A stretch of DNA of 64,000 bases, taken from Chloroflexota bacterium. GTDB lineage: Bacteria > Chloroflexota > Dehalococcoidia > Tepidiformales > Tepidiformaceae. Made by a program: the position numbers and the translations under genes. The stretch spans positions 1-64,000 of the forward strand of contig JAPPBY010000033.1 of assembly GCA_026702615.1 (NCBI GenBank), read 5' to 3'. The stretch's first letter is position 1, and the number at the start of each line of letters is the position of its first letter. The notes beneath the pieces are model-generated. The model was not told where the DNA came from, did not search any database, and saw only the letters and a program-made list of their open reading frames with translations. Shown one piece after another: positions 1 through 64,000 of the stretch.

Positions 1-237
1 GTAATCCGAAGGGGCAGGGTCGGGGTCGGACCAGGAGATCACCAACTCGCCGGGAGTGTCGCTGGTCAGCGTCAGGCCCGGGATGCTCCCGCGCTCCGCT
101 TCCTGGGCAGACAACCCCCCGGCCATCAGCGCCGTGGCCAGCAGCAGCCCAATGGCCGCCAGCAGCAGGCGCCGCGGCCATCGCGCGCGGCGCGCCTCGG
201 ACGGTCCCGTCGCGACTCGAAGTCTTGCCCTCAGCAT
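1..237 (-). CDS. Secreted fibronectin type III-like protein, N-terminal part (runs off window)
   Basis: Reading from an ATG at 237 toward the window edge gives 79 residues without a stop. An arginine-rich n-region (residues 1-27) is followed by a leucine/alanine-rich hydrophobic stretch ending near AQEAERG, which is a signal peptide with a plausible cleavage site. Next comes SDTPGELVISWSDPDPAPSDY, which matches the first strands of an FN3 domain (Trp in strand B, Pro-rich turn). The rest lies outside the window, so total length and domain number are unknown. A GAGG lies about 10 nt before the ATG. The protein is probably exported and acts in adhesion or carbohydrate binding; that role is an inference from the domain. 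Confidence 0.7.
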   Translation of the reverse strand, partial: MLRARLRVATGPSEARRARWPRRLLLAAIGLLLATALMAGGLSAQEAERGSIPGLTLTSDTPGELVISWSDPDPAPSDY

Positions 238-553
238 GGGCGCGGCACCTCACGAGCCTCTTCCTCGCTTCAGCTTCAGGGGTCTGCCGGCCCGCCGGAT
301 AGGTCACTTCGCACCAGCACTTCGACTCTCTCTTTTGACCCATCACTTCGCACCGGTTGCCTGCGAAACAGCCCGTGCGCGATTCCACCCGCCGGCATCC
401 GCCACCCTCACCACCCCCTTCGACGCCCGGCGGGCAGTGGGCGTGTTCAGGAAAGTTGGAGGGTGGGAATCCGGCGATGCGCCCGCCCGCGAGACCGCGC
501 GCGCATCGTCCGACCTCTGTGCCCGCGGAGCGGCGCGAACGGTGGACGCGGAC
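238..553. promoter_or_regulatory. Non-coding stretch with a 12-bp direct repeat
   Basis: No convincing gene is seen. The 12-mer TCACTTCGCACC occurs at 304-315 and again at 343-354 (period 39), with a further GCACTTCG at 317-324. It lies upstream of the FN3 gene on the minus strand and just beyond the end of the small HTH gene. It could be a repeated operator; this is a guess based on placement only. Confidence 0.3.
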
Positions 554-802
554 CTACTCGGAGATGGTGAACAGGTCGTCGAAGTCGGTCAGCGCAAGCA
601 CGCGCAGCAGGCGCTGCCGGACCGGCGGGGAGGGGTGCGCCTTGCCGCTCATCAGCTGGGAGAGGTAGCCGGAGGAGATCCCGGCCAGGCGCGCCAGCTC
701 GTTCTGGGAGATGTCCCGCTCCTCGAGGAAGGCCCAGACGGGCGCCGGCTTGAGCGTGACCCGCAGCGTGTTGCTGGTGTCGTCCGTCTCGCCGGGGCTC
801 AT
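554..802 (-). CDS. Small XRE-family helix-turn-helix protein
   Basis: This 82-residue protein is essentially one HTH domain. ISQNELARLAGISSGYLSQL (residues 31-50) has the helix-turn-recognition-helix pattern of the Cro/C1 (XRE) family. The N-terminal part WAFLEERD would be helix 1 and RLLRVLAL helix 4. Upstream in-frame codons extend the reading frame, but that extension is Arg/Gly-rich and not protein-like, so the ATG at 802 was chosen. It most likely binds DNA and represses nearby or its own transcription. Its target is unknown; the repeats at 304-354 are the nearest candidate sites. Confidence 0.75.
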   Translation of the reverse strand: MSPGETDDTSNTLRVTLKPAPVWAFLEERDISQNELARLAGISSGYLSQLMSGKAHPSPPVRQRLLRVLALTDFDDLFTISE

Positions 803-1646
803 GGGCGCTACGTCACAGCCCCGGGGCTCGTGATGTCGGGCGCGTCGGTCGACTGCGCCGACGCGGCCTGTATCACCCCGCCGTGCAGCAGGGTCAGAAC
901 GGCTGTCCGCGCCAACACCATCGTCACCCCCGCCTCCGGGAAGCTCATGGCGGAGTGCCACCCTCGCACGCGAGGGCCCGGCGCTCGTCTCCCGCGCTGC
1001 TTCATGACTCCCCCAGGAATCCAAGGCATCGCCTCCAGGCCCGCGCCAGGAGGGACTGCAGCGTCACCGCGCTGCCTGGAGCACCCAGCCTTGCCGCCTC
1101 ACTCGGCGATGGCTAGGTCAAATCCGTAAGGCGCACGGACTCCAAAACGATGGGTTGATTCGTATCGGTAGTGATGACCAGTAGACCGGGCTGGCAGCGA
1201 GGCAGATCGGGACCCTGAGGCTCACCCGGCTCCGGCAGTGACAGGTTGAGCAGCCTGCGCTTCACGGCGCCAGTGGGTTCGCCTTCGGGGCCAGCGAGCG
1301 CATGCCGGAGGGCTTCGCGCCTGTCCTGGCGCATCGGACAGAGCGAGCCCGCCCGGGTTGGCTTCGTGGCCGGGGTGCCGGACGAGTCTCCGCGCACGCG
1401 CCGCGACGAAGCCCCGACGCTTTCGCTGTTCGAGTGGGCGCTGGAGCGCGAACAGCAAGGGGTGCCGGGCGGAACCCCCAGGTGGAGCGCACGCAGGGGA
1501 GGACACCACCGGCATCGGCCGTGTCCTCCCGCGTCCTGTATGAGGGTCGTTCCTCGTGCCCGCTGCGCTCCGGGCGGGATGCCGGAACGTCTCCGGTGGT
1601 CCCCCGCGACGGGCGTGGTTTCGGCGGGATCGCCCCGTCACAGGCG
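803..1646. other. Long stretch without a confident gene
   Basis: Two minus-strand frames attract attention. One at 808-1029 ends in a short hydrophobic stretch followed by AASAQSTDAP, resembling a tiny secreted peptide. One at 1113-1397 ends in PGLLVITTDTNQPIVLESV, which reads like the tail of a real protein. Neither has a recognisable domain or a good start, and both may be decayed gene remnants. No RNA gene or strong repeat was found here. Confidence 0.35.
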
Positions 1647-2327
1647 CTAGAGTTCAAGGCCCACCTCCATGTCGTCGAGCAGGCCCTGGCGCACGGCCCA
1701 GATCACGAGCTGCTGCTTCGACTGGACGCCGACCTTGTCCTGGATGCGGTTGAGGCGGTTGCGCACCGTCACGGCGCTGTTGCCGCCCGCCTCCGCGATC
1801 GCTGCGTAGGATCTGCCGCTGGCGAACAGCACCAGCGTCGCTCGCTCCTTCCGCGTCAGCCGCTCCACGACCCGTGAGGACCTGGGCCCCTCGTCCGTGC
1901 GGAGCATCGCAAAGACTTCCCTGACAATCTCGTCGGAGACCTGCAGCCGGTCCTTTGCGACGTCGACAACGGCCGCGACGAGTTGCTCCGGGCCAGCGTC
2001 TTTCTGGAGGTAGCCCGTCGCCCCGGCGGCGACGGCGTCGATTACCGCGTCCATTCGCGTCGAGGCGGTCATCATCAGCACGCGCGTCCCGGGCTGCTGC
2101 TCGAGCAGCTCACGGCAGGCGTCGACGCCGTCCTTGACGGGCATGAGCACGTCCATGACGACCACGTCGGGCTGCACCTCGAGCGCGACGCGCAGCGCCT
2201 CCTCGCCGTCCCCGGCCTCGGCCACCACCTCGATCCGTTCCGAGGCCTGCAGTGCTTCGCGCAGACCCGTTCGCATCATCGGATGGTCGTCCACGACCAT
2301 GACCGTGATCCTGTCTGGTGACGGCAT
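1647..2327 (-). CDS. NarL/LuxR-family response regulator
   Basis: This 226-residue regulator has an N-terminal receiver domain (about 5-122) with the acidic pair Asp13/Asp14, the phospho-acceptor Asp59 in VVVMDVLMP and the conserved Lys of LQKDAG. The C-terminal LuxR-type HTH (about 155-218) begins at LTRKERATLVLFASGRSY. It should be phosphorylated by the histidine kinase encoded just upstream and then bind promoters. Its ATG is one base beyond the kinase TGA, so the two are co-transcribed and probably translationally coupled. The HTH motif is somewhat divergent from the usual LTxRE start, but the fold is clear. Confidence 0.93.
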   Translation of the reverse strand: MPSPDRITVMVVDDHPMMRTGLREALQASERIEVVAEAGDGEEALRVALEVQPDVVVMDVLMPVKDGVDACRELLEQQPGTRVLMMTASTRMDAVIDAVAAGATGYLQKDAGPEQLVAAVVDVAKDRLQVSDEIVREVFAMLRTDEGPRSSRVVERLTRKERATLVLFASGRSYAAIAEAGGNSAVTVRNRLNRIQDKVGVQSKQQLVIWAVRQGLLDDMEVGLEL

Positions 2328-2328
2328 C

Positions 2329-3549
2329 TCAGCCTCCTGGTTCTCTTGCCGCGAGGGGGACGACGCAGGAGACGGTGGTGCCGGAGGAGCCGCCGTCGCC
2401 GCTGCGCACGGTCAGCGCGCCGCCAAGCGCCTCGGCGTCCGCCGTCATGCCCCGGAAGCCGTGGCCCCGCTCCCGGTAGTCGTCGGGAAGACCCACGCCG
2501 TCGTCTGCGACCGACAGCCTGATGCGGTCGGTCGCGAAGTCCAGGCTCACCCGCACTTGGCCGGGCCGCGCGTGGCGGGCCGCGTTGGTCAGGGCGTTGT
2601 GGGCGATGGAGAAGAGCCGGCTGCTCGTCTCGACCGGCAGCGGCGGCTCGGTTCCCGACTGCGACAGCCCGGCCGGCACGCCGGTGACGCGCTCGAAGGT
2701 CTCGCAGTGCCCCAGCAGGGTGGGTCCCAGGGTGCGCCCCTCGAACAGGCGGCCCGAGTCGGCCAGCCGCCTCGCCTCCCAGATCGCCCAGGTCGAGAGC
2801 GACCAGCTGGCGTCCAGCGCCGCGGTCAACTCCTCGTTCGAGCCGTCCGCCAGCCGCCTCGCCCGCCGGATCCCCTGTTCGAGCAGGTAGGCGGTCTGCG
2901 CGATCGTGTTGTGCACCTCCTGGGAGAGCTCGATCCGTTCGCGGTGCAGCCGCCGCTCGCGCCGCAGCGTCGCCTGCCTGAGGGCGCGCTCGAAGCGGGT
3001 GATCAGCAGGACGCAGAGCACGAGCACGTACATCGCCGCTACCCGGCTCAGCAGCGCCCGTTCTTCGCCGGTGTCGAAATCCAGGCCGCCGGCCGCGAGC
3101 AGGGTTGCGGCGGTGCAGGCGGCGGCCGTCACGGTGGTCCAGCCCAGGGCGATCCGGGCCGAGGCGAACACCAGGACGAACATCGCGAGCGCCGGGTAAT
3201 AGCCCACGAAGACGAACCGATCGAAGCTCGGATACGTGGCGATCGTGGCGGAGAGCACGGCGACGTCCAGGCCGCCGAGCAAGAACATCCAGGACCTGGT
3301 CATGGGCCTGTGCAGCAGCAGGCGGCAGTGGGCCAGGCCGTTCACGACGACGACCGGGATCAACAGCACGGCGGTCGAGATCTGGTCGGGGTACCAGAAC
3401 TCGGGGCGGTAGACCAGCGTGACCGCCGCCACGAGCGCCGCGACCCAGCGGGCCCAGACGGATACCTGCACCGCGTACGGCACCACGTCCCGCTCGGCTT
3501 CGTCCTGCGGCGAACCCCGGAAGGCCGTCGCCACATCAACACTCAGCAA
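2329..3549 (-). CDS. NarL-type sensor histidine kinase (HisKA_3/HATPase)
   Basis: This 406-residue kinase has several hydrophobic segments between about residues 35 and 185, consistent with five or six membrane helices and no large extracellular sensor. The dimerisation helix follows, with phospho-acceptor His213 in SQEVHNTIAQTAYLLEQ. The ATP-binding domain carries ALTNAARHA (N box) and ADDGVGLPD (G1), then GHGFRGM (G2). The arrangement is that of the NarX/DesK class. The start is uncertain: a TTG at 3549 gives the longest form and a GTG at 3534 is an alternative. It is the partner of the response regulator immediately downstream. The signal is not predictable from the sequence. Confidence 0.9.
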   Translation of the reverse strand: MLSVDVATAFRGSPQDEAERDVVPYAVQVSVWARWVAALVAAVTLVYRPEFWYPDQISTAVLLIPVVVVNGLAHCRLLLHRPMTRSWMFLLGGLDVAVLSATIATYPSFDRFVFVGYYPALAMFVLVFASARIALGWTTVTAAACTAATLLAAGGLDFDTGEERALLSRVAAMYVLVLCVLLITRFERALRQATLRRERRLHRERIELSQEVHNTIAQTAYLLEQGIRRARRLADGSNEELTAALDASWSLSTWAIWEARRLADSGRLFEGRTLGPTLLGHCETFERVTGVPAGLSQSGTEPPLPVETSSRLFSIAHNALTNAARHARPGQVRVSLDFATDRIRLSVADDGVGLPDDYRERGHGFRGMTADAEALGGALTVRSGDGGSSGTTVSCVVPLAAREPGG

Positions 3550-4109
3550 GACGAGGCTCCGATTCCGGGGTCATTGACCTACCTGTTGAGCCACCGGGTG
3601 CGAACGGTTTGGCGCGACGACCGGGTGCTCGCGACCGAGTGTTCCGTTTGGAACGTTACAGCAGATCGCATCGCTCCTACGAGAGCAGGATGTCCACATC
3701 AACTAGTCGGATCGATCGGTCAGAACGCTCTAGTAAGACAGCACCCTCCCACCTGCTGCTTTCGACCTATTGCGCGACGAGCACGCCCGCCAGCCTGCAG
3801 AGGGAGGGCGTGGCCCACCGGAACGGACCGTCGCGTGATTGGGCTTGAGGCGGCACCGTCCTGCGCACCCTCTGCTGGCCATGCACATACCACTCACTAC
3901 GTGGCGAACCCTCCGACGGACGCGGGCGGACAGTCTGGGTGGTCTTTGGATTGGGCGGCCCCGACGTGGCATTCGAAGAACCCCAATAGTCCGAACTGCG
4001 CCGAGCCATTCTTTCCGCAGTTCGAACCCTGGCGGCTTCCGCGTCGGGCGATGAGGGCCCGACGCCGTGCCGCCCGGGCGCCGCGAGGCATTGGTGGCGA
4101 GCACCCGAC
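3550..4109. other. Intergenic stretch between the SIR2 gene and the kinase gene
   Basis: No protein-like frame is seen. A perfect 9-bp inverted repeat, CGAACTGCG (3992-4000) and CGCAGTTCG (4016-4024) with a 15-nt loop, lies about 90 bp past the end of the SIR2 gene. It may end that transcript, but it has no T-tract. Confidence 0.35.
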
Positions 4110-7100
4110 TCAGGATGGGCCGTGTTTCACGCGAAGTTCGTCGAGTTGGGTCGCTGCGCTTTCGGGGAGATCGAGACCGGCGAGCTTCTCCACGAGCGGC
4201 TGCGCCTCGTGCCAGAACGGCCCGGATGCATCGTGCTCGGCGACGTAGACCAGCAGCCGTACCGTTGCCTCGGGGTGACTCGACCAGTGGTCACCTTCGC
4301 TTAGCTCATGAAGGACGCGCCATCCCTCGAGTGGCGCCCCGGGCATCTTGACCGCAAGGTCAACGGCCTCTGGGAAGAGGCTCTCAAAGCAGCGTGGCCA
4401 ATCGACCATCGCAGCCACTTCTGCCTCGCCGAGGCCCGCGGGAACGCCCGGGAGGCGGTTCTCCCAGTACCGCTTGAGCCAACGGTCCCAGAGGTCTCGC
4501 TGGCCTGCGTCGTCCATTTCGCGAATGCGGTCGCCGATGCTCCACGCGAAGGAGCGCTTGTCCGAGTCGTCAGCAGCCTTGAAGAACTCGGGTATCCAGG
4601 CGTCCAGCGGGTCGTCGACCAGGTAGGTGACGACAGCCGTGCACAGTGCGATGAACGCCCGGCGGTGCTGTCCCTGACTCGACGAGAACAGGTCGCTCAT
4701 CTGAGGGATCGCCGCGAAGATCGCCCCCTCCATCGCGGTGACCACGTTGCGATCCATCCGCCCGTACAGCAGTCCGTCCCAGACAGCCTGTTGGTCGTCA
4801 CCGTCGGCGTCTTCAAACAGCGGCACCAGGTGCTCCCTCGTCCACGCTTCATCGGCGGCGAGGAGGAATCCCAGGGCTCGGGCCAGGACGGTCCTCCCGA
4901 GTCTGCCGGCGAGTGCCCGTTCGTTGATCACCTGCAGGAGAGCGGAGGAGTGCTCTTCGTCCATCGCCTCCGGTCGCGGGTCGTGGCGGTTCCTCCACAG
5001 TGAGAGGCTCCACACCCAGTACTCGGTGAGCACGCCCGCCGGGTGGTTGATAGCCGCCGTGAGCCAGCCCCCCGACTCCGGCTGCCCATCGTCCTGGCCG
5101 CAATGCGCCCAGAGGCTGCGAGCGATGTGGTCTGACTCCTCAAGCAACGCCGGCGCGTAGGGAAGCCCCCCATCCTTGATCAGGGAGAGGAGCAGCTCGG
5201 CGATCGCCCGGACGTGGTGCCGATGGAGCTCGACGTCGCCCAGCCGGGCAAGTCCCCGACGGTGCTTGTCTTCATCCAGCTCACCGGACCATGAGCGCAG
5301 CAGCGTCGCCCACAGGTCGCTGTCCCATTCCTCCGACTCGGCCAGCGCGTCGGCCAGCGCGAGTCCCCACTCGAAGTCTCGCCCGGCCGCTTCCCCCACG
5401 CTGCGCAGGAGCCCGTCGCGACCCGGCTCGAAGGGGCCGTTGTCGGGGTATGACAGGAGCTCATCGAGCCTCTCGGCGGCAGGGCGCGAAAGCAACTCCT
5501 CGACGCTCCACGGACTCTCAGGACCGACGTGGTCGCCGCCCCAGCTGGAGTGGTAGTGGGTGAGGTCCGGGTGCTCCCTCGGGCGGAAGTCCGGATACCG
5601 CTCCTGGATGCCATCGAGGGCCTCCCTGGCGAGGTCACACTCCAGGGCCGAGTCGCTCAACCAGTGGAGCCAGGCGAAGTGTGTGTAGGCCGTGTACTGC
5701 TCCCGGTCGTCGTCGCGACGGGGCCACTCGTACTCCCGGATGGCGTCGATGGTCGCCTTGCGTTGCCGCGCACTTGCCGCGGGGTAGCTGGCTCGCATGG
5801 CCAGATACGTCTCGTGATGCGTTGCCGTGTGATGCAGGCCGACGCGGGACAGTAGCCACTCGACCTTCTCGTCCGCGCCCAGGTCAGTGCGTCTCGGCAA
5901 CGCATGCACGGCGAGGCGGCGCAACAGCGGAGCCTCCGCCTCCACCAGCCGATCGCACCACCTCGCCCCGGCGTCCGGGCGAGTCGCAACCAGGTGCTCG
6001 AGCGCGTCACGAGCCGCGTCGATCAGCACATCGACCGACTCCAGGTAGCGGTCCTGGTCCTGTTCGTGCGGTTCGATCGCGCTCCGGTGAAAGCTCATCG
6101 CGTCGCTATCCCGGGTGGCCTCTTGCCAGGAGCGGAGCGTTCGGTGCCGCTCCGCCAGGTGCCGAACCACCCGTTCCAACAGGGATTCCGACACCTCCTC
6201 GAGGTTGGGCTTCAGGTGGCCCTCGTACAGCCTCTCCAGGGAGAACTGGAGCATCGAGTCATGCCGCCGGTCCGTCTGAACACTGACCGGCGGTTCATCG
6301 TCGTCCTCGCTCGCCAGGGCGAAGCCCGGTTCGATCGCGAGTCCACCGACCGCCATCGCGTCGAACACGTCGAGCAGGGAATCCGTCAACACCGCTTCGG
6401 CGCAGCGCTCACCCAGGAATAGCAGGAGACTGGCGTCGGATATGCGCGAGGCGGTCGAGAGGAGCAGCGAGACCCACCGGGCGAGGAGGGCGGCGCTCAG
6501 CGGACGATCTTCGTCTTGTACGACCCGTGCCAGTTCCCACCAGAACGACGGATTGACCCGCAGGCGGTTGCGTCCAATCAGCAGGAAGAGCGAGTTGGGA
6601 TGGTCCCGGGCGAAGCGCGCAGCGAGCCACCGCGCCAACTGCGCATCACGTTCGGTGAGGTCTGCGGCCCCGAACAGCGCGGCGAGGTGCCCGCGCCGCT
6701 CGAGCCATGCGATCCAATCCACATGCGATGCGGCATCGGTGAAGAACCGGCATCGCTCCGGGTCGGATAGAGCCTCGTCGATCAGGTCCATCGCCTCGTC
6801 GTCGAGAGCGGGTGGGTTCTTGGCGATCTCCGCAACGTCCCGCTGCCAGTCGAGCAGGCCCCGCCGGCTGTAGTCGGCGAGGCGCCTGACACCCTCTGCG
6901 AGCGCGCTGTGATCGCCTTCCGCCGACTGCTCGTACCGGATTGGCTCGACACCGAGTAGCTGCCACTTCGCACCGTCAGGCTCGTCGGTGAGCGCATAGC
7001 GGTCACGAGCTTCTGGAGGGAGGGCTCGCGAGAGGTAGTTCATGACCGTGTCGCTGTGGCTGTAACCGACGAACAGGACGGTGTGCATGTGAAACAGGTC

Positions 7101-7646
7101 GACCAGGAAGCGCCTCGCCCATCCCTCGGTCAGGTACGCCCTGCCGAAGTCGGCGTCGGTGAGCACCATGCCACCAGGGTCGGCGAGGTCGCCGTGGACA
7201 TGCACGATTCCGCTGAAACTGCTGCCCAGCGGCAGCGCGGGAGCCGTGAACACGGAGGGGGCCGAGTCGAAGACCTGCGCGGCAGCCTGCTCGAAGAGCC
7301 CGTCGAAGTTCGTCGTGACGACGCGCACGGACTGGGGCGATCGGTAGAGCCGCAGCAGGTCGCCGTGCAGCGATGTCGGTTCGGGGCCGCCTCCGTGGAG
7401 CGTCTCGGCGGCGCGTTCGTGAACGTTCGTGCCTCTGCCCTGCAGCCGGCCCAGGAAGCCATCGACGGGTTCGCCCTCGTCCTGGGTTGCGCCGGTCCTT
7501 GCAGCAATCGCCGTTGCTAGGTCCGCGAAGTTCGGGAGGTTCGCGGGCGGTCCCATCGAGACTCCCGCGCCCGCGAAGACCACGAGCTCGTCCCGCTCCA
7601 GCGCCTCGGTCAGGCGACGGGGAAAGTCGACACCAGCGAGTCTCAC
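4110..7646 (-). CDS. SIR2-domain defence protein, large (SIR2 plus helical C-terminal region, DUF4020-like)
   Basis: This protein has 1178 residues. The N-terminal ~260 residues form a SIR2-type NAD-binding fold: FAGAGVS (residues 24-30), TTNFD (111-115), the catalytic-type His151 in VHVHGD, and GYSHSD further on. The remaining ~900 residues are helix-rich and acidic, without a motif I can name with certainty; the architecture matches the SIR2 proteins that carry a DUF4020-type C-terminus. Known SIR2 defence proteins (Thoeris ThsA, DSR, SIR2-HerA) degrade NAD after sensing phage, so abortive infection by NAD depletion is the likely role. The gene starts 3 bp after the HEPN gene's stop, so the two form an operon. 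Partner sensing through the long C-terminus is an inference. Confidence 0.85.
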   Translation of the reverse strand: MRLAGVDFPRRLTEALERDELVVFAGAGVSMGPPANLPNFADLATAIAARTGATQDEGEPVDGFLGRLQGRGTNVHERAAETLHGGGPEPTSLHGDLLRLYRSPQSVRVVTTNFDGLFEQAAAQVFDSAPSVFTAPALPLGSSFSGIVHVHGDLADPGGMVLTDADFGRAYLTEGWARRFLVDLFHMHTVLFVGYSHSDTVMNYLSRALPPEARDRYALTDEPDGAKWQLLGVEPIRYEQSAEGDHSALAEGVRRLADYSRRGLLDWQRDVAEIAKNPPALDDEAMDLIDEALSDPERCRFFTDAASHVDWIAWLERRGHLAALFGAADLTERDAQLARWLAARFARDHPNSLFLLIGRNRLRVNPSFWWELARVVQDEDRPLSAALLARWVSLLLSTASRISDASLLLFLGERCAEAVLTDSLLDVFDAMAVGGLAIEPGFALASEDDDEPPVSVQTDRRHDSMLQFSLERLYEGHLKPNLEEVSESLLERVVRHLAERHRTLRSWQEATRDSDAMSFHRSAIEPHEQDQDRYLESVDVLIDAARDALEHLVATRPDAGARWCDRLVEAEAPLLRRLAVHALPRRTDLGADEKVEWLLSRVGLHHTATHHETYLAMRASYPAASARQRKATIDAIREYEWPRRDDDREQYTAYTHFAWLHWLSDSALECDLAREALDGIQERYPDFRPREHPDLTHYHSSWGGDHVGPESPWSVEELLSRPAAERLDELLSYPDNGPFEPGRDGLLRSVGEAAGRDFEWGLALADALAESEEWDSDLWATLLRSWSGELDEDKHRRGLARLGDVELHRHHVRAIAELLLSLIKDGGLPYAPALLEESDHIARSLWAHCGQDDGQPESGGWLTAAINHPAGVLTEYWVWSLSLWRNRHDPRPEAMDEEHSSALLQVINERALAGRLGRTVLARALGFLLAADEAWTREHLVPLFEDADGDDQQAVWDGLLYGRMDRNVVTAMEGAIFAAIPQMSDLFSSSQGQHRRAFIALCTAVVTYLVDDPLDAWIPEFFKAADDSDKRSFAWSIGDRIREMDDAGQRDLWDRWLKRYWENRLPGVPAGLGEAEVAAMVDWPRCFESLFPEAVDLAVKMPGAPLEGWRVLHELSEGDHWSSHPEATVRLLVYVAEHDASGPFWHEAQPLVEKLAGLDLPESAATQLDELRVKHGPS

Positions 7647-7649
7647 CGC

Positions 7650-8915
7650 CTACCTCGCGTCCGGCGCGTTGGGTGACTCAGGGGCACTGGCTGCCCGCGG
7701 ATCCCCGCCGAGCACGAGCCTCCCCCAGTCCGGCTCGTGAGGCTCGTCCAGCCTCTTCAGAATCGCTCTCCGGACAAGGCCCTGTGCGGCCCCAAGCAGC
7801 TCCCTGCCGTCCTCCGGACTCTTGACGGCGCCAGTGTGAACGGCGCGCGAAGCCACCTCGTACGCTGCGGCAATCGTCTTCTGATGCGCGGTTCTCTCCT
7901 CGATGCTCTGCCCGAGATACCACGCGGCGCGGCTCGCAACGCGGAAGCGAGACTCACCGATCGAGTCGTTCAGGAAGAGCGATTCGAGCGCGATGCGCAG
8001 CTCGATGAACTGATCGGCGACGTCGATCTGCGCCTTGGACCTCATCCAGCGCCTGAGTGCCATCGCGAGGCCCGCGCTCCGGTTGGCTTGCAGCTTCGCA
8101 AAGAGCGCCTCCACGGTTGCGATGTGATCTGTCGACAGGGCACTGGCCGTGCGAGGGGAGAGGCTGTCCGGTGCGGTATGCCACGACAGGCCCATCGTGA
8201 GGCCGAACCCCTGGACCTCATCGCACTCCCCCCAGGAGAGCCTCCGCGTCACACAGGTGTCGAGTGCCAGCGAGAGTGCTCCGCACAACGCGTCGATCAG
8301 GGGGTCGGGGCTGCCTCCCCAGGTGCATTCACGTTCCGGCTCGCGGTCCGGGTTGTAGAAGGCAGGGCCGCCCTCGCCCTCGATCGTCAGCTTCACTTCC
8401 TGTGGTCCAGGGGCGTGGGCGCCGAGCGGCAGGGGTGTCAACACCACCGGCAGGCCCTCGAGACGCATGCCTCCGCCGATGTCCAGCCGCCCGTCAAGGG
8501 CAACTCCCGACAGCGTGGCGCACCTGCGGAATGAGATTGCATCTCCCCGTGTCCATTTGTTGAGCCGGCGCTCCACTTCCTCAGCCCCGAGAAGGGCCGC
8601 CGCCGTGACAGAGGATCGGGCGAGATCGGAGACCGGAACGGCGGAGAAGCCGGCGACGAGATGGGAGAACCCATTCCCGATGAGGTCGTCGGCGATGTAG
8701 TCGTCGAGCAGCGTCCCCACGAGGCGCTCAAGAGCAGCCTGGTGATCGGCGCTGAAGCGCGCCTGCGCTCCTGCGAGCCCCATTCTCTCCCGGTGGTCCT
8801 CGCTGCGTTGGTACATGTCTCGGAGGCTCGTTGCCGTCATCCCCTGTATGGGCCTCGTGTCGAATCGTGCCACCTGCGCCGCTTCACCCAGCAGGGTTTG
8901 CAGTTCTGTCGTCAT
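7650..8915 (-). CDS. ApeA-like HEPN-domain protein with altered RNase motif
   Basis: The 421-residue protein starts at an ATG with GAGGAG upstream. Residues 1-295 are of unknown fold. Residues 300-385 match the HEPN domain of ApeA-type abortive-infection proteins: FIELRIALESLF, then the RVASRAAWYLG helix, then AYEVASRAVHTG. Active HEPN RNases have R-x4-H; here His360 is present, but the position five residues before it is Ala355, with Arg only at 357. The RNase activity may therefore be lost, or the site may be rearranged. The gene is the first of a two-gene operon with the SIR2 protein. An RNA-binding or scaffold role for sensing infection is a reasonable inference. Confidence 0.75.
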   Translation of the reverse strand: MTTELQTLLGEAAQVARFDTRPIQGMTATSLRDMYQRSEDHRERMGLAGAQARFSADHQAALERLVGTLLDDYIADDLIGNGFSHLVAGFSAVPVSDLARSSVTAAALLGAEEVERRLNKWTRGDAISFRRCATLSGVALDGRLDIGGGMRLEGLPVVLTPLPLGAHAPGPQEVKLTIEGEGGPAFYNPDREPERECTWGGSPDPLIDALCGALSLALDTCVTRRLSWGECDEVQGFGLTMGLSWHTAPDSLSPRTASALSTDHIATVEALFAKLQANRSAGLAMALRRWMRSKAQIDVADQFIELRIALESLFLNDSIGESRFRVASRAAWYLGQSIEERTAHQKTIAAAYEVASRAVHTGAVKSPEDGRELLGAAQGLVRRAILKRLDEPHEPDWGRLVLGGDPRAASAPESPNAPDAR

Positions 8916-9192
8916 GCATCCGCGCTCCTCGTGCTCGGCCCAGCGTCCGATCGGCGGCGCAACCGAGCAAGGAGGGATAACGGTCGTGGCGACTCCGGGA
9001 GGTGTGCAGGGGTACAAGGCTGCCGGCGCGCGGTTGGGTTCGAGGCACTCCGTCCATCATGGAAGCGGACGAGGTGGTGACAGTGTCCCTCCCCCGGGGT
9101 CAAGCCATAAGCTCGCGCTGGTTGGATCACCCGATAGATCGATCACCCACAGCTCAAGCGCTTGGCGCGCGGGATTGAGAAGGTACGAGGAC

Positions 9193-10293
9193 GTGTCAGA
9201 CAGCAAGACTTTCCCTTTTCCGGGCACCTACCGCCACGACTGTGGACACACCCACGATTTCGAGAAGGGGAGCCCCGTCATTGCATGTCCTGACTGTGGC
9301 GACGGCACGGGCACGACATGGACCTGGGTTGCGGGGGATGTGTCGCCGACTACGGTGATGCGTCAGATCGGTTTGCCGAGTGGCACGTTGACGCTCATGT
9401 ACACGGGCGTACCACCGGTCAGTGAGGAATCCCAGGACGAAATCGACAGCGCAATGCGGATGTTCTCGCGAGATTGCCAGATGATGACGACCTGGTTTGT
9501 GGGCATCATGGCCAGCCGAAGCGCCATGCGGGGACATCTTGAGCAGCTGGCCAGCCGTGGCGAGCCTCTGAGGATCACTACATTGCGCCCGGACGGCAGA
9601 GCGGCCGCTGTGCTCGCTGAGATGGCTGCGGATGAGGCTATTGAGTCGATCGCCGATGCCGGCGAGTTCGAGCGTCTCTATGCCAACTCATTCGTCGTCT
9701 CTACGTATCACCTGTGGGAAGAGACCATTCGGCCGAAGATCGCATCCGCCTTGAACGTGGACCCCTCCCATGTGAAGGCTGACCTGATGGGGGAGTGGCG
9801 ATTGCTCAGGAACTGGATCATCCATCGCAGTCAGGATGCCGAGGACGACTTCTTCGAGCGGGCTCCTACCCTGGCCGGCGCCTTGGCGCTCAAGCGGGGC
9901 GACCCGAGCCTGACGGCCGGCAGTGTCATGGTTCTCGTGCGGCACCTGAACAACATGAGGATCGAGGTAAACCCGCACTCACTGGATATGGGGTTCGCCC
10001 TTGAGCCAGTCAGCCCGGAGATGCTTGCCGACGTCGCGAGGAGTCTTGAGCCGGGAACAGGGACGATTGCACCCGCCAGCGCAGGAATAGCCCCATCGCC
10101 CGCGATCATCGTCTTTGATGACGTGCTGGCGACGGTCCACGAGAGGGACTGTAGCCAGATGGAGGTCCAGCGACGGTCGTCTGTCGATTCGCGGGAGCTA
10201 ATGGTCTCGGATCGCTGGGTCGCGTCATCAGTGGTGAAGCTCCTGGAGCAGGAGGAGCAACGCTGCGAGGAGTGTGGGGCTTACCCGACCTAG
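9193..10293 (+). CDS. Zinc-ribbon plus HEPN-like protein
   Basis: The protein has 366 residues. The GTG at 9193 was chosen because the sequence becomes protein-like just there and a GAGGAC precedes it. The N-terminus carries a zinc-ribbon-like set, with Cys17/His19 in RHDCGHTH and Cys32/Cys35 in CPDCG. Around residues 160-215 a helical region contains LLRNWIIHRS, a clean HEPN R-x4-H motif (Arg206, His211). A second CxxC (CEECG) sits near the C-terminus. The gene is divergent from the HEPN-SIR2 operon with 277 bp between the starts. It may be a toxin RNase or a third component of that locus; the link is by position only. Confidence 0.6.
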   Translation: MSDSKTFPFPGTYRHDCGHTHDFEKGSPVIACPDCGDGTGTTWTWVAGDVSPTTVMRQIGLPSGTLTLMYTGVPPVSEESQDEIDSAMRMFSRDCQMMTTWFVGIMASRSAMRGHLEQLASRGEPLRITTLRPDGRAAAVLAEMAADEAIESIADAGEFERLYANSFVVSTYHLWEETIRPKIASALNVDPSHVKADLMGEWRLLRNWIIHRSQDAEDDFFERAPTLAGALALKRGDPSLTAGSVMVLVRHLNNMRIEVNPHSLDMGFALEPVSPEMLADVARSLEPGTGTIAPASAGIAPSPAIIVFDDVLATVHERDCSQMEVQRRSSVDSRELMVSDRWVASSVVKLLEQEEQRCEECGAYPT

Positions 10294-10442
10294 GCTCCGT
10301 CATTCCGTCACTCGAGAGGCAAGGCCGCGTGCGGAGGACGTAGGGCGCCCCGCAGGTCTTGGCCGCCACGACGCTTCGGGTCACTGGGCCGGCGACACTC
10401 GGTTCACAGAGGCCTTGTCGGAGAGGCGAGGCGAACGACGGA

Positions 10443-11772
10443 CTACTCCCGCTGGCCGGATGCTGCTTCGTCCTTCGACTGGCGGGGCCGGGCGATCATT
10501 CGTATCTCGTCGGAACCGGCGACCCAGTTGTTCGCGCCCCGGCGCACGTAGGGCAGGATTCCCCCCGCGGTGGAGACCCCGTACGGGCACCGATCTCCGG
10601 GCGCAACGCGCATCGCGATGACGGTCCGCCGTTCAAGCGTGTGGGTGCTCAGCTCATACTCGGGAGGTGGGCTGACTTTGCTGCGGACGATGTTGTCGAG
10701 CCTGTCGCGTGCCTTGCCCGCGTCGCCCGTTATCCCGACGATGCCCCCGGTGTCGTCGATGCCGATGATGATGGTGCCGCCGCTCCCATTCGAGAACGCG
10801 GCCACGGCCCTGGCGATGCGTTCGCTGTCCGGGACCGCCTCCTTGAACTCGACCGTCTCGCTCTCACCCCCCAGTCGCATCCGGTCGAGTCGCTCGTCGA
10901 GGTCGTCGGGTTCGTAGACGACGCCGCCCTGCTGGAACGACAGGGGCCAGCTGCTGCTGATCGCGCGGAAGTCGAGGCACTCCTGGCCGCGCGTCAGCGC
11001 CACCCACGTATCGGAGCGGTCGGCGCCGCTGACCGGCACGCGGACGTCTCCTGGCTCAACCACATGCTCCTCGTGTCCTTCCCCCGCCGAGGACACCTGA
11101 AGCTGCACCCCGTCGACATCTTCGCCAAGCACCGGGACGACCAGTGCGGTCGGCGACACCGCGACCGTCCCGAGGTACGCTCCGGCGTGGGCGATCCTGA
11201 CCAGCATCAGCTCGGAAGGGATGGTCCGGCCCGGCGGGCATCGAGTGCTCGCCGAAGAGCACTGACGCGGAGGCGACATTCACGTCCGGGAAGAACGGCA
11301 GGCCGGCCCCGGCGAGCACGGCGCCGGGCATCGGCGTTTCGATCCTGCCCTGTGGGATGACCTCGTACTCGGTGTGCGGGGTGGTGAAGCGTGTACCGTA
11401 GCGGGCGTGCGTGAAGCTCTCCGAGTGGAACCACGAGCAATTCGGGCTGGGTTCAGGCAGGGAGAACGTTAGGCCGTGAACCTCGCCGCTCTTCCGTGTG
11501 AGCCAGTCGGCGAGGTCGTCGCCGTCGACGACGGCCTTGATGAAGAGGACCTCGCCGTAGTCGTACGTGCGTTCCTCGAGGCCGGAGAGGTCGTCGCCCG
11601 CGTTGACGACGCCAGTGACCACCAAGAGCCCTTCGGCAGTCCGACGGATCAGGAGCCGTACATCAATCGGGCCGAAGGAGCGCAGCCTGCTCCCGAGCTC
11701 ATCTGTCGTCGCTTGGCCTTGCTTGATCATCCTCACCCTCACGGACACCTGGTCACCCGGAGATGGAATCAT
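10443..11772 (-). pseudogene. AlbA_2 (Schlafen-type) domain protein, interrupted by a +1 frameshift
   Basis: Two overlapping frames join into one protein of about 442 residues if one base is removed from the C-run at 11230-11232 on the plus strand. The reading then runs GEHSMPAG into RTIPSELMLVRIAH without a break. The N-terminal ~240 residues are of unknown fold. The C-terminal part has TVEFKEAVPD, then AFSNGSGGTIIIGIDDTGG and IVGITG, the hallmark of the AlbA_2 domain found in Schlafen-like and transcription-factor proteins, which binds nucleic acid. The shift falls in a short homopolymer, so a sequencing error is as likely as a real mutation. The gene lies in the defence island, downstream of the DUF6236-like gene on the same strand. 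Confidence 0.7.
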
Positions 11773-11878
11773 CCCACTGACCGGGGAGGTGGCGCGATGA
11801 GGCGTCCCTGTCCACTCCGGCCTCCAGGACCGGCGCGTCGTCGCCGCCTTTGAACTCGTCGGCCTTCGCGCGAGAGCC

Positions 11879-12904
11879 TTACCTTGCGAAGGTACGTTCC
11901 ACCCGAAAGAGGTAGGAATAGGCGACGACCGTGTTCGAGCCCCCGCCTAGAGAGCCGACTATGCCTGATCCTAGGCCTAGAGCGGCGAGCACCGCCCCGA
12001 GCGGGTCGCCAGTTGTAACTGACCACGCGCTGCCAGCGATTCCCAGGGACCATGAGGCAAGGTTCACCCCCAGTGCCTTTCGAGTCGAGCGTTGGAGTTC
12101 GTGAGCAGCGTCGGAGATTTGCTGGCGCCTCTGTAGCAGGAGGGGCTCCCTATCTTCCGGCGGGTCGATCTCGGAGAGCTCCGCGATGAAGCCTCGCAGG
12201 TCACGCATGTAGGCTCGGTGCTCTGCTTGGTGCTCGGCTCGGAATTGCAGGACTTCGTCGAGGGGCACTGGGTCCAGGTCGAAGCTAACGGGCTCCAGGT
12301 CGAGAGCAATTACCCGGTCGCGCGACGGCATTCGCTCTCTCGACAGAGTCGTGATGAGGTCTGTGAGGGCGCGATCGTCACTGGTTGCGGGGTGGATGGA
12401 GAGGTTTTGTTTAGTGCCGGCCGAACGGGCAAGCTGGGCGAGGATGACGAGGATGGCCGTACGCACTATCGGATGGAGGGGTATCGAGACACCATCCTCG
12501 CTGGGTCTTGCAAGCTCCCTCGCTCGGAGCTCCGATACTAGCGACTCAGCCAGGTCGACATCGGCCCCGTAGCCGATGCGCGACTGAGACAGTTCATGGA
12601 AACGATCTTCCTTGGGAAGGTCGTCGAACACGCCGCTGGCGAGCAGGCCGGTGACGGCTTCTGCAAGCTTCGTCGCCATCTCCATGTCGATCCACGTCTC
12701 GGGATCGAGCACTTCCAGCAACCCTTGGTCTTCGAGCGGACTCGCCAACACCGGGTCCGCGAGATGGTGTCGTCCGTACATGTAGCGCGGAAGAAGTATG
12801 GAGACCTTGTCGAAGAACAGGAGCAGGGACTTCAGCCAGCCGCCCTCGCGTAGGCCCCAATAGGGCGCAGGATAGTAGTACGCGACATCCGCTCGTTCAC
12901 TCAT
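11879..12904 (-). CDS. DUF6236-like protein of unknown function
   Basis: The protein has 341 residues from the ATG at 12904. It opens with VAYYYPAPYW and GGWLKSLLLFFDKVSILLP, the pattern of the DUF6236 family: a short beta strand and helix, then a conserved W-L-K...D motif. The middle is helical. Near the end, a stretch rich in Gly, Ala and Leu (about 290-325) could be a membrane hairpin. Proteins of this type are often found beside mobile or defence genes, but no activity is established to my knowledge. It is followed 106 bp later by the AlbA_2 gene on the same strand. Confidence 0.55.
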   Translation of the reverse strand: MSERADVAYYYPAPYWGLREGGWLKSLLLFFDKVSILLPRYMYGRHHLADPVLASPLEDQGLLEVLDPETWIDMEMATKLAEAVTGLLASGVFDDLPKEDRFHELSQSRIGYGADVDLAESLVSELRARELARPSEDGVSIPLHPIVRTAILVILAQLARSAGTKQNLSIHPATSDDRALTDLITTLSRERMPSRDRVIALDLEPVSFDLDPVPLDEVLQFRAEHQAEHRAYMRDLRGFIAELSEIDPPEDREPLLLQRRQQISDAAHELQRSTRKALGVNLASWSLGIAGSAWSVTTGDPLGAVLAALGLGSGIVGSLGGGSNTVVAYSYLFRVERTFAR

Positions 12905-13419
12905 GACGTCTTCTGGTGCACCCATCGCCAATCCGCAGCCTGGATGAGCGACTCGCGCCTCAGCGGCACGCAGTGGCTCAGATCCCCAGCATACACACGA
13001 GCGGTGTGTTGTCCGTCGCGTCACCCTCGATGTCCCTCCACCAGTGCATCAGACCTGATCGGCCGGTCGTTCCAGGCGACGAGCTAGGCGATCGACGGCT
13101 CGTGGAGGCAGGCACCCTCAAGCAGGTGACGGTCGGGCGACGAAACCGAGCGTTCGAGGCCCCGAACGCATCGAGGCGTTCGCGGCGCTCGAGCGCCAGC
13201 TGGCGAGCCCCGAGGGTGGCACGCTCGTCTCCGAGCCGGTCAGGCGCGCCCCGCGGGGTCTTCGATAGGCCAGCCGAGTCCTCTCGCAGAGTCCAGCGGT
13301 GTCGGATGTGAGATGACCCCGAGCGAATCCACAACTCCGGCAGGGGACCTTCGAGACTCCCCTCGACTCGTGAGCAGTGGGTCACCTATGATCGACTCCT
13401 CCCCCTGATCGAGTTCGCC
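12905..13419. other. Divergent intergenic region, possible gene remnant
   Basis: This separates the DUF6236-like gene from the helicase gene. A minus-strand frame ending near 12978 contains GLMHWWRDIEGDATDNTP, which looks protein-like but has no start or domain. It may be the tail of a lost gene. No clear promoter was identified. Confidence 0.35.
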
Positions 13420-16400
13420 GTGACTTTCTTTGAGCAAACATCGCGCCGCCTGAACCTGCGAGGGGAGGGCGAACTCACGTGGCGCAAGCCGCAACTGGGT
13501 GCGATAGGTGCGCTGCTCCAGTCATTCTCCCTCGATGATGAAGAGCCACCACTAATCTCGATTCCGACGGGTACAGGAAAGACTGCGGTCGCGATGATCG
13601 CTCCTCTTCTTTTGTCGCCATCGCCCAGGCGCGTGTTGATTGTTGAACCCTCGGTTGAGTTGCGGCATCAGATAGCGGATGAGGTCGAAGGACAGGGCGT
13701 GCTGAGAGCGCTCGGGTGCATACCGACAGATGCAGACAGACCTTCCGTGTTGGAACTGAAGGGACGCGTGAAGCGTTGGAGCGACGTTGCTGATGCCGAC
13801 TTCGTCGTGGCGCACCCCAAGTCGATCAGCCCGCTCCACTACGAGGCATCACCGCCGCCCACTGATCTCTTCGACCTCGTGATCGTGGACGAAGCCCACC
13901 ACCTCGGCGCACCGACGTGGCAAGCGATTCTCGATTACTTCAAGGGAGCCCGAGCAATCCTCCTGACGGCAACGCCGTTCCGGCGTGACAAGAAGAGGAT
14001 TCCCGGCCGGATCGCATATCACTACCCGTTGCGCAACGCGATATCGGAGGGAATCTACAACCCAGTGCTGCCCGACCTTCTGCCAGTCAAGACCGGCGAA
14101 GCGAGAGCATCAGTCGACGCACGCATCGCTGCGCGCGCCGCCGAGCGCTTGACCAGCACTGAACACGAGACCAGCACGATGCTCATTCGGGGTAGTACCG
14201 TCGAGCGAGCCAACGAACTCGCAGAGCTTTATCTGGATTCTGGAATCCGCGCTGAGGTCCTCCACAGTCGCCTTGGCGAGAAGCGAAGAGCCGGGATCAT
14301 TGAGCGCATCCGTTCTGGTGAAACTCGCGCTGTCGCCGTTGTCGGGATGCTCGGCGAGGGATTCGACCTTCCCCGACTGCGCATCGCCGCCTATCACGAC
14401 AAGCACCGTTCGACTCAATCAACCATCCAACTGATCGGACGGCTTGCGCGTACGCATCCAGGCTTCCCGCAGCAGTCAGTTCTTGTGACGGCACAGGATG
14501 CGGACGTATACCCGGAACTACGTGATGTTGTCCGGAGGCTGTATGCGGAGGATGCCGACTGGGCAAGAGTCTTGCCTGGGTTGATCGATGATGAGGTTGC
14601 TCGGAGGGAAGCCGATCAGGCGTATGTCGACCGGTTCACCGAGTCGCGAGGAGCAATCGACCCGACGCTGCTGACACCGCTGAACCGTGGCGCGATTTTC
14701 GAGATGTCGCCTGAGTGGATGCCTGACTTCCAAGCCCATGGAATAGAGACAGGGCAGGTCATCGGCGGGGCCACCGTGATCTACGCCGGAGTCAATGAGG
14801 ACAACACCACGCTGGTCGTGTCCACGAGGACGAATGCGCAGCCACGCTGGTCTAAGGATGCCGGGCTCCAGAATGTCGATTACGGGCTAACGGTCATCAG
14901 CTACCGCTCGCCCCCTCAGGTCGGGATGGCGACGCTGCTGGTGGAGAACTCCGACTCGCCAAGGGTCCTAGCGCGACTCAGGGAGCGTCTGGGCATCGAC
15001 GAGTTCGCCAGCCAGATCGATCCAGAAGTTGTCTCTCAGTATCTGGATGGCCTCGAGCGCACGTCGATCTCATCGGTAGGTCTCAGAGCGGAGGCGAGTT
15101 ACCGCAACCTGATGGGTCGGAACGTCGCTGCCCGTCTGCGGGCCTCGGACATGGCCCAGGCAGGTCTTGGTCACGTGATGCTGCAGACGTCAGGCGAGGA
15201 TGGTCGCTCGATCACGGTCGGTGGCGCGACGGGGAAGGGCAAGGTCTGGACCACTCAGTACACGTCACTTCGAGTGCACGACGAGTGGGTGGACGATGTA
15301 ACGAATCGGATGTGGTTTGCGCGTGTTGGACCGTCCGGGCCGATTCTTCCAGGCGTGAGCCGCGGCACTCGACTCGTGGCGTGGCCCAACTCTCCGATCG
15401 TTTCGGTCGACTTCGCACCAGAGCTTCACTCGGGCGGATGGAGCTTTCACACAAATGGTGATGACCTGAACCTCGAGGATGTGGCCCTGGGGCTCGTCAC
15501 GAATGAGTGGCGACCGCCAGCTCCCGACGCCCCCGTGGAGATCCAAGCGTCGCTGAGCGGCGATGAGGAGAGCCCATTCTGGCGGGGAACGCTGCACATC
15601 AGCGGAGAAGTGCGGACTCTGAGCGGCACCGAGGTTCAAGTGCGGCGGGGATACCCGGATGAAGGGAGGGTGGACGAATTCCTACGGGCGAACCCACCCA
15701 GCATCCACTTCCTTGATGGGCGGCGCGTAGAGGGCCATGTCGTCTACGACAGCCGTGCGCGTCCAAGCGCGGAATCGCTCACGATCCTCCGGGACGAGGA
15801 ATGGGGAGGGATCGATATCAGCGCCGAGACCCGTACCACAGCACTGAGGCGCAACCGCGGAATGCGGTCGGTCCACGAGGCGGTCGAGCGCATGATTCTT
15901 GGCTCGCCGAAGCGGGGGCGGCGGCGATGGGTGATGTGCAACGATGGCAAAGGCGAACTGGCAGACTACGTGGTCGTCGAGGACCTGGGGCGGGGCGGCG
16001 TTGGGCTGGAGTTCTGGCACGCCAAAGCTGCTGGCGGTGAACCGGGCGTGCGTATCACAGATCTGCAAGTGGTGACGGCTCAGGCCCTAAGGAGCCGCAG
16101 GTTCCTTCCCAGGAGGCAACTCTGGGGGAAGCTTCACAAGAGACTCGACGGAAACGAGTTCCCTCACTTGGCCTTGGTCGAGGGGAGCGACCCCGAGTGT
16201 TTTCTGCGTGCCCGCCTTGGCTTCGACCACAGTCGGCATCCGGGTGGCTGGCGCCACTCATGGAGGGTACTTCAGCCCAAACCGGAGGCGAAGATCGTGA
16301 TGGTTCAACCAGGGCTGAGCAAGCAAGGGATCATTGATCAGGCTGCCAGCACCAGCTCGCCTTCGAACAGAGCGAATGACGCCCTCAGCCTCCTCGACGT

Positions 16401-16458
16401 GTTCCAGGACTTCGCGGTAGCCGAAGGGTGGACTGCTGAGGTCGTCTGCTCGCTGTGA
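13420..16458 (+). CDS. Superfamily 2 helicase with nuclease-like C-terminus
   Basis: The protein has 1012 residues from a GTG start. The helicase core has Walker A IPTGTGKT (48-55), DEAHH (157-161), LLTATPF (motif III region) and IGRLART (motif VI), so it is a complete SF2 DEAD/DEAH helicase of the type III-restriction/UvrB-like group. The middle region (about 400-780) has no motif I know. The C-terminal region has a run of acidic residues followed by EFWHAKAA, an E-x-K-like arrangement reminiscent of PD-(D/E)xK nucleases fused to helicases in defence loci. It stands alone on its strand, surrounded by defence genes. Unwinding and cutting of foreign DNA is an inference. Confidence 0.8.
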   Translation: MTFFEQTSRRLNLRGEGELTWRKPQLGAIGALLQSFSLDDEEPPLISIPTGTGKTAVAMIAPLLLSPSPRRVLIVEPSVELRHQIADEVEGQGVLRALGCIPTDADRPSVLELKGRVKRWSDVADADFVVAHPKSISPLHYEASPPPTDLFDLVIVDEAHHLGAPTWQAILDYFKGARAILLTATPFRRDKKRIPGRIAYHYPLRNAISEGIYNPVLPDLLPVKTGEARASVDARIAARAAERLTSTEHETSTMLIRGSTVERANELAELYLDSGIRAEVLHSRLGEKRRAGIIERIRSGETRAVAVVGMLGEGFDLPRLRIAAYHDKHRSTQSTIQLIGRLARTHPGFPQQSVLVTAQDADVYPELRDVVRRLYAEDADWARVLPGLIDDEVARREADQAYVDRFTESRGAIDPTLLTPLNRGAIFEMSPEWMPDFQAHGIETGQVIGGATVIYAGVNEDNTTLVVSTRTNAQPRWSKDAGLQNVDYGLTVISYRSPPQVGMATLLVENSDSPRVLARLRERLGIDEFASQIDPEVVSQYLDGLERTSISSVGLRAEASYRNLMGRNVAARLRASDMAQAGLGHVMLQTSGEDGRSITVGGATGKGKVWTTQYTSLRVHDEWVDDVTNRMWFARVGPSGPILPGVSRGTRLVAWPNSPIVSVDFAPELHSGGWSFHTNGDDLNLEDVALGLVTNEWRPPAPDAPVEIQASLSGDEESPFWRGTLHISGEVRTLSGTEVQVRRGYPDEGRVDEFLRANPPSIHFLDGRRVEGHVVYDSRARPSAESLTILRDEEWGGIDISAETRTTALRRNRGMRSVHEAVERMILGSPKRGRRRWVMCNDGKGELADYVVVEDLGRGGVGLEFWHAKAAGGEPGVRITDLQVVTAQALRSRRFLPRRQLWGKLHKRLDGNEFPHLALVEGSDPECFLRARLGFDHSRHPGGWRHSWRVLQPKPEAKIVMVQPGLSKQGIIDQAASTSSPSNRANDALSLLDVFQDFAVAEGWTAEVVCSL

Positions 16459-16978
16459 GCGTTCCCGTTGCGCAGAACGCGCCCCCGAGGAAAGCGCTGG
16501 AGCAGTGTGTGGTGTCGCGCCGACGCACGACCATAGGCACGACCTCCGACTGGCTCTCCGCCGCGCTTCCACTTCACGTGCCGCGCACGAAGCGCCTGCG
16601 CGGCGGTGGGGCTGCAGGGGGGAGGGTGACATGCGCGACATAGACGTCGACGGCGCGCAGACGCCGCCCACCAGGCTGGAGCTGATCGTCCCGGGGCCGG
16701 GCGGATGAGCACGGGGCTGCCCTGAGACGGAGCGACCCCGGCGACGACCTCATCGCACGCCGGGGACCCGGCCTGGCTCATCAACGTCCCCTGCGTCGGC
16801 TCTCGGATGCCCGGGCCGGACGGGGAGGAGGCGGTGCGGTAGTCCTCCCGGGGTTCGAAGTCCCGGCCGTCGTTGAGCGAACTGCGCGACGGACTCCGCG
16901 GGGCACGGGGGCGATGCGGTTCCGCCGGAGTTGGCGCCTGAGCGGCCGATAGCGAGGACAGTGCCTACACTGGCGCGG
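16459..16978. other. Gene-poor stretch upstream of a truncated NYN gene
   Basis: No protein-like frame is seen. A TACACT at 16966-16971 sits 7 nt before the ATG at 16979 and looks like a -10 element for a leaderless transcript of the truncated NYN gene. Confidence 0.35.
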
Positions 16979-17281
16979 ATGACGACGGACTCCCGGCCAC
17001 TCGCCATGCTCATCGAGGGCGACAACGCGCAGCCGTCCCTGCTCGCGCACGTGCTGGCCGAGGCGGCCAGGTACGGGACGGTGACGACGCGCCGCATCTA
17101 CGGCGATTGGACGACTCCGCAGATGTCGAGCTGGAAGGAGTCGCTTCACTCCCTCGCCGTGCAGCCGCAACAGCACTCGCGCGCCCCTGGAGGGAGGCGC
17201 CTGGGTAGCAAGGGTGCGACCGTAGGCCGAGGCGACTCGTTGCACCCCTCCAGCTTGTCTGCGGCTTTCGGGGCGGTGTAG
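16979..17281 (+). pseudogene. NYN-domain protein, truncated after about 65 residues
   Basis: The first ~64 residues, including LAMLIEGDNAQPS and WTTPQMSSWKESLHSLAV, are the start of a LabA/NYN PIN-like nuclease. The family normally continues for another 100 or more residues that include further acidic catalytic positions. Here the match stops abruptly after VQPQQ near 17170 and the frame continues into low-complexity Arg/Gly/Ser sequence. The gene is best read as cut by a deletion or rearrangement. It retains its own promoter-like TACACT. A short functional product cannot be excluded, but it would lack much of the active site. Confidence 0.65.
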
Positions 17282-17338
17282 GCCCCTTGTATCGCGGCGC
17301 TCGGCTCGCCGGCGACTCCCGAGGACGGAAGATGGTGG

Positions 17339-17713
17339 GTGGCTAGGCTCAACGTCTTCGTCAGCTTCGAGTTCGACAAGGACGAGAACCTCAGGGGGAG
17401 CTTCTACGCACAAGCGAAGCGCCAGACGCGGCATCGCATACGGGACTACTCGCTCAGTGAGGCCTACAAGGCCCCGGAGTGGAAGGCGAAGGCGAAGGCC
17501 GCCATTCGCCGGTGTGATGCCGTGGTCGTCCTCATCGGCGAGGACACGCACAATGCTCCCGGGGTCAGGACGGAAGTGGACATCGCTCAGAGCCTCGGCA
17601 AGCCGATTCTCCAGGTAAGGCCGCAGAGGCGGAGCTACCCCGGCCTGCATTGGCTCGACGACCCCATCCCTTGGAAGTGGGAGCGCATCGAGGACTGGCT
17701 GGACGAGCTATGA
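17339..17713 (+). CDS. TIR-like (MTH538/DUF1863-type) protein
   Basis: The protein has 124 residues, starting at GTG 17339. NVFVSFEFDKDENLR (5-19) is the first strand and loop of a TIR-like fold. RRCDAVVVLIGEDT (57-70) is the central strand, and GVRTEVDIAQSLGKP (75-89) carries Glu79 at the place of the catalytic glutamate of NADase TIR domains. The length equals one domain. The stop overlaps the start of the next gene by 4 bp, so the two are translated together. It probably makes or cleaves an NAD-derived product when triggered; which of the two cannot be decided from sequence. Confidence 0.78.
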   Translation: MARLNVFVSFEFDKDENLRGSFYAQAKRQTRHRIRDYSLSEAYKAPEWKAKAKAAIRRCDAVVVLIGEDTHNAPGVRTEVDIAQSLGKPILQVRPQRRSYPGLHWLDDPIPWKWERIEDWLDEL

Positions 17714-18126
17714 ACCGGGAAGCGGCACGCGTTGAGCACCTTAAGCTGATTCAGGGGGTCGTGGACCGGCTGAGCCGGAACTCCTTCGCCGTCAAGTCGG
17801 TGGCGACGGCGGCGACGGCGGCGCTGGTGGCGTTCACGGCCGGCACCGAGTCACCCGTGGCTGCCCTTGCCGGTGTGACGGTACTCCCCTTGTGGGTGCT
17901 CGATGCCCTCTTCCTCGATCGCGAGCGTGGCTTTCGCCGGCTCTACGACAGTGTGCGGCAGTGCGAGCCCGTAGAGCACGGGCACAGCGCCTACTTCAAG
18001 ATGGAGGTTCCCTCAGCAGGACACCGCTACAGCCTCCTGAGAGCTGCCGCAAGCGCGAGCCTGTCCCTGTTCTACGCCTCTCTCCTCGCGCTGGTTGGGG
18101 CATCGGCACTCGTCACGCTGGTCTAG
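17710..18126 (+). CDS. Small membrane protein paired with the TIR-like gene
   Basis: The protein has 138 residues and starts by ATGA overlap with the TIR-like gene. The N-terminal helix VEHLKLIQGVVDRLSRNSFA (8-27) is a recurrent signature of small proteins that accompany TIR-like genes. Hydrophobic segments follow at about 28-45, 48-68 and 112-136, with a basic/acidic loop RERGFRRLYD between. It probably has three or four membrane helices. By analogy with other two-gene defence units it may be the membrane-disrupting effector activated by the TIR product. That is an inference; no family number is claimed. Confidence 0.7.
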   Translation: MNREAARVEHLKLIQGVVDRLSRNSFAVKSVATAATAALVAFTAGTESPVAALAGVTVLPLWVLDALFLDRERGFRRLYDSVRQCEPVEHGHSAYFKMEVPSAGHRYSLLRAAASASLSLFYASLLALVGASALVTLV

Positions 18127-18149
18127 AGCCCCGGCACGCCGGGGTGCAC

Positions 18150-18713
18150 CTAGCGTATCCCCAGGAGCCGCGAGAGCCAGCTCCGGCCCGCGGCCTCGCG
18201 ACGGGCCCTCCGGCGCTCTTCGGCCTCCCCGACGGCGTCCTCGACCCAGCCCTCGATGTTGTTGGCAATGCGACGGTAGGCGCGCTGGCTGTCCTTCGCT
18301 CGGGGATCGTGGACCTTCACATGGTCCGAGAGTCGTACACCGTCCACCTCGACATCGAACGGATTCCTGCCCTTGCGGGACTGCTTCCCGTCCCTGTCCA
18401 GCAGGTTGTGGATGTAGATGCCGACCAGCCCCTTGCCCTCGACCCAGGCCTGCTCGATCTCGTACCGGACCCACTCGCGGTCGGCCGTCTCGCTGCCGAC
18501 CAGCACGACGACGCACGAGCCACGGGCGATTCGCGCGTCGATCCACGCGCTGATGGCAGCCTTCCCGCGGCGCTTGACCTCCTCCCAGGCGTTGGCGCTG
18601 ACCGGCTTGCTTCCCTGGATCGCGCCGATGTTGCGCACCTGTGATGTGCGCCAGTTGTCGCGGTCGTAGTGGAAGCTGAAGAAGACCCGTCGCCGGGGAG
18701 TCTTGGCTGGCAT
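18150..18713 (-). CDS. ThsB-like TIR-domain protein, last gene of the Ubl operon
   Basis: The protein has 187 residues. RRRVFFSFHYDRDNWR (7-22), VSANAWEEV (38-46) and SCVVVLVGSETADREWVRYE (66-85) match the TIR-like proteins of the ThsB group; Glu85 in RYEIEQAW is the expected catalytic glutamate. GLVGIYIHNLLDRDG follows, also typical. The C-terminal ~35 residues are a charged helix. The ATG lies 6 bp after the DUF6527 stop, with a good Shine-Dalgarno overlapping that stop (GGAGG), so it belongs to the same transcript as the multiubiquitin and E1 genes. ThsB enzymes convert NAD to a cyclic ADP-ribose-type signal; here the product and receiver are unknown. Confidence 0.85.
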   Translation of the reverse strand: MPAKTPRRRVFFSFHYDRDNWRTSQVRNIGAIQGSKPVSANAWEEVKRRGKAAISAWIDARIARGSCVVVLVGSETADREWVRYEIEQAWVEGKGLVGIYIHNLLDRDGKQSRKGRNPFDVEVDGVRLSDHVKVHDPRAKDSQRAYRRIANNIEGWVEDAVGEAEERRRARREAAGRSWLSRLLGIR

Positions 18714-18719
18714 GCTCCT

Positions 18720-19076
18720 TTACCTCCAGGGGATTCGGAGTCGGCACTGAGCGACCCGCCGCCAGAGAGGCAAGCGCCGCGCAGGCTTGGCCTCCGCGAA
18801 GGAAGGCAACCAGATCACCTTGTTGCGCCGGATGTAGTAGTGCGACTGGCACTCGAAACTCCTGTTGCCTACCGATGGGCAGAGGGAGATCGACTCACCG
18901 TCAAAGGTCATGCTCCAGTCGTTTCGGCTGAGCGGTGTGACGACCTCGCGGCCGCATCCGCAGCAACAGCTGTGCAGGGCCGTCGTGAAGGCGACGGAGA
19001 CGTACAGCACCCCATCGGCAAGGTGTTCCGGGATGTGATGGACGAACTCGTGATCGAGCGCCGTCCTACGGCTCAT
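18720..19076 (-). CDS. DUF6527 protein (Cys-rich, bacterial ubiquitin-like cassettes)
   Basis: The protein has 118 residues. The ATG at 19076 overlaps the stop of the E1 gene (ATGA). Features: DHEFVHHIPEHLADGVLYVS, then the Cys cluster HSCCCGCG (36-42), SLCPSVGN (65-71) and CQSHYYIRRNKVIW (76-89). This spacing is that of DUF6527, a putative metal-binding protein found beside bacterial E1/ThiF and ubiquitin-like genes. The C-terminal 20 residues are basic. It may be a zinc-binding partner or protease of the conjugation system; the biochemical role is not established. Confidence 0.82.
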   Translation of the reverse strand: MSRRTALDHEFVHHIPEHLADGVLYVSVAFTTALHSCCCGCGREVVTPLSRNDWSMTFDGESISLCPSVGNRSFECQSHYYIRRNKVIWLPSFAEAKPARRLPLWRRVAQCRLRIPWR

Positions 19077-20245
19077 GGCTGGCGCTCGTTGACCAGGTGG
19101 TTGCCGTCGATCTGGTAGCAACTGGAGTGCTCCCCGCCCAGATCCAGGTAGAAATCCATGAGCTTCTTCCACTTGACGACGGCGAGGGCGGCGTTCAGAG
19201 CGTTGAGGTCTGCAATCTGGATGTTCTGCGCATAGTCGTCGTCCGCGGGTCGGTCCGCGAGTGGGATCGTCGAGTGAACGTGGTCGTGGTCGCCCGGCGT
19301 CACAGACGTCACTCGCAACTGTCCGAGCAAAGCCCCGTCAACCTCGTTGACACCCATCCCTACATCGACGAACGGCACACCGGCGTCGAGCAGCGTCTCG
19401 ACAGCCAGTAGCCTGGCAGCAGCGTCATCCACGGCGACGAAGGCGAAGTCCATCGAGGACAGGACGTCAGCCGCGCCGCGTTCGAGGTAGTCATGGCTGA
19501 CGATGTTGCGATGCATGTTGGAATAGATGTCGCGGAAGTAGTCGGACTTCCTGGGTCGTGCTCTGAGGTCGTCAACCGACGGCGCGCCGGGAGCCCGGAA
19601 GGCGTTGTGCTGGCCGAAGGTGTCGCCGTCGAACAGGTGGATCGCACCGACCGGCGTCTTCGCTACGAGATCGAGGATGTACGAGCCGGTGCCGCCGAGC
19701 CCAACGATTGCCACCGCGCTGAGCCGGAGCTTCTCCGTGATCGCGCCGATCTCGGCCCTGCTCGAGGCCGTATCAACGTACTCGAACACCGAGCTTGTGT
19801 TCTCCTCGGGGGCTACCAGGAACGTTCGAGCGGTGGCCGCGGGGTCGATCGCCTGCGCGTAGCCGGACAGGATCTCCGCGTACGTCGACATCTTCTCGTA
19901 GTAGTCCGCGTAGCCACCTTCCGGCTTGCTCGAGAACTTGTGCTGAGCGATCAGGCCGTCGCCCAAGTCCCACGAACCGGCAGAGTTGATGATGTTGCTG
20001 AGAGGCGTCCCCTCGCTGTTGCAGGGTGCGCTCCCGGTGAACATCACGACATGATTGCTCGGGCGGGCGGCGACATCCCCTGCGAGGTCAAGTTCCGAGA
20101 CCAGCGAAGCGCGCGCGACGACGCGATCCTCGGTGACGTATGGGACTTGCTTCAGTAGGAGGTAGCCCCCGCGCACCTCGATCTCATAGCCCTCGTCCGC
20201 GAGCCGCTGGAGATCGGGGCTACGACCTATCAGTTGCGGTGGCAT
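19073..20245 (-). CDS. E1-like ThiF adenylyltransferase with N-terminal DUF6791-type domain
   Basis: The protein has 390 residues. The N-terminal ~160 residues include HVVMFTGSAPC and GSWDLGDGLIAQHKFSSKP, matching the domain that precedes ThiF in multiubiquitin operons (DUF6791). The ThiF domain starts at about 170: VAIVGLGGTGSYI (178-190) is the nucleotide-binding loop, and LFDGDTFGQHNAFR (204-217) supplies the acidic and Arg/Asn residues used to adenylate a ubiquitin-like C-terminus. A Cys near the end (HSSCYQ) could carry the thioester. It should activate the Ubl encoded just upstream. The genes overlap at both ends (26 bp with the Ubl gene, 4 bp with DUF6527). No separate E2 gene is present. 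Confidence 0.9.
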   Translation of the reverse strand: MPPQLIGRSPDLQRLADEGYEIEVRGGYLLLKQVPYVTEDRVVARASLVSELDLAGDVAARPSNHVVMFTGSAPCNSEGTPLSNIINSAGSWDLGDGLIAQHKFSSKPEGGYADYYEKMSTYAEILSGYAQAIDPAATARTFLVAPEENTSSVFEYVDTASSRAEIGAITEKLRLSAVAIVGLGGTGSYILDLVAKTPVGAIHLFDGDTFGQHNAFRAPGAPSVDDLRARPRKSDYFRDIYSNMHRNIVSHDYLERGAADVLSSMDFAFVAVDDAAARLLAVETLLDAGVPFVDVGMGVNEVDGALLGQLRVTSVTPGDHDHVHSTIPLADRPADDDYAQNIQIADLNALNAALAVVKWKKLMDFYLDLGGEHSSCYQIDGNHLVNERQP

Positions 20246-20528
20246 TGAAGACGGTGCCGTCCTTGACCTTCACTTCACCGCCGGGGCGGAGGCTGCCATC
20301 GGGCGGGCGGCCGGCGCCGTCGCGGTAGGTGACGGTGAACTCCCAGTTCGGACCCGAGGGCACCGGGCTGAGGGCGAGCTCGAGCACCTCCTTGAAGGAG
20401 ATCTCCTCGGACATGACGATCCGCTCGCGGCCGTTCACGATGATGGCTATTCTGTCCTTGTCGTCGGACCCGTCCTTGTCGTCGAGCTTGTCCTTGTCGT
20501 CAGGCACGGGGCCCTCCTCTTGAACCAT
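20220..20528 (-). CDS. Multiubiquitin-domain (Ubl) protein
   Basis: The protein has 102 residues from the ATG at 20528. A charged Asp/Lys-rich leader (about 9-25) precedes one ubiquitin-like beta-grasp domain: RIAIIVNGRERIV, then EEISFKEVLELAL, and NWEFTVTYRDG to the C-terminal strand. This is the pattern of the multiubiquitin family, here with a single copy. The tail ends TATDRS, not Gly-Gly, so any conjugation chemistry would use a different terminus or need trimming. It is the first gene of the operon and faces the HTH regulator gene across a 107-bp divergent promoter region. Confidence 0.82.
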   Translation of the reverse strand: MVQEEGPVPDDKDKLDDKDGSDDKDRIAIIVNGRERIVMSEEISFKEVLELALSPVPSGPNWEFTVTYRDGAGRPPDGSLRPGGEVKVKDGTVFNATATDRS

Positions 20529-20540
20529 ACTTTGAGATGT

Positions 20541-20614
20541 GTACCGTCTCCGGTACAGGACCACGCTAGCGCACGGCCCTCGCTTGTGTCAAACTGCGGT
20601 GGTGCGGCGTACCG
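20541..20614. promoter_or_regulatory. Palindromic operator and promoter between the Ubl operon and the HTH gene
   Basis: A perfect 16-bp dyad, GTACCGTCTCCGGTAC, spans 20541-20556. The half-site GTACCG recurs at 20609-20614. On the minus strand TTGACA (about 20588-20593) followed after 18 bp by TAGCGT gives a promoter for the Ubl operon, with the dyad just downstream of the expected transcription start. Binding by the neighbouring XRE protein would repress both directions. The sites are seen directly; the binding protein is inferred from position. Confidence 0.55.
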
Positions 20615-20635
20615 TTTTACGCACAGGGAGCGTGC

Positions 20636-21106
20636 GTGGCTGACGGCAGCCTCGATCTCAGCGAATTGGGTCGGCTCTTCGCGGCGGAGCGAAGTCGCCG
20701 CGGGATGAGCCTTCGCGAAGCCTCCGATGACGTCGGGATTCCATTCAACACCCTTGCCCGGGTTGAGAAGGGGCACGTCCCGGACCTGCCGAAGTTCAAG
20801 CGGCTCGTCGAGTGGTGCGGAGCCGACATGGCCCAGTTCTTCGAGCCGCAGGCGAAGGCCACGGTCACGACCGACGTGATAGCGGAGCATCTTCACTCGG
20901 ATCGCAGTCTTTCGCCCGAGGCGGCGGACCGCATCGCGGCGATCGTGAACGAGCTCTACGAAGCCCTGGCACGCCCGGAGAGGGTATCCGCGGTGCACCT
21001 GAGGGCAGCGAAGACGTTCAGGCCCGACGCGGCCCACGCCCTCGGGGAACTAGTCGACGATCTGCACCAGGCGCTCTTGAGAGAGTCGCGAGATGGCCCT
21101 TCGTAG
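20636..21106 (+). CDS. XRE-family HTH regulator, CapH-like
   Basis: The protein has 156 residues, starting at GTG 20636 with AGGGAG upstream. The HTH is SELGRLFAAERSRRGMSLRE followed by DVGIPFNTLARVEKG (about 9-46), a standard XRE fold. The rest is helical. The stop region overlaps the ImmA/IrrE gene by 14 bp. HTH plus metallopeptidase pairs such as CapH/CapP control CBASS defence operons, where the peptidase destroys the repressor after DNA damage. The same logic is likely here for the divergent ubiquitin-like operon; this is an inference from arrangement. Confidence 0.85.
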   Translation: MADGSLDLSELGRLFAAERSRRGMSLREASDDVGIPFNTLARVEKGHVPDLPKFKRLVEWCGADMAQFFEPQAKATVTTDVIAEHLHSDRSLSPEAADRIAAIVNELYEALARPERVSAVHLRAAKTFRPDAAHALGELVDDLHQALLRESRDGPS

Positions 21107-21671
21107 GGGCTTCAAGTCGGAAGCGGAGAGGATTGCAGCGCGCCTGAGAGAAGACCTCGGGGTGGGGGCGGCGCAGTCGGTCACGCCCGACAACCTAGCG
21201 GAACTCCTGGGTGTCGAGATCCGATCAGGGGATGACCTGATTCCGCGTAGTCGATTCGTTGCTCTCGACGAACTGCAACCCGATGCCTTCTCAGCCTGTA
21301 CCTTCCGCCCTTCACCCGATCGCGTGGTGATCGTGTTCAACCCCCTGTCCGCGCCATCGCGCCGAACGAGCGACCTCGCGCACGAATTCGCCCACATCCT
21401 GCTCGACCACGACTTGAGCCGAATCGAGACGCTCGGCGACATCACCTTCCTCTCCTGTGATCCGATTCAGGAGGAAGAGGCAGCGTGGCTCTCCGGGTGT
21501 CTCATCCTTCCTCGGCCGCTTCTCCTAGCAGCGGTCCGCCGAGGGGCGACCGCGAGCGATATCGCGAAGCGCCACGGTGTCAGCGAAACTATGGCGCGGT
21601 ACCGCCTGAACGTCACCGGGGTGGCGAGGCAACACGCGGCACGCAGGAAGGGAAGGGCCTCCGCAGGGTAG
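21093..21671 (+). CDS. ImmA/IrrE-family metallopeptidase, CapP-like
   Basis: The protein has 192 residues. The zinc site HEFAHILLDH carries His97, Glu98 and His101, and a second acidic patch QEEEAAWLSGCLILP (about 127-141) supplies the third ligand region typical of ImmA/IrrE. The C-terminal helix segment DIAKRHGVSETMARYRLN resembles an HTH and is common in this family. It overlaps the XRE gene, so the pair is one unit. Expected role: cleave the XRE repressor when triggered and so release the Ubl-E1-DUF6527-TIR operon. Confidence 0.88.
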   Translation: MALRRGFKSEAERIAARLREDLGVGAAQSVTPDNLAELLGVEIRSGDDLIPRSRFVALDELQPDAFSACTFRPSPDRVVIVFNPLSAPSRRTSDLAHEFAHILLDHDLSRIETLGDITFLSCDPIQEEEAAWLSGCLILPRPLLLAAVRRGATASDIAKRHGVSETMARYRLNVTGVARQHAARRKGRASAG

Positions 21672-21902
21672 GTGGCACACCCTACGCGCGGGCCGGCACG
21701 TGTGGAGTACAGGCGAGCCGGGAATCTACAGGTGCTGCGCACCCACGTCATGCGGCTGCACCGCAGGCTGGGCGGCGTCGCCCAGCCGCGCCCACAACAT
21801 CCTCATGAAGTATTGCGTTGGCTGCCGCATGGCGGAGGGCGAGGCGGCCCCGGCCGCTGTCGAGGCGGTACGATAGGAGGGGTCGCGCCGGGAGGATCAG
21901 CC

Positions 21903-22175
21903 ATGACCACGACTGTAAAGGCCACGTACGCCAACGGCGTGTTCACGCCTCAAGAACCCGTCGACCTCGAGGAGGGCGCGGAGGTCATGGTCTCGATGGA
22001 CGGCACGCCGCCTGAGTCGTCGGGGACGATGGAGGAAGATGGAGCCTCCATCCTGCACCTCATCGAGGAGCTGCACGCGTCCGCGCTCGTCGGCGAGCCG
22101 GATGACCGGCCCGCTGACCTCGCCGAGCACTACAAGCACTACCTGTATGGCCACCCCAAGGACGAAGCTTCGTGA
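21903..22175 (+). CDS. AF2212-like (DUF104) antitoxin
   Basis: The protein has 90 residues with a strong GGAGGATCAGCC before the ATG. The N-terminal strand-rich part TVKATYANGVFTPQEPVDLE is diagnostic of AF2212/DUF104 antitoxins, which bind and block PIN toxins. The C-terminal half is helical and acidic and would wrap the toxin. A TACGAT at 21869-21874 is a likely -10 element. The stop overlaps the toxin start (GTGA), as expected for a toxin-antitoxin operon. Confidence 0.85.
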   Translation: MTTTVKATYANGVFTPQEPVDLEEGAEVMVSMDGTPPESSGTMEEDGASILHLIEELHASALVGEPDDRPADLAEHYKHYLYGHPKDEAS

Positions 22176-22591
22176 GCGAGGTCTTCGCCGACACCGGGTA
22201 CTGGGCCGCGCTGCAGGACAGTCGGGACAGGCTGCACGAGAGGGCACTTGCTCTGACACGCGGGCTTGAATCTCGCCGCATCGTGACGACCCAGATGGTG
22301 CTGGCCGAGGTACTCAACATGTTCGGGAGCCGAGGGGAACGGCAGCGGCGCCTGGCCGGCGAGGTTGTCGAGCGAGCGGAGCGCAGTCTCGATGTCGAGA
22401 TCGTGCCGCAGACGGACGCGCAGTTCCGCGCAGCCTTGGAGCGCTACACCGAGCGGCCGGACCAGACGTGGAGTCTCACGGATTGCGCCAGCTTCATCAT
22501 CATGGAGGAGCGCGGCATCACCGATGCCCTCGCCCACGACCGCGACTTCGAGCAGGCTGGCTTTACCGCCCTGCTCCGGCAAGGCGATTGA
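22172..22591 (+). CDS. PIN-domain toxin (VapC-like RNase)
   Basis: The protein has 139 residues with a GTG start overlapping the antitoxin stop. The PIN active-site residues are in place: Asp7 in FADTGY, Glu46 in VLAEVLN, Asp104 in SLTDCASF and Asp123/Asp125 in AHDRDF. The expected activity is Mg-dependent cleavage of RNA, often tRNA or rRNA, held in check by the upstream protein. It lies between the ImmA/IrrE gene and thyX in the island. Confidence 0.9.
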   Translation: MSEVFADTGYWAALQDSRDRLHERALALTRGLESRRIVTTQMVLAEVLNMFGSRGERQRRLAGEVVERAERSLDVEIVPQTDAQFRAALERYTERPDQTWSLTDCASFIIMEERGITDALAHDRDFEQAGFTALLRQGD

Positions 22592-22936
22592 ATACACTCC
22601 ACGCGGATCGACCCAACCCGAACCGGACGGTTCGGACCGCGCGACATCGGGGGTCGGGCTACATCTTTCCATCCCCGGGCTGCCAGCTTGACACTCGTGC
22701 CGTTCCGTAACGGGCGGCCCGAGGATGCTCACGAACTACTGGACGAAGCCCGGGGAATCGGCAACTCGCTCGTCCCGACGACCCCCCGCATCTCCCCGGC
22801 AGGGGTGGAAGCGTGACCGCGGTGGGGCGGGGCCTCGCAGCGGTGTAACTCGCTCACGGGTAGCGGGCCTGGCCGCAGGCCAGCCCATCGACGAGGTGTA
22901 GGATACGGCGGTGGTTCGAACCCCGAACCGCGATGC
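22592..22936. other. Intergenic stretch with a hairpin and a mini-ORF before thyX
   Basis: A 6-bp GC hairpin (GGCCTG at 22866-22871, CAGGCC at 22876-22881, GCCG loop) lies about 70 bp before thyX. TAGGAT at 22899-22904 lies 6 nt before a GTG at 22911. That GTG opens a 9-codon frame whose TGA (22938-22940) overlaps the GTG start of thyX. The small dyad GGTTCGAACCCCGAACC makes this look like a tRNA T-arm, but no tRNA body is present. Confidence 0.35.
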
Positions 22937-23938
22937 GTGAAGGCGCCGCTACAAGGCGTAGTGGGCGAGGTGGGCGCCACGACCGACTTCATGACGCCAG
23001 AGCAGCGAGCCGAGCTGGAGGCTCTGCGAGCGCAGCGGTACGACACGAGACGTGCCACTGTCCCCGCCCTCGAAGACCTGCTGTACACGCCCGTGCAGAT
23101 CCTCGATCACGGGTTCGTGCGGGTCGTCGACTACATGGGCGACGACGGCGCGATCGTGCAGGCGGCGCGTGTCTCGTATGGCCGAGGCACGCGGCGGTTA
23201 TCGGATGATCGAGGGCTCATCCGCTACCTCATGCGGCACCGCCACACGACCCCCTTCGAGATGTGCGAGATCAAGCTGCACGTCAAGCTCCCGATCTTCG
23301 TCGCGCGACAGTGGATCCGGCACCGCACGGCCAACGTCAACGAGTACTCCGCCCGCTACTCGATCCTCGATCGCGAGTTCTACATCCCGGACGCCGAGGT
23401 CATCCGGGCGCAGTCCGGAGCCAACCGCCAGGGCCGCGGCGAGCAACTCTCCCCGAACGAAGCGGCGCGCGTGCAGGAGCTGCTACGCGAGGATGCCGAG
23501 CGCGCCTACACGCACTACGAGGAGCTGCTGAACGAGTCGCCGGCCGGAGCGTCGGGTGACGAAGAGCGGAGCGGTCTGGCGCGCGAACTCGCCCGGATGA
23601 ACCTCTCGCTGAACTTCTACACGCAGTGGTACTGGAAGATCGACCTGCACAACCTGCTGCACTTCCTGTCGCTGCGCGCGGACGACCACGCCCAGTACGA
23701 GATCCGCGTCTACGCGGACGCGATCCTCGAGCGCGTCGTGCAACCCTGGGTGCCGTTCGCCTACGAGGCGTTTTGCGACTACCGGATGAACAGCGGGAAC
23801 CTCTCCGCCAATGCGTTGTCGGTCGTACGAGCGCTCGTCGCGGGCCGCCACGCCGAGGCCGAAGAGCTGCGCAAGGCGTCGGGTATCCCCGCACGCGAGT
23901 GGAGGGAGTTGATGGAGACTCTCGGGTTGGACATGTGA
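22937..23938 (+). CDS. thyX: Flavin-dependent thymidylate synthase
   Basis: The protein has 333 residues from GTG 22937; an ATG at 22991 is an alternative start. The ThyX motif [15 protein letters not shown] (128-142) is present, with the dUMP-binding and FAD-binding Arg/Ser/Asn residues. It makes dTMP from dUMP with methylene-tetrahydrofolate, NADPH and FAD. It is somewhat longer than the usual ~220-250 residue enzymes but complete. The gene ends 6 bp before the methyltransferase ATG and looks co-transcribed with the conflict cassette downstream. It may be the host enzyme beside an inserted island, or a cargo copy. Confidence 0.93.
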
Positions 23939-23944
23939 GAGGCA

Positions 23945-25318
23945 ATGTCCGTTCAAGCCGCTGACGCGCAGACGGTTCTTCTCGATCTCCAAGAAGCGGG
24001 GAGCCGGATCAGCCGAGACGACGAGGAGATCGTCGTCAGCTTTCGTGATCCCTGTGGGTCGATTGGCCGTCGTGACTTCTCAACGCACTGGATCCATTGG
24101 TACCCAGCAAAGATGTTCCACAGAATACCGTCGGTCTTCTTGGACAACGTCGACTTGGCAGAACATGCCATGGTCTTGGACCCCTTCTGCGGATCGGGCA
24201 CGGTTCTCCTGGAGGCGAGTCTTCGAGGACACACGGCCATCGGGATAGATATCAGCCCACTCGCGCAGCTCATTAGTCGTACGAAGGTCACGCCCATCGA
24301 CCCTCGTTTGCTCGAAGATGAGCTTGCCGAGCTCCTGCCGAAGGCCAAGCGGTCCCGCTTGAAGCCAAGACCGCATCCCATCCTGGACTCGTGGCTGCCC
24401 GCACCGTCCCGTGCTGGCCTTCATCGCATCAAGGCAGCGATCTCGGGACTCGCTGATGCCCGTTCGAGGGAGTTCTTCCTTGTGGCACTGACTAGCATTG
24501 TGCGTCGCGTGTCCGCAGCCGATCCCACGATTCCACCGCTTGTGCGGCTCAGCGAGCATCGGGCGACTTCGGCTGGGGCTAGGTATCGAGCTGCCCTCGA
24601 ACGCTCCCAATCAGTCACCACTTCATCTGTTTATGCAGCGTTCGAGGACGCGGCGACCGCAAATATCCGGAGGATGTCAGAGTTGTTCGCCGTAAGGCGT
24701 CGCCTCGGAAGGTCCTGGGTGGCCGGCTCGGGCGCTCACGCAGCCCAGACGAACCTGCAGTCGGACTCGGTCGATGCGATCATCACCTCGCCACCCTACT
24801 GTGGAGCGCAAAAGTATGTGCGGAGCATGAAGCTCGAACTCATCCTCTCCGGCTTTCCGTCGTCGGAACTGCGCGCTCTCGACCGTCTCACGCTTGGGAC
24901 CGAAGCAGTTCCCACCGGCAATCCTCAAATCGATCCCCTGATCACAGGTGACGACTACGTCGATGATCTGGTTCACAAGATATACGCCGTGAACCCCGTC
25001 CGCGCCCGGATGGCATCCGACTACTCCAAGTACCTCGCCTTGTTTGCCGAGGAGAGCAAGCGGCTGTTGCGGCCAGGTGGTCACCTTCTTGTTACTCTGG
25101 GGCGAAGCACGCTCGCTGGAGTCCCGTTCCCGGCAGATCGGATTCTCCACCGTGCCGGTCGAGCAGCCGGCCTCCAGTCCGTCGCGACCTTGGTTGATCG
25201 CATCCCTAGCCGAGGGCTCCTAACCGAGCGTCATGCAACAGCCGGGCGCATCGACCATGAGTTCATTGCCTGGCTTCGTCGGCCCGGGGAAGCACCTTCT
25301 GATGGAGCGTCGATATGA
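23945..25318 (+). CDS. DNA methyltransferase (N6-adenine/N4-cytosine type)
   Basis: The protein has 457 residues. Motif I DPFCGSGTVLLEA begins at Asp79, and motif IV TSPPY spans 281-285, in the order motif I then IV. TSPPY points to N4-cytosine or N6-adenine amino-methylation. HWIHWYPAKMFHRIP (48-62) precedes motif I as in many of these enzymes. No restriction endonuclease lies beside it. It is the first gene of a tight operon whose stop overlaps the next start by ATGA. It may mark self DNA for the ATPase and PRTase modules downstream; that link is an inference. Confidence 0.9.
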   Translation: MSVQAADAQTVLLDLQEAGSRISRDDEEIVVSFRDPCGSIGRRDFSTHWIHWYPAKMFHRIPSVFLDNVDLAEHAMVLDPFCGSGTVLLEASLRGHTAIGIDISPLAQLISRTKVTPIDPRLLEDELAELLPKAKRSRLKPRPHPILDSWLPAPSRAGLHRIKAAISGLADARSREFFLVALTSIVRRVSAADPTIPPLVRLSEHRATSAGARYRAALERSQSVTTSSVYAAFEDAATANIRRMSELFAVRRRLGRSWVAGSGAHAAQTNLQSDSVDAIITSPPYCGAQKYVRSMKLELILSGFPSSELRALDRLTLGTEAVPTGNPQIDPLITGDDYVDDLVHKIYAVNPVRARMASDYSKYLALFAEESKRLLRPGGHLLVTLGRSTLAGVPFPADRILHRAGRAAGLQSVATLVDRIPSRGLLTERHATAGRIDHEFIAWLRRPGEAPSDGASI

Positions 25319-26274
25319 TGGCGTTAACGAGCAGAGAGACGTTGTACGCGAAGGTCAAGAATCTGAATGAACTCTTGTGGGGGGACCACGTGACCCTTCC
25401 GACATTAGAGTCGTGGTTGGACAACTTTTCGGGCGGCCATCTGTCGCAAGAAATTGAGCACCGACACGCTCTTTACCTCCTGTCGAAGTTCCTGTACTTC
25501 GGACAGACCGAGGTTCGCGAACTCTTGCGCGCGATGTTCCGCGACCTCATTCGAGGTCCCCTTTCTGTCCATGCCCGAGCAGCCCTGAAGGATCGCGATG
25601 ACTTCGGCGCAGTACACGCAGGGTTTCTCAGGGAACTCGACCGAACGCGCTTCCTTGGTCTTGGTACGCCAGCCGAGAGCGGGCCGCACATCCTCTACGA
25701 CTTCCGACTCGCAAACGACCTTCCCACAAGGGCGTTTTCCAGCCCGGCCGACCTGGTTACAGGTCCTCTCAACGATCAAGGGACCAAGTGGAGGTCTCCA
25801 GCGGTGCGGCGCCTCGTCTTCGTCGACGACTTCTGTGGAACAGGGAATCAGGCTACGGCTTTGGGTCGAGAAGCCGTACGCCCGATGCGGGAGGCTGCAA
25901 CCCGCAGCGGCGTCTCGCTCGAGGTGTGGTACCTGACGCTGTTCGCCACCACGACGGGGCTTTCCAACTTGGCGGGCGCGAAGGTCTTCGACCACGTGGC
26001 TACAGTCTCAGAGCTTGACGAGACATACCGGGTCTTCGAGGCCGACTCGCAACTCTATGGCGAACCCGGCAGCGACCTCCAAAAGGACGATGGAGAGGCA
26101 ATAGCTCGTCACTACGGGAAGCGGCTGCAGCCGACTGGCCCTCTCGGCTACGGCGACAGCCAGCTCTTGCTAGGCTTTCACCATAACGTCCCCGACAACA
26201 CGTTGCCGATATTCTGGGCGGAGCAGTCTCAACCGCCGTGGCGAGCATTGTTCCCGCGGATATCCAAACAGTGA
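25315..26274 (+). CDS. PRTase-CE (phosphoribosyltransferase-like conflict protein)
   Basis: The protein has 319 residues. RRLVFVDDFCGTGNQAT (165-181) is the PRPP-binding loop of type I phosphoribosyltransferases (hydrophobic strand, Asp-Asp, Thr-Gly). The flanking regions match the PRTase-CE family associated with bacterial conflict ATPases. The N-terminal ~120 residues are helical. It may use PRPP or another nucleotide to modify a target. The start is the ATG of the ATGA overlap with the methyltransferase; ATG 25318 is an alternative. The next gene begins about 20 bp after its stop. Confidence 0.75.
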   Translation: MMALTSRETLYAKVKNLNELLWGDHVTLPTLESWLDNFSGGHLSQEIEHRHALYLLSKFLYFGQTEVRELLRAMFRDLIRGPLSVHARAALKDRDDFGAVHAGFLRELDRTRFLGLGTPAESGPHILYDFRLANDLPTRAFSSPADLVTGPLNDQGTKWRSPAVRRLVFVDDFCGTGNQATALGREAVRPMREAATRSGVSLEVWYLTLFATTTGLSNLAGAKVFDHVATVSELDETYRVFEADSQLYGEPGSDLQKDDGEAIARHYGKRLQPTGPLGYGDSQLLLGFHHNVPDNTLPIFWAEQSQPPWRALFPRISKQ

Positions 26275-26293
26275 GCCGAGACATCGACTGGCG

Positions 26294-28354
26294 GTGATGG
26301 ACATGCAGGCGACTCGGCGCTTAGCGCCCGGCAACCCATTCGAAGTCACTAAGGCCGTTGACTTCACCGACAAAGAGATAGCTGCCACGTGGGTCGACTG
26401 GCCGGCACCAGGGGGATTCGCGGACTTCATCAACGTACGGTCTCCCCTCGCCCGCTTCGTCCTCGGGGGCAAAGGGACCGGCCGCACGCACATAATGCGC
26501 CACTTCTCAGCACCAGTGCAGGCAATTCGGCGCCCAAACGATCCCATCGGTCAAGTCAGGGACGAAGGCGTCTTGGGAATCTATGTCCTCTGTAGTGGCC
26601 TCAACTCACTGCGCTTCCAGGGTCGGGGCCAGGATTCGACCACCTGGCAGGCTGTCTTCGCCCAGTACATGGACGTCTGGCTCGCCCAAGCCGCTCTCGG
26701 CGCGTTCGCGACCGTTATGGGCAACAGGTTGGTCGACCGGGTGACAGAACAGAACATCGTCGCTGACATTATGCGCCTCTTCTACGACGCTCCCCAAGAC
26801 CGATTGCCTACCACCATATCGGAGCTCACTGACCACCTTGTGTCTCTGACTAGAGAAATTGACTTGGCAGTTAATAGGGCTGTTCTCAATCGTGACCAGA
26901 ACCTGGATCTCACACTGTGGTCCACGCCCGGTTCGCTTGTGTTCGGAATACCAGCCGCTATCAAGGAGAACTTCAGTGAACTCGAGGACGTAACGTTTCT
27001 TTACTTGATTGACGAATTCGAAAATTTTGAAGAAGAGCAGCAGAAGTACGTTAATACTCTAGTTAGAGAAAAGCGAACCGGAACTGCCTTCATTGTTGGG
27101 GTACGTACATATGGTCTTCGGACTCATCAGGTCTTGGGGGTCGGAGAAGAGAACAAACGCGGGTCTGAGGTTGAGGAGATCTTCCTTGACCGCAAGTACA
27201 CGGGGCGGAATTGGAGCCAGTATCGTGAGTTCTGCAGGGAGGTCATAGCTCGTCGAGTTGCGGAACAGCACCTCGAAGCCGACAAGGATAAGCAGACTCC
27301 TATCGAGGACTTATTTGAGGTGCTGACGCCAGACCATGTTGAGCAGATGGTCCGCGAGCGCTACGAGCCCACGAGACGCCCATATCTCCAGACGCTAGCA
27401 CGACAACTTTCATCGGAACCTGTCACACCCGACGGTGCGCCACTTCCTTCTTCTGCTGTCGAATTCGTCCTGGAAGCCATCCGTGTCCCGCCTCGGCCGC
27501 TCCTCGAGAAGGTGAACGCGTTACAAATCTATCGAGCCTGGGCATCTGGGCGAGACGTCATCGGAGCGGCCCAAGCCATCCGAGACGCAGCGCGAGACGC
27601 CCCTCGTAGCGAAGCGGGGGAGCCGAGCTACTCGCAGAGGAGAGTGCTCTCGCACTACGTCACTGATCTGCGCGCCCAGCTATACGAAGACATGAGGCTG
27701 CGACCACAATACTCAGGACTCACAGACTTCATCACGATGTCGGACGGGCTTACTCGGAACCTCATCATCATCCTCAAGAACACCTATCGCTGGTCGCTGT
27801 TTAACGGGGAGGAGCCGTTCTCTGGTGGCCGTATATCGCTAGAGTCGCAGCAGAGGGGTGTGCGCGAGGCTGCCGATTGGTTCTTCGCCGACGCCCGGCC
27901 TCCGGGCGAGTCCGGTATGCACGTGCAGGACGCGATTCAGCGACTCGGCGACATGTTTCGGCTCTTCCGATTCTCGGATAAGCCCGTGGAGAGTTCGCTC
28001 GCGACTTTCAGTGCCGACTTGACAGCTTGCTCGACTGCCGCTCGTGAAGTCGTACATCTCGCGCAGCAGTGGGCGCTTCTCGTTCGAGCGGATCAAGGAC
28101 AGAAGGACCGCAATACTCGGCTGGTAGAAGGAAAGTTCCACTTGAATCGCATGCTTAGCCCCAAGTGGGACCTTCCGATTGCACGCCGAGGTTCCGTCCG
28201 GTTGAGTTCCGACGAGATGGACGCGATCTTCGATCCAGAGCATTCGGCAGAGTTTTCGAAGGTCATGGATCGCCGGCTATCGAGAATGGACGCCCCATTC
28301 GGCCGACGCCCTGGACGACAAGGGCGACAAGCATTCCTCGCGATCGACGGTTAG
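26294..28354 (+). CDS. ORC/CDC6-like P-loop ATPase of the conflict cassette
   Basis: The protein has 686 residues from GTG 26294 (ATG 26297 or 26303 also possible). Walker A FVLGGKGTGRTHI is at about 55-67; Walker B FLYLIDEFENF is at about 235-245, followed by VREKRTGTAFIVGVRTYG, the sensor region. The fold matches the AAA+ ATPases of the ORC/CDC6 group that accompany PRTase-CE. The C-terminal ~350 residues are helical, without a recognised catalytic motif, and likely sense or hold the partner. Codon use and base composition are markedly more AT-rich than in the flanking core genes, pointing to acquisition by transfer. It probably works as an ATP-driven switch. Confidence 0.75.
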   Translation: MMDMQATRRLAPGNPFEVTKAVDFTDKEIAATWVDWPAPGGFADFINVRSPLARFVLGGKGTGRTHIMRHFSAPVQAIRRPNDPIGQVRDEGVLGIYVLCSGLNSLRFQGRGQDSTTWQAVFAQYMDVWLAQAALGAFATVMGNRLVDRVTEQNIVADIMRLFYDAPQDRLPTTISELTDHLVSLTREIDLAVNRAVLNRDQNLDLTLWSTPGSLVFGIPAAIKENFSELEDVTFLYLIDEFENFEEEQQKYVNTLVREKRTGTAFIVGVRTYGLRTHQVLGVGEENKRGSEVEEIFLDRKYTGRNWSQYREFCREVIARRVAEQHLEADKDKQTPIEDLFEVLTPDHVEQMVRERYEPTRRPYLQTLARQLSSEPVTPDGAPLPSSAVEFVLEAIRVPPRPLLEKVNALQIYRAWASGRDVIGAAQAIRDAARDAPRSEAGEPSYSQRRVLSHYVTDLRAQLYEDMRLRPQYSGLTDFITMSDGLTRNLIIILKNTYRWSLFNGEEPFSGGRISLESQQRGVREAADWFFADARPPGESGMHVQDAIQRLGDMFRLFRFSDKPVESSLATFSADLTACSTAAREVVHLAQQWALLVRADQGQKDRNTRLVEGKFHLNRMLSPKWDLPIARRGSVRLSSDEMDAIFDPEHSAEFSKVMDRRLSRMDAPFGRRPGRQGRQAFLAIDG

Positions 28355-28367
28355 GTCTGGGGCTCTC

Positions 28368-29345
28368 GTGGTGTTCACGCTTCCCAGGGCCGACTACTAC
28401 GCGTTCGAGCGAACCTCACACACGCCGGAGCGGCTGAGTCAAGCGGGGCCCTGGGACGTCCTGCTGTCTGCCTACGACGAAACGGCACGGGTACAGACAC
28501 CGTTTGAAGAAGTGCGAGCTGCTCAAAAGGTCTGGATCGTGCATGAAGAGTTCGGGCTCAGTGAGGTGGATCGCCCCCGGGATGCCGTCCCTTTGTCTGC
28601 ATCGTTCGATCCTCCTGCGGTACTTAACTTCGTTCGCGATATCGCGAATGACCTTCGGGGGGCGCGCGTATGCGTGGACATTACTGGGTTTATTCGACCA
28701 CATTTGCTAATCCTGATGTGGGCCCTCCGGGACGTAGGAGTCAGATCTTTTCATGCGATTTACAGCGATCCTATGCGCTACATCGCGAATGAATACACCC
28801 AATTCACTACAGGTCCGATAATCGACGTCGTGCAGGTTCCAGGCTATGAAGGGCTACACCGGGTACCGTCTGGAACAGAGGACGATATCCTGGTAATCGG
28901 TTCCGGCTACGATTACGAACAGATCGCACGCGCCTGCGAGGCTAAGAGGACAAGTAAGAAGTATGTAGTGACAGGACTTCCGTCACTGCAACCGCACATG
29001 TATCAGGAGAACATACTGAGAATCGACCAAGCAAGGGAATCAATTGGGAGTCTTCCTCGACAGCGTCTTCTCTACGCATCCGCCAACCACCCGTTTGCGG
29101 TCGCCCAGGAGCTCCACAAGCTCATGGCACGTGAGAGAGAGGAGGCAGCCACCCGGCAGCAAGAACCGGGAAATTTCTATTTGTGCCCAACCGGTCCGAA
29201 ACCGCATGTGCTTGGGTTCGCTCTTTACTACCTCCGAGAGCTGGAGGGTAGCGCCGCCAGTATCATCTACCCCTTAGCGACGAGTTATTCAAAGTTGACG
29301 ACTGATGGCCTCCTGAGAACGTGGCAGTACGAGATCGAGCTGTGA
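28368..29345 (+). CDS. Rossmann-like protein, fourth gene of the conflict cassette
   Basis: The protein has 325 residues from GTG 28368 (a second GTG follows directly). I cannot assign a named family. Visible features: a strand-turn VCVDITGFIRPHLLILMWAL reminiscent of Rossmann-like sensor folds with a conserved D-I-T-G; DDILVIGSGYDYEQIARAC later; and a C-terminal YPLATSYSKLTTDG and WQYEIEL that look like family hallmarks. It begins 13 bp after the ATPase stop. A role as ligand sensor or effector for the ATPase/PRTase pair is an inference from position. Confidence 0.65.
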   Translation: MVFTLPRADYYAFERTSHTPERLSQAGPWDVLLSAYDETARVQTPFEEVRAAQKVWIVHEEFGLSEVDRPRDAVPLSASFDPPAVLNFVRDIANDLRGARVCVDITGFIRPHLLILMWALRDVGVRSFHAIYSDPMRYIANEYTQFTTGPIIDVVQVPGYEGLHRVPSGTEDDILVIGSGYDYEQIARACEAKRTSKKYVVTGLPSLQPHMYQENILRIDQARESIGSLPRQRLLYASANHPFAVAQELHKLMAREREEAATRQQEPGNFYLCPTGPKPHVLGFALYYLRELEGSAASIIYPLATSYSKLTTDGLLRTWQYEIEL

Positions 29346-29538
29346 GAACTCGATGGATGTTGAAACCCGAATAGCACTCACCGCGGAGCAGCAGTCGCCA
29401 TCGACGTGGAGAGCAGGCCTCGGCGATCGGCGAAACCGCGGTCGCTGTGCCGGATCGCTTGCGTAGGGAGCTCCTGGGTGCGACATCGAGTTGCTCGGCT
29501 TGGAATCGGGAACGGGACACTGCTTCAGGGGATCCTTG

Positions 29539-29796
29539 ATGGTGACCCGGGCGTTGGCGGTGCAGCTCGAGCTACCGTTCGAGGGTGCTGCCCGCGCGAC
29601 GCTTGCCGATGGCAGTGAGACCACATTCCCCTACTACAGTGTGGCTGTCCTCTCGGATGGCCGGACCAGGTACGTGGAGGTGGATGCCGCTGACACGAAG
29701 CCGCTCGTCGGCATGCGGCTGCTCGACGGCCACAGCCTGTACGTCGAGGTCGAGGACGGTGGGCGCGTCGTCATCGAGCCTAGGGCTACAGGCTGA
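29539..29796 (+). pseudogene. Retroviral-like (clan AA) aspartic protease, C-terminal half only
   Basis: The 85 residues match the second half of small clan AA aspartic proteases: ARATLADGSETTFPYYSV, then VGMRLLDGHSLYVEVEDGG. The first half with the catalytic Asp-Thr-Gly is missing, and the sequence upstream (29346-29538) does not supply it in any frame I read. An ATG at 29539 could start a short product, but it would not be an active protease. The gene was probably truncated at the right edge of the island. Confidence 0.6.
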
Positions 29797-30132
29797 ACAG
29801 CACCTCGAAGGTGGTACTGCCTACCGTCGAGTTAGGCCCACTCGACTTGACGGTAGGACAGTACGGCTCGCCTAGGGCCACGGCTCGGCCTCGCCACTTC
29901 GCAGTGGGCTGTCCCGGGCCGGGCCTCTCAGGATGGTGAATCGGATCGTCGGATCGCCGACGACCTACAGTGACACCGCCAGTTCGAAAGTTCGCATTAC
30001 AGTCTTCTTTGGCCAGCCAACCCCATTCCCCTCCTGATTCCCCCTCCACCGCGCCTGTAGCCCGCCGCCCGGCGAGGGCTGTCCCTCCCCCCTGAACGGG
30101 CAGGTGTGGTAGTAGTAGCGCGGGAGTACTGG
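29797..30132. other. Intergenic stretch with a strong hairpin
   Basis: A 9-bp inverted repeat, CCTACCGTC (29820-29828) and GACGGTAGG (29849-29857), encloses a smaller dyad (GTCGAGT/ACTCGAC). It sits about 25 bp after the truncated protease and may be a transcription terminator for the conflict operon, although no long T-tract follows. The remaining sequence up to the esterase start holds nothing I can support. Confidence 0.45.
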
Positions 30133-31089
30133 ATGCCGTTGGACTGGGCGACCGCCGAGCTGCTGGAGCAGATGGCCGCGGGGGGCGGCAAGCCCCTGCA
30201 CGAGAGCACCGTCGAGGAGGCGCGGGCGCTCGCTGCCGGGCTGGCCGACCAGGTTGGACCCGCCCCCGCGATGTTCCGTGTCGAGGAGCACAGCCTCGCC
30301 GTGCCGGATGGCGCCGTGCCGATCCGCGTGCTCGTCCCCCTCCAGCAGCCCGCCGGCGTCATCGTCTACTACCACGGCGGCGGCTGGGTCGTGGGTTCGA
30401 TCGACGAGACCGACACCACCGCCCGCAAGCTCGCCGAGCGCACGTCGTGCTCGGTCGTCCTGGTTGACTACCGCCTCGCCCCCGAGCACCGGTACCCGGT
30501 CGCCGTCGATGACTCGTGGGCGGCGCTGGAATGGGTCGGCGAGCACCTCTCCGAGATCGCCGCGCCGGGCGTTCCCCTGTTCGTCGCCGGCGACAGCGCC
30601 GGTGGCAACCTCGCGGCCGTGATGGCCCTGCGGGCGCGCGATCGCGGGGGACCGCCGATCGCCTCGCAGATCCTGATCTACCCGGTAACCGACGCCGACT
30701 TCGAGCGGCCGTCTTACGCCGATCCGGAGAACCAACTGCTCCTGACCCGTGAGGCGATGGTCTGGTTCTGGGACCATTACGCGCCCGACGCCGAACGGCG
30801 CAGCGAGGCGGACGCCTCCCCCCTGCGGGCCGCCGACCTTGCCGGGCTCCCCCCAGCGGTCGTCCTGACAGCCGAGTACGACGTGCTACGCGACGAGGGG
30901 GAGGCCTATGCCGAGCGCCTCCGGGAGGCCGGGGTACCGGTGAACTTCCAACGGTACGAGGGCCAGACGCACGGCTTCTTCACGCTACTGATGCTGCACG
31001 GGAGCGAGCGGGGCTTTCAGCAGATTGTGAAGGCCGTGCGCGCGGTGATCTACGAACGCTCCAGGGAAGCCGCCGAGTCGGTACAGTAG
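30133..31089 (+). CDS. Alpha/beta hydrolase of the HSL (hormone-sensitive lipase) esterase family
   Basis: The protein has 318 residues from ATG 30133, where MPLDWATAELLEQMA matches the usual N-terminus. The oxyanion motif HGGG is at 81-84, the nucleophile Ser155 lies in GDSAGG, EYDVLRDEGEAYAERL has the acid, and the catalytic His is in QTHGFF. This is a complete cytoplasmic carboxylesterase/lipase of the HSL (GDSAG) subgroup that hydrolyses short- or medium-chain esters. The monooxygenase gene follows 45 bp downstream, and a Baeyer-Villiger enzyme that makes esters pairs naturally with an esterase that cleaves them. Confidence 0.92.
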   Translation: MPLDWATAELLEQMAAGGGKPLHESTVEEARALAAGLADQVGPAPAMFRVEEHSLAVPDGAVPIRVLVPLQQPAGVIVYYHGGGWVVGSIDETDTTARKLAERTSCSVVLVDYRLAPEHRYPVAVDDSWAALEWVGEHLSEIAAPGVPLFVAGDSAGGNLAAVMALRARDRGGPPIASQILIYPVTDADFERPSYADPENQLLLTREAMVWFWDHYAPDAERRSEADASPLRAADLAGLPPAVVLTAEYDVLRDEGEAYAERLREAGVPVNFQRYEGQTHGFFTLLMLHGSERGFQQIVKAVRAVIYERSREAAESVQ

Positions 31090-31134
31090 CCGGCGCGAGA
31101 GGTCCCGCAGGCGCCGCTCGACGAGGAGACTGAC

Positions 31135-32769
31135 ATGACGACCGACACAAGCCGCGAGGAACTCGACGCTGTCGTCGTTGGCGCCGGGTTCGCCGGCATG
31201 TACATGCTCTACCAGCTGCGCGATGTGCTCGGCCTTTCGGCTCGCGTGTTCGAAGCGGGGGATGACGTTGGCGGCACCTGGTACTGGAATCGCTACCCTG
31301 GGGCCCGCTGCGATTCGGAGTCATACCTCTACTGCTACTCCTTCGATAAGGACCTTGCCCAGGAGTGGACCTGGAGCGGCAAGTACCCCGAGCAGCCCGA
31401 GATCCTGCGCTACCTCAGCCACGTGGCCGACCGGTTCGACCTGCGCCGCGGCATCCAGTTCGAGACGCGCGTCACCGCGGCGCACTTCCGCGAGGATCTG
31501 AACCGTTGGGAGATCGAAACGGACCAGGGCGACCGCGTGCTCGCTCGCTACTTCATCACCGGGGTGGGCTGCATCTCGGCGGGACAGGTCCCCGAAATCC
31601 AGGGCCTTGAAAACTACGAGGGCGAGTGGCACCACACCGGCGCGTGGCCGCACGAAGGCGTCGACTTTGCGGGCAAGCGCGTGGGCGTCATCGGTACCGG
31701 TTCCAGCGGTGTCCAGGCGATCCCCGTGATCGCCAGCCAGGCAGATCACCTGACCGTCTTCCAGCGCACGCCGCAGTACACGGTTCCGGCTCGCCACGGC
31801 ACCGTCACGCCCGAGTTCCTCGAAGAGGTCAAGGAGCAGTACGACGAGATCTTCGAGAAGACTCGCTTCTCGGCGGGTGGCACGCCCTACGGAGAGCCCG
31901 AGCGTTCGGCCCTGGACGTTGACGATGAGGAGCGCCGCGACATCTACGAGGCCGCCTGGGAGGAGGGCGGGTTCCGCTTCCTCCTCACGACATTCAGCGA
32001 CATCCGGGTCGACCGGCGGGCCAACGACACGGCCGCCGAGTTCATCCGCTCAAAGATCCGTGAGACCATCGACGACCCGGACACCGCTGAGAAGCTGCTG
32101 CCCCGCGACCACCCGTTCGGGTCGAAACGCACCCTCATCGACACCAACTACTACGAGACCTACAACCGGGACAACGTCGACCTGGTCGACATCCGTCACG
32201 CGCCGATCGAGGAGATTACGGCGAACGGCCTCCGCACGCGGGACGGCGACTACGAGCTCGACGTGATCGTGTTCGCGACCGGCTACGACGGGATGACGGG
32301 CGCGTTCAACCGCATCGACATCCGCGGCCGAGACGGAGAGCGGCTCAGGGAGAAGTGGGCGGAGGGGCCGCGAGCGTACTTGGGGCTGTCGCCCGCCGGG
32401 TTCCCCAACATGTTCATGATCACCGGCCCGGGCAGCCCGTCGGTGCTGAGCAACATGCCGCCGACGATCGAGCAGCACGTCGAGTACATCTCGGACTTCA
32501 TCGCCTACATGGGTGAGCACAATTTCGAGACTGCCGAGGCGGAAGCGGACGCCGAGGACGAGTGGGTCGCCCACGTGAACCAGACGGCGAGCGAGACGCT
32601 CTACATGCTGGCGGACTCCTGGTACCTGGGCGCCAACATCCCCGGCAAGCCGCGGGTCTTTATGCCGTACGCGGGGGGACTGGATGTCTACCGCGAGAAG
32701 TGCGACGAGATCGCCGCCGCCGGATACGAGGGCTACGCGCTCCACAGCCGGGAGCCCATCGAAGCCTGA
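31135..32769 (+). CDS. Flavin-containing Baeyer-Villiger monooxygenase
   Basis: The protein has 544 residues. The FAD-binding Rossmann motif VVVGAGFAGMYM is at about 13-24, the Baeyer-Villiger fingerprint YEGEWHHTGAWP at 161-172 (the family consensus is FxGxxxHxxxWP), and the NADPH-binding GTGSSG at 187-192. FATGYD late in the protein completes the class B monooxygenase pattern. It should convert ketones to esters or lactones using O2 and NADPH, as in cyclohexanone-type enzymes. Together with the esterase upstream it forms a small degradative unit. The substrate is unknown. Confidence 0.93.
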   Translation: MTTDTSREELDAVVVGAGFAGMYMLYQLRDVLGLSARVFEAGDDVGGTWYWNRYPGARCDSESYLYCYSFDKDLAQEWTWSGKYPEQPEILRYLSHVADRFDLRRGIQFETRVTAAHFREDLNRWEIETDQGDRVLARYFITGVGCISAGQVPEIQGLENYEGEWHHTGAWPHEGVDFAGKRVGVIGTGSSGVQAIPVIASQADHLTVFQRTPQYTVPARHGTVTPEFLEEVKEQYDEIFEKTRFSAGGTPYGEPERSALDVDDEERRDIYEAAWEEGGFRFLLTTFSDIRVDRRANDTAAEFIRSKIRETIDDPDTAEKLLPRDHPFGSKRTLIDTNYYETYNRDNVDLVDIRHAPIEEITANGLRTRDGDYELDVIVFATGYDGMTGAFNRIDIRGRDGERLREKWAEGPRAYLGLSPAGFPNMFMITGPGSPSVLSNMPPTIEQHVEYISDFIAYMGEHNFETAEAEADAEDEWVAHVNQTASETLYMLADSWYLGANIPGKPRVFMPYAGGLDVYREKCDEIAAAGYEGYALHSREPIEA

Positions 32770-32791
32770 GCCCCCGGCGCACGCGCTCCCC

Positions 32792-34636
32792 TTACGGGCT
32801 GCTGCCGGCTGAGGCTGCGCGCTCGGCGGCGAAGTCCGTGAGTTCGCCCAGCAGGAAGCGGAAGTCGCGGTAGGCCTCCGTTCCGCTCAGCTCCAGCCGC
32901 AGCAGGCGCAACTCCTCCCGCAGCTTCGAGAGATCTCCGTGGACGCTGGCCGCGTCTGGCTCGGCGTTCCCGTGCTCCGCCGAGAGTGCGCTGTAGCGAT
33001 CGGCTGTCAGCGCCACGATCGCCCCCAGCCGGAACAGGGAGTCGTCGAGCGTACCGAACCGGGAGTCCACGCGGCCCGCGATGTCGGCCTGCTGGCTGCG
33101 CCCCTCACCCGAGCTCGGGTCGACCCAGCGGACCTCCACCGATCCCAGCGTCACCGGCGTGTCGCTTCCCTTCATGGGGCCGTCGTCCTCGTGGAGCTCC
33201 ACTTCGTAGAAGACCGTCGTGGCCGCCGTCGAGTAGATCTCGGCGAACTCCTTGCGGGCCTCCTCGAAGGTATGGTCCGGGGTGACGCGGTTCTCGTACC
33301 CGAGGATGCGCCACGCCTTCACGACGCCCGGATCCCAGGTCACCTGCGCGCGCGTCTGGTCGGCGAACGGCGTCGAAAGGGCGAGCCAGTTCTCGCGGCT
33401 GAAGGTCTCGCGCGCTTGCTCTGTGTCATTCAGGTAGCGGTACCAGCCGTTGCCGTGCTGGGCGAGCTGTTCCAGCAGGTAGTCGTTGTAGTTCCCGAGC
33501 CCGACGCCGATGGTGATCAGGCGAAGCGGGTTCAGGCTGTCGGTCTCCGGTGAAGATCCGAGGATCCGGAACGGGTCCGTCACGTCCACGTTCGCGACGC
33601 CGTCCGACATCAGGATGATGTAGTTGAAGGCATCCGGTCGCTCGCGCCGCGCCGCATCCGCGAGCCGGACGCCGAGGTTGAGTCCGGCCTGCACGTTGGT
33701 GGTGTCGTGCGCGTTCAGGCGGGCGATGGACGACACGACCTCCTCGTCGTCCGGGGTGGTGTGCTCAACGGTGTAGGTGTCGATAACACGCGTGGTGAAG
33801 TGCACGACGGCGATGCGGTCGCGCTCGCTCAGGCTCTGGCGGATGGTCTCGGCAGCCTCACGTGCGATGGCGACCCGGTTGCCGCTGGCCATCGAACCCG
33901 ACGCGTCGAGTACGAGCGTCACGTTGAGGGGCGTGTCGTCGGGAAGCTGCGGGGCCTGGAAGGCGATGCGCACGAGGTGCAGGTTGGCCTCGAGCGGATG
34001 GCGGGCGGCGGCGGTCGTGATGCCGTAGGCGCCGCTGTCGTTGGGAAGGGGGTAGTCGTAGTCGAACGCGTTCACCCACTCCTCGGCTCGCACCGAGTTG
34101 GGCTCCACGTTGTAGTGGTTCTTGGCCCACGTCAGCGCGAGGAGGTACGACGTGCGGTCAACGTCGAGGCTGAAGGTCGACACCGGGTCGACCGCCGTCG
34201 CGATGAAGGGCAGGCGGCTGTAGTCCCTGAACGTCGTGTCCTCGGGTTGAGCCCGCTGGACTTCTCCGAACAGTTCGGCGGGACTTCCTCCGCCCTTTCC
34301 GGCCGATCCACCGATTCCCACCACGGCGCGTCTGCTCTGGGCGCGCACCTGCCCTTGCTTACGGCTGGAGGTCTGGCTCGCCGCGCAGGTGTCGCAGGAG
34401 TATTCCTGTCCGGCCGCCCCCGGCTCCCCGGGGGAAGGCGCTTCCGTCGCCTCGATCTGACCTGCCGTGTCCGGGGCCGCCCCCTGCTCGACTCCCTCAC
34501 CGGGAGCCAGAGCCGCGGGCGCCCCGTGGTTGCCGGGGTAGTCGCTGGTGCCGCCGTAGGCGACAACCGCCAGCGCGAGCAGCGCAGCGGTTGCGCTTCC
34601 TACCAGGATCCGGGACATCCACTTCGTGACTTGCAT
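32792..34636 (-). CDS. vWA-domain secreted protein (YfbK-like)
   Basis: The protein has 614 residues from ATG 34636 with a strong AGGAGG. The N-terminal membrane segment (about 8-28) is a signal peptide or anchor, followed by a low-complexity linker with a CxxC (CDTCAAS). The vWA N-flanking domain, with SLDVDRTSYLLALTWA, precedes the vWA fold with MIDAS motif DASGS (244-248), Thr and Asp positions later (HDTTNVQAG, LMSDGVANV), and the DUF3520-type C-terminus. Proteins like YfbK are thought to bind metal-dependent partners at the cell surface. It is convergent with the monooxygenase gene. Confidence 0.88.
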   Translation of the reverse strand: MQVTKWMSRILVGSATAALLALAVVAYGGTSDYPGNHGAPAALAPGEGVEQGAAPDTAGQIEATEAPSPGEPGAAGQEYSCDTCAASQTSSRKQGQVRAQSRRAVVGIGGSAGKGGGSPAELFGEVQRAQPEDTTFRDYSRLPFIATAVDPVSTFSLDVDRTSYLLALTWAKNHYNVEPNSVRAEEWVNAFDYDYPLPNDSGAYGITTAAARHPLEANLHLVRIAFQAPQLPDDTPLNVTLVLDASGSMASGNRVAIAREAAETIRQSLSERDRIAVVHFTTRVIDTYTVEHTTPDDEEVVSSIARLNAHDTTNVQAGLNLGVRLADAARRERPDAFNYIILMSDGVANVDVTDPFRILGSSPETDSLNPLRLITIGVGLGNYNDYLLEQLAQHGNGWYRYLNDTEQARETFSRENWLALSTPFADQTRAQVTWDPGVVKAWRILGYENRVTPDHTFEEARKEFAEIYSTAATTVFYEVELHEDDGPMKGSDTPVTLGSVEVRWVDPSSGEGRSQQADIAGRVDSRFGTLDDSLFRLGAIVALTADRYSALSAEHGNAEPDAASVHGDLSKLREELRLLRLELSGTEAYRDFRFLLGELTDFAAERAASAGSSP

Positions 34637-34910
34637 GTGAGCCTCCTCCTGAGTCGCGGTGAGCGGGTTCCCGCCGCCCCTCACCGCGCGGAACCGGCAG
34701 TCGGTGTGTGTGTCGGTTGCCGGTCATGGCCCGACTGTAGGGACGAGAGTCCCGAATTACCCCGTCCGTTTTCCCCGAATATCGAGAATTGCTGACGCCG
34801 GTCTCTGAGCGGTCTTCCGGTCCACGAGGATGGGTCGCAGGCTGCCGCCAGGAGGCGGATACTGGGCCGGGCCGAAGCAGATTCAGCCTTGGCCCAGACT
34901 GGAGCCGACC

Positions 34911-35792
34911 ATGCCGTTCACGAATCCGGAGTTCCTCGTTTCGACCGACTGGCTGGCCGAGCACCTGTTGGACGAGGACGTCCGCGTCTTCGAGACGACC
35001 GTGTTCCTGCGGCCCGGTGACGGTGGCGGCTATCGCGTCGAGTCGGGGCGTGGGGAGTACGAGGCGGGGCACATTCCCGGGGCCGGATTCCTCGACCTGC
35101 AGGCTGACTTCTCTGACAACGAGCAGCGCTTGCGGTTCATGATGCCGTCCGCCGAGGCCTTCGCTGAGGCGGCCGGACGGCACGGCATCTCCGAGTCCTC
35201 AAGGCTGGTCCTCTACGACCGGTCCGGTTCAATGTGGGCCGCGAGGCTGTGGTGGATGTTCCAGTCGATGGGGTGCCGGCGCGCGGCCGTGCTCGATGGC
35301 GGCTGGCTGCGTTGGACCGTCGAAGGCCGTGCCGTCTCCGTGGATGCGGCGAAGTACGAGCCCACGACCTTCACGCCAACTCCGGACCCGGCGCGGTTCG
35401 CCGACCTCGGCGAAGTCCTGGCGTTCGTCGAGTCTGGAGACACAGCCGGCAGCTGCCTCATCAACTCCCTCGGGCGAGACCAGCACTCGGGCGCCGATGG
35501 CGGCCAGCGGTACGGGCGCGCCGGGCACATCCCCGGTGCCGTTAACGTCCCGGCGATGGAGCTGACCGACCCGGAGACGGGCCTCTATCGCCCCGCGGAG
35601 GAGCTGGCGTCACTCTTCGAGCAGGCGGGCGCCGACAGGACGCAGCGCGTTGTGACCTACTGCGGCGGCGGCATCGCCGCTTCCAGCGACGCCTTCGTCC
35701 TCTCGCTCCTGGGCTACGAAGACATCGCCGTCTACGACGCCTCGATGTCCGAGTACGCCGCCGATCCGTCCCTGCCGCTGGTGGTCGACTAG
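34911..35792 (+). CDS. Tandem-rhodanese sulfurtransferase
   Basis: The protein has 293 residues from ATG 34911 with GGAG 7 nt upstream. Two rhodanese domains are visible: an inactive first one (LVLYDRSGSMWAARLWWMF and GHIPGA) and a second with the active loop VTYCGGGIAAS, whose Cys carries the persulfide. RAGHIPGAVNVPA opens the second. The loop differs from the classical CRKGVT of thiosulfate sulfurtransferases and the CGSGVTA of mercaptopyruvate enzymes, so substrate choice is unclear. The hairpin just after the stop (35792-35810) may end transcription. Confidence 0.88.
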   Translation: MPFTNPEFLVSTDWLAEHLLDEDVRVFETTVFLRPGDGGGYRVESGRGEYEAGHIPGAGFLDLQADFSDNEQRLRFMMPSAEAFAEAAGRHGISESSRLVLYDRSGSMWAARLWWMFQSMGCRRAAVLDGGWLRWTVEGRAVSVDAAKYEPTTFTPTPDPARFADLGEVLAFVESGDTAGSCLINSLGRDQHSGADGGQRYGRAGHIPGAVNVPAMELTDPETGLYRPAEELASLFEQAGADRTQRVVTYCGGGIAASSDAFVLSLLGYEDIAVYDASMSEYAADPSLPLVVD

Positions 35793-35810
35793 GAGCCCTA
35801 CCCCGGCTCC
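35792..35810. terminator. Weak hairpin between convergent genes
   Basis: GGAGCC (35792-35797) pairs with GGCTCC (35805-35810) around a 7-nt loop, in the 26 bp between the sulfurtransferase and the membrane-anchored protein. It may terminate both transcripts. No T-tract is present. Confidence 0.35.
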
Positions 35811-35818
35811 CCGGACAC

Positions 35819-37078
35819 CTATTCGACCGTGATTGTCGCCGGGTCGACGCCCAGCCTCACGAGGATCGCGTCAAGCTCCGCCTCGGTCCGCATCTCGCGC
35901 ACCAGCGACATGAACTCGAGAAGGTCCCCCGTCTCCTCCCACACGCGCTCCACCTTCGGCCCGATCGGGTCCGACGACTGCGGCAGGGTCGCGTACGACC
36001 CGTAAAAGGCGAAGTAGGCCTGGTTGATCTTGCGGATGAAGATTCCGTGTTCCGCCAGGTGCAGCCGGCGCTCCTCCATCAGCGCCTCCGCTTCCGCTAC
36101 CCGGCCCTCCGCCAGCAGGTCGTCGACCGCGAGCCGCAGTTCCCGCATCTCCGTACTGAAGGAGAGGGACGACCGCTCCCGTGGCGGCGCGCGGCCGTCT
36201 CCCCCTTCAGGCAGAGCGATCGGGTGCAGCTCCCGGGCGATGCGTGCGATCTCCACCTCTGCCACATTGGCCACCGTCTCGTTCAGCGTCGGCCCGTCGG
36301 GCGTGTTGTAGGCGATTCCCAGCGGGTAGAAGGCGAGGTAGAAGTGGACCCACTCATGCGCCGCCGTTCGCAGGATCGAGTAGTACGACCGGTCTTCGCG
36401 GATGACCGCTGGGTACACCGCAAGCCCGCCGATGGGCAGCACCACCGACACCGTGTCCTCGTCGTCCGTGTGCGCCTCGATCCGCTCGATCGTGTCCAGC
36501 GTCAGGTCCGGTTGCAGGAGCGTGTACCCCTTTGACCGGATCTCGTCCCGGGGGGAGCGCACGAGTACCTGCGGCGGGTTCGTCAGTTCGATGTCCACCG
36601 CCGGCCAGAGCATCCTCATGTCCCCGAAGAGCGGCAGCGGCCGCTTCAGTCCCGCCGCCACAACCGCGTCCGTCACGTACCGCTCGATGATGCGCTCGAC
36701 GTCGTTCTCGTAGAGCGCACGCTCGTTCGCCAGCGCCTCCAACAGCGCCCGGTCCGGCGATTCGGCCTGCAGTTCGGCCCGGATCGCGGAGGTCAGGCGA
36801 AAGTACGCCTCCAGTCGATCCGCTTCCTCCTGCCCGCTGAGCTCCTCCCCCACGCCTAGCAGACTGAAGACGGACCCCGCCAGGTGCTCCGCCTCCCATC
36901 GCCACACCGAGTACTCTTCGCTTCCCACCGGCCCTCGCGTCACCAACAGGCTCAGGGCTATCACGAGCGCCACCGTGAACGTCGCGGCGGCCGTCGTTGA
37001 AAGCAGCAGCAGCGGCGGCCGCCAGGGACGCAGGTCCACGGGCGATGTGTCCAGCCCGGAGGGGCGCAGGCGCTTCAC
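35819..37078 (-). CDS. Membrane-anchored putative zinc metallopeptidase
   Basis: The protein has 419 residues. One N-terminal membrane helix (about 23-46) follows a basic segment. The soluble part contains HEWVHFYLAF with His241, Glu242 and His245, and Glu267 in LNETVANVAE is a candidate third ligand, which is the gluzincin arrangement. The surrounding sequence is helical and matches no named peptidase family that I know. It is probably anchored on the outer face of the membrane. It is divergent from the RDD gene, with only 50 bp between the starts. Confidence 0.65.
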   Translation of the reverse strand: MKRLRPSGLDTSPVDLRPWRPPLLLLSTTAAATFTVALVIALSLLVTRGPVGSEEYSVWRWEAEHLAGSVFSLLGVGEELSGQEEADRLEAYFRLTSAIRAELQAESPDRALLEALANERALYENDVERIIERYVTDAVVAAGLKRPLPLFGDMRMLWPAVDIELTNPPQVLVRSPRDEIRSKGYTLLQPDLTLDTIERIEAHTDDEDTVSVVLPIGGLAVYPAVIREDRSYYSILRTAAHEWVHFYLAFYPLGIAYNTPDGPTLNETVANVAEVEIARIARELHPIALPEGGDGRAPPRERSSLSFSTEMRELRLAVDDLLAEGRVAEAEALMEERRLHLAEHGIFIRKINQAYFAFYGSYATLPQSSDPIGPKVERVWEETGDLLEFMSLVREMRTEAELDAILVRLGVDPATITVE

Positions 37079-37128
37079 TCCAACAGTCTAGGGTCTGCCT
37101 CCCCGCCCCCGCCTTTCCCGGCGATACA

Positions 37129-37722
37129 ATGAGCATGCTCATGGCAGCAGGGTCTCCGGCAGCCCCTGGAGCGGCGCTCGAACACCCATCCGCGCGCCGC
37201 CTGCGCTACGCCTCTTTCGAGATGCGGGTCGCCGCCGTCGCCATCGATGCCCTCGTCCTCTTCTTCGTCGCCGGAGTGCTCATCATCGCCGGCTCGGTCA
37301 ACCTCCTCCTCTCCTCGGACTTCGATCGCGTCGACGCATCCGGCAGCTCCATCAGCCTCTTCTGGGCGCTCGTGGGGGCCGTGCCCGCCGCCTGCTTCCT
37401 CTACTTCTTCCTCGGTTTCGCCTTCTGGGGGAAGACCGCGGGCGCTGCCATCATGCATATCAGCGTGGTGCGCTCCGATGGCGGCGACCTCGGCCTGCTC
37501 GGCGCCCTCGCCCGCGTGACCGGCATGCTCAGCTACGTGCTCGTCCTGGGCCTCGGCGCGGTTCTCGCCTACGTCCTCCGCGGCACCCCCGCCGCTGCCG
37601 CCGTTCTCGTTGGCATCAGCCTGCTCATCTGCGTGGCCGGACTGCTCTGGGCCGTCTTCGACCCCTACCGGCGCGCCCTCCACGACCGCATCGCCGGGAC
37701 CATCGTCGTGCAGGGCGTGTAG
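37129..37722 (+). CDS. RDD-domain integral membrane protein
   Basis: The protein has about 197 residues with four membrane helices (around 35-60, 78-98, 132-150 and 160-178). RRLRYASFEMRVAAVAIDAL is the RDD signature start, ALHDRIAGTIVV the end. Function is generally unknown, with proposed sodium/proton or membrane-permeability roles. A TACAAT at 37125-37130 lies just upstream of ATG 37135 and overlaps ATG 37129; the true start may be 37135 or 37141 on a leaderless transcript. The next gene starts 9 bp after its stop. Confidence 0.85.
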   Translation: MSMLMAAGSPAAPGAALEHPSARRLRYASFEMRVAAVAIDALVLFFVAGVLIIAGSVNLLLSSDFDRVDASGSSISLFWALVGAVPAACFLYFFLGFAFWGKTAGAAIMHISVVRSDGGDLGLLGALARVTGMLSYVLVLGLGAVLAYVLRGTPAAAAVLVGISLLICVAGLLWAVFDPYRRALHDRIAGTIVVQGV

Positions 37723-37731
37723 GGTGATCGG

Positions 37732-38808
37732 ATGCTGAGCCGCCGTTCGAACTTCCCCCGGCGTGGCCCCGTCAGCGAGCGTGTGTTCGGCAAGGCCTAC
37801 GCCGAAGCCGAGCACGGTGGCACCTGGCTCGCCGCCGGCCTGTTCGCTATCGCCCTTTTCCTGTTCATCGCTTCCCTCAGCGTGTACGAGATCACCCGCG
37901 CCGATCGCGCCCAGTCGCTGCTCGCCGCCGGTATCGCCTCCCTCACCGATATCGATGCGACCCTTGAGGAGAATCTGACCGCCTTGCGCGACGAGGCTCG
38001 CTCGTCGACCGAGGAGGCGGTGCAGCTGCCCGAATACCCCCTCCCCATCACCCTCAGCCGCCTTGAGGCCCTCACCGCCGACACCCCCACCCTCCGCGCT
38101 ATCGTCCTCGACCGCTCGGCCAAGCTCGTCTACGCCACGGGACTGGACGCCTTCGACGAAACGGGCGAGCAGGCCTCCGAACTCTTCTCCATCTACAACG
38201 TCATCCGCGAGCTCGTCGGCTTCCTCACTGGCGATGTCCACGACCGCGCCCGCTGGCTGGCGCTCGGCAGCCTCGTCCTGGCAAGCGTCCTGGGAGCCGC
38301 CACGCTCGCCCTCAACCGCGGGTTCGCGCGCTTCACCTCCTTCGGGCTCGCCGTGCTTCTCGCTGCGGCGCCCGGCTACTTCATCGCCCGTGGCGCGTCC
38401 TATCTCATCGACCGCTTCGGTTCGGAGGACCCCTTTGTCGTCGACCTCCAGGTGCTCGTACAGGTCATGCTCGACGTGCCCGAGCGCAACTTCCTGATCG
38501 CCGGATCCCTCGGCCTCATCATCGCCTTCGCCGGCCGGGTCCTCGGCTTCATTGCCGATCACCTCTTCTCCGACGAGTCACTCGACCCCAACGCCTACGA
38601 CACCGGGCCCACTCTTCCCTTCACCGCCGTCCCCGGCCCAACGCACGAGCTTTCGCGAGGCAGGGGCCTCCGGTTGCCCGGCCTGAGCGGACTCCGGCAG
38701 CGCCTCAGCGGGATGTCGCTCCCCTCCCGTCCCCCCGCGTCCCCCGCGTCCCCGGCGCCGCCGCCCCGCGAACCTGAAGTGGGCGGCGCCCGCGAGGAAG
38801 AGCCCTAG
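37732..38808 (+). CDS. Membrane protein of unknown function
   Basis: The protein has 358 residues and no family that I recognise. A membrane helix at about 32-51 is followed by an extracytoplasmic region of roughly 120 residues with TLEENLTALRDEARSSTEEA (coiled-coil-like). Three more helices lie at about 175-194, 201-219 and 254-275. The C-terminal 70 residues are Pro/Ser/Arg-rich and disordered. It is co-transcribed with the RDD gene. Its stop TAG shares the CTAG with the stop of the convergent DUF1697 gene. Confidence 0.75.
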   Translation: MLSRRSNFPRRGPVSERVFGKAYAEAEHGGTWLAAGLFAIALFLFIASLSVYEITRADRAQSLLAAGIASLTDIDATLEENLTALRDEARSSTEEAVQLPEYPLPITLSRLEALTADTPTLRAIVLDRSAKLVYATGLDAFDETGEQASELFSIYNVIRELVGFLTGDVHDRARWLALGSLVLASVLGAATLALNRGFARFTSFGLAVLLAAAPGYFIARGASYLIDRFGSEDPFVVDLQVLVQVMLDVPERNFLIAGSLGLIIAFAGRVLGFIADHLFSDESLDPNAYDTGPTLPFTAVPGPTHELSRGRGLRLPGLSGLRQRLSGMSLPSRPPASPASPAPPPREPEVGGAREEEP

Positions 38809-39404
38809 CCCACGTCTCGGGGTTGGCTACGCCCGGCGTCAGCCGCCGCCGTCGCCAGCTCGATCAGCTTGCCGACCGTCCTCCAGTTCCGGCCTGTGCT
38901 GGTCGTCGAGAGGGCAGAGTCGAAGTAGTTGTTCGTGAGCTTGCTGCGGGCAAACCCGTTCGGGCAGTGAAGGAAGACCTCGCGGCCAACGACCGCGAAC
39001 TCGTCGTCGGGCGAGCGATCGGGGTCCAGCGCGTCAACCTGCTCGGGGCCGGGGGCATCGGCCAGGAAGAGGACGAGCAGCTTGTCCGCTTCGGCGGCGG
39101 CGAAGGGATTCGCCTCCACGGTCGCCCGGAGATCCCCGGCCGTGCGCGTGACCACCGGAATGCGGTAGCCGAAGCGTTCCTCGATAGACGCGCTGATCAG
39201 TGAAGGGATGGCGTCCGCCGGCGTCGAGCCGGTGCGAAACAGCACGTTCCCGCTCTGGATGTAGGTGCGGACGTCCTCGCACCCCGCCTGACGGAACAAG
39301 GCGGCGAGTTCCTTCATCGGCAGTTTGTTCTTCCCGCCGACGTTGATCCCGCGAAGCAAGGCGACGTGCAAGGCGCTCCCCTGAGTCGAAGTGTTCGGGA
39401 GCAT
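38805..39404 (-). CDS. DUF1697 protein
   Basis: The protein has 199 residues from ATG 39404. HVALLRGINVGGKNKLPMKE is the DUF1697 signature, continuing with YIQSGNVLFRT and, at the C-terminus, SKLTNNYFDSALSTTSTGRN, all typical positions. The fold is a ferredoxin-like duplication of unknown function, present in many bacteria. TACACC about 7 nt before the ATG on its strand may be a -10 element. It is convergent with the membrane protein gene, sharing CTAG. Confidence 0.9.
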   Translation of the reverse strand: MLPNTSTQGSALHVALLRGINVGGKNKLPMKELAALFRQAGCEDVRTYIQSGNVLFRTGSTPADAIPSLISASIEERFGYRIPVVTRTAGDLRATVEANPFAAAEADKLLVLFLADAPGPEQVDALDPDRSPDDEFAVVGREVFLHCPNGFARSKLTNNYFDSALSTTSTGRNWRTVGKLIELATAAADAGRSQPRDVG

Positions 39405-39450
39405 ACGCGCGGGTGTACCGTCTCCGCCCGCCGCCGGATCGGTTCCGCGC

Positions 39451-40119
39451 TCAACCGCCCACCCCGGCCGGCAACACGCTGCTCGGACACGATGCCTCCA
39501 GCGGGCACGCCTCACAGGTCGGCGCCCGCGCCCCGCACGTCCGCCGCCCGTGCTTGATGAGCAGCATGTGGAAGCGGTAGTACTGCTCGGGCGGCACCAG
39601 CGCCTCGAGCCGTTCGTGCGCCTGCTCCGGCGTCGTCTTCGGCGGCACCAGCGCCAGCCGCTTCGCTACCCGTTCGACGTGCGTATCGACCGGCAACGCC
39701 GGACGCCCAAGCGCGAAGAGCAGTACGCACGCCGCCGTTTTCGGCCCCACCCCCGGCAGCCCTCGCAGCCACGTGCGCGCCTCCTCCAGCGGTTCCTCTT
39801 CCAGGAACGCCAGGTTCCAGTCCGGCGCCCGCTCCCGGACCGCCTCCAGGATGCGCTTGATCCGCGGCGCCTTCTGCTGCGCCAGCCCGCCTGTCTGGAT
39901 CGTCGCGATCAGCTCCTCGATGGGCGCCTCCGCGACCGCGTCCCAGTCCGGGTAGCGGCGCATCAGCTGGACGAACGCGCGCCCGCTGTTCCTGTCTGAC
40001 GTGTTCTGGGACAGCACCGTCAGCACCAGCTCCGCCACGGCGTCGCCGTGGGGCCGCGACTCCGGCTCGCCGTACAGCTCGGCCAGCGCCTCCATGATCG
40101 CGTCCGGATCGAGGGTCAC
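39451..40119 (-). CDS. nth: Endonuclease III
   Basis: The protein has 222 residues from GTG 40119; upstream in-frame sequence is Arg-rich and not protein-like. The helix-hairpin-helix LPGVGPKTAACVLLFA holds the catalytic Lys, PVDTHVERVAKRL carries the catalytic Asp, and the C-terminal [4Fe-4S] ligands are CGARAPTCEACPLEASC (C-x6-C-x2-C-x5-C). This bifunctional DNA glycosylase/AP lyase removes oxidised pyrimidines. It is divergent from selD with 56 bp between the starts. Confidence 0.93.
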   Translation of the reverse strand: MTLDPDAIMEALAELYGEPESRPHGDAVAELVLTVLSQNTSDRNSGRAFVQLMRRYPDWDAVAEAPIEELIATIQTGGLAQQKAPRIKRILEAVRERAPDWNLAFLEEEPLEEARTWLRGLPGVGPKTAACVLLFALGRPALPVDTHVERVAKRLALVPPKTTPEQAHERLEALVPPEQYYRFHMLLIKHGRRTCGARAPTCEACPLEASCPSSVLPAGVGG

Positions 40120-40175
40120 CCCGACATTCTGGCACGCGCCGATCCCGCTACGCCTCCGTCCCTTACGATCGTCCC

Positions 40176-41225
40176 GTGACTGCACACGAGATCCGGTTGA
40201 CGGACCTGACCGGCTGCGGCGGCTGAGCGTCCAAGGCGGGCCCTGAGGCCCTGGCGCAGGTTCTGTCGCCACTGACCGAGGCGTTCGACCCCGAAGCGCA
40301 TCCCGACCTCCTCGCCGGGCTCGGGACGCCTGATGATGCCGCCGTCTACCGCATCAACGCGCGCACTGCCGTCATAGCCACCCTCGACTTCTTCGCCCCG
40401 CTCGTTGACGACCCCTGGCAGTACGGCGCCATCGCCGCCGCCAACGCCATGTCCGACGTTTATGCGATGGGCGGCGAGGTCGTGCTCGCTTTGAACGTCG
40501 CCGCCTTCCCCGAGGACCTGCCCGCCGATGTCGCCGCGGAGATCATCCGCGGCGGCGCCGACAAGGTCGCCGAGGCCGGCGGCGTTGTCGCCGGTGGCCA
40601 CACCGTCTGGGACGAGGAGCCCAAGTACGGCCTCAGCGTGCTGGGCCTGGTGAACCCCTCCCGCCTGCTGCGCAAGGCCGCCCTCCGCCCCGGCGACCGC
40701 CTCTACCTCACGAAGCCACTCGGCACCGGCGTCATTCTCTCCTCGACCGGCAGCGGCCGGGGCGACTCCGCCTGGCTTGACAGCGCTATCGACTCGATGC
40801 TGCGGCTCAACCGCCACGCCGCCCACCTCGCCACCGGCCACCGCCTGCGCGCCGCCACCGACGTCACCGGGTTCGGCCTCCTCGGGCACCTCTGGGAGAT
40901 GGTCGAACGCTCGGGTGTCGCGGCCACCATCGACGCCTCCGCCCTCCCCCTCCTCCCCGGCGCGCGCGAATCTGCCGCCATGGACGCTCACACCGGCGGC
41001 GAAGGCCGCAACCGCGACTGGGTCGGCGACAACCTCACCGTCGCCCCCGGCGTCGACTCCGAACTCGCCGCCATCGCCTTCGACCCCCAGACCTCCGGCG
41101 GCCTCCTCCTCGCCTGCCCCGCCCGCAAGGCGAAGGCCCTCGAAGCCGCCTTCGCCGCCGACGCCGAACCCCTCCACCCCATCGGCCGCGTCACCCGCGG
41201 CGATCCCCACATCCAGCTGCGCTAG
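40176..41225 (+). CDS. selD: Selenophosphate synthetase with selenocysteine at the catalytic position (in-frame TGA at 40224-40226)
   Basis: Reading from GTG 40176 through one in-frame TGA gives 349 residues with the complete SelD N-terminus: IRLTDLTGCGG, then TGA at codon 17, then ASKAGPEALAQVL. Numbering matches E. coli SelD exactly: residue 17 is the catalytic Cys there and Lys20 is conserved here. The ATP-binding part follows (LDFFAPLVDDPW, NAMSDVYAMGG, GHTVWDEEPKYGLSVLG). A start at ATG 40449 would lose all of this. Sec-containing SelD is known in several bacteria, so the TGA is best read as selenocysteine. TACGAT 6 nt before the GTG suggests a leaderless transcript. selA, selB and selC are not in the window. 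Confidence 0.9.
40227..40257 (+). promoter_or_regulatory. Possible bacterial SECIS hairpin after the selD TGA
   Basis: Directly after the TGA a stem forms: GGGCC (40238-40242) with GGCCC (40247-40251) around CTGA, extended by CCA/TGG (40231-40233 with 40252-40254) across a 4-nt bulge. The loop begins 16 nt after the TGA, within the spacing seen for bacterial SECIS elements. The loop G is at position three, not one or two as the model prefers, so the match is partial. Confidence 0.5.
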
Positions 41226-42430
41226 CGTACGGGCGCTTCCTCCAGGGTTTCGCCTGCCTCAAGGTTGCCGATAAGGTCGAGGAGGCCGGTCGGCTCCCAA
41301 GCCCGGTAGCGGCGTGATCGGCCTATCGGCGCAAGTACGCCCGCGCGCTCAAGCTGGGCGAAGGCCTGGTTGACTGCCGGTTGACTGCGACCCGTCGCCT
41401 TCACGGCGTCGGCAACGGATAGTGCCGGATACGCTGGCAGCGTGTCGATGATCGTCCAGGCGGTGGCATGGGAGCGGGGGTTCTCAGTTTCACGGAGCCG
41501 GCGCCGCCAGAACTCTTGGAGGTCGTTGACGAGATCGTGGTAGTTAATCGCAAAGTCTGTCGCCCTCGCCGTCGCCGATGCGAAAAACGTGACCCACTCC
41601 GCCCCCCGGCCCTCTCGGAATCCGACGAGACCCTGAATGTAGGCCTCGCGAGAGTTGGAGAGCGCCACACTGATGGGCGGGACGAAGCGTGGTGCGAGAC
41701 CACGGCGGCGGAGCAGCGCCTGTACCAGTGCCCGGCCCGTACGCCCGTTGCCGTCGTCGAAGGGGTGGATGGTCTCGAACTGGGCGTGCGCTATCGCAGT
41801 CTGCAGCAGTGGTGGCGCCTCTTCCGACTCGCTGAACTCGCAGAGATTCTCCAGCAGTTCAGGGACCATCTCCGGGGGAGGTGGCACGTAGGCCGCCCCG
41901 CAGGGGTTGTAGTCGTTGCCGCCGATCCAGTTCTGGCCTTCACGAAGCTTCCCGGCCGAGCGCTGGGTAATATCGCGCTCCATCAGGACGGCGTGGATCT
42001 CGCAGATGTCGTTGAGAGAAAGCCTTGGGGAATCAGCAGTTCGCTGCACCGCCTCCTCCATCGCGTCGATGTTGGCGATGATCTCGGAGATCTGCCGCCT
42101 GACGCTTCCTCCCGCCCGGCGCTGGGCTTCGGCCAGCGCCAGCGCCCGCACGTCTGCCTGCATGCCCTCGACCTTCGACGAGGCGATTGACTCAGTGCGC
42201 AGCAGCAGCCGCGAGAGCGAGGACATGGTCGTTGGGGGCATTCCGTCGAGCGCCAGCACCTTTCGTTCCACTTCCGATAGGGTCGCCGCGACCTCGGAAG
42301 GGAGGGCGAAGTCCTCATGCTGGAGTGGGCTGGGGATGAACGTCTCGTAGGCGCAGGCACGGCGGTACCGTGGAGGGGCGTACAAGGTTGGGTCGTACTG
42401 CCACACTTTGCGGATCGTGTACCCCCGCAT
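41222..42430 (-). CDS. Fic-domain AMP-transferase-like protein
   Basis: The protein has 402 residues from ATG 42430. The Fic active loop HPFDDGNGRTGR (222-233) is complete. The N-terminal inhibitory helix motif SSKVEG (84-89) fits (S/T)xxxE(G/N), so it is a class II, self-inhibited enzyme. The C-terminal winged-helix region (about 310-390, SVADAVKATGRSQPAVNQAF) is common in this subfamily and may bind DNA, perhaps its own promoter repeats. It would transfer AMP or another nucleotide to a protein target. The gene is convergent with selD, sharing CTAG. Confidence 0.92.
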   Translation of the reverse strand: MRGYTIRKVWQYDPTLYAPPRYRRACAYETFIPSPLQHEDFALPSEVAATLSEVERKVLALDGMPPTTMSSLSRLLLRTESIASSKVEGMQADVRALALAEAQRRAGGSVRRQISEIIANIDAMEEAVQRTADSPRLSLNDICEIHAVLMERDITQRSAGKLREGQNWIGGNDYNPCGAAYVPPPPEMVPELLENLCEFSESEEAPPLLQTAIAHAQFETIHPFDDGNGRTGRALVQALLRRRGLAPRFVPPISVALSNSREAYIQGLVGFREGRGAEWVTFFASATARATDFAINYHDLVNDLQEFWRRRLRETENPRSHATAWTIIDTLPAYPALSVADAVKATGRSQPAVNQAFAQLERAGVLAPIGRSRRYRAWEPTGLLDLIGNLEAGETLEEAPVR

Positions 42431-42433
42431 GAT

Positions 42434-42547
42434 CCTTTCGCCCTCTCCTCTTCTCAAGTAAGGTTTCGGTCGAAGCTTATCCCTGAATCTGCTCTAACAA
42501 AAGCTTTTGCTCTATCCTTTTGTTAGAGCGCCCGGTCACAGAAGGTT
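42434..42547. repeat. 114-bp direct repeat, copy 1, with 11-bp inner dyad
   Basis: This copy begins at CCTTTCGCCC and ends at ACAGAAGGTT. A perfect inverted repeat, CTCTAACAAAA (42492-42502) and TTTTGTTAGAG (42518-42528), lies inside. It is immediately upstream of the Fic gene start and may contain its promoter and operator. Confidence 0.85.
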
Positions 42548-42562
42548 ATCAGCCCAAACTAA

Positions 42563-42676
42563 CCTTTCGCCCTCTCCTTTTCTCAAATAAGGTTACGGTT
42601 GAAGTTTATCCCTGAATCTGCTCTAACAAAAGCTTTGGCTCTATCCTTTTGTTAGGGGGCCCGGCCACAGAAGGTT
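42563..42676. repeat. 114-bp direct repeat, copy 2, with inner dyad
   Basis: Equal in length to copy 1, with period 129 and most positions identical. Its dyad is CTAACAAAA (42623-42631) and TTTTGTTAG (42647-42655). It sits between copy 1 and gatB. The base composition is AT-richer than the surroundings. Confidence 0.85.
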
Positions 42677-42733
42677 TCACTCCCACCTCACCCTCCGCTA
42701 GCGCCCCCGCCCGCCCCTTCCTACACTGCCCCC

Positions 42734-44209
42734 ATGACGACCGTCGCCGCCACCGAGTTCGAGACCGTCATCGGCCTTGAGGTGCACTGCCAGCCCATCA
42801 CCCAGAGCAAGATGTTCTGCGCGTGCAGCGCCGAGTACTCGGGCGCCGAACCGAACACGCACGTGTGCCCGGTCTGCCTTGGGCTGCCCGGCGTCCTGCC
42901 CGTCATCAACGAAGAGGCCATCCGCCTCATCGTCAAGACCGGCCTCGCCCTCAACTGCGAAATCTCTGGCTTCTCCAAGTTCGACCGCAAGAACTACCCC
43001 TACCCCGACCTCGTGAAGGGCTACCAGGTCAGCCAGTACGACCTCCCCATCTGCCACGACGGCTGGCTCGACGTTGACGTCGAGGGTGAACGCACGCGCG
43101 TCGGCATCACCCGCGTCCACATGGAAGAGGACACCGCCCGTCTCCTGCACCGCACCGACCCCATCACTGGCGAGGGCTACAGCCTCATCGACATCAACCG
43201 CTCGGGCACGCCTCTCATGGAGATCGTGAGCGAACCCGACATCCGCTCGCCCGAGGAGGCGCGAGCCTACCTCGTGAGCCTGCGCGCCATCCTCCGCGCC
43301 ATCGACGCCAGCCGCGCCAACATGGAGGAGGGCAACTTCCGCTGCGACGCCAACATCAGCCTCCGCCCGCGCGGCCAGGAGGCCTTCGGCTCCAAGGTTG
43401 AAGTCAAGAACATGAACAGCTTCCGGGCCGTCTACGAAGCCCTCGTCTTCGAGATGGCTCGCCAGGCGGATGAGCTTCGCGCGGGCAACGTCATTCCCCA
43501 GGAGACGCGCGGCTGGGACCAGGACCACCAGGAGACCGTCTCCCAGCGCTCCAAGGAAGAGGCGAACGACTACCGCTACTTCCCGGAGCCGGACCTCCCC
43601 CCGCTCGCCCTCAGCCGCGACTTCGTCGAAGGGGTCCGCGCCGAGCTTCCCGAGCTGCCCGCCACTCGTCGCGAGCGCTACCTTGGCCTCGGCCTCTCCG
43701 ACTTCGAGGCCTCGACCCTCGCCGAGGCCCGCGACCGCTCCGACTTCGCCGACGCAGTCGCCGCCGCCCTTCCCTTCGACCCCGCCCGCGCCGCCAAGCT
43801 CGCCGCCAACTGGGTCCTCGGAGAGGTCGGTCGCTGGGCGAACGACCACGACGCCGAGGTGGAGCAGTTCCCCCTCGAGCCCGTCGCTCTCGCCGAGCTG
43901 ATCGAGCTCGCGGAAGGCGAGACCATCACCGGCCAGGTCGCGAAGCAGGTGTTCGACGAGATGGTCGAGAGCGGCAAGGCCGCCGCCGCGATCGTCGAAG
44001 AGGGCGGGCTCGCCCAGGTGCGCGAGAGCGATGAGTTGGTTGCCATCGTCCGTCAGGTCATCGCCGAGAACGAGAAGGCGGTTGCCGACTACCGCGGCGG
44101 CAAGACGGCCGCGATCAAGCGGCTCCTCGGCGGTGTCATGCGCGAGACGAAGGGCCGAGCTAACCCCCAGGTCGCCCAGGAGCTCCTCGCCCGCGAACTC
44201 GACCAGTAA
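42734..44209 (+). CDS. gatB: Aspartyl/glutamyl-tRNA amidotransferase subunit B
   Basis: The protein has 491 residues, the usual length. [10 protein letters not shown] opens the protein, [11 protein letters not shown] supplies zinc ligands, and [20 protein letters not shown] is the family signature. The C-terminal YqeY-like tail has the expected [11 protein letters not shown] ending. It forms the GatCAB complex that converts Glu-tRNA(Gln) or Asp-tRNA(Asn) to the amidated form. TACACT at 42722-42727 lies 6 nt before the ATG, suggesting a leaderless transcript. gatA and gatC are not in the window. Confidence 0.97.
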
Positions 44210-44297
44210 GCCGGTTCGTCATGAGCGGCATAATTTGAGTTCCGGCACGTTTATGCCTTCGAGACAGGCCCTCCCGCTGGTAGACTTTCACGACGAC

Positions 44298-45641
44298 ATG
44301 CCACGCAGGATGCGAAACCACAGCCTGTTCACCTGGCTCTATCCAGGGATGCACATCAAGCGCTGGCTCTTTCTTCTCGTCATTGGCATGACCCTCCTCA
44401 GCCTGGGCGCTGCCTACCTGCTGCGCGAGGCCTATCTCGCCTACGACTTTCCCGGCGTTGCCCACTACCTCACCCTCCAGTTCATCCCCCGCTGGGCGCG
44501 CGGCGTCATCTTCGTCTCGCTCGCCCTCGGGAGCGTCGGAATCGCCTTCTGGAAGCTGAACCAGTCCCTCCTCTACGCGGTCGTCCGGCCCGGCGCCCAG
44601 AACGGCAGCATGGCCCAGTCGCTCTACACCAAGCGCGTGCTCAGCCGCGGTCCCCGCATCGTCGCCATTGGAGGCGGCACCGGCCTCTCTGTGCTCCTGC
44701 GCGGCCTCAAGGAGTACACCAGCAACCTCACCGCGATCGTCACCGTCGCCGATGACGGCGGCTCCTCTGGACGCCTGCGTCAGGACTTTGGCGTCGTCGC
44801 CCCCGGCGACATTCGCCAGTGCGTGGCCGCCCTCGCCGAGGCCGAGCCACTGATGTCCCGTCTCTTCCAGTACCGCTTCCGCTCGGGCGACGGCCTCGAG
44901 GGACACTCCTTCGGGAACCTCTTCATCGTTGCCATGGCAAACGTCACCGGGAACTTCGAGACGGCAGTCCACGAGGCCAGCCGCGTTCTCAACGTTATCG
45001 GCAATATCTTCCCCTCAACGCGCGCCGATGTGACGCTCTCCGCGCGCACCCAGGACGACGAGCTCGTCCACGGCGAGCACAACATCACCGAGCACGGCGC
45101 CCGCATCCGTGACCTGTTCCTCAATCCGCCCGATGCCGAGGCCCATCCCGACGCCGTCCGCGCCATCCTCGATGCCGACGTCGTCGTCATCGGGCCAGGC
45201 AGCCTCTACACGAGCGTCATGCCCAACCTGCTCGTCGAGGATCTGCGCAAGGCCCTGCTCTCGACCGGCGCCCAGCGCCTCTTCGTCTGCAACGTCGCCA
45301 CGGAGAACGGGGAGACCGACGACTTCGGCGTCGCGGACCACATCGAAGCCATCGAGCGGCACACCGCTCCGGGCCTGATCGAGGCCGTCATCGCGAACGA
45401 CAACCTCGGAGCCCTGCCCGAAGAACTGCACTCCACGCCCGTCAGCCTCGAACATCCGGACGCCCGCGTGTTCGAGCATGTACGGGTCGTTCAGGCCGAT
45501 GTTGTTGCCGGAGAGGACCGCTACCGGCACGACTTCCAGAAACTCGCCGCTGCAATCCTCGACGTGTACCATGGTCGGGAGAACGGCGCGCTCGAAGCTG
45601 AGCGCACACCCTCCGAAGAAACCGCTCTCGCCGCTCGCTGA
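44298..45641 (+). CDS. yvcK: YvcK/CofD-like gluconeogenesis factor
   Basis: The protein has 447 residues from ATG 44298; starts at 44253 and 44310 are also possible. Two N-terminal membrane segments (WLFLLVIGMTLLSLG and VIFVSLALGSVGIAF) are unusual for the family but occur in some phyla. The catalytic-type core begins at IVAIGGGTGLSVLLRGLKEY and includes TVADDGGSSGRLR and GDIRQC. YvcK proteins bind UDP-GlcNAc and control peptidoglycan precursor supply and gluconeogenesis. The stop overlaps the secG start by one base. Confidence 0.88.
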   Translation: MPRRMRNHSLFTWLYPGMHIKRWLFLLVIGMTLLSLGAAYLLREAYLAYDFPGVAHYLTLQFIPRWARGVIFVSLALGSVGIAFWKLNQSLLYAVVRPGAQNGSMAQSLYTKRVLSRGPRIVAIGGGTGLSVLLRGLKEYTSNLTAIVTVADDGGSSGRLRQDFGVVAPGDIRQCVAALAEAEPLMSRLFQYRFRSGDGLEGHSFGNLFIVAMANVTGNFETAVHEASRVLNVIGNIFPSTRADVTLSARTQDDELVHGEHNITEHGARIRDLFLNPPDAEAHPDAVRAILDADVVVIGPGSLYTSVMPNLLVEDLRKALLSTGAQRLFVCNVATENGETDDFGVADHIEAIERHTAPGLIEAVIANDNLGALPEELHSTPVSLEHPDARVFEHVRVVQADVVAGEDRYRHDFQKLAAAILDVYHGRENGALEAERTPSEETALAAR

Positions 45642-45859
45642 TGCTGAACGCCATCCAGATCATCGTTTCCGCGCTCCTCATCGTCGCCGTGCTCCTGCAA
45701 GTCAAGGGCTCCGGCTTCGGCGCGGCCCTTGGCGGGCTCTCCGGCGGCTCCGTCTACCGCACGAAGCGCGGTCTCGAGAAGACACTGTTCCAGGCGACGA
45801 TCGTTCTTGTCATCGTGTTCCTCTTCGTGTCCTTCCTGAGCGTCCAGTCTCAGAGCTAA
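45641..45859 (+). CDS. secG: Preprotein translocase subunit SecG
   Basis: The protein has 72 residues with two membrane helices (AIQIIVSALLIVAVLLQV and LFQATIVLVIVFLFVSFL) and the linking loop GSGFGAALGGLSGG-SVYRTKRGLEK, typical of SecG. It is a small partner of SecYE in the membrane translocon. It is tightly coupled with the YvcK-like gene upstream and 9 bp from the substrate-binding protein downstream. Confidence 0.92.
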   Translation: MLNAIQIIVSALLIVAVLLQVKGSGFGAALGGLSGGSVYRTKRGLEKTLFQATIVLVIVFLFVSFLSVQSQS

Positions 45860-45868
45860 CCGCTCCTC

Positions 45869-47533
45869 ATGCTTCGCGCGGTTGCGAACTCGCGGCGCGC
45901 CCTCCTCTCGGCGGCTGTCGTGGCGGTCGGTGTGCTCGCGGCCGCCATTATCGCCGTGTTCCTCACCCAGCCCGAGGAGGAGGCTCCCAGGCCCCTTCCC
46001 ACCCCTACGCCCGTCCAGAAGTCCATCTACGTTGAGGGTGTCGTCGGCGCCTGGCAGCGCATTAACCCCCTCTTCGCCGCCGAGAATGCAGTCGACCAGG
46101 ACCTTTCGCGGCTGATCTTCGCCAGCCTCCTGCGCGTCGGTGAGGACGGTCGCCTCCTCCCCGACCTCGCCCCCCTCCCGGAGGTGGGCGACGACGGGCG
46201 TACGTACACCTTCCGCCTCCACCCTGGTCTGCAGTGGCACGATGGCGCCCCCGTCCGCTCCCTCGACGTCGCCTTCACGATCGAGCACATCCTCGCACCG
46301 GACTTCCAGGGCGACCCCCGGCTGCAAGCGGCCTGGACCGGCGTCGAGGTCCGCACGCCGGACCTGCGAACCATCATCATCCGCCTGCCCGAGCCCAACG
46401 CCTCCTTCCTCGCCCGCTTCGCGACTGTCGGCATTCTCCCCGAGCACCTGCTGCAGGGACTCGATGGCGCCGACCTGTTTGATGCGCCCTTCAATGCCAG
46501 TCCCGTGGGCGCAGGCCCCTACCGGCTCGAATCCGCCACCTCCGTCGAGGCCACCCTCAGCGCGTATCCCCGCTACCACCTCGGGCGCCCCCACATCGAC
46601 GTCATCACCGTTCGCTTCCTGCCCGACTTCGCCGCCGTGAAGCACGCCCTTGAGCAGGGAGACATCGACGGTATCTTCCTGCGGCAGCCCCTCAACGCCG
46701 AGCAACTCGCCTCGCTCGACGGCATCGCCGGGTTCGTCCGCGAGGACCTGCAACGCGCCGTCTCACTCGTCCTCTATCTCAACAACAGCCAGGTGGCGTA
46801 CTTCCGCGATCCACGCGTGCGAACCGCCGTCTCCCTCGCGCTCGACCGCCAGACGCTCGTCGAGAACGCCCTCCTTGGCGTCGCGACCCCCTCGTCATCG
46901 GCCATCGCCCCGGGAACGTGGGCCTACGACCCCTCTCTCGACAGCCCCCCGAGCGACCCTGAAGCCGCCATCGCCCTCCTCGCCGAATCCGGATGGCACC
47001 GCAGCCCGACGACCGGTGTCCTGGTCCGGCAGGGTTCCGAGTTCCGCCTCACCATCCGCACCGATAACGACCCTCGCCACCTCGCCCTTGCCCGCGAGGT
47101 CGCGCTCCAGCTCGAACCAGTCGGCATTCGCGCGACGGTCGCGAGCACCAGCTTCACCGTGCTCAGCCGCGACTTCCTTGCCCCCCGCACCTACGACGCC
47201 GCGCTTGCCGGCTGGGACCAGGGCCCCGATCCCGACCCCTACCTCGCCTGGCACAGCTCACAGGTCGACCACCCAGGCGGCAACGTCGCGAACTACGGTG
47301 ACATCATCGTCGATGCCCTGCTGGAGCGAGGGCGCACCACCTCCAGCGCCCTCGTGCGCCTCGATGCCTACGGCCAGTTTCAGGAGCTCTGGCAGCGAGA
47401 GGTCCCGAGCGTCATCCTCGCCTACCCCCGGATCCGCTACATTCGCGCGGCCAACGTGACGTCCCCGCCCTTCGGCGTGCTCTTCACCCCCACCGACCGC
47501 TTCCTGAACGTTCACCTGTGGCGCATCGAATGA
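45869..47533 (+). CDS. Peptide-type ABC transporter substrate-binding protein (SBP_bac_5)
   Basis: The protein has 554 residues. An N-terminal hydrophobic segment (about 11-32) is a signal anchor; there is no lipobox cysteine. The SBP family 5 core follows (AWQRINPLFAAENAVDQDLS, LHPGLQWHDGAPVRSLDVAF, VGAGPYRLES). It binds oligopeptides or similar solutes outside the membrane. No permease accompanies it here; it is embedded in a housekeeping operon. Its stop overlaps the next gene by ATGA. Confidence 0.92.
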   Translation: MLRAVANSRRALLSAAVVAVGVLAAAIIAVFLTQPEEEAPRPLPTPTPVQKSIYVEGVVGAWQRINPLFAAENAVDQDLSRLIFASLLRVGEDGRLLPDLAPLPEVGDDGRTYTFRLHPGLQWHDGAPVRSLDVAFTIEHILAPDFQGDPRLQAAWTGVEVRTPDLRTIIIRLPEPNASFLARFATVGILPEHLLQGLDGADLFDAPFNASPVGAGPYRLESATSVEATLSAYPRYHLGRPHIDVITVRFLPDFAAVKHALEQGDIDGIFLRQPLNAEQLASLDGIAGFVREDLQRAVSLVLYLNNSQVAYFRDPRVRTAVSLALDRQTLVENALLGVATPSSSAIAPGTWAYDPSLDSPPSDPEAAIALLAESGWHRSPTTGVLVRQGSEFRLTIRTDNDPRHLALAREVALQLEPVGIRATVASTSFTVLSRDFLAPRTYDAALAGWDQGPDPDPYLAWHSSQVDHPGGNVANYGDIIVDALLERGRTTSSALVRLDAYGQFQELWQREVPSVILAYPRIRYIRAANVTSPPFGVLFTPTDRFLNVHLWRIE

Positions 47534-48366
47534 CTGCGCCGCTTCCCATCGTCCTGCTGACCGATTTCGGTACCCGCGACACTTACGTCGGCCAGGTGAA
47601 GGCCGTCCTCACGGCGCGAGCCCCCGCCGCCCCCCTCATCGACCTGACCCATGAGGTCTCGCCCTACGCCATCGACGAAGGCGCCTGGCTCCTCGAGACC
47701 GCCCTCCCCTTCCTCCCCGCCCCTGCGGTCGTGCTCGCCGTGGTCGACCCCGGTGTCGGCAGCGAGCGGCTCCCCATCGCTGTGCGCGCCTCCGCCGCCG
47801 GCGACCCCGCCGCCGCCCGCTACTTCGTCGGCCCCGATAACGGCCTGCTCTCCGCCGTCGCGTCGCCCGACGCCCGCCCATCCACACCCGGACGCTGCCC
47901 GGCTCCCCCTGGCCTCAACGTCCGCGCCATCGAGGATCCCGAGGTGCGTCTCGCCAACGTCAGCGCCACCTTCCACGGCCGCGATCTCTTCGCCCCTGCC
48001 GCCGCGCACATCGCCGTCGCGGGCCACCACGAGACGCTCGGCCCCGCCCGCGAGGAGCTCACCCTGCTCCCGCCCTTCGCGGGCCGTACCGAGGGAACGA
48101 CGATCCGGGGAACCGTCATCCACGTCGATCGCTACGGCAATCTCGTCACGACCATCCGAAAGGAGCAGCTTCCGCAGAACTTCAAGCTCGACATAAACGA
48201 TTACGGCATCGAGCACATGGTCCGAACTTTCAGCGATGCCTCTCCCGGCGCGCTCGCCTGCCACATCGATTCCAGCGGCTTCCTCGCTATCGCCGAGCGC
48301 GAGGGCAACGCCGCCGCCCGCACCGGCGCCGCCCGTGGCGACGCCGTCGTCCTGACGCCGCGATGA
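47530..48366 (+). CDS. S-adenosyl-L-methionine hydrolase (adenosine-forming), DUF62
   Basis: The protein has 278 residues starting by ATGA overlap. IVLLTDFGTRDTYVGQVKAV, AVVDPGVGSERLPIAV and YFVGPDNGLLS are the signature blocks of the SAM hydroxide adenosyltransferase family, related to fluorinase and chlorinase but normally using water. It splits SAM to adenosine and methionine. The role in cells is not well known, perhaps SAM homeostasis. It is next to fmt with a further 4-bp overlap. Confidence 0.93.
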   Translation: MTAPLPIVLLTDFGTRDTYVGQVKAVLTARAPAAPLIDLTHEVSPYAIDEGAWLLETALPFLPAPAVVLAVVDPGVGSERLPIAVRASAAGDPAAARYFVGPDNGLLSAVASPDARPSTPGRCPAPPGLNVRAIEDPEVRLANVSATFHGRDLFAPAAAHIAVAGHHETLGPAREELTLLPPFAGRTEGTTIRGTVIHVDRYGNLVTTIRKEQLPQNFKLDINDYGIEHMVRTFSDASPGALACHIDSSGFLAIAEREGNAAARTGAARGDAVVLTPR

Positions 48367-49310
48367 ACCCCTCCGCAGTCCGCACCGTCTTCATGGGCTC
48401 CCCTGAGTTTGCCCTGCCCAGCCTCCGGGCCCTTGTCGCCGCCGGTTACGACATGCGTCTCGCCGTCACCCAGCCCGACCGGCGTGCGGGTCGCGGCGGT
48501 CGCATGCGCCCCCCCGCCTCCAAGGTCGAGGCCCAAAGCCTGGGCATCCCTGTCTTCCAGCCGCAGTCGTTTCGTGACCCTGAAGCCGTTGCCGAGCTCG
48601 CCGCCGTCGAGCCCGACCTCATCATCGTCGCCGCCTACGGACGCATCCTCCCTCGCACCGTCCTCGACTTGCCCCGCCACCCCGTCGTCAACGTCCACCC
48701 TTCGCTCCTCCCCCGCTGGCGCGGTCCCTCTCCCGTCGCCGCCGCCATCCTCGCGGGCGACCGGGAGACGGGCGTCTCCATCATGGAGCTCGTCCCCGAG
48801 ATGGATGCCGGCCCCATCCTCGCCGCCCGCCCCTTCCCCATCGCCCCCACCGACACGACCGGCGCCCTCGAAGCGCGTCTTGCCGAGGAAGGCGCCGAAC
48901 TACTCGTTGAGACGCTCCCAGCCTGGCTCGAAGGCGACCTGCGTGCCGTCCCCCAGGACGACTCCCTCGTGACCGTCTGCCCCCTGCTGGAGAAGGCCCA
49001 CGGCCACCTGGCCGCCGGCATGAACGCTCGCGAGGCCGAGCGCGCCGTTCGCGCCTACGACCCGTGGCCCGGCGCCTTCGTCACCTACAACGAAGACCGC
49101 CTCGGCATCTGGCGTGCGCACGTCGGTGACGCCGGCGACGAACTTCTGCCCGGCGACCTCACCGTGCTCGCCGGGAAACCCTCCGTCGCCTTCCGCGAGG
49201 GAGTGCTCGTCCTCGACGAGGTCCAGCGCAGCGGCTCCCGGCGTGTACCCGGGGAGGCCTTCCTCAACGGCGAGCGCGGCCGCCTCGCCCGCTCGGCTGG
49301 CCTCGCATGA
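48363..49310 (+). CDS. fmt: Methionyl-tRNA formyltransferase
   Basis: The protein has 315 residues. FMGSPEFALPSLRALV opens it, and NVHPSLLPRWRGPSPVAAAI and GVSIMELVPEMDAGPIL are the conserved formyl-THF and catalytic blocks. It formylates initiator Met-tRNA. It overlaps both neighbours by 4 bp within the operon. Confidence 0.97.
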   Translation: MNPSAVRTVFMGSPEFALPSLRALVAAGYDMRLAVTQPDRRAGRGGRMRPPASKVEAQSLGIPVFQPQSFRDPEAVAELAAVEPDLIIVAAYGRILPRTVLDLPRHPVVNVHPSLLPRWRGPSPVAAAILAGDRETGVSIMELVPEMDAGPILAARPFPIAPTDTTGALEARLAEEGAELLVETLPAWLEGDLRAVPQDDSLVTVCPLLEKAHGHLAAGMNAREAERAVRAYDPWPGAFVTYNEDRLGIWRAHVGDAGDELLPGDLTVLAGKPSVAFREGVLVLDEVQRSGSRRVPGEAFLNGERGRLARSAGLA

Positions 49311-50395
49311 CCAGCCTCCTGCGCCTGACGCCGTCCGAGCTCGAAGAAGGCCTCACCGCCCTCGGCGCCCCCCGCTACCGCGCCGACCAGGTCCTGCAGG
49401 CCCTCTACCGGCGATGCCTTGGCTCGCTCAACGAGATCACCCAGCTTCCCGGAGCCCTCCGCGAGGGAATGCGGGAGGTCGGGCTCACGCTCGAGGCCCC
49501 CACCGTCCTCCGCGAGGTCGTCAGCGACGACGGCGAGACCACGAAGGCCCTCCTTGCCCTCCCCGGCGGCTCCACCGTCGAAACCGTGCTCATGCAGTAC
49601 CCGCGCTCCGGCCGCGCGCCACGCTCGACCGTGTGCGTCTCCACCCAGGCGGGCTGCGCCATGGGCTGCGTCTTCTGCTCTACCGGCCAGATGGGCTTCG
49701 AGCGCAACATCCCCGCCGAGGACATCGTCGCGCAGGTGCTTCACTTCCAGCGCCTCCTCGCGCCCCGCGGCGAGCACGTCACCAACGTCGTCTTCATGGG
49801 CATGGGAGAGCCTCTCGCGAATTACGACGAGACCGTTCGCGCCGTCCGCCAGCTCACCGACCCCCGCGCCTTCGACCTCGCCCAGCGCGCCATCACTGTC
49901 TCCACGGTGGGCATCCCCCGCGCGATCGACCGCCTCGCCGCCGAGAAGCTCCAGGTCGGTCTCGCCATCTCCCTTCACGCCCCCGACGACGCCCTCCGGC
50001 GCCGCCTCGTCCCAACCGCCCGCCCCAACTCCGTCGCCGAGCTGCTCGACGCCGGACGCCGCTATTTCCGCGCGACCGGCCGTCGCGTCTCCATCGAGTA
50101 CGCGCTCATCGACGGGGTCAACGACTCCGCCGAGCAAGCGCGGGCGCTCGCCCGGGTGCTCCGAGGCGCTGGCGTGCACGTCAACCTCATCCCCCTCAAC
50201 GCCACCGCCGGACCCTTCGCCGCCCCCTCCCGCCGGGGCGTCCGCGAGTTCCGCCGCATCCTCAACGAGGCGGGCGTGAACGCCACCGTGCGAATCGAGA
50301 AGGGCGCCGAAATCGCCGCCGCCTGCGGACAGCTCCGCACCGACGTCGACGCCGCTAGCGGAACAGGCTCCGCAGCATCCCCCGCCCGAGGCTGA
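49307..50395 (+). CDS. rlmN: Dual-specificity RNA methyltransferase RlmN
   Basis: The protein has 362 residues. The radical SAM motif CAMGCVFC supplies Cys117, Cys121 and Cys124. FMGMGEPLANYDE and GLAISLHAPDD are conserved, and AAACGQLR near the end holds the methyl-carrying Cys. It methylates A2503 of 23S rRNA and A37 of some tRNAs. Its last 41 nt overlap the end of the convergent small membrane protein gene. Confidence 0.97.
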   Translation: MTSLLRLTPSELEEGLTALGAPRYRADQVLQALYRRCLGSLNEITQLPGALREGMREVGLTLEAPTVLREVVSDDGETTKALLALPGGSTVETVLMQYPRSGRAPRSTVCVSTQAGCAMGCVFCSTGQMGFERNIPAEDIVAQVLHFQRLLAPRGEHVTNVVFMGMGEPLANYDETVRAVRQLTDPRAFDLAQRAITVSTVGIPRAIDRLAAEKLQVGLAISLHAPDDALRRRLVPTARPNSVAELLDAGRRYFRATGRRVSIEYALIDGVNDSAEQARALARVLRGAGVHVNLIPLNATAGPFAAPSRRGVREFRRILNEAGVNATVRIEKGAEIAAACGQLRTDVDAASGTGSAASPARG

Positions 50396-50741
50396 GCGCG
50401 AAGCTCCCCACCGCCAGTCCCAGCCCCACCGCGAAGGCCGTTCGCAGGTCGAACCAGGTGTGCACCTCGCCCCGCACGACCGGCGATGCCAGCACCCCCA
50501 CGTACGTTCCGTCCAGCGCCGCCGACTTCGTCGCCACCACCGCCGCCGCGCTGTCCCGCAGCGTCGCCCGCTCGGTGCGCATCGCCGCCACGGCACTCTG
50601 CTCCATGCTCACCGCCTCCGCCTCGAGCTGCGCGACCGCGCCCTGCTCGATCGAGACCTCCTCCGCCTGCACCGCCTGCGCGTAGTCGCGCCTGATGCCT
50701 GCGAACCGCGCCCGCGTACCCCTCGGGTCGAACTCTGCCAC
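50355..50741 (-). CDS. Small repeat protein with C-terminal membrane helix
   Basis: The protein has 128 residues from GTG 50741. The middle consists of degenerate ~16-residue repeats (EVSIEQGAVAQLEAEAVSM, then EQSAVAAMRTERATLR, then DSAAAVVATKSAALDG), as in right-handed beta-helix or bactofilin-like proteins common in Chloroflexota. A membrane helix lies at about 98-118 (FAVGLGLAVGSFALSL). Function is unknown. Its 3' end overlaps rlmN, and its start faces queA about 60 bp away. Confidence 0.65.
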   Translation of the reverse strand: MAEFDPRGTRARFAGIRRDYAQAVQAEEVSIEQGAVAQLEAEAVSMEQSAVAAMRTERATLRDSAAAVVATKSAALDGTYVGVLASPVVRGEVHTWFDLRTAFAVGLGLAVGSFALSLGRGMLRSLFR

Positions 50742-50800
50742 GCCGCGCCTCCAGCGCCCGTACGCTAGACCGACGCTCGAGAAAGGGCAATGCTCCCCGC

Positions 50801-51811
50801 GTGCGAACGTCGGACTTCGACTACGACCTGCCCCCCGAGCTGATTGCCCAGCAACCGGTCGAGCCTCGCGACTCCGCCCGCCTCCTGGTTGTCTCGCGCG
50901 GCACGGGCGCCCTCGCTCACCACCACGTCCGCGACCTCCCCGCCCTCCTTCGCGCCGGCGACCTCCTCGTCCTGAACGACACTCGCGTGATGGCCGCACG
51001 TCTCCTCGGCGTGCGCGGCGACACCGGCGGCCGCGTCGAGATCCTCCTCCTGCGCGAACACGACGACGGCGCCTGGTTCGCGCTCGTCCGCCCCGGGCGC
51101 GCCGCCACGCCCGGCCGTGAGTTCCAGCTGGAAGCCCACGATGGGCCCCTCACCGCCACCGTCCGCCGCCGCGAGGAAGATGTCGCCACCGTCACCTTCG
51201 ACCGCCCCATCGACCCCGCCTCCGCCGGTACCGTCCCCCTTCCGCCCTACATCCGCGACTACGAAGGTGACCCCGAACGCTACCAGACCATCTACGCCCG
51301 CGAGCCCCGCAGCGCCGCCGCCCCAACCGCTGGCCTCCACTTCACACCCGGCCTTTTCGACCGGCTCACCGCCGCCGCCATCGAGCGTGTCTTCCTCACG
51401 CTCGAAGTGGGCGCCGGCACCTTCCGTCCGGTCCGCACCGAGGACCCCGCCCGGCACGTGCTGCCCCCGGAGCGCTACAAGCTCCCGCCCGCCACCGCCG
51501 ATGCCATCCACGCCGCACGCGCGGAGGGCCGTCGCATCGTCGCGACCGGCACGACCGTCGTGCGGACGCTCGAACACGCCCTGGGTGGCGAGGGCGGCGC
51601 TCAGGGCGAGACCGGACTGTTCATCCGTCCCGGCTACACCTTCAGCGTCGTCGATGCGCTGCTCACGAACTTCCACCTGCCCCGCTCGACCCTGCTCATG
51701 CTCGTCGCCGCCTTCGCCGGGCACGACCTCATCCGGCAGGCGTATGCCGAGGCTGTTCGCGAGCGCTACCGCTTCTACAGCTTCGGCGATGCGATGCTGA
51801 TCCTGCCCTAG
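50801..51811 (+). CDS. queA: S-adenosylmethionine:tRNA ribosyltransferase-isomerase
   Basis: The protein has 336 residues from GTG 50801. FDYDLPPELIAQQPVEPRDS, LLVLNDTRVMAARLLG, TAGLHFTPGLFDRL and VGAGTFRPVR are the signature blocks. It adds the ribosyl part of SAM to 7-aminomethyl-deazaguanine in the tRNA queuosine pathway. Its stop shares CTAG with the convergent mutY gene. Confidence 0.96.
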   Translation: MRTSDFDYDLPPELIAQQPVEPRDSARLLVVSRGTGALAHHHVRDLPALLRAGDLLVLNDTRVMAARLLGVRGDTGGRVEILLLREHDDGAWFALVRPGRAATPGREFQLEAHDGPLTATVRRREEDVATVTFDRPIDPASAGTVPLPPYIRDYEGDPERYQTIYAREPRSAAAPTAGLHFTPGLFDRLTAAAIERVFLTLEVGAGTFRPVRTEDPARHVLPPERYKLPPATADAIHAARAEGRRIVATGTTVVRTLEHALGGEGGAQGETGLFIRPGYTFSVVDALLTNFHLPRSTLLMLVAAFAGHDLIRQAYAEAVRERYRFYSFGDAMLILP

Positions 51812-52707
51812 CCGTCCTCCGCCAGCCTCCAGCGATCCTCCCGAGAGGCCACGATCCCGTCCCGCGCCAGCGCTTCGAGGTAACCCTCGCACGCCGCCCG
51901 GTGCTCCTCCGGCAGGCGTGCCGCGACCTCGTCCACGGTCAGTGGCGAGCCTTCCGCCAGCATCGCCACGATCCGCCCCCGCGCGAACCGTGCTGTCGAT
52001 TCGAACGGTGCGGTCTTCCCGCTCGGGACGTGTGGACGCGACTCGGGTCGCCCCGCCGCCAGCCACGCGCAGTCCCGCGCCAGCGGACAGACCTCGCACG
52101 CTGGCGACGACGCCTTGCAGACCATCGCCCCCAGGTCCATCACCGCCAGCTGGTGCGCCCGCGTCCCCCGCGCCGGGAGCCACGCCTCCGCCGCCTCCCG
52201 CAGCTCTACCCCGTACGGCGCCTTCGCCCGTCCCTCCCCCAGTAACGCCCGCGCCACCACCCTCGCGATGTTCGTGTCGAGCGCCGCCGTCCGCCGCCCC
52301 CCCGCGAAGCACGCGACCGCAGCCGCCGTGTACGGCCCCACCCCCGGCAGCGACCGCAGCTTCCCCTCCTCCAGAGGGATCTTCCCGAACCGTTCCAGCG
52401 CCTCGCGCGCCGCCCGCTGCAGGTTCACCGCGCGGCGGTTGTACCCGAGCCCCGACCACTCCCGTATGACCGCCGCCGCTGGCGCTTCCGCCAGGCTCGC
52501 CGCCGTCGGCCAGCGCTCCAGCCACGCCTCGTAGCGGGGACGCACGCGCTCGACCTGCGTCTGTTGCAGCATCACCTCGGAGACCAGCACGGCGTACGGG
52601 TCGCGGGTCAGCCGCCAGGGAAGCTCGTGCCGGCCGTTCGCGCGATACCAGCGCCCCAGCGCCCGACGCAGCCGGGAGAGCTCGCCGGGCGCCTCTCCAG
52701 GGCTAAT
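51808..52707 (-). CDS. mutY: A/G-specific adenine glycosylase-like protein, start codon unusual
   Basis: The family N-terminus (RWYRANGRHELPWRLTRDPY) is in frame upstream of the first normal start, GTG 52590, and no ATG, GTG or TTG lies between. An ATT at 52707, 6 nt after GAGG and overlapping the previous gene's stop, is the best candidate start. That gives about 299 residues. Core motifs: SEVMLQQTQVERV with the catalytic Glu, LPGVGPYTAAAVACFA (helix-hairpin-helix), and iron-sulfur ligands CKASSPACEVCPLARDC. The NUDIX-like C-terminal domain is absent; a small helical domain replaces it. It removes adenine mispaired with 8-oxoguanine. Confidence 0.85.
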   Translation of the reverse strand: MSPGEAPGELSRLRRALGRWYRANGRHELPWRLTRDPYAVLVSEVMLQQTQVERVRPRYEAWLERWPTAASLAEAPAAAVIREWSGLGYNRRAVNLQRAAREALERFGKIPLEEGKLRSLPGVGPYTAAAVACFAGGRRTAALDTNIARVVARALLGEGRAKAPYGVELREAAEAWLPARGTRAHQLAVMDLGAMVCKASSPACEVCPLARDCAWLAAGRPESRPHVPSGKTAPFESTARFARGRIVAMLAEGSPLTVDEVAARLPEEHRAACEGYLEALARDGIVASREDRWRLAEDG

Positions 52708-53449
52708 CGTCGTCCTCGAACTCCTCGCAATCGCCGCCGGTTCCCGCGGAGGGAACGATTGCGAACCCGCCGCCCTCGCTGCGCCCCTTCGTACTTCGCA
52801 ACGGTACCGCCGCGAGCTGTTCGATCAGTCCCGCCAGCTCGTCCGCGCCAGTCCCCTCCGTCGGCACGACGCCTCCCGCGCCGGTTTCCCGCAGAGCCTC
52901 CAGGTCTGCGCTCGAGATGTCGAGGGCGACGGTCACGAGCAGGGGAGCCCCGCAGAGCGCCGCCACGCGTGACAGGGAGATGCGCCGCGCGACCGTGAAG
53001 TCGTCGACCGGCGCCCGTACCAGCACCGCGTCCAGCGAGAGGGCGGCCAGCGCGCGCAGTGGCCCCTCCTCCCACGCCTCGTCCACCTCCAGCACGAGTC
53101 CCAGGTCGCTGTCGACGATCCCCGCGGCGGCCGTTTCCGGTTTGGCGATCACGAAGTCCGCTCCCGCCTCCTCGACCGCCTCGATGCCCTCGTTCGCAAG
53201 GGATTCGAGCTGCGCCCCGATGAGCCCGTCGAGGCCATCGAGCGCGGCGGTGGCCTCCTCCGCGTTTTCGGCTGCCAGCGCCACGAAGTCCGCCCCCGCC
53301 TCGACCGCCTCGCCGGCGTCGCTTGCGGAGGCCCCCAGCACCCCCAGCAGGAGCGCGCGGTCCTTCTCCGTCGCGCGCGCCCCGAAACCCATCACCCGTG
53401 CGCTTTCGCCCCGCCGCTTTCGCTGGAGCGCCTCGCTCAGCTTGCTCAA
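52703..53449 (-). CDS. Protein of unknown function, TIM-barrel-like
   Basis: The protein has 248 residues. Repeated strand-loop units such as AGADFVALAAENAEEA, AGADFVIAKPETAAAG and LDAVLVRAPVDDFTVAR suggest a beta/alpha barrel, but no catalytic motif is recognised. The C-terminus is acidic (DCEEFEDDD). It starts by ATGA overlap with the amidohydrolase stop and leads into mutY, so the three genes form a minus-strand operon. Confidence 0.65.
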   Translation of the reverse strand: MSKLSEALQRKRRGESARVMGFGARATEKDRALLLGVLGASASDAGEAVEAGADFVALAAENAEEATAALDGLDGLIGAQLESLANEGIEAVEEAGADFVIAKPETAAAGIVDSDLGLVLEVDEAWEEGPLRALAALSLDAVLVRAPVDDFTVARRISLSRVAALCGAPLLVTVALDISSADLEALRETGAGGVVPTEGTGADELAGLIEQLAAVPLRSTKGRSEGGGFAIVPSAGTGGDCEEFEDDD

Positions 53450-54663
53450 ACCGTTCCTCCAGTGCCCCCCACCGATTGGCCGCCCCGGACCACGCCCGCG
53501 ATTGCCCCGGGCCGGGTCAGGCAGCGAATGTCGGTGAGGGGATCCTCGTTCAGTCTCACAATATCGGCGGCCAGCCCCACGCGCAGCCTGCCGGTCTCCT
53601 CGTCGAGCCGTAGCAGGTCCGCCGCCCAGCCCGTGGCCGCCAGCAGCGCCGCGCCCGCCGAGAGGCCGTGGTCGGCCATGCGCACCGCTTCCTGGGCGTT
53701 CTCGCCGGGGCGATTCAAGGGCGTTCCCTGGTCCGTCCCCATCGCGACCTTCACACCCGACGCCAGCGCTCGCTCGTAGCTCGCGAAGTGGTCATCCAGC
53801 ACCATCTGTCCCTTCTCCACGGCGTACTCGGGGATGCCCGCATCCGCGCCGTGGGCGATGTGGTACGGCGCTGTCAGCGTCGGGACGAGGTAGGTGCCGC
53901 GCTCGATCATCATCTCGATCGCCTCCTCGTCGAGCCAGACCCCGTGCTCGATTGAGGTCACGCCCGCCACGACCGCGTTCTTGATGCCTTCGGTCGACTG
54001 TGCGTGCGCCGCCACTGTGCGGAATGCCTTCGTCGCTTCTTCCACGCCCGCCGTGAGCTCTTCGCGCGTGAACGAGGGTGATCGAGGGTTCACACCCGGT
54101 GTGAGCACGCCCCCGCTGGCGAACAGCTTGATCGCCTCCGCCCCCGCCCGGATCTCCTCGCGCACCGCTTTGCGCACTTCGTCCGGCCCGTCCGCCTCGC
54201 GCGCGATGAACCCGTGTCCGTGTCCTCCCGACATCGTCACGCCCATCCCCACCGCCACCACCCGTGGCCCCTCCACCTCGCCCGCCTCGGTCGCCTTCGC
54301 CAGGTCGATGTTGAGCCGGTCGGCGGCGCCCAGGTCCCGCACCGTCGTGACCCCGCCCGCAAGCGTTGCACGCGCGTGCTCGGCCGTGTGCCAGGCGCGC
54401 CGCGCCAGCGACAGGCGCTGCCCCGGCGTCAGCTCCGCTGCGTCGCCGGACGAGCTGATGTGCACATGGCAGTCGATCAGCCCCGGAATGAGGTACTCGC
54501 CCGCGCAGTCGATCGTCTCCGCCCCCTCGGGCGCATCCACCTCCCCCAGCGCGGCGATGCGTCCATCGACGCACAGCACGTCGCCCCGCACAAAGGTGCG
54601 CGACTCGCTCTCGAAGAACGCTCCCCCGCGCAGGAGCAGTGGCCGGTCCTCAGTCGTCGACAC
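53446..54663 (-). CDS. Amidohydrolase-family metal-dependent hydrolase
   Basis: The protein has 405 residues. Metal ligands: LIDCHVHISSS (the H-x-H pair), EAIKLFASGG (carboxylated Lys), AAHAQST and SIEHGVW (His pair), and MGTDQGTP (Asp). This is a complete imidazolonepropionase/prolidase-like amidohydrolase that cleaves a C-N or related bond. The substrate is unknown. The start is GTG 54663. It is divergent from the small protein at 54750. Confidence 0.92.
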   Translation of the reverse strand: MSTTEDRPLLLRGGAFFESESRTFVRGDVLCVDGRIAALGEVDAPEGAETIDCAGEYLIPGLIDCHVHISSSGDAAELTPGQRLSLARRAWHTAEHARATLAGGVTTVRDLGAADRLNIDLAKATEAGEVEGPRVVAVGMGVTMSGGHGHGFIAREADGPDEVRKAVREEIRAGAEAIKLFASGGVLTPGVNPRSPSFTREELTAGVEEATKAFRTVAAHAQSTEGIKNAVVAGVTSIEHGVWLDEEAIEMMIERGTYLVPTLTAPYHIAHGADAGIPEYAVEKGQMVLDDHFASYERALASGVKVAMGTDQGTPLNRPGENAQEAVRMADHGLSAGAALLAATGWAADLLRLDEETGRLRVGLAADIVRLNEDPLTDIRCLTRPGAIAGVVRGGQSVGGTGGTV

Positions 54664-54749
54664 CGCCTCGCATTCTCCCTGCCGCCCCTCGTGGGCGGCA
54701 AGCGGTGCGCCGGACCGCTATCCTCCGCCCTTCCGAAGGAGGTTCCGTC

Positions 54750-55100
54750 ATGGCGAAGATGATTCTGGTTGGGCTCGTCGAGCCCCCGAGTCCCGAGGCC
54801 GAGCAGCTGTTTCGCGAGAACTACCTGGGCAACCACATCGAGGACATCGCGAACTGCCCCGGCTTCCTCTCCGGCACGGTCTACGAGTTGGAGCACCCCC
54901 ACGACGACTTTCCCGTGATCTCCCGCTTCCTCACCATCTACGAGCTTGAAGCGGACACCTGGGAGGAGGCGAACGCCAACCTCCAGGCCTGGATCTCCGA
55001 TCCCGATGCCTACCCCGGCCGCCTTTCCGGCGAGGGCGCCCTCTCCATCGTCGGTTCCGGCTGGTACAAGTTTGAGCGGGCGTACCACACGCGCGCCTGA
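54750..55100 (+). CDS. Dimeric alpha/beta-barrel-like (EthD/DUF4286-type) protein
   Basis: The protein has 116 residues with AAGGAGG before the ATG. KMILVGLVEPPSPEAEQLF, then YLGNHIEDIANCPGF and a C-terminal YKFERAY: the length and the pattern of strand, helix with His, strand suggest a dimeric ferredoxin-like barrel such as EthD. Such proteins often assist monooxygenases or dehalogenases. It precedes the luciferase-like oxidoreductase by 21 bp, and the two may work together. Confidence 0.7.
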   Translation: MAKMILVGLVEPPSPEAEQLFRENYLGNHIEDIANCPGFLSGTVYELEHPHDDFPVISRFLTIYELEADTWEEANANLQAWISDPDAYPGRLSGEGALSIVGSGWYKFERAYHTRA

Positions 55101-55121
55101 GCGCAGCGTACGATTCCGCCC

Positions 55122-56426
55122 ATGCTGATCGGGTACTTCACCGAGCGTCCCTACCAGGACCCCGGCGCAAGCTGGTGGGGAACGACTGGCCGCCGTCTCG
55201 TCGACCTCGACGCCAGCAACGACGAGTACGACCCCGTCCTTGGCGCTGACCTCTACAACCGCTACCTCGACGAGAAGCTGTACGCCGAGGAGATGGGCTT
55301 CGATGCCCTCGCCCTCAACGAACACCACAGCACCCCCTTCTGCATGGGCAGCGCCTGCAACGTCGAGGCGTCCATCCTCGCCCGCGTCACCAACCGCGCG
55401 AAGATCGTCCTTATCGGGAACATCCTCCCCATCTGGGACGACCCCCTCTGGCTGGCCGAAGAGCTCGCCATGATCGACCTCATTTCCGAAGGCCGCCTCG
55501 TGACCGGCTGGGTGCGTGGCACCGGCCGCGAGAGCATCTCCCACGATGCCAACCCGCCCTACAACTGGGAGCGGTTCCAGGAAGCGCACGACCTGATCGT
55601 TGAAGCCTGGACGCGCCCCGGACCCTTCCGCTGGGAGGGCGAGCACTACAACTTCCGCTACGTGAACCCCTGGGCGAGGCCCTACCAGTCACCCCATCCC
55701 CTCATCATGATCCCCGGCGCCGTCAGCCGGCGGACCGTGCAGTGGGCGGCCGAGCGGCGCTACCCCTACGTCATGCTCGCGACGCGCCTCGAACCCACTC
55801 GCATGTCCTTCGGTTACTACGAGGAGTGCGCCGCCGAGCACGGATACGAGGCCGGCCCCCAGCACCGTGGCTACCTCTTCAAGGTGCACGTCGACGAGAC
55901 AGAGGAGCTGGCCGAGGAAGTCGGGCGCAAGTACCTGACCGGCCCCGGGAACATCTTCCTCGAAGGCAGCCGCGGCGACGTCCGCGGCCACCTCCAGAAT
56001 CTGCCCGGCCTCACCGACCGCCGCGCCCTCCTCCCCACCGGAGGCGTCCGCCAGGTCGCCGAGTCTCGTGGCCAACCCTCCTCCAGTGACCCCGGCCTCC
56101 GTCCCATTACCCTCGACTCCGCCGAGTCCTACAAGGACGTGGACGACACCTACAAGGGACTCGTGGAGGCCCAGTCGATCATCACCGGCACGCCGAAGAC
56201 CGTCATCCCGAAGATCCGCAACGTGCTCGAGTACCTGCGCCCCGGCAGCATCTTCCTCTGGGACGGCGACGGCTCGATGTCGCACGAGGACGCCATGCGC
56301 AGTCTCCGTCTCATGGGCGAAGAGGTGCTGCCCGCCATACGCGAGATTGGCGAGGAGCTCGGCCTCGATAGCCCCTTCGAAGTCGATCCGGCCACGAACG
56401 AACGGGTCGCAGCCGAGCCGCAGTAG
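55122..56426 (+). CDS. Luciferase-like (LLM class) flavin-dependent oxidoreductase
   Basis: The protein has 434 residues. IGYFTERPYQDPG opens it, GFDALALNEHHSTP and LAEELAMIDLISEGRLVTGW are the LLM signature blocks. It uses reduced flavin to oxidise an organic substrate and needs a reductase partner. TACGAT at 55109-55114, 7 nt before the ATG, suggests a leaderless transcript. It is probably coupled with the small barrel protein. Confidence 0.93.
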   Translation: MLIGYFTERPYQDPGASWWGTTGRRLVDLDASNDEYDPVLGADLYNRYLDEKLYAEEMGFDALALNEHHSTPFCMGSACNVEASILARVTNRAKIVLIGNILPIWDDPLWLAEELAMIDLISEGRLVTGWVRGTGRESISHDANPPYNWERFQEAHDLIVEAWTRPGPFRWEGEHYNFRYVNPWARPYQSPHPLIMIPGAVSRRTVQWAAERRYPYVMLATRLEPTRMSFGYYEECAAEHGYEAGPQHRGYLFKVHVDETEELAEEVGRKYLTGPGNIFLEGSRGDVRGHLQNLPGLTDRRALLPTGGVRQVAESRGQPSSSDPGLRPITLDSAESYKDVDDTYKGLVEAQSIITGTPKTVIPKIRNVLEYLRPGSIFLWDGDGSMSHEDAMRSLRLMGEEVLPAIREIGEELGLDSPFEVDPATNERVAAEPQ

Positions 56427-56441
56427 CGCTGGACGCTCGAG

Positions 56442-57404
56442 TCAGATGAGCCCGCTGCCACGCAGCCGCGGGTCGAGCACGTCCCGCAGCGTGTCGCCGA
56501 GGAAGTTGAAGGCCAGCACGGTCAGCGAGAGCGCCAGTCCCGGGAATATCGGCAGCCACCACGCCGTGTAGAAGTAGGCCCGCGCAGTCGGCCCGATGTC
56601 GACGCCCCAGGAGGGGGACGGCGGCGGCAGCCCGAAGCCGAGGAATGAGAGCCCCGCCTCCGCCATGATCGCCGCCGGCACGATGATGCTGGCGTTCACG
56701 ATCGCCAGCGGCAGCAGGTTCGGCAGGATGTGCCGGAGCATGATCCGCGTGTTGGACGCCCCGATCACCCGCGCCGCCTCGACGTACGCCGTCGACGCTT
56801 CCTGGAGCACGTTGCCGCGCAGCACCAGCGTCGTCAGCGGTGCGAACGCGAGGGCAATCGCGACCACGATGACCGGCAGGCTCCGATCGATCGCCGTCGT
56901 GAACAGGATCAGCCAGAGGAGGCCGGGCACGGCGATGCCCGTCTCCAGGATCCGTAAGAGGACGGTGTCCACGAGGCCCTTCAGGAAGCCCATCGCCAGC
57001 GCCAGCGCCAGCGCGGCCACCATCGCGATGCCGACCGAGCCAACACCGATGATGAGTGCCGGCCGCGCGCCGTAGATCACGCGCGACCACACGTCCTGGC
57101 CCGCGCTGTTCGTGCCGAACCACCAGTCCCCGTTGGGCGGCTGCAGGTAGCCCGTGGAGTCGAGCTGTCGGCCCTCCGCCAGGGCGATGCGACGGACGTC
57201 GCGTTCCCCGTCGCCGAGGGTGTGCAGGTACGGGGCGAAGATCGCGCCCGCCACGACCAGGAAGATGATCCCGAGGCCGAAGGTTCCGCCCGGCTGCATC
57301 CGGGCAAAGCGTGCAATAGCACGCCCTCGCCTCGCGAGGTGGGAGCCCTGCTCTGCGGCAGGGCCCAACCGCAGGTTGTCCTGGCCAGGGGCAGCCGTCG
57401 TCAC
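56442..57404 (-). CDS. Peptide/nickel ABC transporter permease, DppC type, copy 2
   Basis: The protein has 320 residues. An N-terminal cytoplasmic part and one helix precede a periplasmic loop (WWFGTNSAGQDVWSRVIYGA), then the five-helix permease core with EAARVIGASNTRIMLRHILP, the EAA loop that contacts the ATPase. It is closely similar to the neighbouring DppC copy and came from a tandem duplication. A terminator lies between the two. Confidence 0.94.
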   Translation of the reverse strand: MTTAAPGQDNLRLGPAAEQGSHLARRGRAIARFARMQPGGTFGLGIIFLVVAGAIFAPYLHTLGDGERDVRRIALAEGRQLDSTGYLQPPNGDWWFGTNSAGQDVWSRVIYGARPALIIGVGSVGIAMVAALALALAMGFLKGLVDTVLLRILETGIAVPGLLWLILFTTAIDRSLPVIVVAIALAFAPLTTLVLRGNVLQEASTAYVEAARVIGASNTRIMLRHILPNLLPLAIVNASIIVPAAIMAEAGLSFLGFGLPPPSPSWGVDIGPTARAYFYTAWWLPIFPGLALSLTVLAFNFLGDTLRDVLDPRLRGSGLI

Positions 57405-57470
57405 CCTCGCACCGCCTTCCCGGAGGTCGTGCGACCCTGTGCCATCGCCCGCTGGCTGTCAAGAAACGGA

Positions 57471-57494
57471 AACGCCGCCCCGAAGGGCGGCGTT
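57471..57494 (-). terminator. Rho-independent terminator with UUCG loop
   Basis: A perfect 10-bp stem, AACGCCGCCC (57471-57480) and GGGCGGCGTT (57485-57494). On the minus strand the loop is TTCG and the stem is followed by TTCCGTTTCTT. It ends the transcript of the first DppC gene, before the second. Confidence 0.85.
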
Positions 57495-57523
57495 GAAAAC
57501 CGTTGCCGTGCGCGGATGGGGCC

Positions 57524-58489
57524 CTAGACGAGCCCGCTTCCGCGGAGCCTCGGGTCGAGCACGTCCCGCAGCGAGTCGCCGAGGAAGTTGAACGCCAGCA
57601 CCGTCAGCGACAGGGCGACACCGGGGAAGACCGGCAGCCACCAGGCCGTCTGGAAGTAGGCGCGTGCGTTCGGCCCGATATCCGCGCCCCATGACGGGAT
57701 CAGCGGGTCAAGCCCCAGGCCGAGGAACGACAGTCCTGCTTCCGCGAGGATTGCCGCCGGGATGATGATGCTGGCGTTAACGATGGCCAGCGGCAGCAGG
57801 TTCGGCAGAATGTGCCGGAACATGATGCGGATGCTCGAGGCGCCCACCACCCTGGCCGACTCGGCGTACGTCGAGGCCGACTCCTGGATCACGTTCCCGC
57901 GCAGCACCAGCGTTGTGAGCGGTGAGAACGTAAACGCGATCGCGAAGACGAGGACGGGAATGCTGCGATCAACCGCGGTGGTGAAGAGGATGAGCCAGAG
58001 GATTCCCGGCACCGCGATGATGACCTCGATGATCCGTAAGAGGAATGCGTCCACGACCCCCTTCATGAACCCCATCGCCAGCGAGAGCGTGACCGCCGCG
58101 ACGATCGCGACGCCGACCGCCCCGATGCCGATCAGGAGCGCCGGTCGCGCCCCGTAAACGACGCGCGACCACAGATCCTGTCCGGTGCGGTTCGTGCCCA
58201 GCCACCAGTCGGGGCCGGGGGGCTGAAGCACGAAGTTGACGCCCTGGATCTCCCGGCCTTCGTCGCGCCAGACGCTGCGAATGCCGCGCTCGCCATCGCC
58301 CGCTGTGTTGAGGTACGGGGCGAATGCAGCCGCCAGCCCCACGATCACGATGATGGCGATCCCGATCGTGCCACCCGGCTGCAGCAGGATGAATCGCTTG
58401 ATGTTGCGCCCGACCCGCGTGGGCAGGCTGCTCTGGTCGATGTAGGGACCGAGGTTGAGGTCGTCCTGGACGGCGGGTGCTGAAGTCAT
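57524..58489 (-). CDS. Peptide/nickel ABC transporter permease, DppC type, copy 1
   Basis: The protein has 321 residues from ATG 58489. The loop WWLGTNRTGQDLWSRVVYGA and the EAA-type loop ESARVVGASSIRIMFRHILP identify it. It pairs with the DppB permease 13 bp upstream in the operon. It is the more likely partner of that DppB by spacing. Confidence 0.95.
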   Translation of the reverse strand: MTSAPAVQDDLNLGPYIDQSSLPTRVGRNIKRFILLQPGGTIGIAIIVIVGLAAAFAPYLNTAGDGERGIRSVWRDEGREIQGVNFVLQPPGPDWWLGTNRTGQDLWSRVVYGARPALLIGIGAVGVAIVAAVTLSLAMGFMKGVVDAFLLRIIEVIIAVPGILWLILFTTAVDRSIPVLVFAIAFTFSPLTTLVLRGNVIQESASTYAESARVVGASSIRIMFRHILPNLLPLAIVNASIIIPAAILAEAGLSFLGLGLDPLIPSWGADIGPNARAYFQTAWWLPVFPGVALSLTVLAFNFLGDSLRDVLDPRLRGSGLV

Positions 58490-58502
58490 CTCTGTCCCCC
58501 CG

Positions 58503-59483
58503 CTAGTACCGAATTCTCGGATCGATGAAGGCGTAGCCGACATCCACCAGGATGCGGACGATCATGAACCAGGTCGCGAAGATGAGCGCCGTCGCCTGGA
58601 TGACCTGGAAGTCGCGGTCACCAACGTTGTTGACGATCCACCAGCCCAGACCCGGGATGTTGAACAGCGTTTCGATAATCGCCGAACCCGCCAGGATGCC
58701 TCCGAACTGCAGCCCGGCAATCGTGAAGAGCGTGATCATCGAGGGACGGAACGTGTGCCGTCCGATGATGATTAACTCGCGCAGGCCCTTGGCGCGGGCC
58801 GTGCGTACGTAATCGCTCCGCATCACCTCGAGCATGGATGAACGCGCGATGCGGGCGAGGTAGCCCGCGCTCGAGACGCCCAGCACGAGGGCTGCGATTA
58901 CGAGGATGCGGAGGTGCGTCCCCGGGTCCGCCCAGCCCGTCCAGTCGGGCACCCAGCGTTGCTGCCAGAAGAACGCCGGAAGGGCGACGATCAGCGTCCC
59001 GATCCAGAAGTTCGGGATGCTTAAGGCGAGAATCGCGAAGAATCGCGCGATGTAGTCAGAGACCTTCCCCGCGCGGATGGCGGACAGGATCCCTACCGGG
59101 ATGCCGATCACCAGGCTGAAGGCGATGCTCAGCATTCCCAACTGAAGCGTGTTGCCCAGCCTCCACCAGATCTCGTCCGCGATCGGCTTCGGCGGCACAA
59201 TCTCCTGGCCGAAGTCCCCCCGGAAGATCTCCGAGAACCACTTCCAGTACTGCTCGGCCGTGCAGGCGACATCGCCCCCGAAGTTGGTGGACTTGTCGCA
59301 GATGTCGAGGCCCAGCTCGCGGCGCAGGCCTTCGATGCAGGTCTGGTCCGCCACCCCCGAGGCGCCGCAGCGAACCGCAGCCGCATCGCCCGGGATGATG
59401 CGCATGAACACAAACACCAGGATCGAAACGGCGACGATCGTGAGGGGGAGCAGAATCAGCCTTTGGATGATGTAGGCTTGCAC
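58503..59483 (-). CDS. Peptide/nickel ABC transporter permease, DppB type
   Basis: The protein has 326 residues. QAYIIQRLILLPLTIVAVSI opens it, followed by IPGDAA. The conserved MLEVMRSDYVRTARAKGL loop (EAA motif) and SAIIETLFNIPGLG near the end are diagnostic of DppB. A Cys-bearing periplasmic insert (ADQTCIEGLRRELGLDICD) is less usual. Confidence 0.95.
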   Translation of the reverse strand: MQAYIIQRLILLPLTIVAVSILVFVFMRIIPGDAAAVRCGASGVADQTCIEGLRRELGLDICDKSTNFGGDVACTAEQYWKWFSEIFRGDFGQEIVPPKPIADEIWWRLGNTLQLGMLSIAFSLVIGIPVGILSAIRAGKVSDYIARFFAILALSIPNFWIGTLIVALPAFFWQQRWVPDWTGWADPGTHLRILVIAALVLGVSSAGYLARIARSSMLEVMRSDYVRTARAKGLRELIIIGRHTFRPSMITLFTIAGLQFGGILAGSAIIETLFNIPGLGWWIVNNVGDRDFQVIQATALIFATWFMIVRILVDVGYAFIDPRIRY

Positions 59484-59510
59484 GGTCCACCGCCTGCGCT
59501 AGGGTCGAGA

Positions 59511-59550
59511 AAAGGGCTTCCGGGGACTATAACGCCCCCGGAAGCCCTTT
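59511..59550 (-). terminator. Strong terminator between binding-protein and permease genes
   Basis: A 15-bp perfect stem, AAAGGGCTTCCGGGG (59511-59525) and CCCCGGAAGCCCTTT (59536-59550), with a 10-nt loop, followed on the minus strand by TTTTCTC context. Reduced read-through would give more binding protein than permease. Confidence 0.88.
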
Positions 59551-59569
59551 GATACGACTCGGCTGGGGA

Positions 59570-61543
59570 CTAACCCTCCAGCCAGACGTTGTGGGCGCGG
59601 AAGATGCCGAACGCCGCGGTCTGGTCGCCGTCGGGCGGCGGCGCGAGACCCTTCAGCCTCGAACCCAGCGCCTGGTACTTCGTGGTACCCGTCGGCAGCG
59701 GGAGGGTGCAGCAGTAGCGCGTGAAGATGCGCCGCTGCAGCTCCTTCAGGATCTCCGCCCGCTCGTCGTCGTCGGTCGTTGCCGCCTGACGATCGGCGTA
59801 GTCCTGCAGCTCCCTGGCGTAGGGGTGCGTGATCTCCAGCGCCGCGCGCACGGCTTCGCCCGCATCCGAACCGCCGTTCTCGGCGTAGTTCGGGTTCTCG
59901 GGGTTGACCCACGGGTCGGAGATGTTGACGCCCTTGTACCAGTTGCCGCCCCAGATGGCGCCGTAGCCGTCCGGCGTGTAGGCCACCAGCGCGTTCCAGT
60001 CCGGCATCGTCGCGACGGCGTTGTTGCCGGCGATGAAGAAGTGCCAGTCCTTCGTGCCCGTGGGGCCGTTCGCCGAGGCGATGAACGTCGCCAGCTCGAG
60101 CGGGTTGTAGTTGACCTTGACGCCGAGGGAGTCCTCGAAGCTCTGGCCAATGAACTGCACGTAGCTGTAGTCCGGAATCCAGGCCGCAACCGTCGTGTCG
60201 AGTTCGGGGAAGATCTCGGGGCCGTTGTTGGCCTCCCAGAGCTGGCGTGCGCCCTGCGGGTCGTACACCTGGTGCTCGCGGATCTCCTCCTGGGAGAGCG
60301 CGTACTTCGGGAACGCCGTGGGGCTGACCGGCGCGCTGCGACGGCCCTCGCCGCCGAGCACCACGTCGATGTAGCCGTCCCAGTCCATCGCCATCGAAAG
60401 GGCCTTCGAGAGCTCCGGATATGGCGTCCACTTGGCCGCCGCCAGCTGGATCATGCGCGAGCCGTCGTCGATCGCCGGCCCCGTCACGATGTTGACGTTC
60501 GGCTGGCCTTCCCACTGCTCGGCCGTGATCTTGTCGATCCCGCCGTAGTAGTCGGCGTCGCCGGCGAGGAAGCGCGACTGGGCCGCCGCGCCGTCCGTGA
60601 TGATGACCGCCTCCATCTCGTCGATGTAGGGGTGGTCCCAGACATAGCGTGTGCCGGGCAGGTCCTGCTCGGGATGCTCGTAGTAGTTCGGATTCCGCTT
60701 CAGGGTGATCCGCGTCTCCGAGACCTCGTCGAACATGTACGGGCCGGTACCGCCGTTGACGCCGGAAACCTGGCCCAGGTCCCCCGACTCCTCGGCCGCC
60801 AGGCGCTCTGGCGAGACGACCACAAGCGAGGCCGCCGCGAACGCCCGAAGGTTGGAGGCGAAGGGCTTGTTCTGGTTGATCCGGAGTGTCAGGTCGTCCG
60901 GCGTGTCGAACGTCGCGCCCTGGTTCTCGTCCATGAACGAGAAGAAAAGCTCGTTCACGTTCGAACCGCGGTTGGCGCGGGAGTCGGGGTAGCGTCGGAG
61001 GCTGGTGAACCAGTCCTCGGAGTTCACTTCGCGCCCGTCAGACGCCTCCGGGTTGAAGCGCACGCCCTCGCGCAGGTTGAAGACCAGCGTTGTCTGATCG
61101 ACCTGCTCCCAGCTCTGCGCCGCGTCGGGGTAGAACTGGTCGTTGATGATCGAGTACGCCATCAACTGGCTGTAGGTCTGCGCCATCCCGTACGGGAACG
61201 TGATTGTGATGGAGGGGTCGAAGCCCGTCGGGTAGGCCCGCTCCGTCCAGTTGAACTTCCCGCCGTAGCGCGAGCGGTCCTCCGGTGCAGCCTGGGCCTC
61301 TGAGGCTGCGGCAGCCTCCGTGGCCTCGGCTTCCGCAGCCGCAGCAGCCTCGGTCGCCTCGGCCTCTGAGGCGGCGGCGGCCTGCGTGGCTGCCGGAGCA
61401 GCTGCATCGTCATCATCGTCGTCGTCGTCGCCGCAACCCGCGAGGATTGCAGCGGAGCCGGCAGCGAGCGTCGCTCCGCCTGCCAGCACGCGCCGGCGCG
61501 ACACGCGCCTGCGCCAGTACTTGCCCCAATAGCCTTCTTTCAA
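59570..61543 (-). CDS. Tat-exported lipoprotein substrate-binding protein (SBP_bac_5), copy 1
   Basis: The protein has 657 residues from TTG 61543, preceded by GGAGGGACGAC, matching the start of copy 2. RRRVSRRRVLAGG (Tat) and LAGC (lipobox) lead into an Asp-rich and then an Ala/Glu-rich tether of about 60 residues. The SBP core includes FDPSITITFPYGM and GPYMFDEVSETRITLKRNPN. It should capture peptides at the cell surface for the adjacent permeases. It is highly similar to copy 2. Confidence 0.94.
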   Translation of the reverse strand: MKEGYWGKYWRRRVSRRRVLAGGATLAAGSAAILAGCGDDDDDDDDAAAPAATQAAAASEAEATEAAAAAEAEATEAAAASEAQAAPEDRSRYGGKFNWTERAYPTGFDPSITITFPYGMAQTYSQLMAYSIINDQFYPDAAQSWEQVDQTTLVFNLREGVRFNPEASDGREVNSEDWFTSLRRYPDSRANRGSNVNELFFSFMDENQGATFDTPDDLTLRINQNKPFASNLRAFAAASLVVVSPERLAAEESGDLGQVSGVNGGTGPYMFDEVSETRITLKRNPNYYEHPEQDLPGTRYVWDHPYIDEMEAVIITDGAAAQSRFLAGDADYYGGIDKITAEQWEGQPNVNIVTGPAIDDGSRMIQLAAAKWTPYPELSKALSMAMDWDGYIDVVLGGEGRRSAPVSPTAFPKYALSQEEIREHQVYDPQGARQLWEANNGPEIFPELDTTVAAWIPDYSYVQFIGQSFEDSLGVKVNYNPLELATFIASANGPTGTKDWHFFIAGNNAVATMPDWNALVAYTPDGYGAIWGGNWYKGVNISDPWVNPENPNYAENGGSDAGEAVRAALEITHPYARELQDYADRQAATTDDDERAEILKELQRRIFTRYCCTLPLPTGTTKYQALGSRLKGLAPPPDGDQTAAFGIFRAHNVWLEG

Positions 61544-61685
61544 GTCGTCCCTCCTCAGGGCTCGATTTCGGGGGCCAATGGGGTAGCCCCCGCTGCGCGG
61601 ACACACGAGGCCCACGCGGATTCGCGGGATTCTACCGACGATTTAATTGGAGGCAAGCTGTCTTGCCCCCTTTCCCCGCAACGGA

Positions 61686-61709
61686 AACGCCGCCCCGGAG
61701 GGCGGCGTT
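61686..61709 (-). terminator. Rho-independent terminator between the two binding-protein genes
   Basis: A 10-bp stem, AACGCCGCCC (61686-61695) and GGGCGGCGTT (61700-61709). It is nearly identical to the hairpin at 57471, so a repeated terminator module is used. On the minus strand it is followed by TTCCGTTG. Confidence 0.82.
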
Positions 61710-61746
61710 CCGATCGATGTCGGTGCCGGTGGTACAGCTGTTAGGC

Positions 61747-63729
61747 CTAGCTCTCCAGCCAGATGTTGTGCGCCCGCCACATGCCGAACGAGGCCGTCTG
61801 GTCGCCGTCCGGCGGCGGGGGCAGCCCCTTCAACCGCGAGCCCACGGCGACGTACTTGGTCGTCTGCGTTGGCAGCGGGAAGGTGCAGCAGTAGCGCGTG
61901 AAGATACGCCGCTGCAGCTCCTTCAGGATCTCCGCCCGCTCGTCGTCGTCCGTCGTGGCCGCCTGGCGGTCGGCGTAGTCCTGCAGCTCCCTGGCGTAGG
62001 GGTGCGTGATCTCCAGCGCCGCGCGCACGGCTTCGCCCGCATCCGAACCGCCGTTCTCGGCGTAGTTCGGGTTCTCGGGGTTGACCCACGGGTCGGAGAT
62101 GTTGACGCCCTTGTACCAGTTGCCGCCCCAGATGGCGCCGTAGCCATCCGGCGTGTAGGCCACCAGTGCGTTCCAGTCCGGCATCGTCGAGACGGCGTTG
62201 TTGCCGGCGATGAAGAAGTGCCAGTCCTTGGTGCCCGTGGGGCCGTTCGCGGAGGCGATGTAGGTCGCCAGCTCAAGCGGGTTGTAGTTCACCGGCACCC
62301 CGAGGGAGTCCTCGAAGCTTTGCCCGATGAACTGCACGTGGCTGTAGTCCGTACTCCAGGCCGCAACCGTCGTGTCGAGCTCGGGGAAGATCTCGGGGCC
62401 GTTGTTGGCCTCCCACAGCTGGCGTGCGCCCTGCGGGTCGTACACCTGGTACTCGCGGATCTCCTCCTGGGAGAGCGCGTACTTGGGGAACGCCGTCGGG
62501 CTGACCGGCGCGCTGCGGCGGCCCTCGCCGCTGAGAATGACGTCGATGTAGCCGTCCCAGTCCATCGCCATCGAAAGGGCCTTCGAGAGCTCCGGATACG
62601 GCGTCCACTTGGCCGCGGCCAGCTGGATCATGATCCCGCCGTCGTCGATCGCCGGCCCCGTCATGACGTTGACGTTCGGCTGGTCCGCCCACGCGTCGGC
62701 GTCGATCTTGGAGACCGCGCCCCAGTAGTCGGAGTCACCGGCGAGGAAGCGAGCCTGCCGCGCCGCGCCGTCGGTAATGATGACGTGCTCCATAGCGTCG
62801 ATATAGGGGAAGTCGGCGTTGAAGCGCGTCCCCGCAATCTGCTCCGGGTGCTCGTAGTAGTTCGGATTCCGCTTCAGCGTCATCCGCGTCTCGGACACGT
62901 CGTCGAACATGTACGGGCCGGAACCTGCGTTGATGCCGGAGACCTGGCCCAGATCGCCCGACTCCTCAGCCGCGAGCCGCTCCGGTGAGACGACCACAAG
63001 CGAGGCTGCGGCGAACGCGCGTGTGTTCGACGCAAACGCCTTGTTCTGGTTGATCCGGAGTGTCAGGTCGTCCGGTGTGTCGAACGTCGCGCCCTGGCTC
63101 TCGTCCATGAACGAGAAGAACAGCTCGTTCACGTTCGAGCCACGGTTGGCGCGGGAGTCCGGGTACCGCCTCAGGCTGATGTACCAGTCCTCCGAGTTCA
63201 CCTCGCGTCCGCCCTCCGCTTCCGGGTTGAAGCGAACGCCTTCCCGCAGGTTGAAGACCAGCGTCTCCGGATCGATCTGCTCCCAGCTCTGAGCCGCATC
63301 CGGGTAGAACTCGTCGTTGGTGATCGAGAACGCCATCAGCTGGCTGTACGTGGTCGACATCCCCTGCGGGAACGTGATCGTGATCGAGGGGTCGAAGCCC
63401 GTCGGGTAGGCCACCAGGCTGTAGTTGAAGGTGCCGCCGTACCGTGAGCGGTCCTCGGCGGCCGCGGCCTGCTCCTCGGGCTCGTCCGCGGCATCGGTTT
63501 CCGCGGCCTGCGAATCCTCGGCAGGCTCATCGTCGTCGGCCGCTGCCGCTGCGGCCTGGGTGGCCGCAGCCTGCGTGGCCGCCGGAGCGGCTGCGTCGTC
63601 GTCATCGTCGTCATCGCCGCAACCCGCGAGGATCGCGGCAGAGCCAGCCGCGAGCGTCGCTCCACCCGCCAGCACACGCCTCCGCGAGACGCGCCTGCGC
63701 CAGTACTTGCCCCAGTAGCTTTCTTTCAC
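61747..63729 (-). CDS. Tat-exported lipoprotein substrate-binding protein (SBP_bac_5), copy 2
   Basis: The protein has 660 residues from GTG 63729 with GAGGAGG upstream. YWRRRVSRRRVLAGG and LAGC (lipid-carrying Cys37) give a Tat lipoprotein; an Asp run and an Ala/Glu/Asp-rich tether follow. The SBP core matches copy 1 almost throughout; 62145-61970 is identical at the DNA level to 59968-59793 (176 bp). The copies differ most in the tether and in some ligand-side loops, so they may bind different peptides. Confidence 0.94.
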   Translation of the reverse strand: MKESYWGKYWRRRVSRRRVLAGGATLAAGSAAILAGCGDDDDDDDAAAPAATQAAATQAAAAAADDDEPAEDSQAAETDAADEPEEQAAAAEDRSRYGGTFNYSLVAYPTGFDPSITITFPQGMSTTYSQLMAFSITNDEFYPDAAQSWEQIDPETLVFNLREGVRFNPEAEGGREVNSEDWYISLRRYPDSRANRGSNVNELFFSFMDESQGATFDTPDDLTLRINQNKAFASNTRAFAAASLVVVSPERLAAEESGDLGQVSGINAGSGPYMFDDVSETRMTLKRNPNYYEHPEQIAGTRFNADFPYIDAMEHVIITDGAARQARFLAGDSDYWGAVSKIDADAWADQPNVNVMTGPAIDDGGIMIQLAAAKWTPYPELSKALSMAMDWDGYIDVILSGEGRRSAPVSPTAFPKYALSQEEIREYQVYDPQGARQLWEANNGPEIFPELDTTVAAWSTDYSHVQFIGQSFEDSLGVPVNYNPLELATYIASANGPTGTKDWHFFIAGNNAVSTMPDWNALVAYTPDGYGAIWGGNWYKGVNISDPWVNPENPNYAENGGSDAGEAVRAALEITHPYARELQDYADRQAATTDDDERAEILKELQRRIFTRYCCTFPLPTQTTKYVAVGSRLKGLPPPPDGDQTASFGMWRAHNIWLES

Positions 63730-63831
63730 GTCGTTCCTCCTCTCGGGCTACTCCCGCGCAGCCCGCAAGCGAACCTGCACCAAATTCGGAACACATGGCC
63801 CCGATGCAGATTCGCCATTCTACTCACGGTG

Positions 63832-64000
63832 TCAATGGGAATCGCGACCTCGGCCGGCGGGGACGGGGCGCCCCTGGCCGGCCTCCGCCAGGTTGCCGAA
63901 TCCCACCGTGATGGGCGCGTTCGCGCGGCGGCCGGGGCTCACGTTGGGGTTGTAGCTCTCGACGCTCTCCTCGGTCTCACGCGGAACGCCGCCCCCGAGC
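63832..64000 (-). CDS. C-terminal end of a protein running off the window
   Basis: Fifty-five residues end at a TGA (63832-63834). The frame is protein-like (ESVESYNPNVSPGRRANAP, then GFGNLAEAGQG) with GC-rich third positions, but I do not recognise the family. It is upstream of the SBP genes on the same strand. Confidence 0.5.
   Translation of the reverse strand, partial: LGGGVPRETEESVESYNPNVSPGRRANAPITVGFGNLAEAGQGRPVPAGRGRDSH

What the first reader, a model, noticed from the sequence alone, without database searches (positions are those of the whole stretch)
18150..20528. Ubiquitin-like conjugation operon fused to a TIR effector
Four genes on one strand, overlapping or within 6 bp: multiubiquitin Ubl, E1/ThiF with a DUF6791-type domain, Cys-rich DUF6527, and a ThsB-like TIR with its catalytic-type Glu85. 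Known bacterial Ubl systems and TIR systems (Thoeris) are usually separate. Here a conjugation module appears coupled to a TIR enzyme, so Ubl attachment could gate TIR activity, or the TIR could be the conjugation target. No E2 gene and no Gly-Gly tail are present, so the chemistry may be unusual.
Basis: partly seen in the sequence, partly recalled or inferred. Interest (0 to 1): 0.9.

Follow-up and report, generated by a model that had tools for sequence, protein, structure and literature searches.

The report
Ubiquitin-like operon carrying a Thoeris-type TIR
In a Chloroflexota (Dehalococcoidia) genome, a widespread bacterial ubiquitin-like operon has gained, as its last gene, the TIR signalling enzyme of a neighbouring TIR-plus-membrane-protein defence system; the join is real but was found in only one genus, so it is a local hybrid of two known kinds of system rather than a new class.

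Summary
The four genes are real, at the stated coordinates and on one strand: Ubl (Multi_ubiq), E1 (DUF6791+ThiF), DUF6527 and a ThsB-type TIR. Ubl-E1-DUF6527 is a conserved three-gene operon, in that order in all 39 complete loci fetched besides the window, with a 26-nt Ubl/E1 overlap in 38. It is the 'polyUbl' operon type of Iyer et al. 2006, related to 'Bub'; a CapH/CapP-like regulator pair often lies divergently beside it.

The TIR is not part of that conserved unit. It occurs only in the window genome and one congener, within a shared 5.4-kb cassette at different genomic sites. Its relatives pair with a small membrane protein (PADLOC PDC-M50). That partner lies 24 bp away, convergent, and a third species of the genus has the plain operon TIR-TM-TIR without the Ubl genes. 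So a Thoeris-like TIR was moved into a Ubl operon.

Hints of more than co-location: a 6-bp gap; the same DUF6527-TIR junction in a third, decayed copy; and a ~20-aa C-terminal tail, absent from ThsB relatives, resembling the tail common to DUF6527 proteins. Ubl gating of the TIR is untested. The missing Gly-Gly and E2 are family traits.

The parts
20220..20528 (-). Ubl (single multiubiquitin beta-grasp domain, 102 aa, C-terminus ATATDRS)
   Evidence: Pfam Multi_ubiq E 4.4e-16; profile of relatives matches PDB 9cd2 'multi-ubiquitin domain protein' E 2.7e-21; C-terminal Ser in 38/39
19073..20245 (-). E1-like protein: N-terminal DUF6791 domain (aa 10-159) + ThiF adenylation domain (aa 170-343), 390 aa
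   Evidence: Pfam; ThiF half superposes on PDB BubCD, Z 25.5, 221 residues, rmsd 2.4; His65, Ser105, Lys118 invariant and Cys75 35/40 in relatives
18720..19076 (-). DUF6527 protein (118 aa), Cys/His-rich, with C-terminal W/R/L-rich tail
   Evidence: Pfam E 5.4e-24; C37, C39, C41, C76, H79 in 41/41 relatives; tail sequences of relatives listed
18150..18713 (-). ThsB-type TIR (187 aa) with a ~20-aa C-terminal extension GRSWLSRLLGIR; PDC-M50B-like
   Evidence: Pfam ThsB_TIR; PADLOC ThsB 221 bits, PDC-M50B 194 bits; PDB 8wcf E 1.3e-40; Glu85 conserved 10/10
17710..18126 (+). Membrane protein (138 aa, hydrophobic segments), PDC-M50A-like; likely effector partner of the TIR
   Evidence: PADLOC PDC-M50A E 4.5e-25; relatives lie beside P0001-family TIR genes
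17339..17713 (+). Second, short TIR-like protein (124 aa), overlapping the membrane-protein gene by 4 bp
   Evidence: Pfam ThsB_TIR E 1e-8
20636..21106 (+). HTH regulator, divergent from Ubl (CapH-like position; weak family match)
   Evidence: Pfam HTH_31 E 2e-7; PADLOC capH only E 0.027; pair recurs beside other Ubl operons
21093..21671 (+). ImmA/IrrE-type peptidase (CapP-like)
   Evidence: Pfam Peptidase_M78 E 7.5e-17; PADLOC capP E 1.6e-8
21672..22591 (+). Toxin-antitoxin pair (AF2212-like antitoxin, PIN toxin), inside the shared cassette
   Evidence: Pfam E 5e-7 and E 4e-9
17147..22605 (.). Cassette shared with a congeneric MAG (92.7% DNA identity over 5460 bp); immediate flanks differ
   Evidence: blastn of window against L002; flank tests

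Best explanation
A mobile defence cassette that joins two known modules. Module 1 is a polyUbl/Bub-like operon (Ubl, DUF6791-ThiF E1, DUF6527). Module 2 is a Thoeris-like TIR + membrane-effector system (PADLOC candidate PDC-M50). One TIR of module 2 has been relocated to the 3' end of the module 1 operon, facing its membrane partner tail to tail. Most likely working: DNA damage or phage infection activates the IrrE/CapP-like protease, which removes the CapH-like repressor and raises transcription of Ubl-E1-DUF6527-TIR. The TIR, perhaps with the second TIR-like protein, then makes an NAD-derived signal that opens the membrane protein and stops the infected cell. The ThiF domain adenylates the Ubl tail; DUF6791 (invariant His/Ser) stands where related E1s carry a JAB protease and probably processes or removes the Ubl; DUF6527 is an accessory metal-binding protein. 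The TIR tail, resembling that of DUF6527, may bring the TIR to the same place. Shown here: gene order, family membership, cassette, co-oriented 6-bp junction, likely relocation, tail likeness. Inferred: regulation, signal, effector action, Ubl chemistry, tail function.
For: Triad in all 39 complete fetched loci; all eight plasmid loci inspected show ThiF-DUF6527, seven with an annotated multiubiquitin gene. TIR beside it only in the window and L002; six genomes of the genus lack the E1. PDC-M50A-like relatives lie next to P0001-family TIRs in Halorhabdus, Desulforapulum, Ligilactobacillus, Mycolicibacterium and Sulfitobacter plasmids. G1535, same genus, has the operon TIR-TM-TIR on one strand, each gene overlapping the next, the first TIR 53% identical to P0001, with no Ubl/E1/DUF6527 hit in the 12-kb stretch. 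TIR and TM share high synonymous divergence between the two cassettes (dS 0.37, 0.29) while E1 and DUF6527 are low (0.11, 0.10); TIR dN/dS 0.23 indicates purifying selection. HTH+IrrE divergent from Ubl in L085, L087, L090, L092, L105, L110 and two plasmids; PMC13373217 reports CapW or CapH+CapP at 219 of 544 Bub operons.
Against: No expression, biochemical or phage data. The CapH match is weak (E 0.027). The DUF6791 protease role rests on Iyer et al.'s speculation about the domain replacing JAB and on my recollection of the Ye et al. abstract (paper not readable). The tail likeness was noticed before it was tested, scores only 10 bits, and 24 of 5000 shuffles did as well. TM and TIR are on opposite strands, so they are not one operon here. 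A Vibrio and a Streptomyces plasmid TM have a TIR neighbour that gave no P0001 match.
Confidence: 0.6

Rival explanations
1. Simple co-location: the TIR drifted to the end of the Ubl operon within a defence island; the two modules work independently and merely share a transcript.
For: The Ubl operon normally ends with DUF6527; the adjacency is confined to one genus; TIR and E1 differ strongly in synonymous divergence, so they did not travel strictly together; the window is rich in other defence genes.
Against: 6-bp spacing kept in both genomes and the junction seen again in a decayed third copy; purifying selection on the TIR; DUF6527-like tail on the TIR and not on nine ThsB relatives.
Confidence: 0.3
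2. One reading: the Ubl is attached to the TIR (or to its effector) and gates its activity, in the way CBASS Cap2 primes its cyclase.
For: Operon co-transcription is likely; the TIR shares a C-terminal tail type with DUF6527; Ubl-like conjugation of an enzyme in anti-phage defence is known for CBASS (PMC10097602, title and abstract).
Confidence: 0.15
3. DUF6791 is a fused E2 with Cys75 as its catalytic cysteine, so that the operon is an E1-E2 thioester system.
For: His65 precedes Pro-Cys75 and both are invariant in the first 13 sequences; related operons carry E2 domains N-terminal to the E1.
Against: Cys75 is replaced in 5 of 40 relatives (His x4, Arg x1) while His65 and Ser105 are never replaced; no Pfam E2 match at E 10 for ten members; Iyer et al. 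describe the domain replacing JAB as unrelated to JAB and likened its possible role to JAB, not to E2. A structure comparison of this domain alone could not be run.
Confidence: 0.08

Closest known systems
Iyer, Burroughs & Aravind 2006 operon type 6e (polyUbl operons; PMC1779556)
   Same: Ubl with one to three beta-grasp domains, E1-like protein with an unknown N-terminal domain in place of JAB in a subset, and a Cys/His metal-binding protein.
   Different: No E2/RWD-like gene found here; the DUF6527 pattern is C-x3-C...C-x2-H rather than the published C-x3-C-x35-38-H-x2-C; a TIR gene is appended.
Bub (bacterial ubiquitination-like) operons, Gong et al. 2025 / Ye et al. 2026
   Same: E1 domain is the best PDB match (Citrobacter BubCD); Multi_ubiq protein matches PDB 9cd2; CapH/CapP-type regulators are reported beside Bub operons.
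   Different: N-terminal DUF6791 half did not align to BubCD in these searches; no BubB-like gene identified; extra TIR. The papers themselves could not be read.
Thoeris (ThsA/ThsB)
   Same: The TIR is a ThsB-family protein; relatives on plasmids sit with SIR2-family proteins.
   Different: No ThsA-type effector in the cassette; a small membrane protein instead.
PADLOC candidate PDC-M50 (PDC-M50A + PDC-M50B)
   Same: Both components match and their genes end 24 bp apart.
   Different: On opposite strands, and the TIR belongs to the Ubl operon with an added C-terminal tail.
Type II CBASS (Cap2/Cap3) and Bil
   Same: Ubiquitin-like activation in anti-phage defence; E1 domains distantly related (PADLOC E1-E2 partial matches).
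   Different: No E2 match, no JAB protein, no cyclase among the operon genes scanned.

Membership tests
polyUbl operon type 6e / Bub-like | Protein of one or more multiubiquitin beta-grasp domains | tested here: met
   Multi_ubiq E 4e-16; PDB 9cd2 E 3e-21 by profile
polyUbl operon type 6e / Bub-like | E1-like ThiF domain with an N-terminal partner domain (JAB, or an unrelated domain in a subset) | tested here: met
   ThiF + DUF6791; ThiF half matches BubCD, Z 25.5; PMC1779556 describes the subset. That DUF6791 is that very domain is inference
polyUbl operon type 6e / Bub-like | Metal-binding protein with C-x3-C-x35-38-H-x2-C | tested here: inconclusive
   DUF6527 has C37-x3-C41 then C76-x2-H79 in 41/41: same kind, last pair in reverse order
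polyUbl operon type 6e / Bub-like | E2/RWD-like protein (present in part of the family) | tested here: inconclusive
   Pfam scans gave none; structure of the N-terminal half not searched alone
Bub | Conjugation through oxyester intermediates | not testable with these tools
PDC-M50 | PDC-M50A membrane protein next to a PDC-M50B TIR | tested here: met
   P0006 E 4.5e-25, P0001 E 5.1e-58; genes end 24 bp apart, convergent
Thoeris | ThsB TIR | tested here: met
   PF08937 E 5e-26; ThsB PDLC00433 221 bits
Thoeris | ThsA effector beside ThsB | tested here: not met
   None of the eight genes scanned around the TIR matches ThsA; the SIR2 protein at 4110-7646 is Dsr1-like and 10 kb away
CapH/CapP regulators | HTH repressor + IrrE-type protease divergent from a defence operon | tested here: inconclusive
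   CapP-like E 1.6e-8, CapH only E 0.027; position as expected
Type II CBASS / Bil | E1-E2 (Cap2-type) protein plus JAB peptidase | tested here: not met
   PADLOC E1-E2 models match mainly the ThiF part; no E2 or JAB match among the genes scanned

The most novel reading that the evidence does not exclude
A chimeric immune pathway in which a Thoeris-like TIR has become a working component or client of a bacterial ubiquitin-like machine: it is co-expressed with it, carries a DUF6527-type C-terminal tail that docks it to the same partner, and is switched by Ubl attachment or removal, linking Ubl conjugation to nucleotide second-messenger signalling and a membrane effector.
Probability: 0.2. Interest if true: 0.85.

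Novelty: new variant of a known kind. Interest (0 to 1): 0.45.

Why it matters
According to PMC13373217, Bub operons have not been shown to protect against phage, so their function is open. A natural hybrid in which such an operon carries a gene from a recognisable effector system gives a direct handle: test what the Ubl machinery does to the TIR. The conserved DUF6527 tail and the 26-nt Ubl/E1 overlap are further family-wide features that a laboratory could test.

Tried and rejected
Searching papers for DUF6527 found nothing; the NSMB 2026 and Structure 2025 Bub papers are not held. DUF6791 as an E2: no Pfam E2 match and Cys75 not invariant. DUF6527 fold: AlphaFold model at pLDDT 81 found no significant PDB match (best Foldseek E 1.3; best Z 2.4); this shows neither novelty nor absence. 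Whole-model search of the E1 tested in effect only residues 132-390. E1 relatives in phage records: none; viral contigs gave two clear relatives, neither with a P0001-type TIR. No sigma-70 promoter or terminator pattern in the cassette. RNA structure at the DUF6527-TIR junction is not unusual (z +1.1). An apparent dN/dS above 1 for the Ubl rests on very few synonymous changes and differing N-termini, and was set aside.

Full report
1. The observation. Pfam, PADLOC and NCBIfam give Multi_ubiq, DUF6791+ThiF, DUF6527 and ThsB_TIR with strong scores. The genes overlap by 26 and 4 bases; the TIR follows after 6 bases, and its ribosome site abuts the DUF6527 stop codon (TAA AGGAGC ATG). The window is contig C8 of a 2.87-Mb genome. 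The closest relative of the cassette lies in a Dehalococcoidia MAG (L002), whose E1 re-appears in the class search as G1526, 'same genus'.

2. The conserved unit is three genes, not four. I gathered E1 relatives from genome contigs, from whole-genome searches in Chloroflexota, in the orders of the Myxococcus, Polaromonas, Streptomyces and Pseudotabrizicola hits and in the window's own class, from viral contigs and from plasmids. In all 39 fetched loci that hold the three genes, they come in the order Ubl-E1-DUF6527. In eight plasmid records from four bacterial phyla, ThiF-DUF6527 follows an annotated multiubiquitin gene in seven; in the eighth no Ubl gene is annotated. A start codon for the E1 lies exactly 26 nt before the end of the Ubl gene in 38 of 39 loci, so the Ubl tail and the E1 start are dual-coded; this overlap may itself contribute to the conservation of the T-x-x-S tail. 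Frequency is about 1-3% of genomes in the groups searched.

3. What the operon is. The set fits operon type 6e of Iyer et al. 2006 (PMC1779556): a protein of one to three Ubl domains, an E1-like protein whose N-terminal JAB is replaced in a subset by an unrelated domain, and a metal-binding protein. Its E1 half is closest in the PDB to Citrobacter BubCD (sequence E 9e-11; structure Z 25.5, 221 residues, rmsd 2.4, 19% identity), and the Ubl profile matches PDB 9cd2, a 'multi-ubiquitin domain protein' with the same TDKS end. It is therefore a Bub-like operon, though the Bub papers themselves could not be read. From memory, Ye et al. report oxyester intermediates and a new serine protease family with a Ser-His dyad in Bub operons; in the present family DUF6791 has His65 and Ser105 in 40/40 relatives but Cys75 in only 35/40. 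I read DUF6791 as the likely protease and not as an E2; this is inference. The ThiF half has no conserved cysteine.

4. The TIR. P0001 is a ThsB-family TIR, conserved at Glu85. It is next to DUF6527 only in the window and in L002; six other genomes of the genus lacked the E1. On plasmids, its relatives occur with SIR2-family proteins, other TIRs, a phospholipase or a small membrane protein, not with Ubl genes. In the window, the gene of the membrane protein P0006 (PDC-M50A, E 4.5e-25) ends 24 bp from the end of the TIR gene on the opposite strand. Of the plasmid loci with P0006 relatives, several (Halorhabdus, Desulforapulum, Sulfitobacter, and from the TIR search Ligilactobacillus and Mycolicibacterium) have an adjacent TIR that matches P0001. 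G1535, in the same genus, carries TIR-TM-TIR as one overlapping operon between genes that look by eye like hsdM and hsdS, the first TIR being 53% identical to P0001 and ending without a tail. The simplest history is that the TIR of such a system was placed at the end of the Ubl operon.

5. The cassette. Window 17147-22605 matches L002 7645-13080 at 92.7%, from upstream of the short TIR to just past the PIN toxin. The DNA to the right of it was not found in G1526 apart from a 68-bp match, and the other flank in L002 contains sequence present many times in the window genome. L002 also has a 272-bp fragment, at the very edge of the block, that holds the end of DUF6527 and the start of the TIR, broken by a frameshift; its first 43 TIR codons are 93% identical to the window and 86% to L002's own copy. 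So the DUF6527-TIR junction existed in at least one further copy. Between the two cassettes the TIR and TM have dS 0.37 and 0.29, E1 and DUF6527 0.11 and 0.10, HTH and IrrE 0.25 and 0.22; all genes tested except the Ubl have dN/dS of 0.06-0.23. The modules have thus seen recombination, and the TIR is under purifying selection.

6. The tail. DUF6527 proteins end in a W/R/L-rich stretch that looks amphipathic in most of the 41 sequences printed. The window TIR has about 20 residues more than its relatives and ends GRSWLSRLLGIR, in L002 GRSWLSRLLG. A profile of 40 DUF6527 tails that left out L002 (the window was not among those loci) scores the TIR tail 10.0 bits; 24 of 5000 shuffles reach that; nine ThsB relatives score 0.3 or less and none of 42 E1 tails reaches it. 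I noticed the likeness before testing it, so the figure is a guide only. It is the main hint of functional integration.

7. Regulation and setting. A HTH gene and an ImmA/IrrE-type peptidase gene diverge from the Ubl gene. Similar pairs lie beside the Ubl operon in L085, L087, L090, L092, L105 and L110 and in Pseudomonas aeruginosa and Novosphingobium plasmids, with a WYL-domain protein in Acidiphilium. [quoted passage not shown] The window holds other defence-type genes.

8. Verdict. Observation confirmed. Interpretation partly supported: a real but genus-restricted hybrid of two known kinds of module. Transcriptional coupling is likely; Ubl control of the TIR is possible and testable but not shown. 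Novelty: new variant of a known kind.

Noticed in passing
window 20220-20245 and 38 of 39 related loci: The Ubl and E1 genes overlap by exactly 26 nt across distant phyla, so the Ubl C-terminus and the E1 N-terminus are dual-coded.
   Followed up: partly
DUF6527 C-termini, 41 loci: DUF6527 proteins end in a W/R/L-rich, apparently amphipathic tail of unknown role.
   Followed up: partly
window 4110-7646 (-): SIR2-domain protein of 1178 aa resembling Dsr1.
   Followed up: no
window 23945-29345 (+): DNA methyltransferase, PRTase-CE, ORC-CDC6-like ATPase and CARF-like protein in a row: another likely conflict system.
   Followed up: no
window 10443-11279 (-) and 13420-16458 (+): Schlafen AlbA_2 protein and a large ResIII/DEAD helicase.
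   Followed up: no
L130:3523-8275: In a congener the TIR-TM-TIR operon lies between genes that look like hsdM and hsdS of a type I restriction system.
   Followed up: no
L002:7381-7650: Decayed second DUF6527-TIR junction at the cassette border, with a frameshift, closer to the window copy than to L002's own.
   Followed up: partly
L136:4001-9158: Leptolyngbya plasmid: the Ubl operon is followed, after one unknown gene, by a caspase-family protein gene.
   Followed up: no

Follow-up and report, generated by a model that had tools for sequence, protein, structure and literature searches.

The DNA analysed here, hereafter the window, is a stretch of 64,000 nucleotides from a Chloroflexota genome (contig JAPPBY010000033.1, positions 1 to 64,000), and it carries on its forward strand a full-length selD gene (40176–41225) for selenide, water dikinase. 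The gene has an in-frame TGA at codon 17 (40224–40226), which is the catalytic position, and this observation is confirmed. We assign a probability of about 0.97 to the interpretation that the product is the selenocysteine (Sec) form of selenophosphate synthetase, that UGA 17 would be decoded by tRNA-Sec and SelB via a downstream hairpin, and that the enzyme would supply SelA and so all Sec synthesis. The gene, the codon position, the machinery, the conserved hairpin and the other UGA genes are documented at the level of sequence, as described below.

The selD reading frame

The selD frame runs from a GTG at 40176 to a TAG at 41225 and encodes 349 residues with Sec at position 17. The TGA at 40224–40226 is the single internal stop. 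The read-through product matched TIGR00476 over its full length with 353.7 bits (cut-off 125) and PRK00943 with 314.9 bits, and it contains the AIRS and AIRS_C domains. The product was aligned with PDB 3u0o, a solved bacterial SelD, with an E value of 6e-64. According to this alignment, U17 is located on C17, and Lys20, the conserved active-site lysine of the UxxK motif (AAG, 40233–40235), is located on K20. The lysine was present in all 67 distinct TGA SelD sequences tabulated. These results bear out two claims of an earlier sequence-only reading, namely that the TGA occupies the catalytic position and that Lys20 is conserved.

The next start codon on the 3′ side of the TGA is the ATG at 40449, 273 bp downstream of the GTG. 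Therefore, a gene caller that stops at the TGA would drop residues 1–91 and report an ORF of 258 aa (40449–41225), in line with the late start by 273 bp that the sequence-only reading had predicted for automated annotation. An automatic caller of this kind would truncate selD in these Chloroflexota genomes. It is very improbable that the cell itself translates this shorter ORF and leaves the upstream part untranslated. The ORF from ATG 40449 is open by itself, but the truncated SelD would have neither the catalytic residue nor Lys20. Moreover, all close relatives retain the protein sequence encoded upstream of ATG 40449, and the start codon is retained as well. The start position is common to the relatives, with ATG instead of GTG in two loci (L026 and L027).

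The hairpin downstream of the TGA

A hairpin is located at RNA positions 40252–40271 (UGGCG-CAG-GUU-CUG-U-CGCCA, −9.8 kcal/mol). It is composed of a 5-bp lower stem, a bulged U, a 3-bp upper stem and a GUU loop. In the published bSECIS model, the apical loop has 3–9 nt, the upper stem has 4–16 bp and the distance from the UGA to the loop is 16–37 nt; one of the first two loop nucleotides is a G, with G or U usually next to it on the 3′ side, and the MFE is −7.5 kcal/mol or lower (PMC13188914). The hairpin of selD falls within all of these constraints: its loop is GUU, its stem has 8 bp interrupted by a single bulge, and its energy is as given above. Its loop starts 33 nt after the UGA, in agreement with the earlier statement that a hairpin follows at a suitable distance. 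A second small hairpin (GGGCC-CUGA-GGCCC) is predicted from the fold only at 40238–40251, between the UGA and the first hairpin.

An Rfam scan of the selD region gave no match above the threshold. Taken singly, the sequence does not differ notably in folding energy from its shuffled versions (z from +0.39 to −1.27), and thus the argument for the hairpin rests on comparative evidence. In the relatives, the stem variants GGCGCAG-GUN-CUGCGCC, GGCUCAC-GUG-CUGAGCC, UAGCGCAG-GUC-CUGCGCUA and UGAUGCAC-GUG-CUGCAUCA were observed. Both sides of the stem vary jointly, so that the changes are compensatory. An alignment was made of 41 distinct sequences with no bulge, which were hand-picked with eight badly fitting ones included; a more distant SelD clade, whose sequence downstream differs, is largely left out of this set. 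In this alignment 84% of the cells are paired, compared with 71.2 ± 1.3% in shuffles. The double-sided changes number 27 against 6.7 in shuffles, and the covariation is 0.320 against 0.113. When the partner was slid by one base, the pairing fell to about 31%.

The stem was also evaluated by synonymous recoding, in which the protein was held fixed, the codons were redrawn and the seven stem pairs were counted. The TGA selD genes keep 6.27 of the 7 pairs, whereas 4.11 ± 0.09 are expected. The seven Cys selD genes keep 4.0 pairs, and 4.15 are expected. As the compared sequences are related, the z value of 23 is not to be read as a probability, but the contrast between the TGA and Cys forms is still clear. 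The stem is kept with the TGA only and lost in the Cys forms, and this comparison shows cleanly that the hairpin is of importance. By its features, the hairpin at 40252–40271 is classed as a bacterial SECIS element, to which SelB would be expected to bind.

Sec machinery, other likely selenoproteins and distribution

The genes for the Sec machinery were found in the same genome. SelA is encoded on contig C5 (420 bits), and SelB on contig C35 (299–320 bits) with the SelB winged helices PF09106 and PF09107. In known SelB, these domains bind the SECIS RNA. The tRNA-Sec gene selC is present on contig C36 (71 bits, gathering cut-off 47), and ARAGORN assigned the anticodon TCA. Thus selA, selB, selC and selD are located on four different contigs of one genome. 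In the tRNA-Sec (L003:1501–1598), the eighth acceptor position is apparently a G–G mismatch, as judged by eye, which is a point against the Sec-SelD interpretation.

Other selenoprotein genes were sought by targeted searches that read through stops, and the DNA was then read; the resulting list is incomplete since the searches were targeted only. Eleven further genes were read in the source genome (G000; loci L115–L118 and L135–L140), each with a single in-frame TGA that takes the place of a redox-active Cys. They encode a peroxiredoxin-like protein (C26:112557–112928), a second one with the motif WUPFC (C33:14246–14683), two tandem thioredoxin-like proteins with ASWUGC (C27:112045–113495), a SelW-like protein with CVPU that exceeds the TIGR02174 cut-off (C3:54832–55044), five AhpD-like proteins with CxxU (C3:38271, C2:43451, C38:4527, C31:11007 and C34:16623) and a DsbA-like protein with UPWC (C23:35874). 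One of the thioredoxin-like pair is close to the WAxxUGC family of NCBIfam (268 bits, cut-off 300). Several AhpD-like candidates and the DsbA-like candidate score well under the existing NCBIfam selenoprotein models. The contig that carries the window also has a thioredoxin-like match with one in-frame TGA (G000:C8:202224–202457, minus strand). The genome is likely to encode about a dozen selenoproteins besides SelD, judging from these genes. The sequence-only reading had regarded the organism as a likely selenoprotein maker and had pointed to selA, selB, selC and other Sec genes as the place to look; all three machinery genes and the eleven UGA genes agree with that view.

The same genes bear on the possibility that SelD is the sole selenoprotein and that the Sec system serves only its own enzyme or selenouridine. 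Some bacteria that contain YbbB have been described as such a case (PMC1794560). Here the eleven further UGA genes belong to known redox families, and SelD as the only selenoprotein was rejected on this basis. The selenouridine synthase SelU/YbbB, for which the E. coli control was positive, gave no match in the source genome or in six relatives, and by this marker the selenouridine trait was not found in the source genome. Such an arrangement is therefore hardly to be expected. It is likewise highly unlikely that a wholesale code change or a suppressor causes Trp, Gly, Cys or another ordinary amino acid to be inserted at the UGA. No support for such reading was found in this analysis. UGA ends 15 of the 35 coding-like ORFs of the window and is an ordinary stop elsewhere, the in-frame UGAs that were examined lie at redox-active positions only, and the genome has selA, selB and selC.

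The search of the source genome gave no formate dehydrogenase that exceeded the cut-off and none interrupted by a stop. A selenoproteome without FdhA is a less ordinary feature of this genome, as is the CxxU active site described below. The redox families found here also account for a large share of the selenoproteins reported from marine samples in the Global Ocean Sampling data (PMC2398784). For Chloroflexi, the number of known selenoproteins in 2006 was three. Within an incomplete coverage of the literature, no paper on the selenoproteome of this Chloroflexota group was found. By the present results, a group of Chloroflexota known from assembly genomes has a full Sec-decoding system, together with some dozen likely selenoproteins.

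The TGA was then compared among relatives. In 14 related loci from public genomes, with identities from 97% to 45%, TGA is present at codon 17 in all. In a sample of 197 genomes of the same class as the source genome, SelD with an in-frame TGA was found in 124, and SelD with Cys in 7 others. The SelD N-termini were read at the DNA level for 144 loci (L019–L102 and L155–L214; a few genomes occur in both collections), and 137 have TGA and 7 have TGC. The sequence-only reading had named TGC or TGT in close relatives, with the TGA as a sequencing error, as the outcome that would speak against it; the TGA is kept, with only a few TGC, and its Sec-SelD interpretation is supported. A sequencing or assembly error, or a pseudogene, is the least probable of the explanations. 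The assembly of the source genome is fragmented (38 contigs), but relatives that were assembled independently and that range from 97% to 38% identity have the same TGA, with the frame intact on both sides.

Two further observations were made on these loci. One genome (G093) holds two SelD copies (G093:C71:1722–2738 and G093:C21:301–1314), of which one contains an in-frame TGA and the other has no stop at all. A SelD with 93% identity to the Chloroflexota gene is present in an assembly under the label Bryobacterales (L029, JAJDWM010000018.1), and this is probably a misbinned contig.

SelA was found in 110 of the 124 TGA-SelD genomes and in 11 of the 66 genomes without a full SelD (Fisher p = 2e-23, uncorrected for kinship). 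The 14 TGA-SelD genomes in which SelA was not found speak against the interpretation; many of them are incomplete assemblies, but one (G018) is 95% complete. In the family of the source genome (f1), Sec-SelD and SelA are both present in seven genomes (G000, G092, G162, G195, G077, G107 and G173) and both absent in seven (G033, G060, G118, G129, G141, G152 and G184). This split suggests that the Sec trait as a whole was lost or gained inside a single family, and it is suited to the study of such events.

The active site and comparison with known systems

In the proposed mechanism, the UGA at codon 17 would be decoded by tRNA-Sec carried by SelB, and SelB would recognize the hairpin just 3′ of the UGA on the same mRNA. 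Sec17 and Lys20, possibly with Cys14, would form a flexible N-terminal loop that handles selenium. The enzyme would convert selenide and ATP to selenophosphate, and SelA would use the selenophosphate to produce the Sec-tRNA required for SelD and for about a dozen further proteins. We infer Sec insertion, SelB binding of the hairpin and catalysis from the features described above, and the self-dependence of SelD, which had been proposed from the sequence, would follow as a logical consequence. Such a cycle could be set going by a low level of background readthrough or by insertion of Cys.

Cys14 (TGC, 40215–40217) forms a CxxU motif with Sec17. Among the 137 Sec forms, CxxU is present in 86, UxC (Cys two residues after Sec) in 17 and neither in 34; the two motifs occur together in none. 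The seven Cys forms all have CxxC. In the Global Ocean Sampling data, CxxU is present in about 5.6% of single-domain Sec-SelDs (PMC2398784); this paper was the chief literature source obtained for CxxU in SelD. The frequency of CxxU in the class may reflect descent rather than function. A mechanistically distinct CxxU SelD is a tentative and rather unlikely proposal, in which a reversible Cys14–Sec17 selenenylsulfide would accept selenium from a donor of the perselenide or persulfide type and would redox-gate the enzyme, and FdhA-independent thiol-redox selenoproteins would keep the Sec trait in this lineage. The enrichment of CxxU raises a testable question of how SelD receives selenium.

Sec-SelD has long been known; among bacterial selenoproteins, it ranks as one of the two with the widest distribution (PMC1794560; PMC13188914). 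The protein described here resembles the Sec-containing SelD with UxxK (PMC13188914) in the Sec at the Cys17 position, Lys20, the AIRS domains, the in-frame bSECIS and the presence of selA, selB and selC in the genome. It differs from the typical Sec-SelD in Cys14, three residues before Sec. The NifS-SelD fusion of Geobacter sp. FRC-32 (PMC2398784) also has CxxU, whereas the protein here is a single-domain SelD. In the Ndh-SelD fusions with CxxC (PMC2398784), the vicinal Cys has the same spacing from the catalytic residue. These fusions have Cys in place of Sec and an NADH dehydrogenase domain, neither of which is found in the SelD here.

The bSECIS of E. coli fdhF has a short stem, an apical loop containing GGU and a bulged U on the 5′ side. 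The short stem, the GGU at the apex and the bulged U are shared with the selD hairpin, whereas the bulged U of the latter is on the 3′ side, and in fdhF the distance from the UGA to the loop is shorter by about 14 nt. Beyond the sequence-only reading, the comparison adds that Sec-SelD is common and long known, that this genome has about a dozen likely selenoproteins, of which it is one, and that its active site is of the CxxU type. The Sec-SelD here is real and well supported, but this form of the enzyme is common and already known; it has a less common active-site motif and belongs to a lineage with an under-described selenoproteome.
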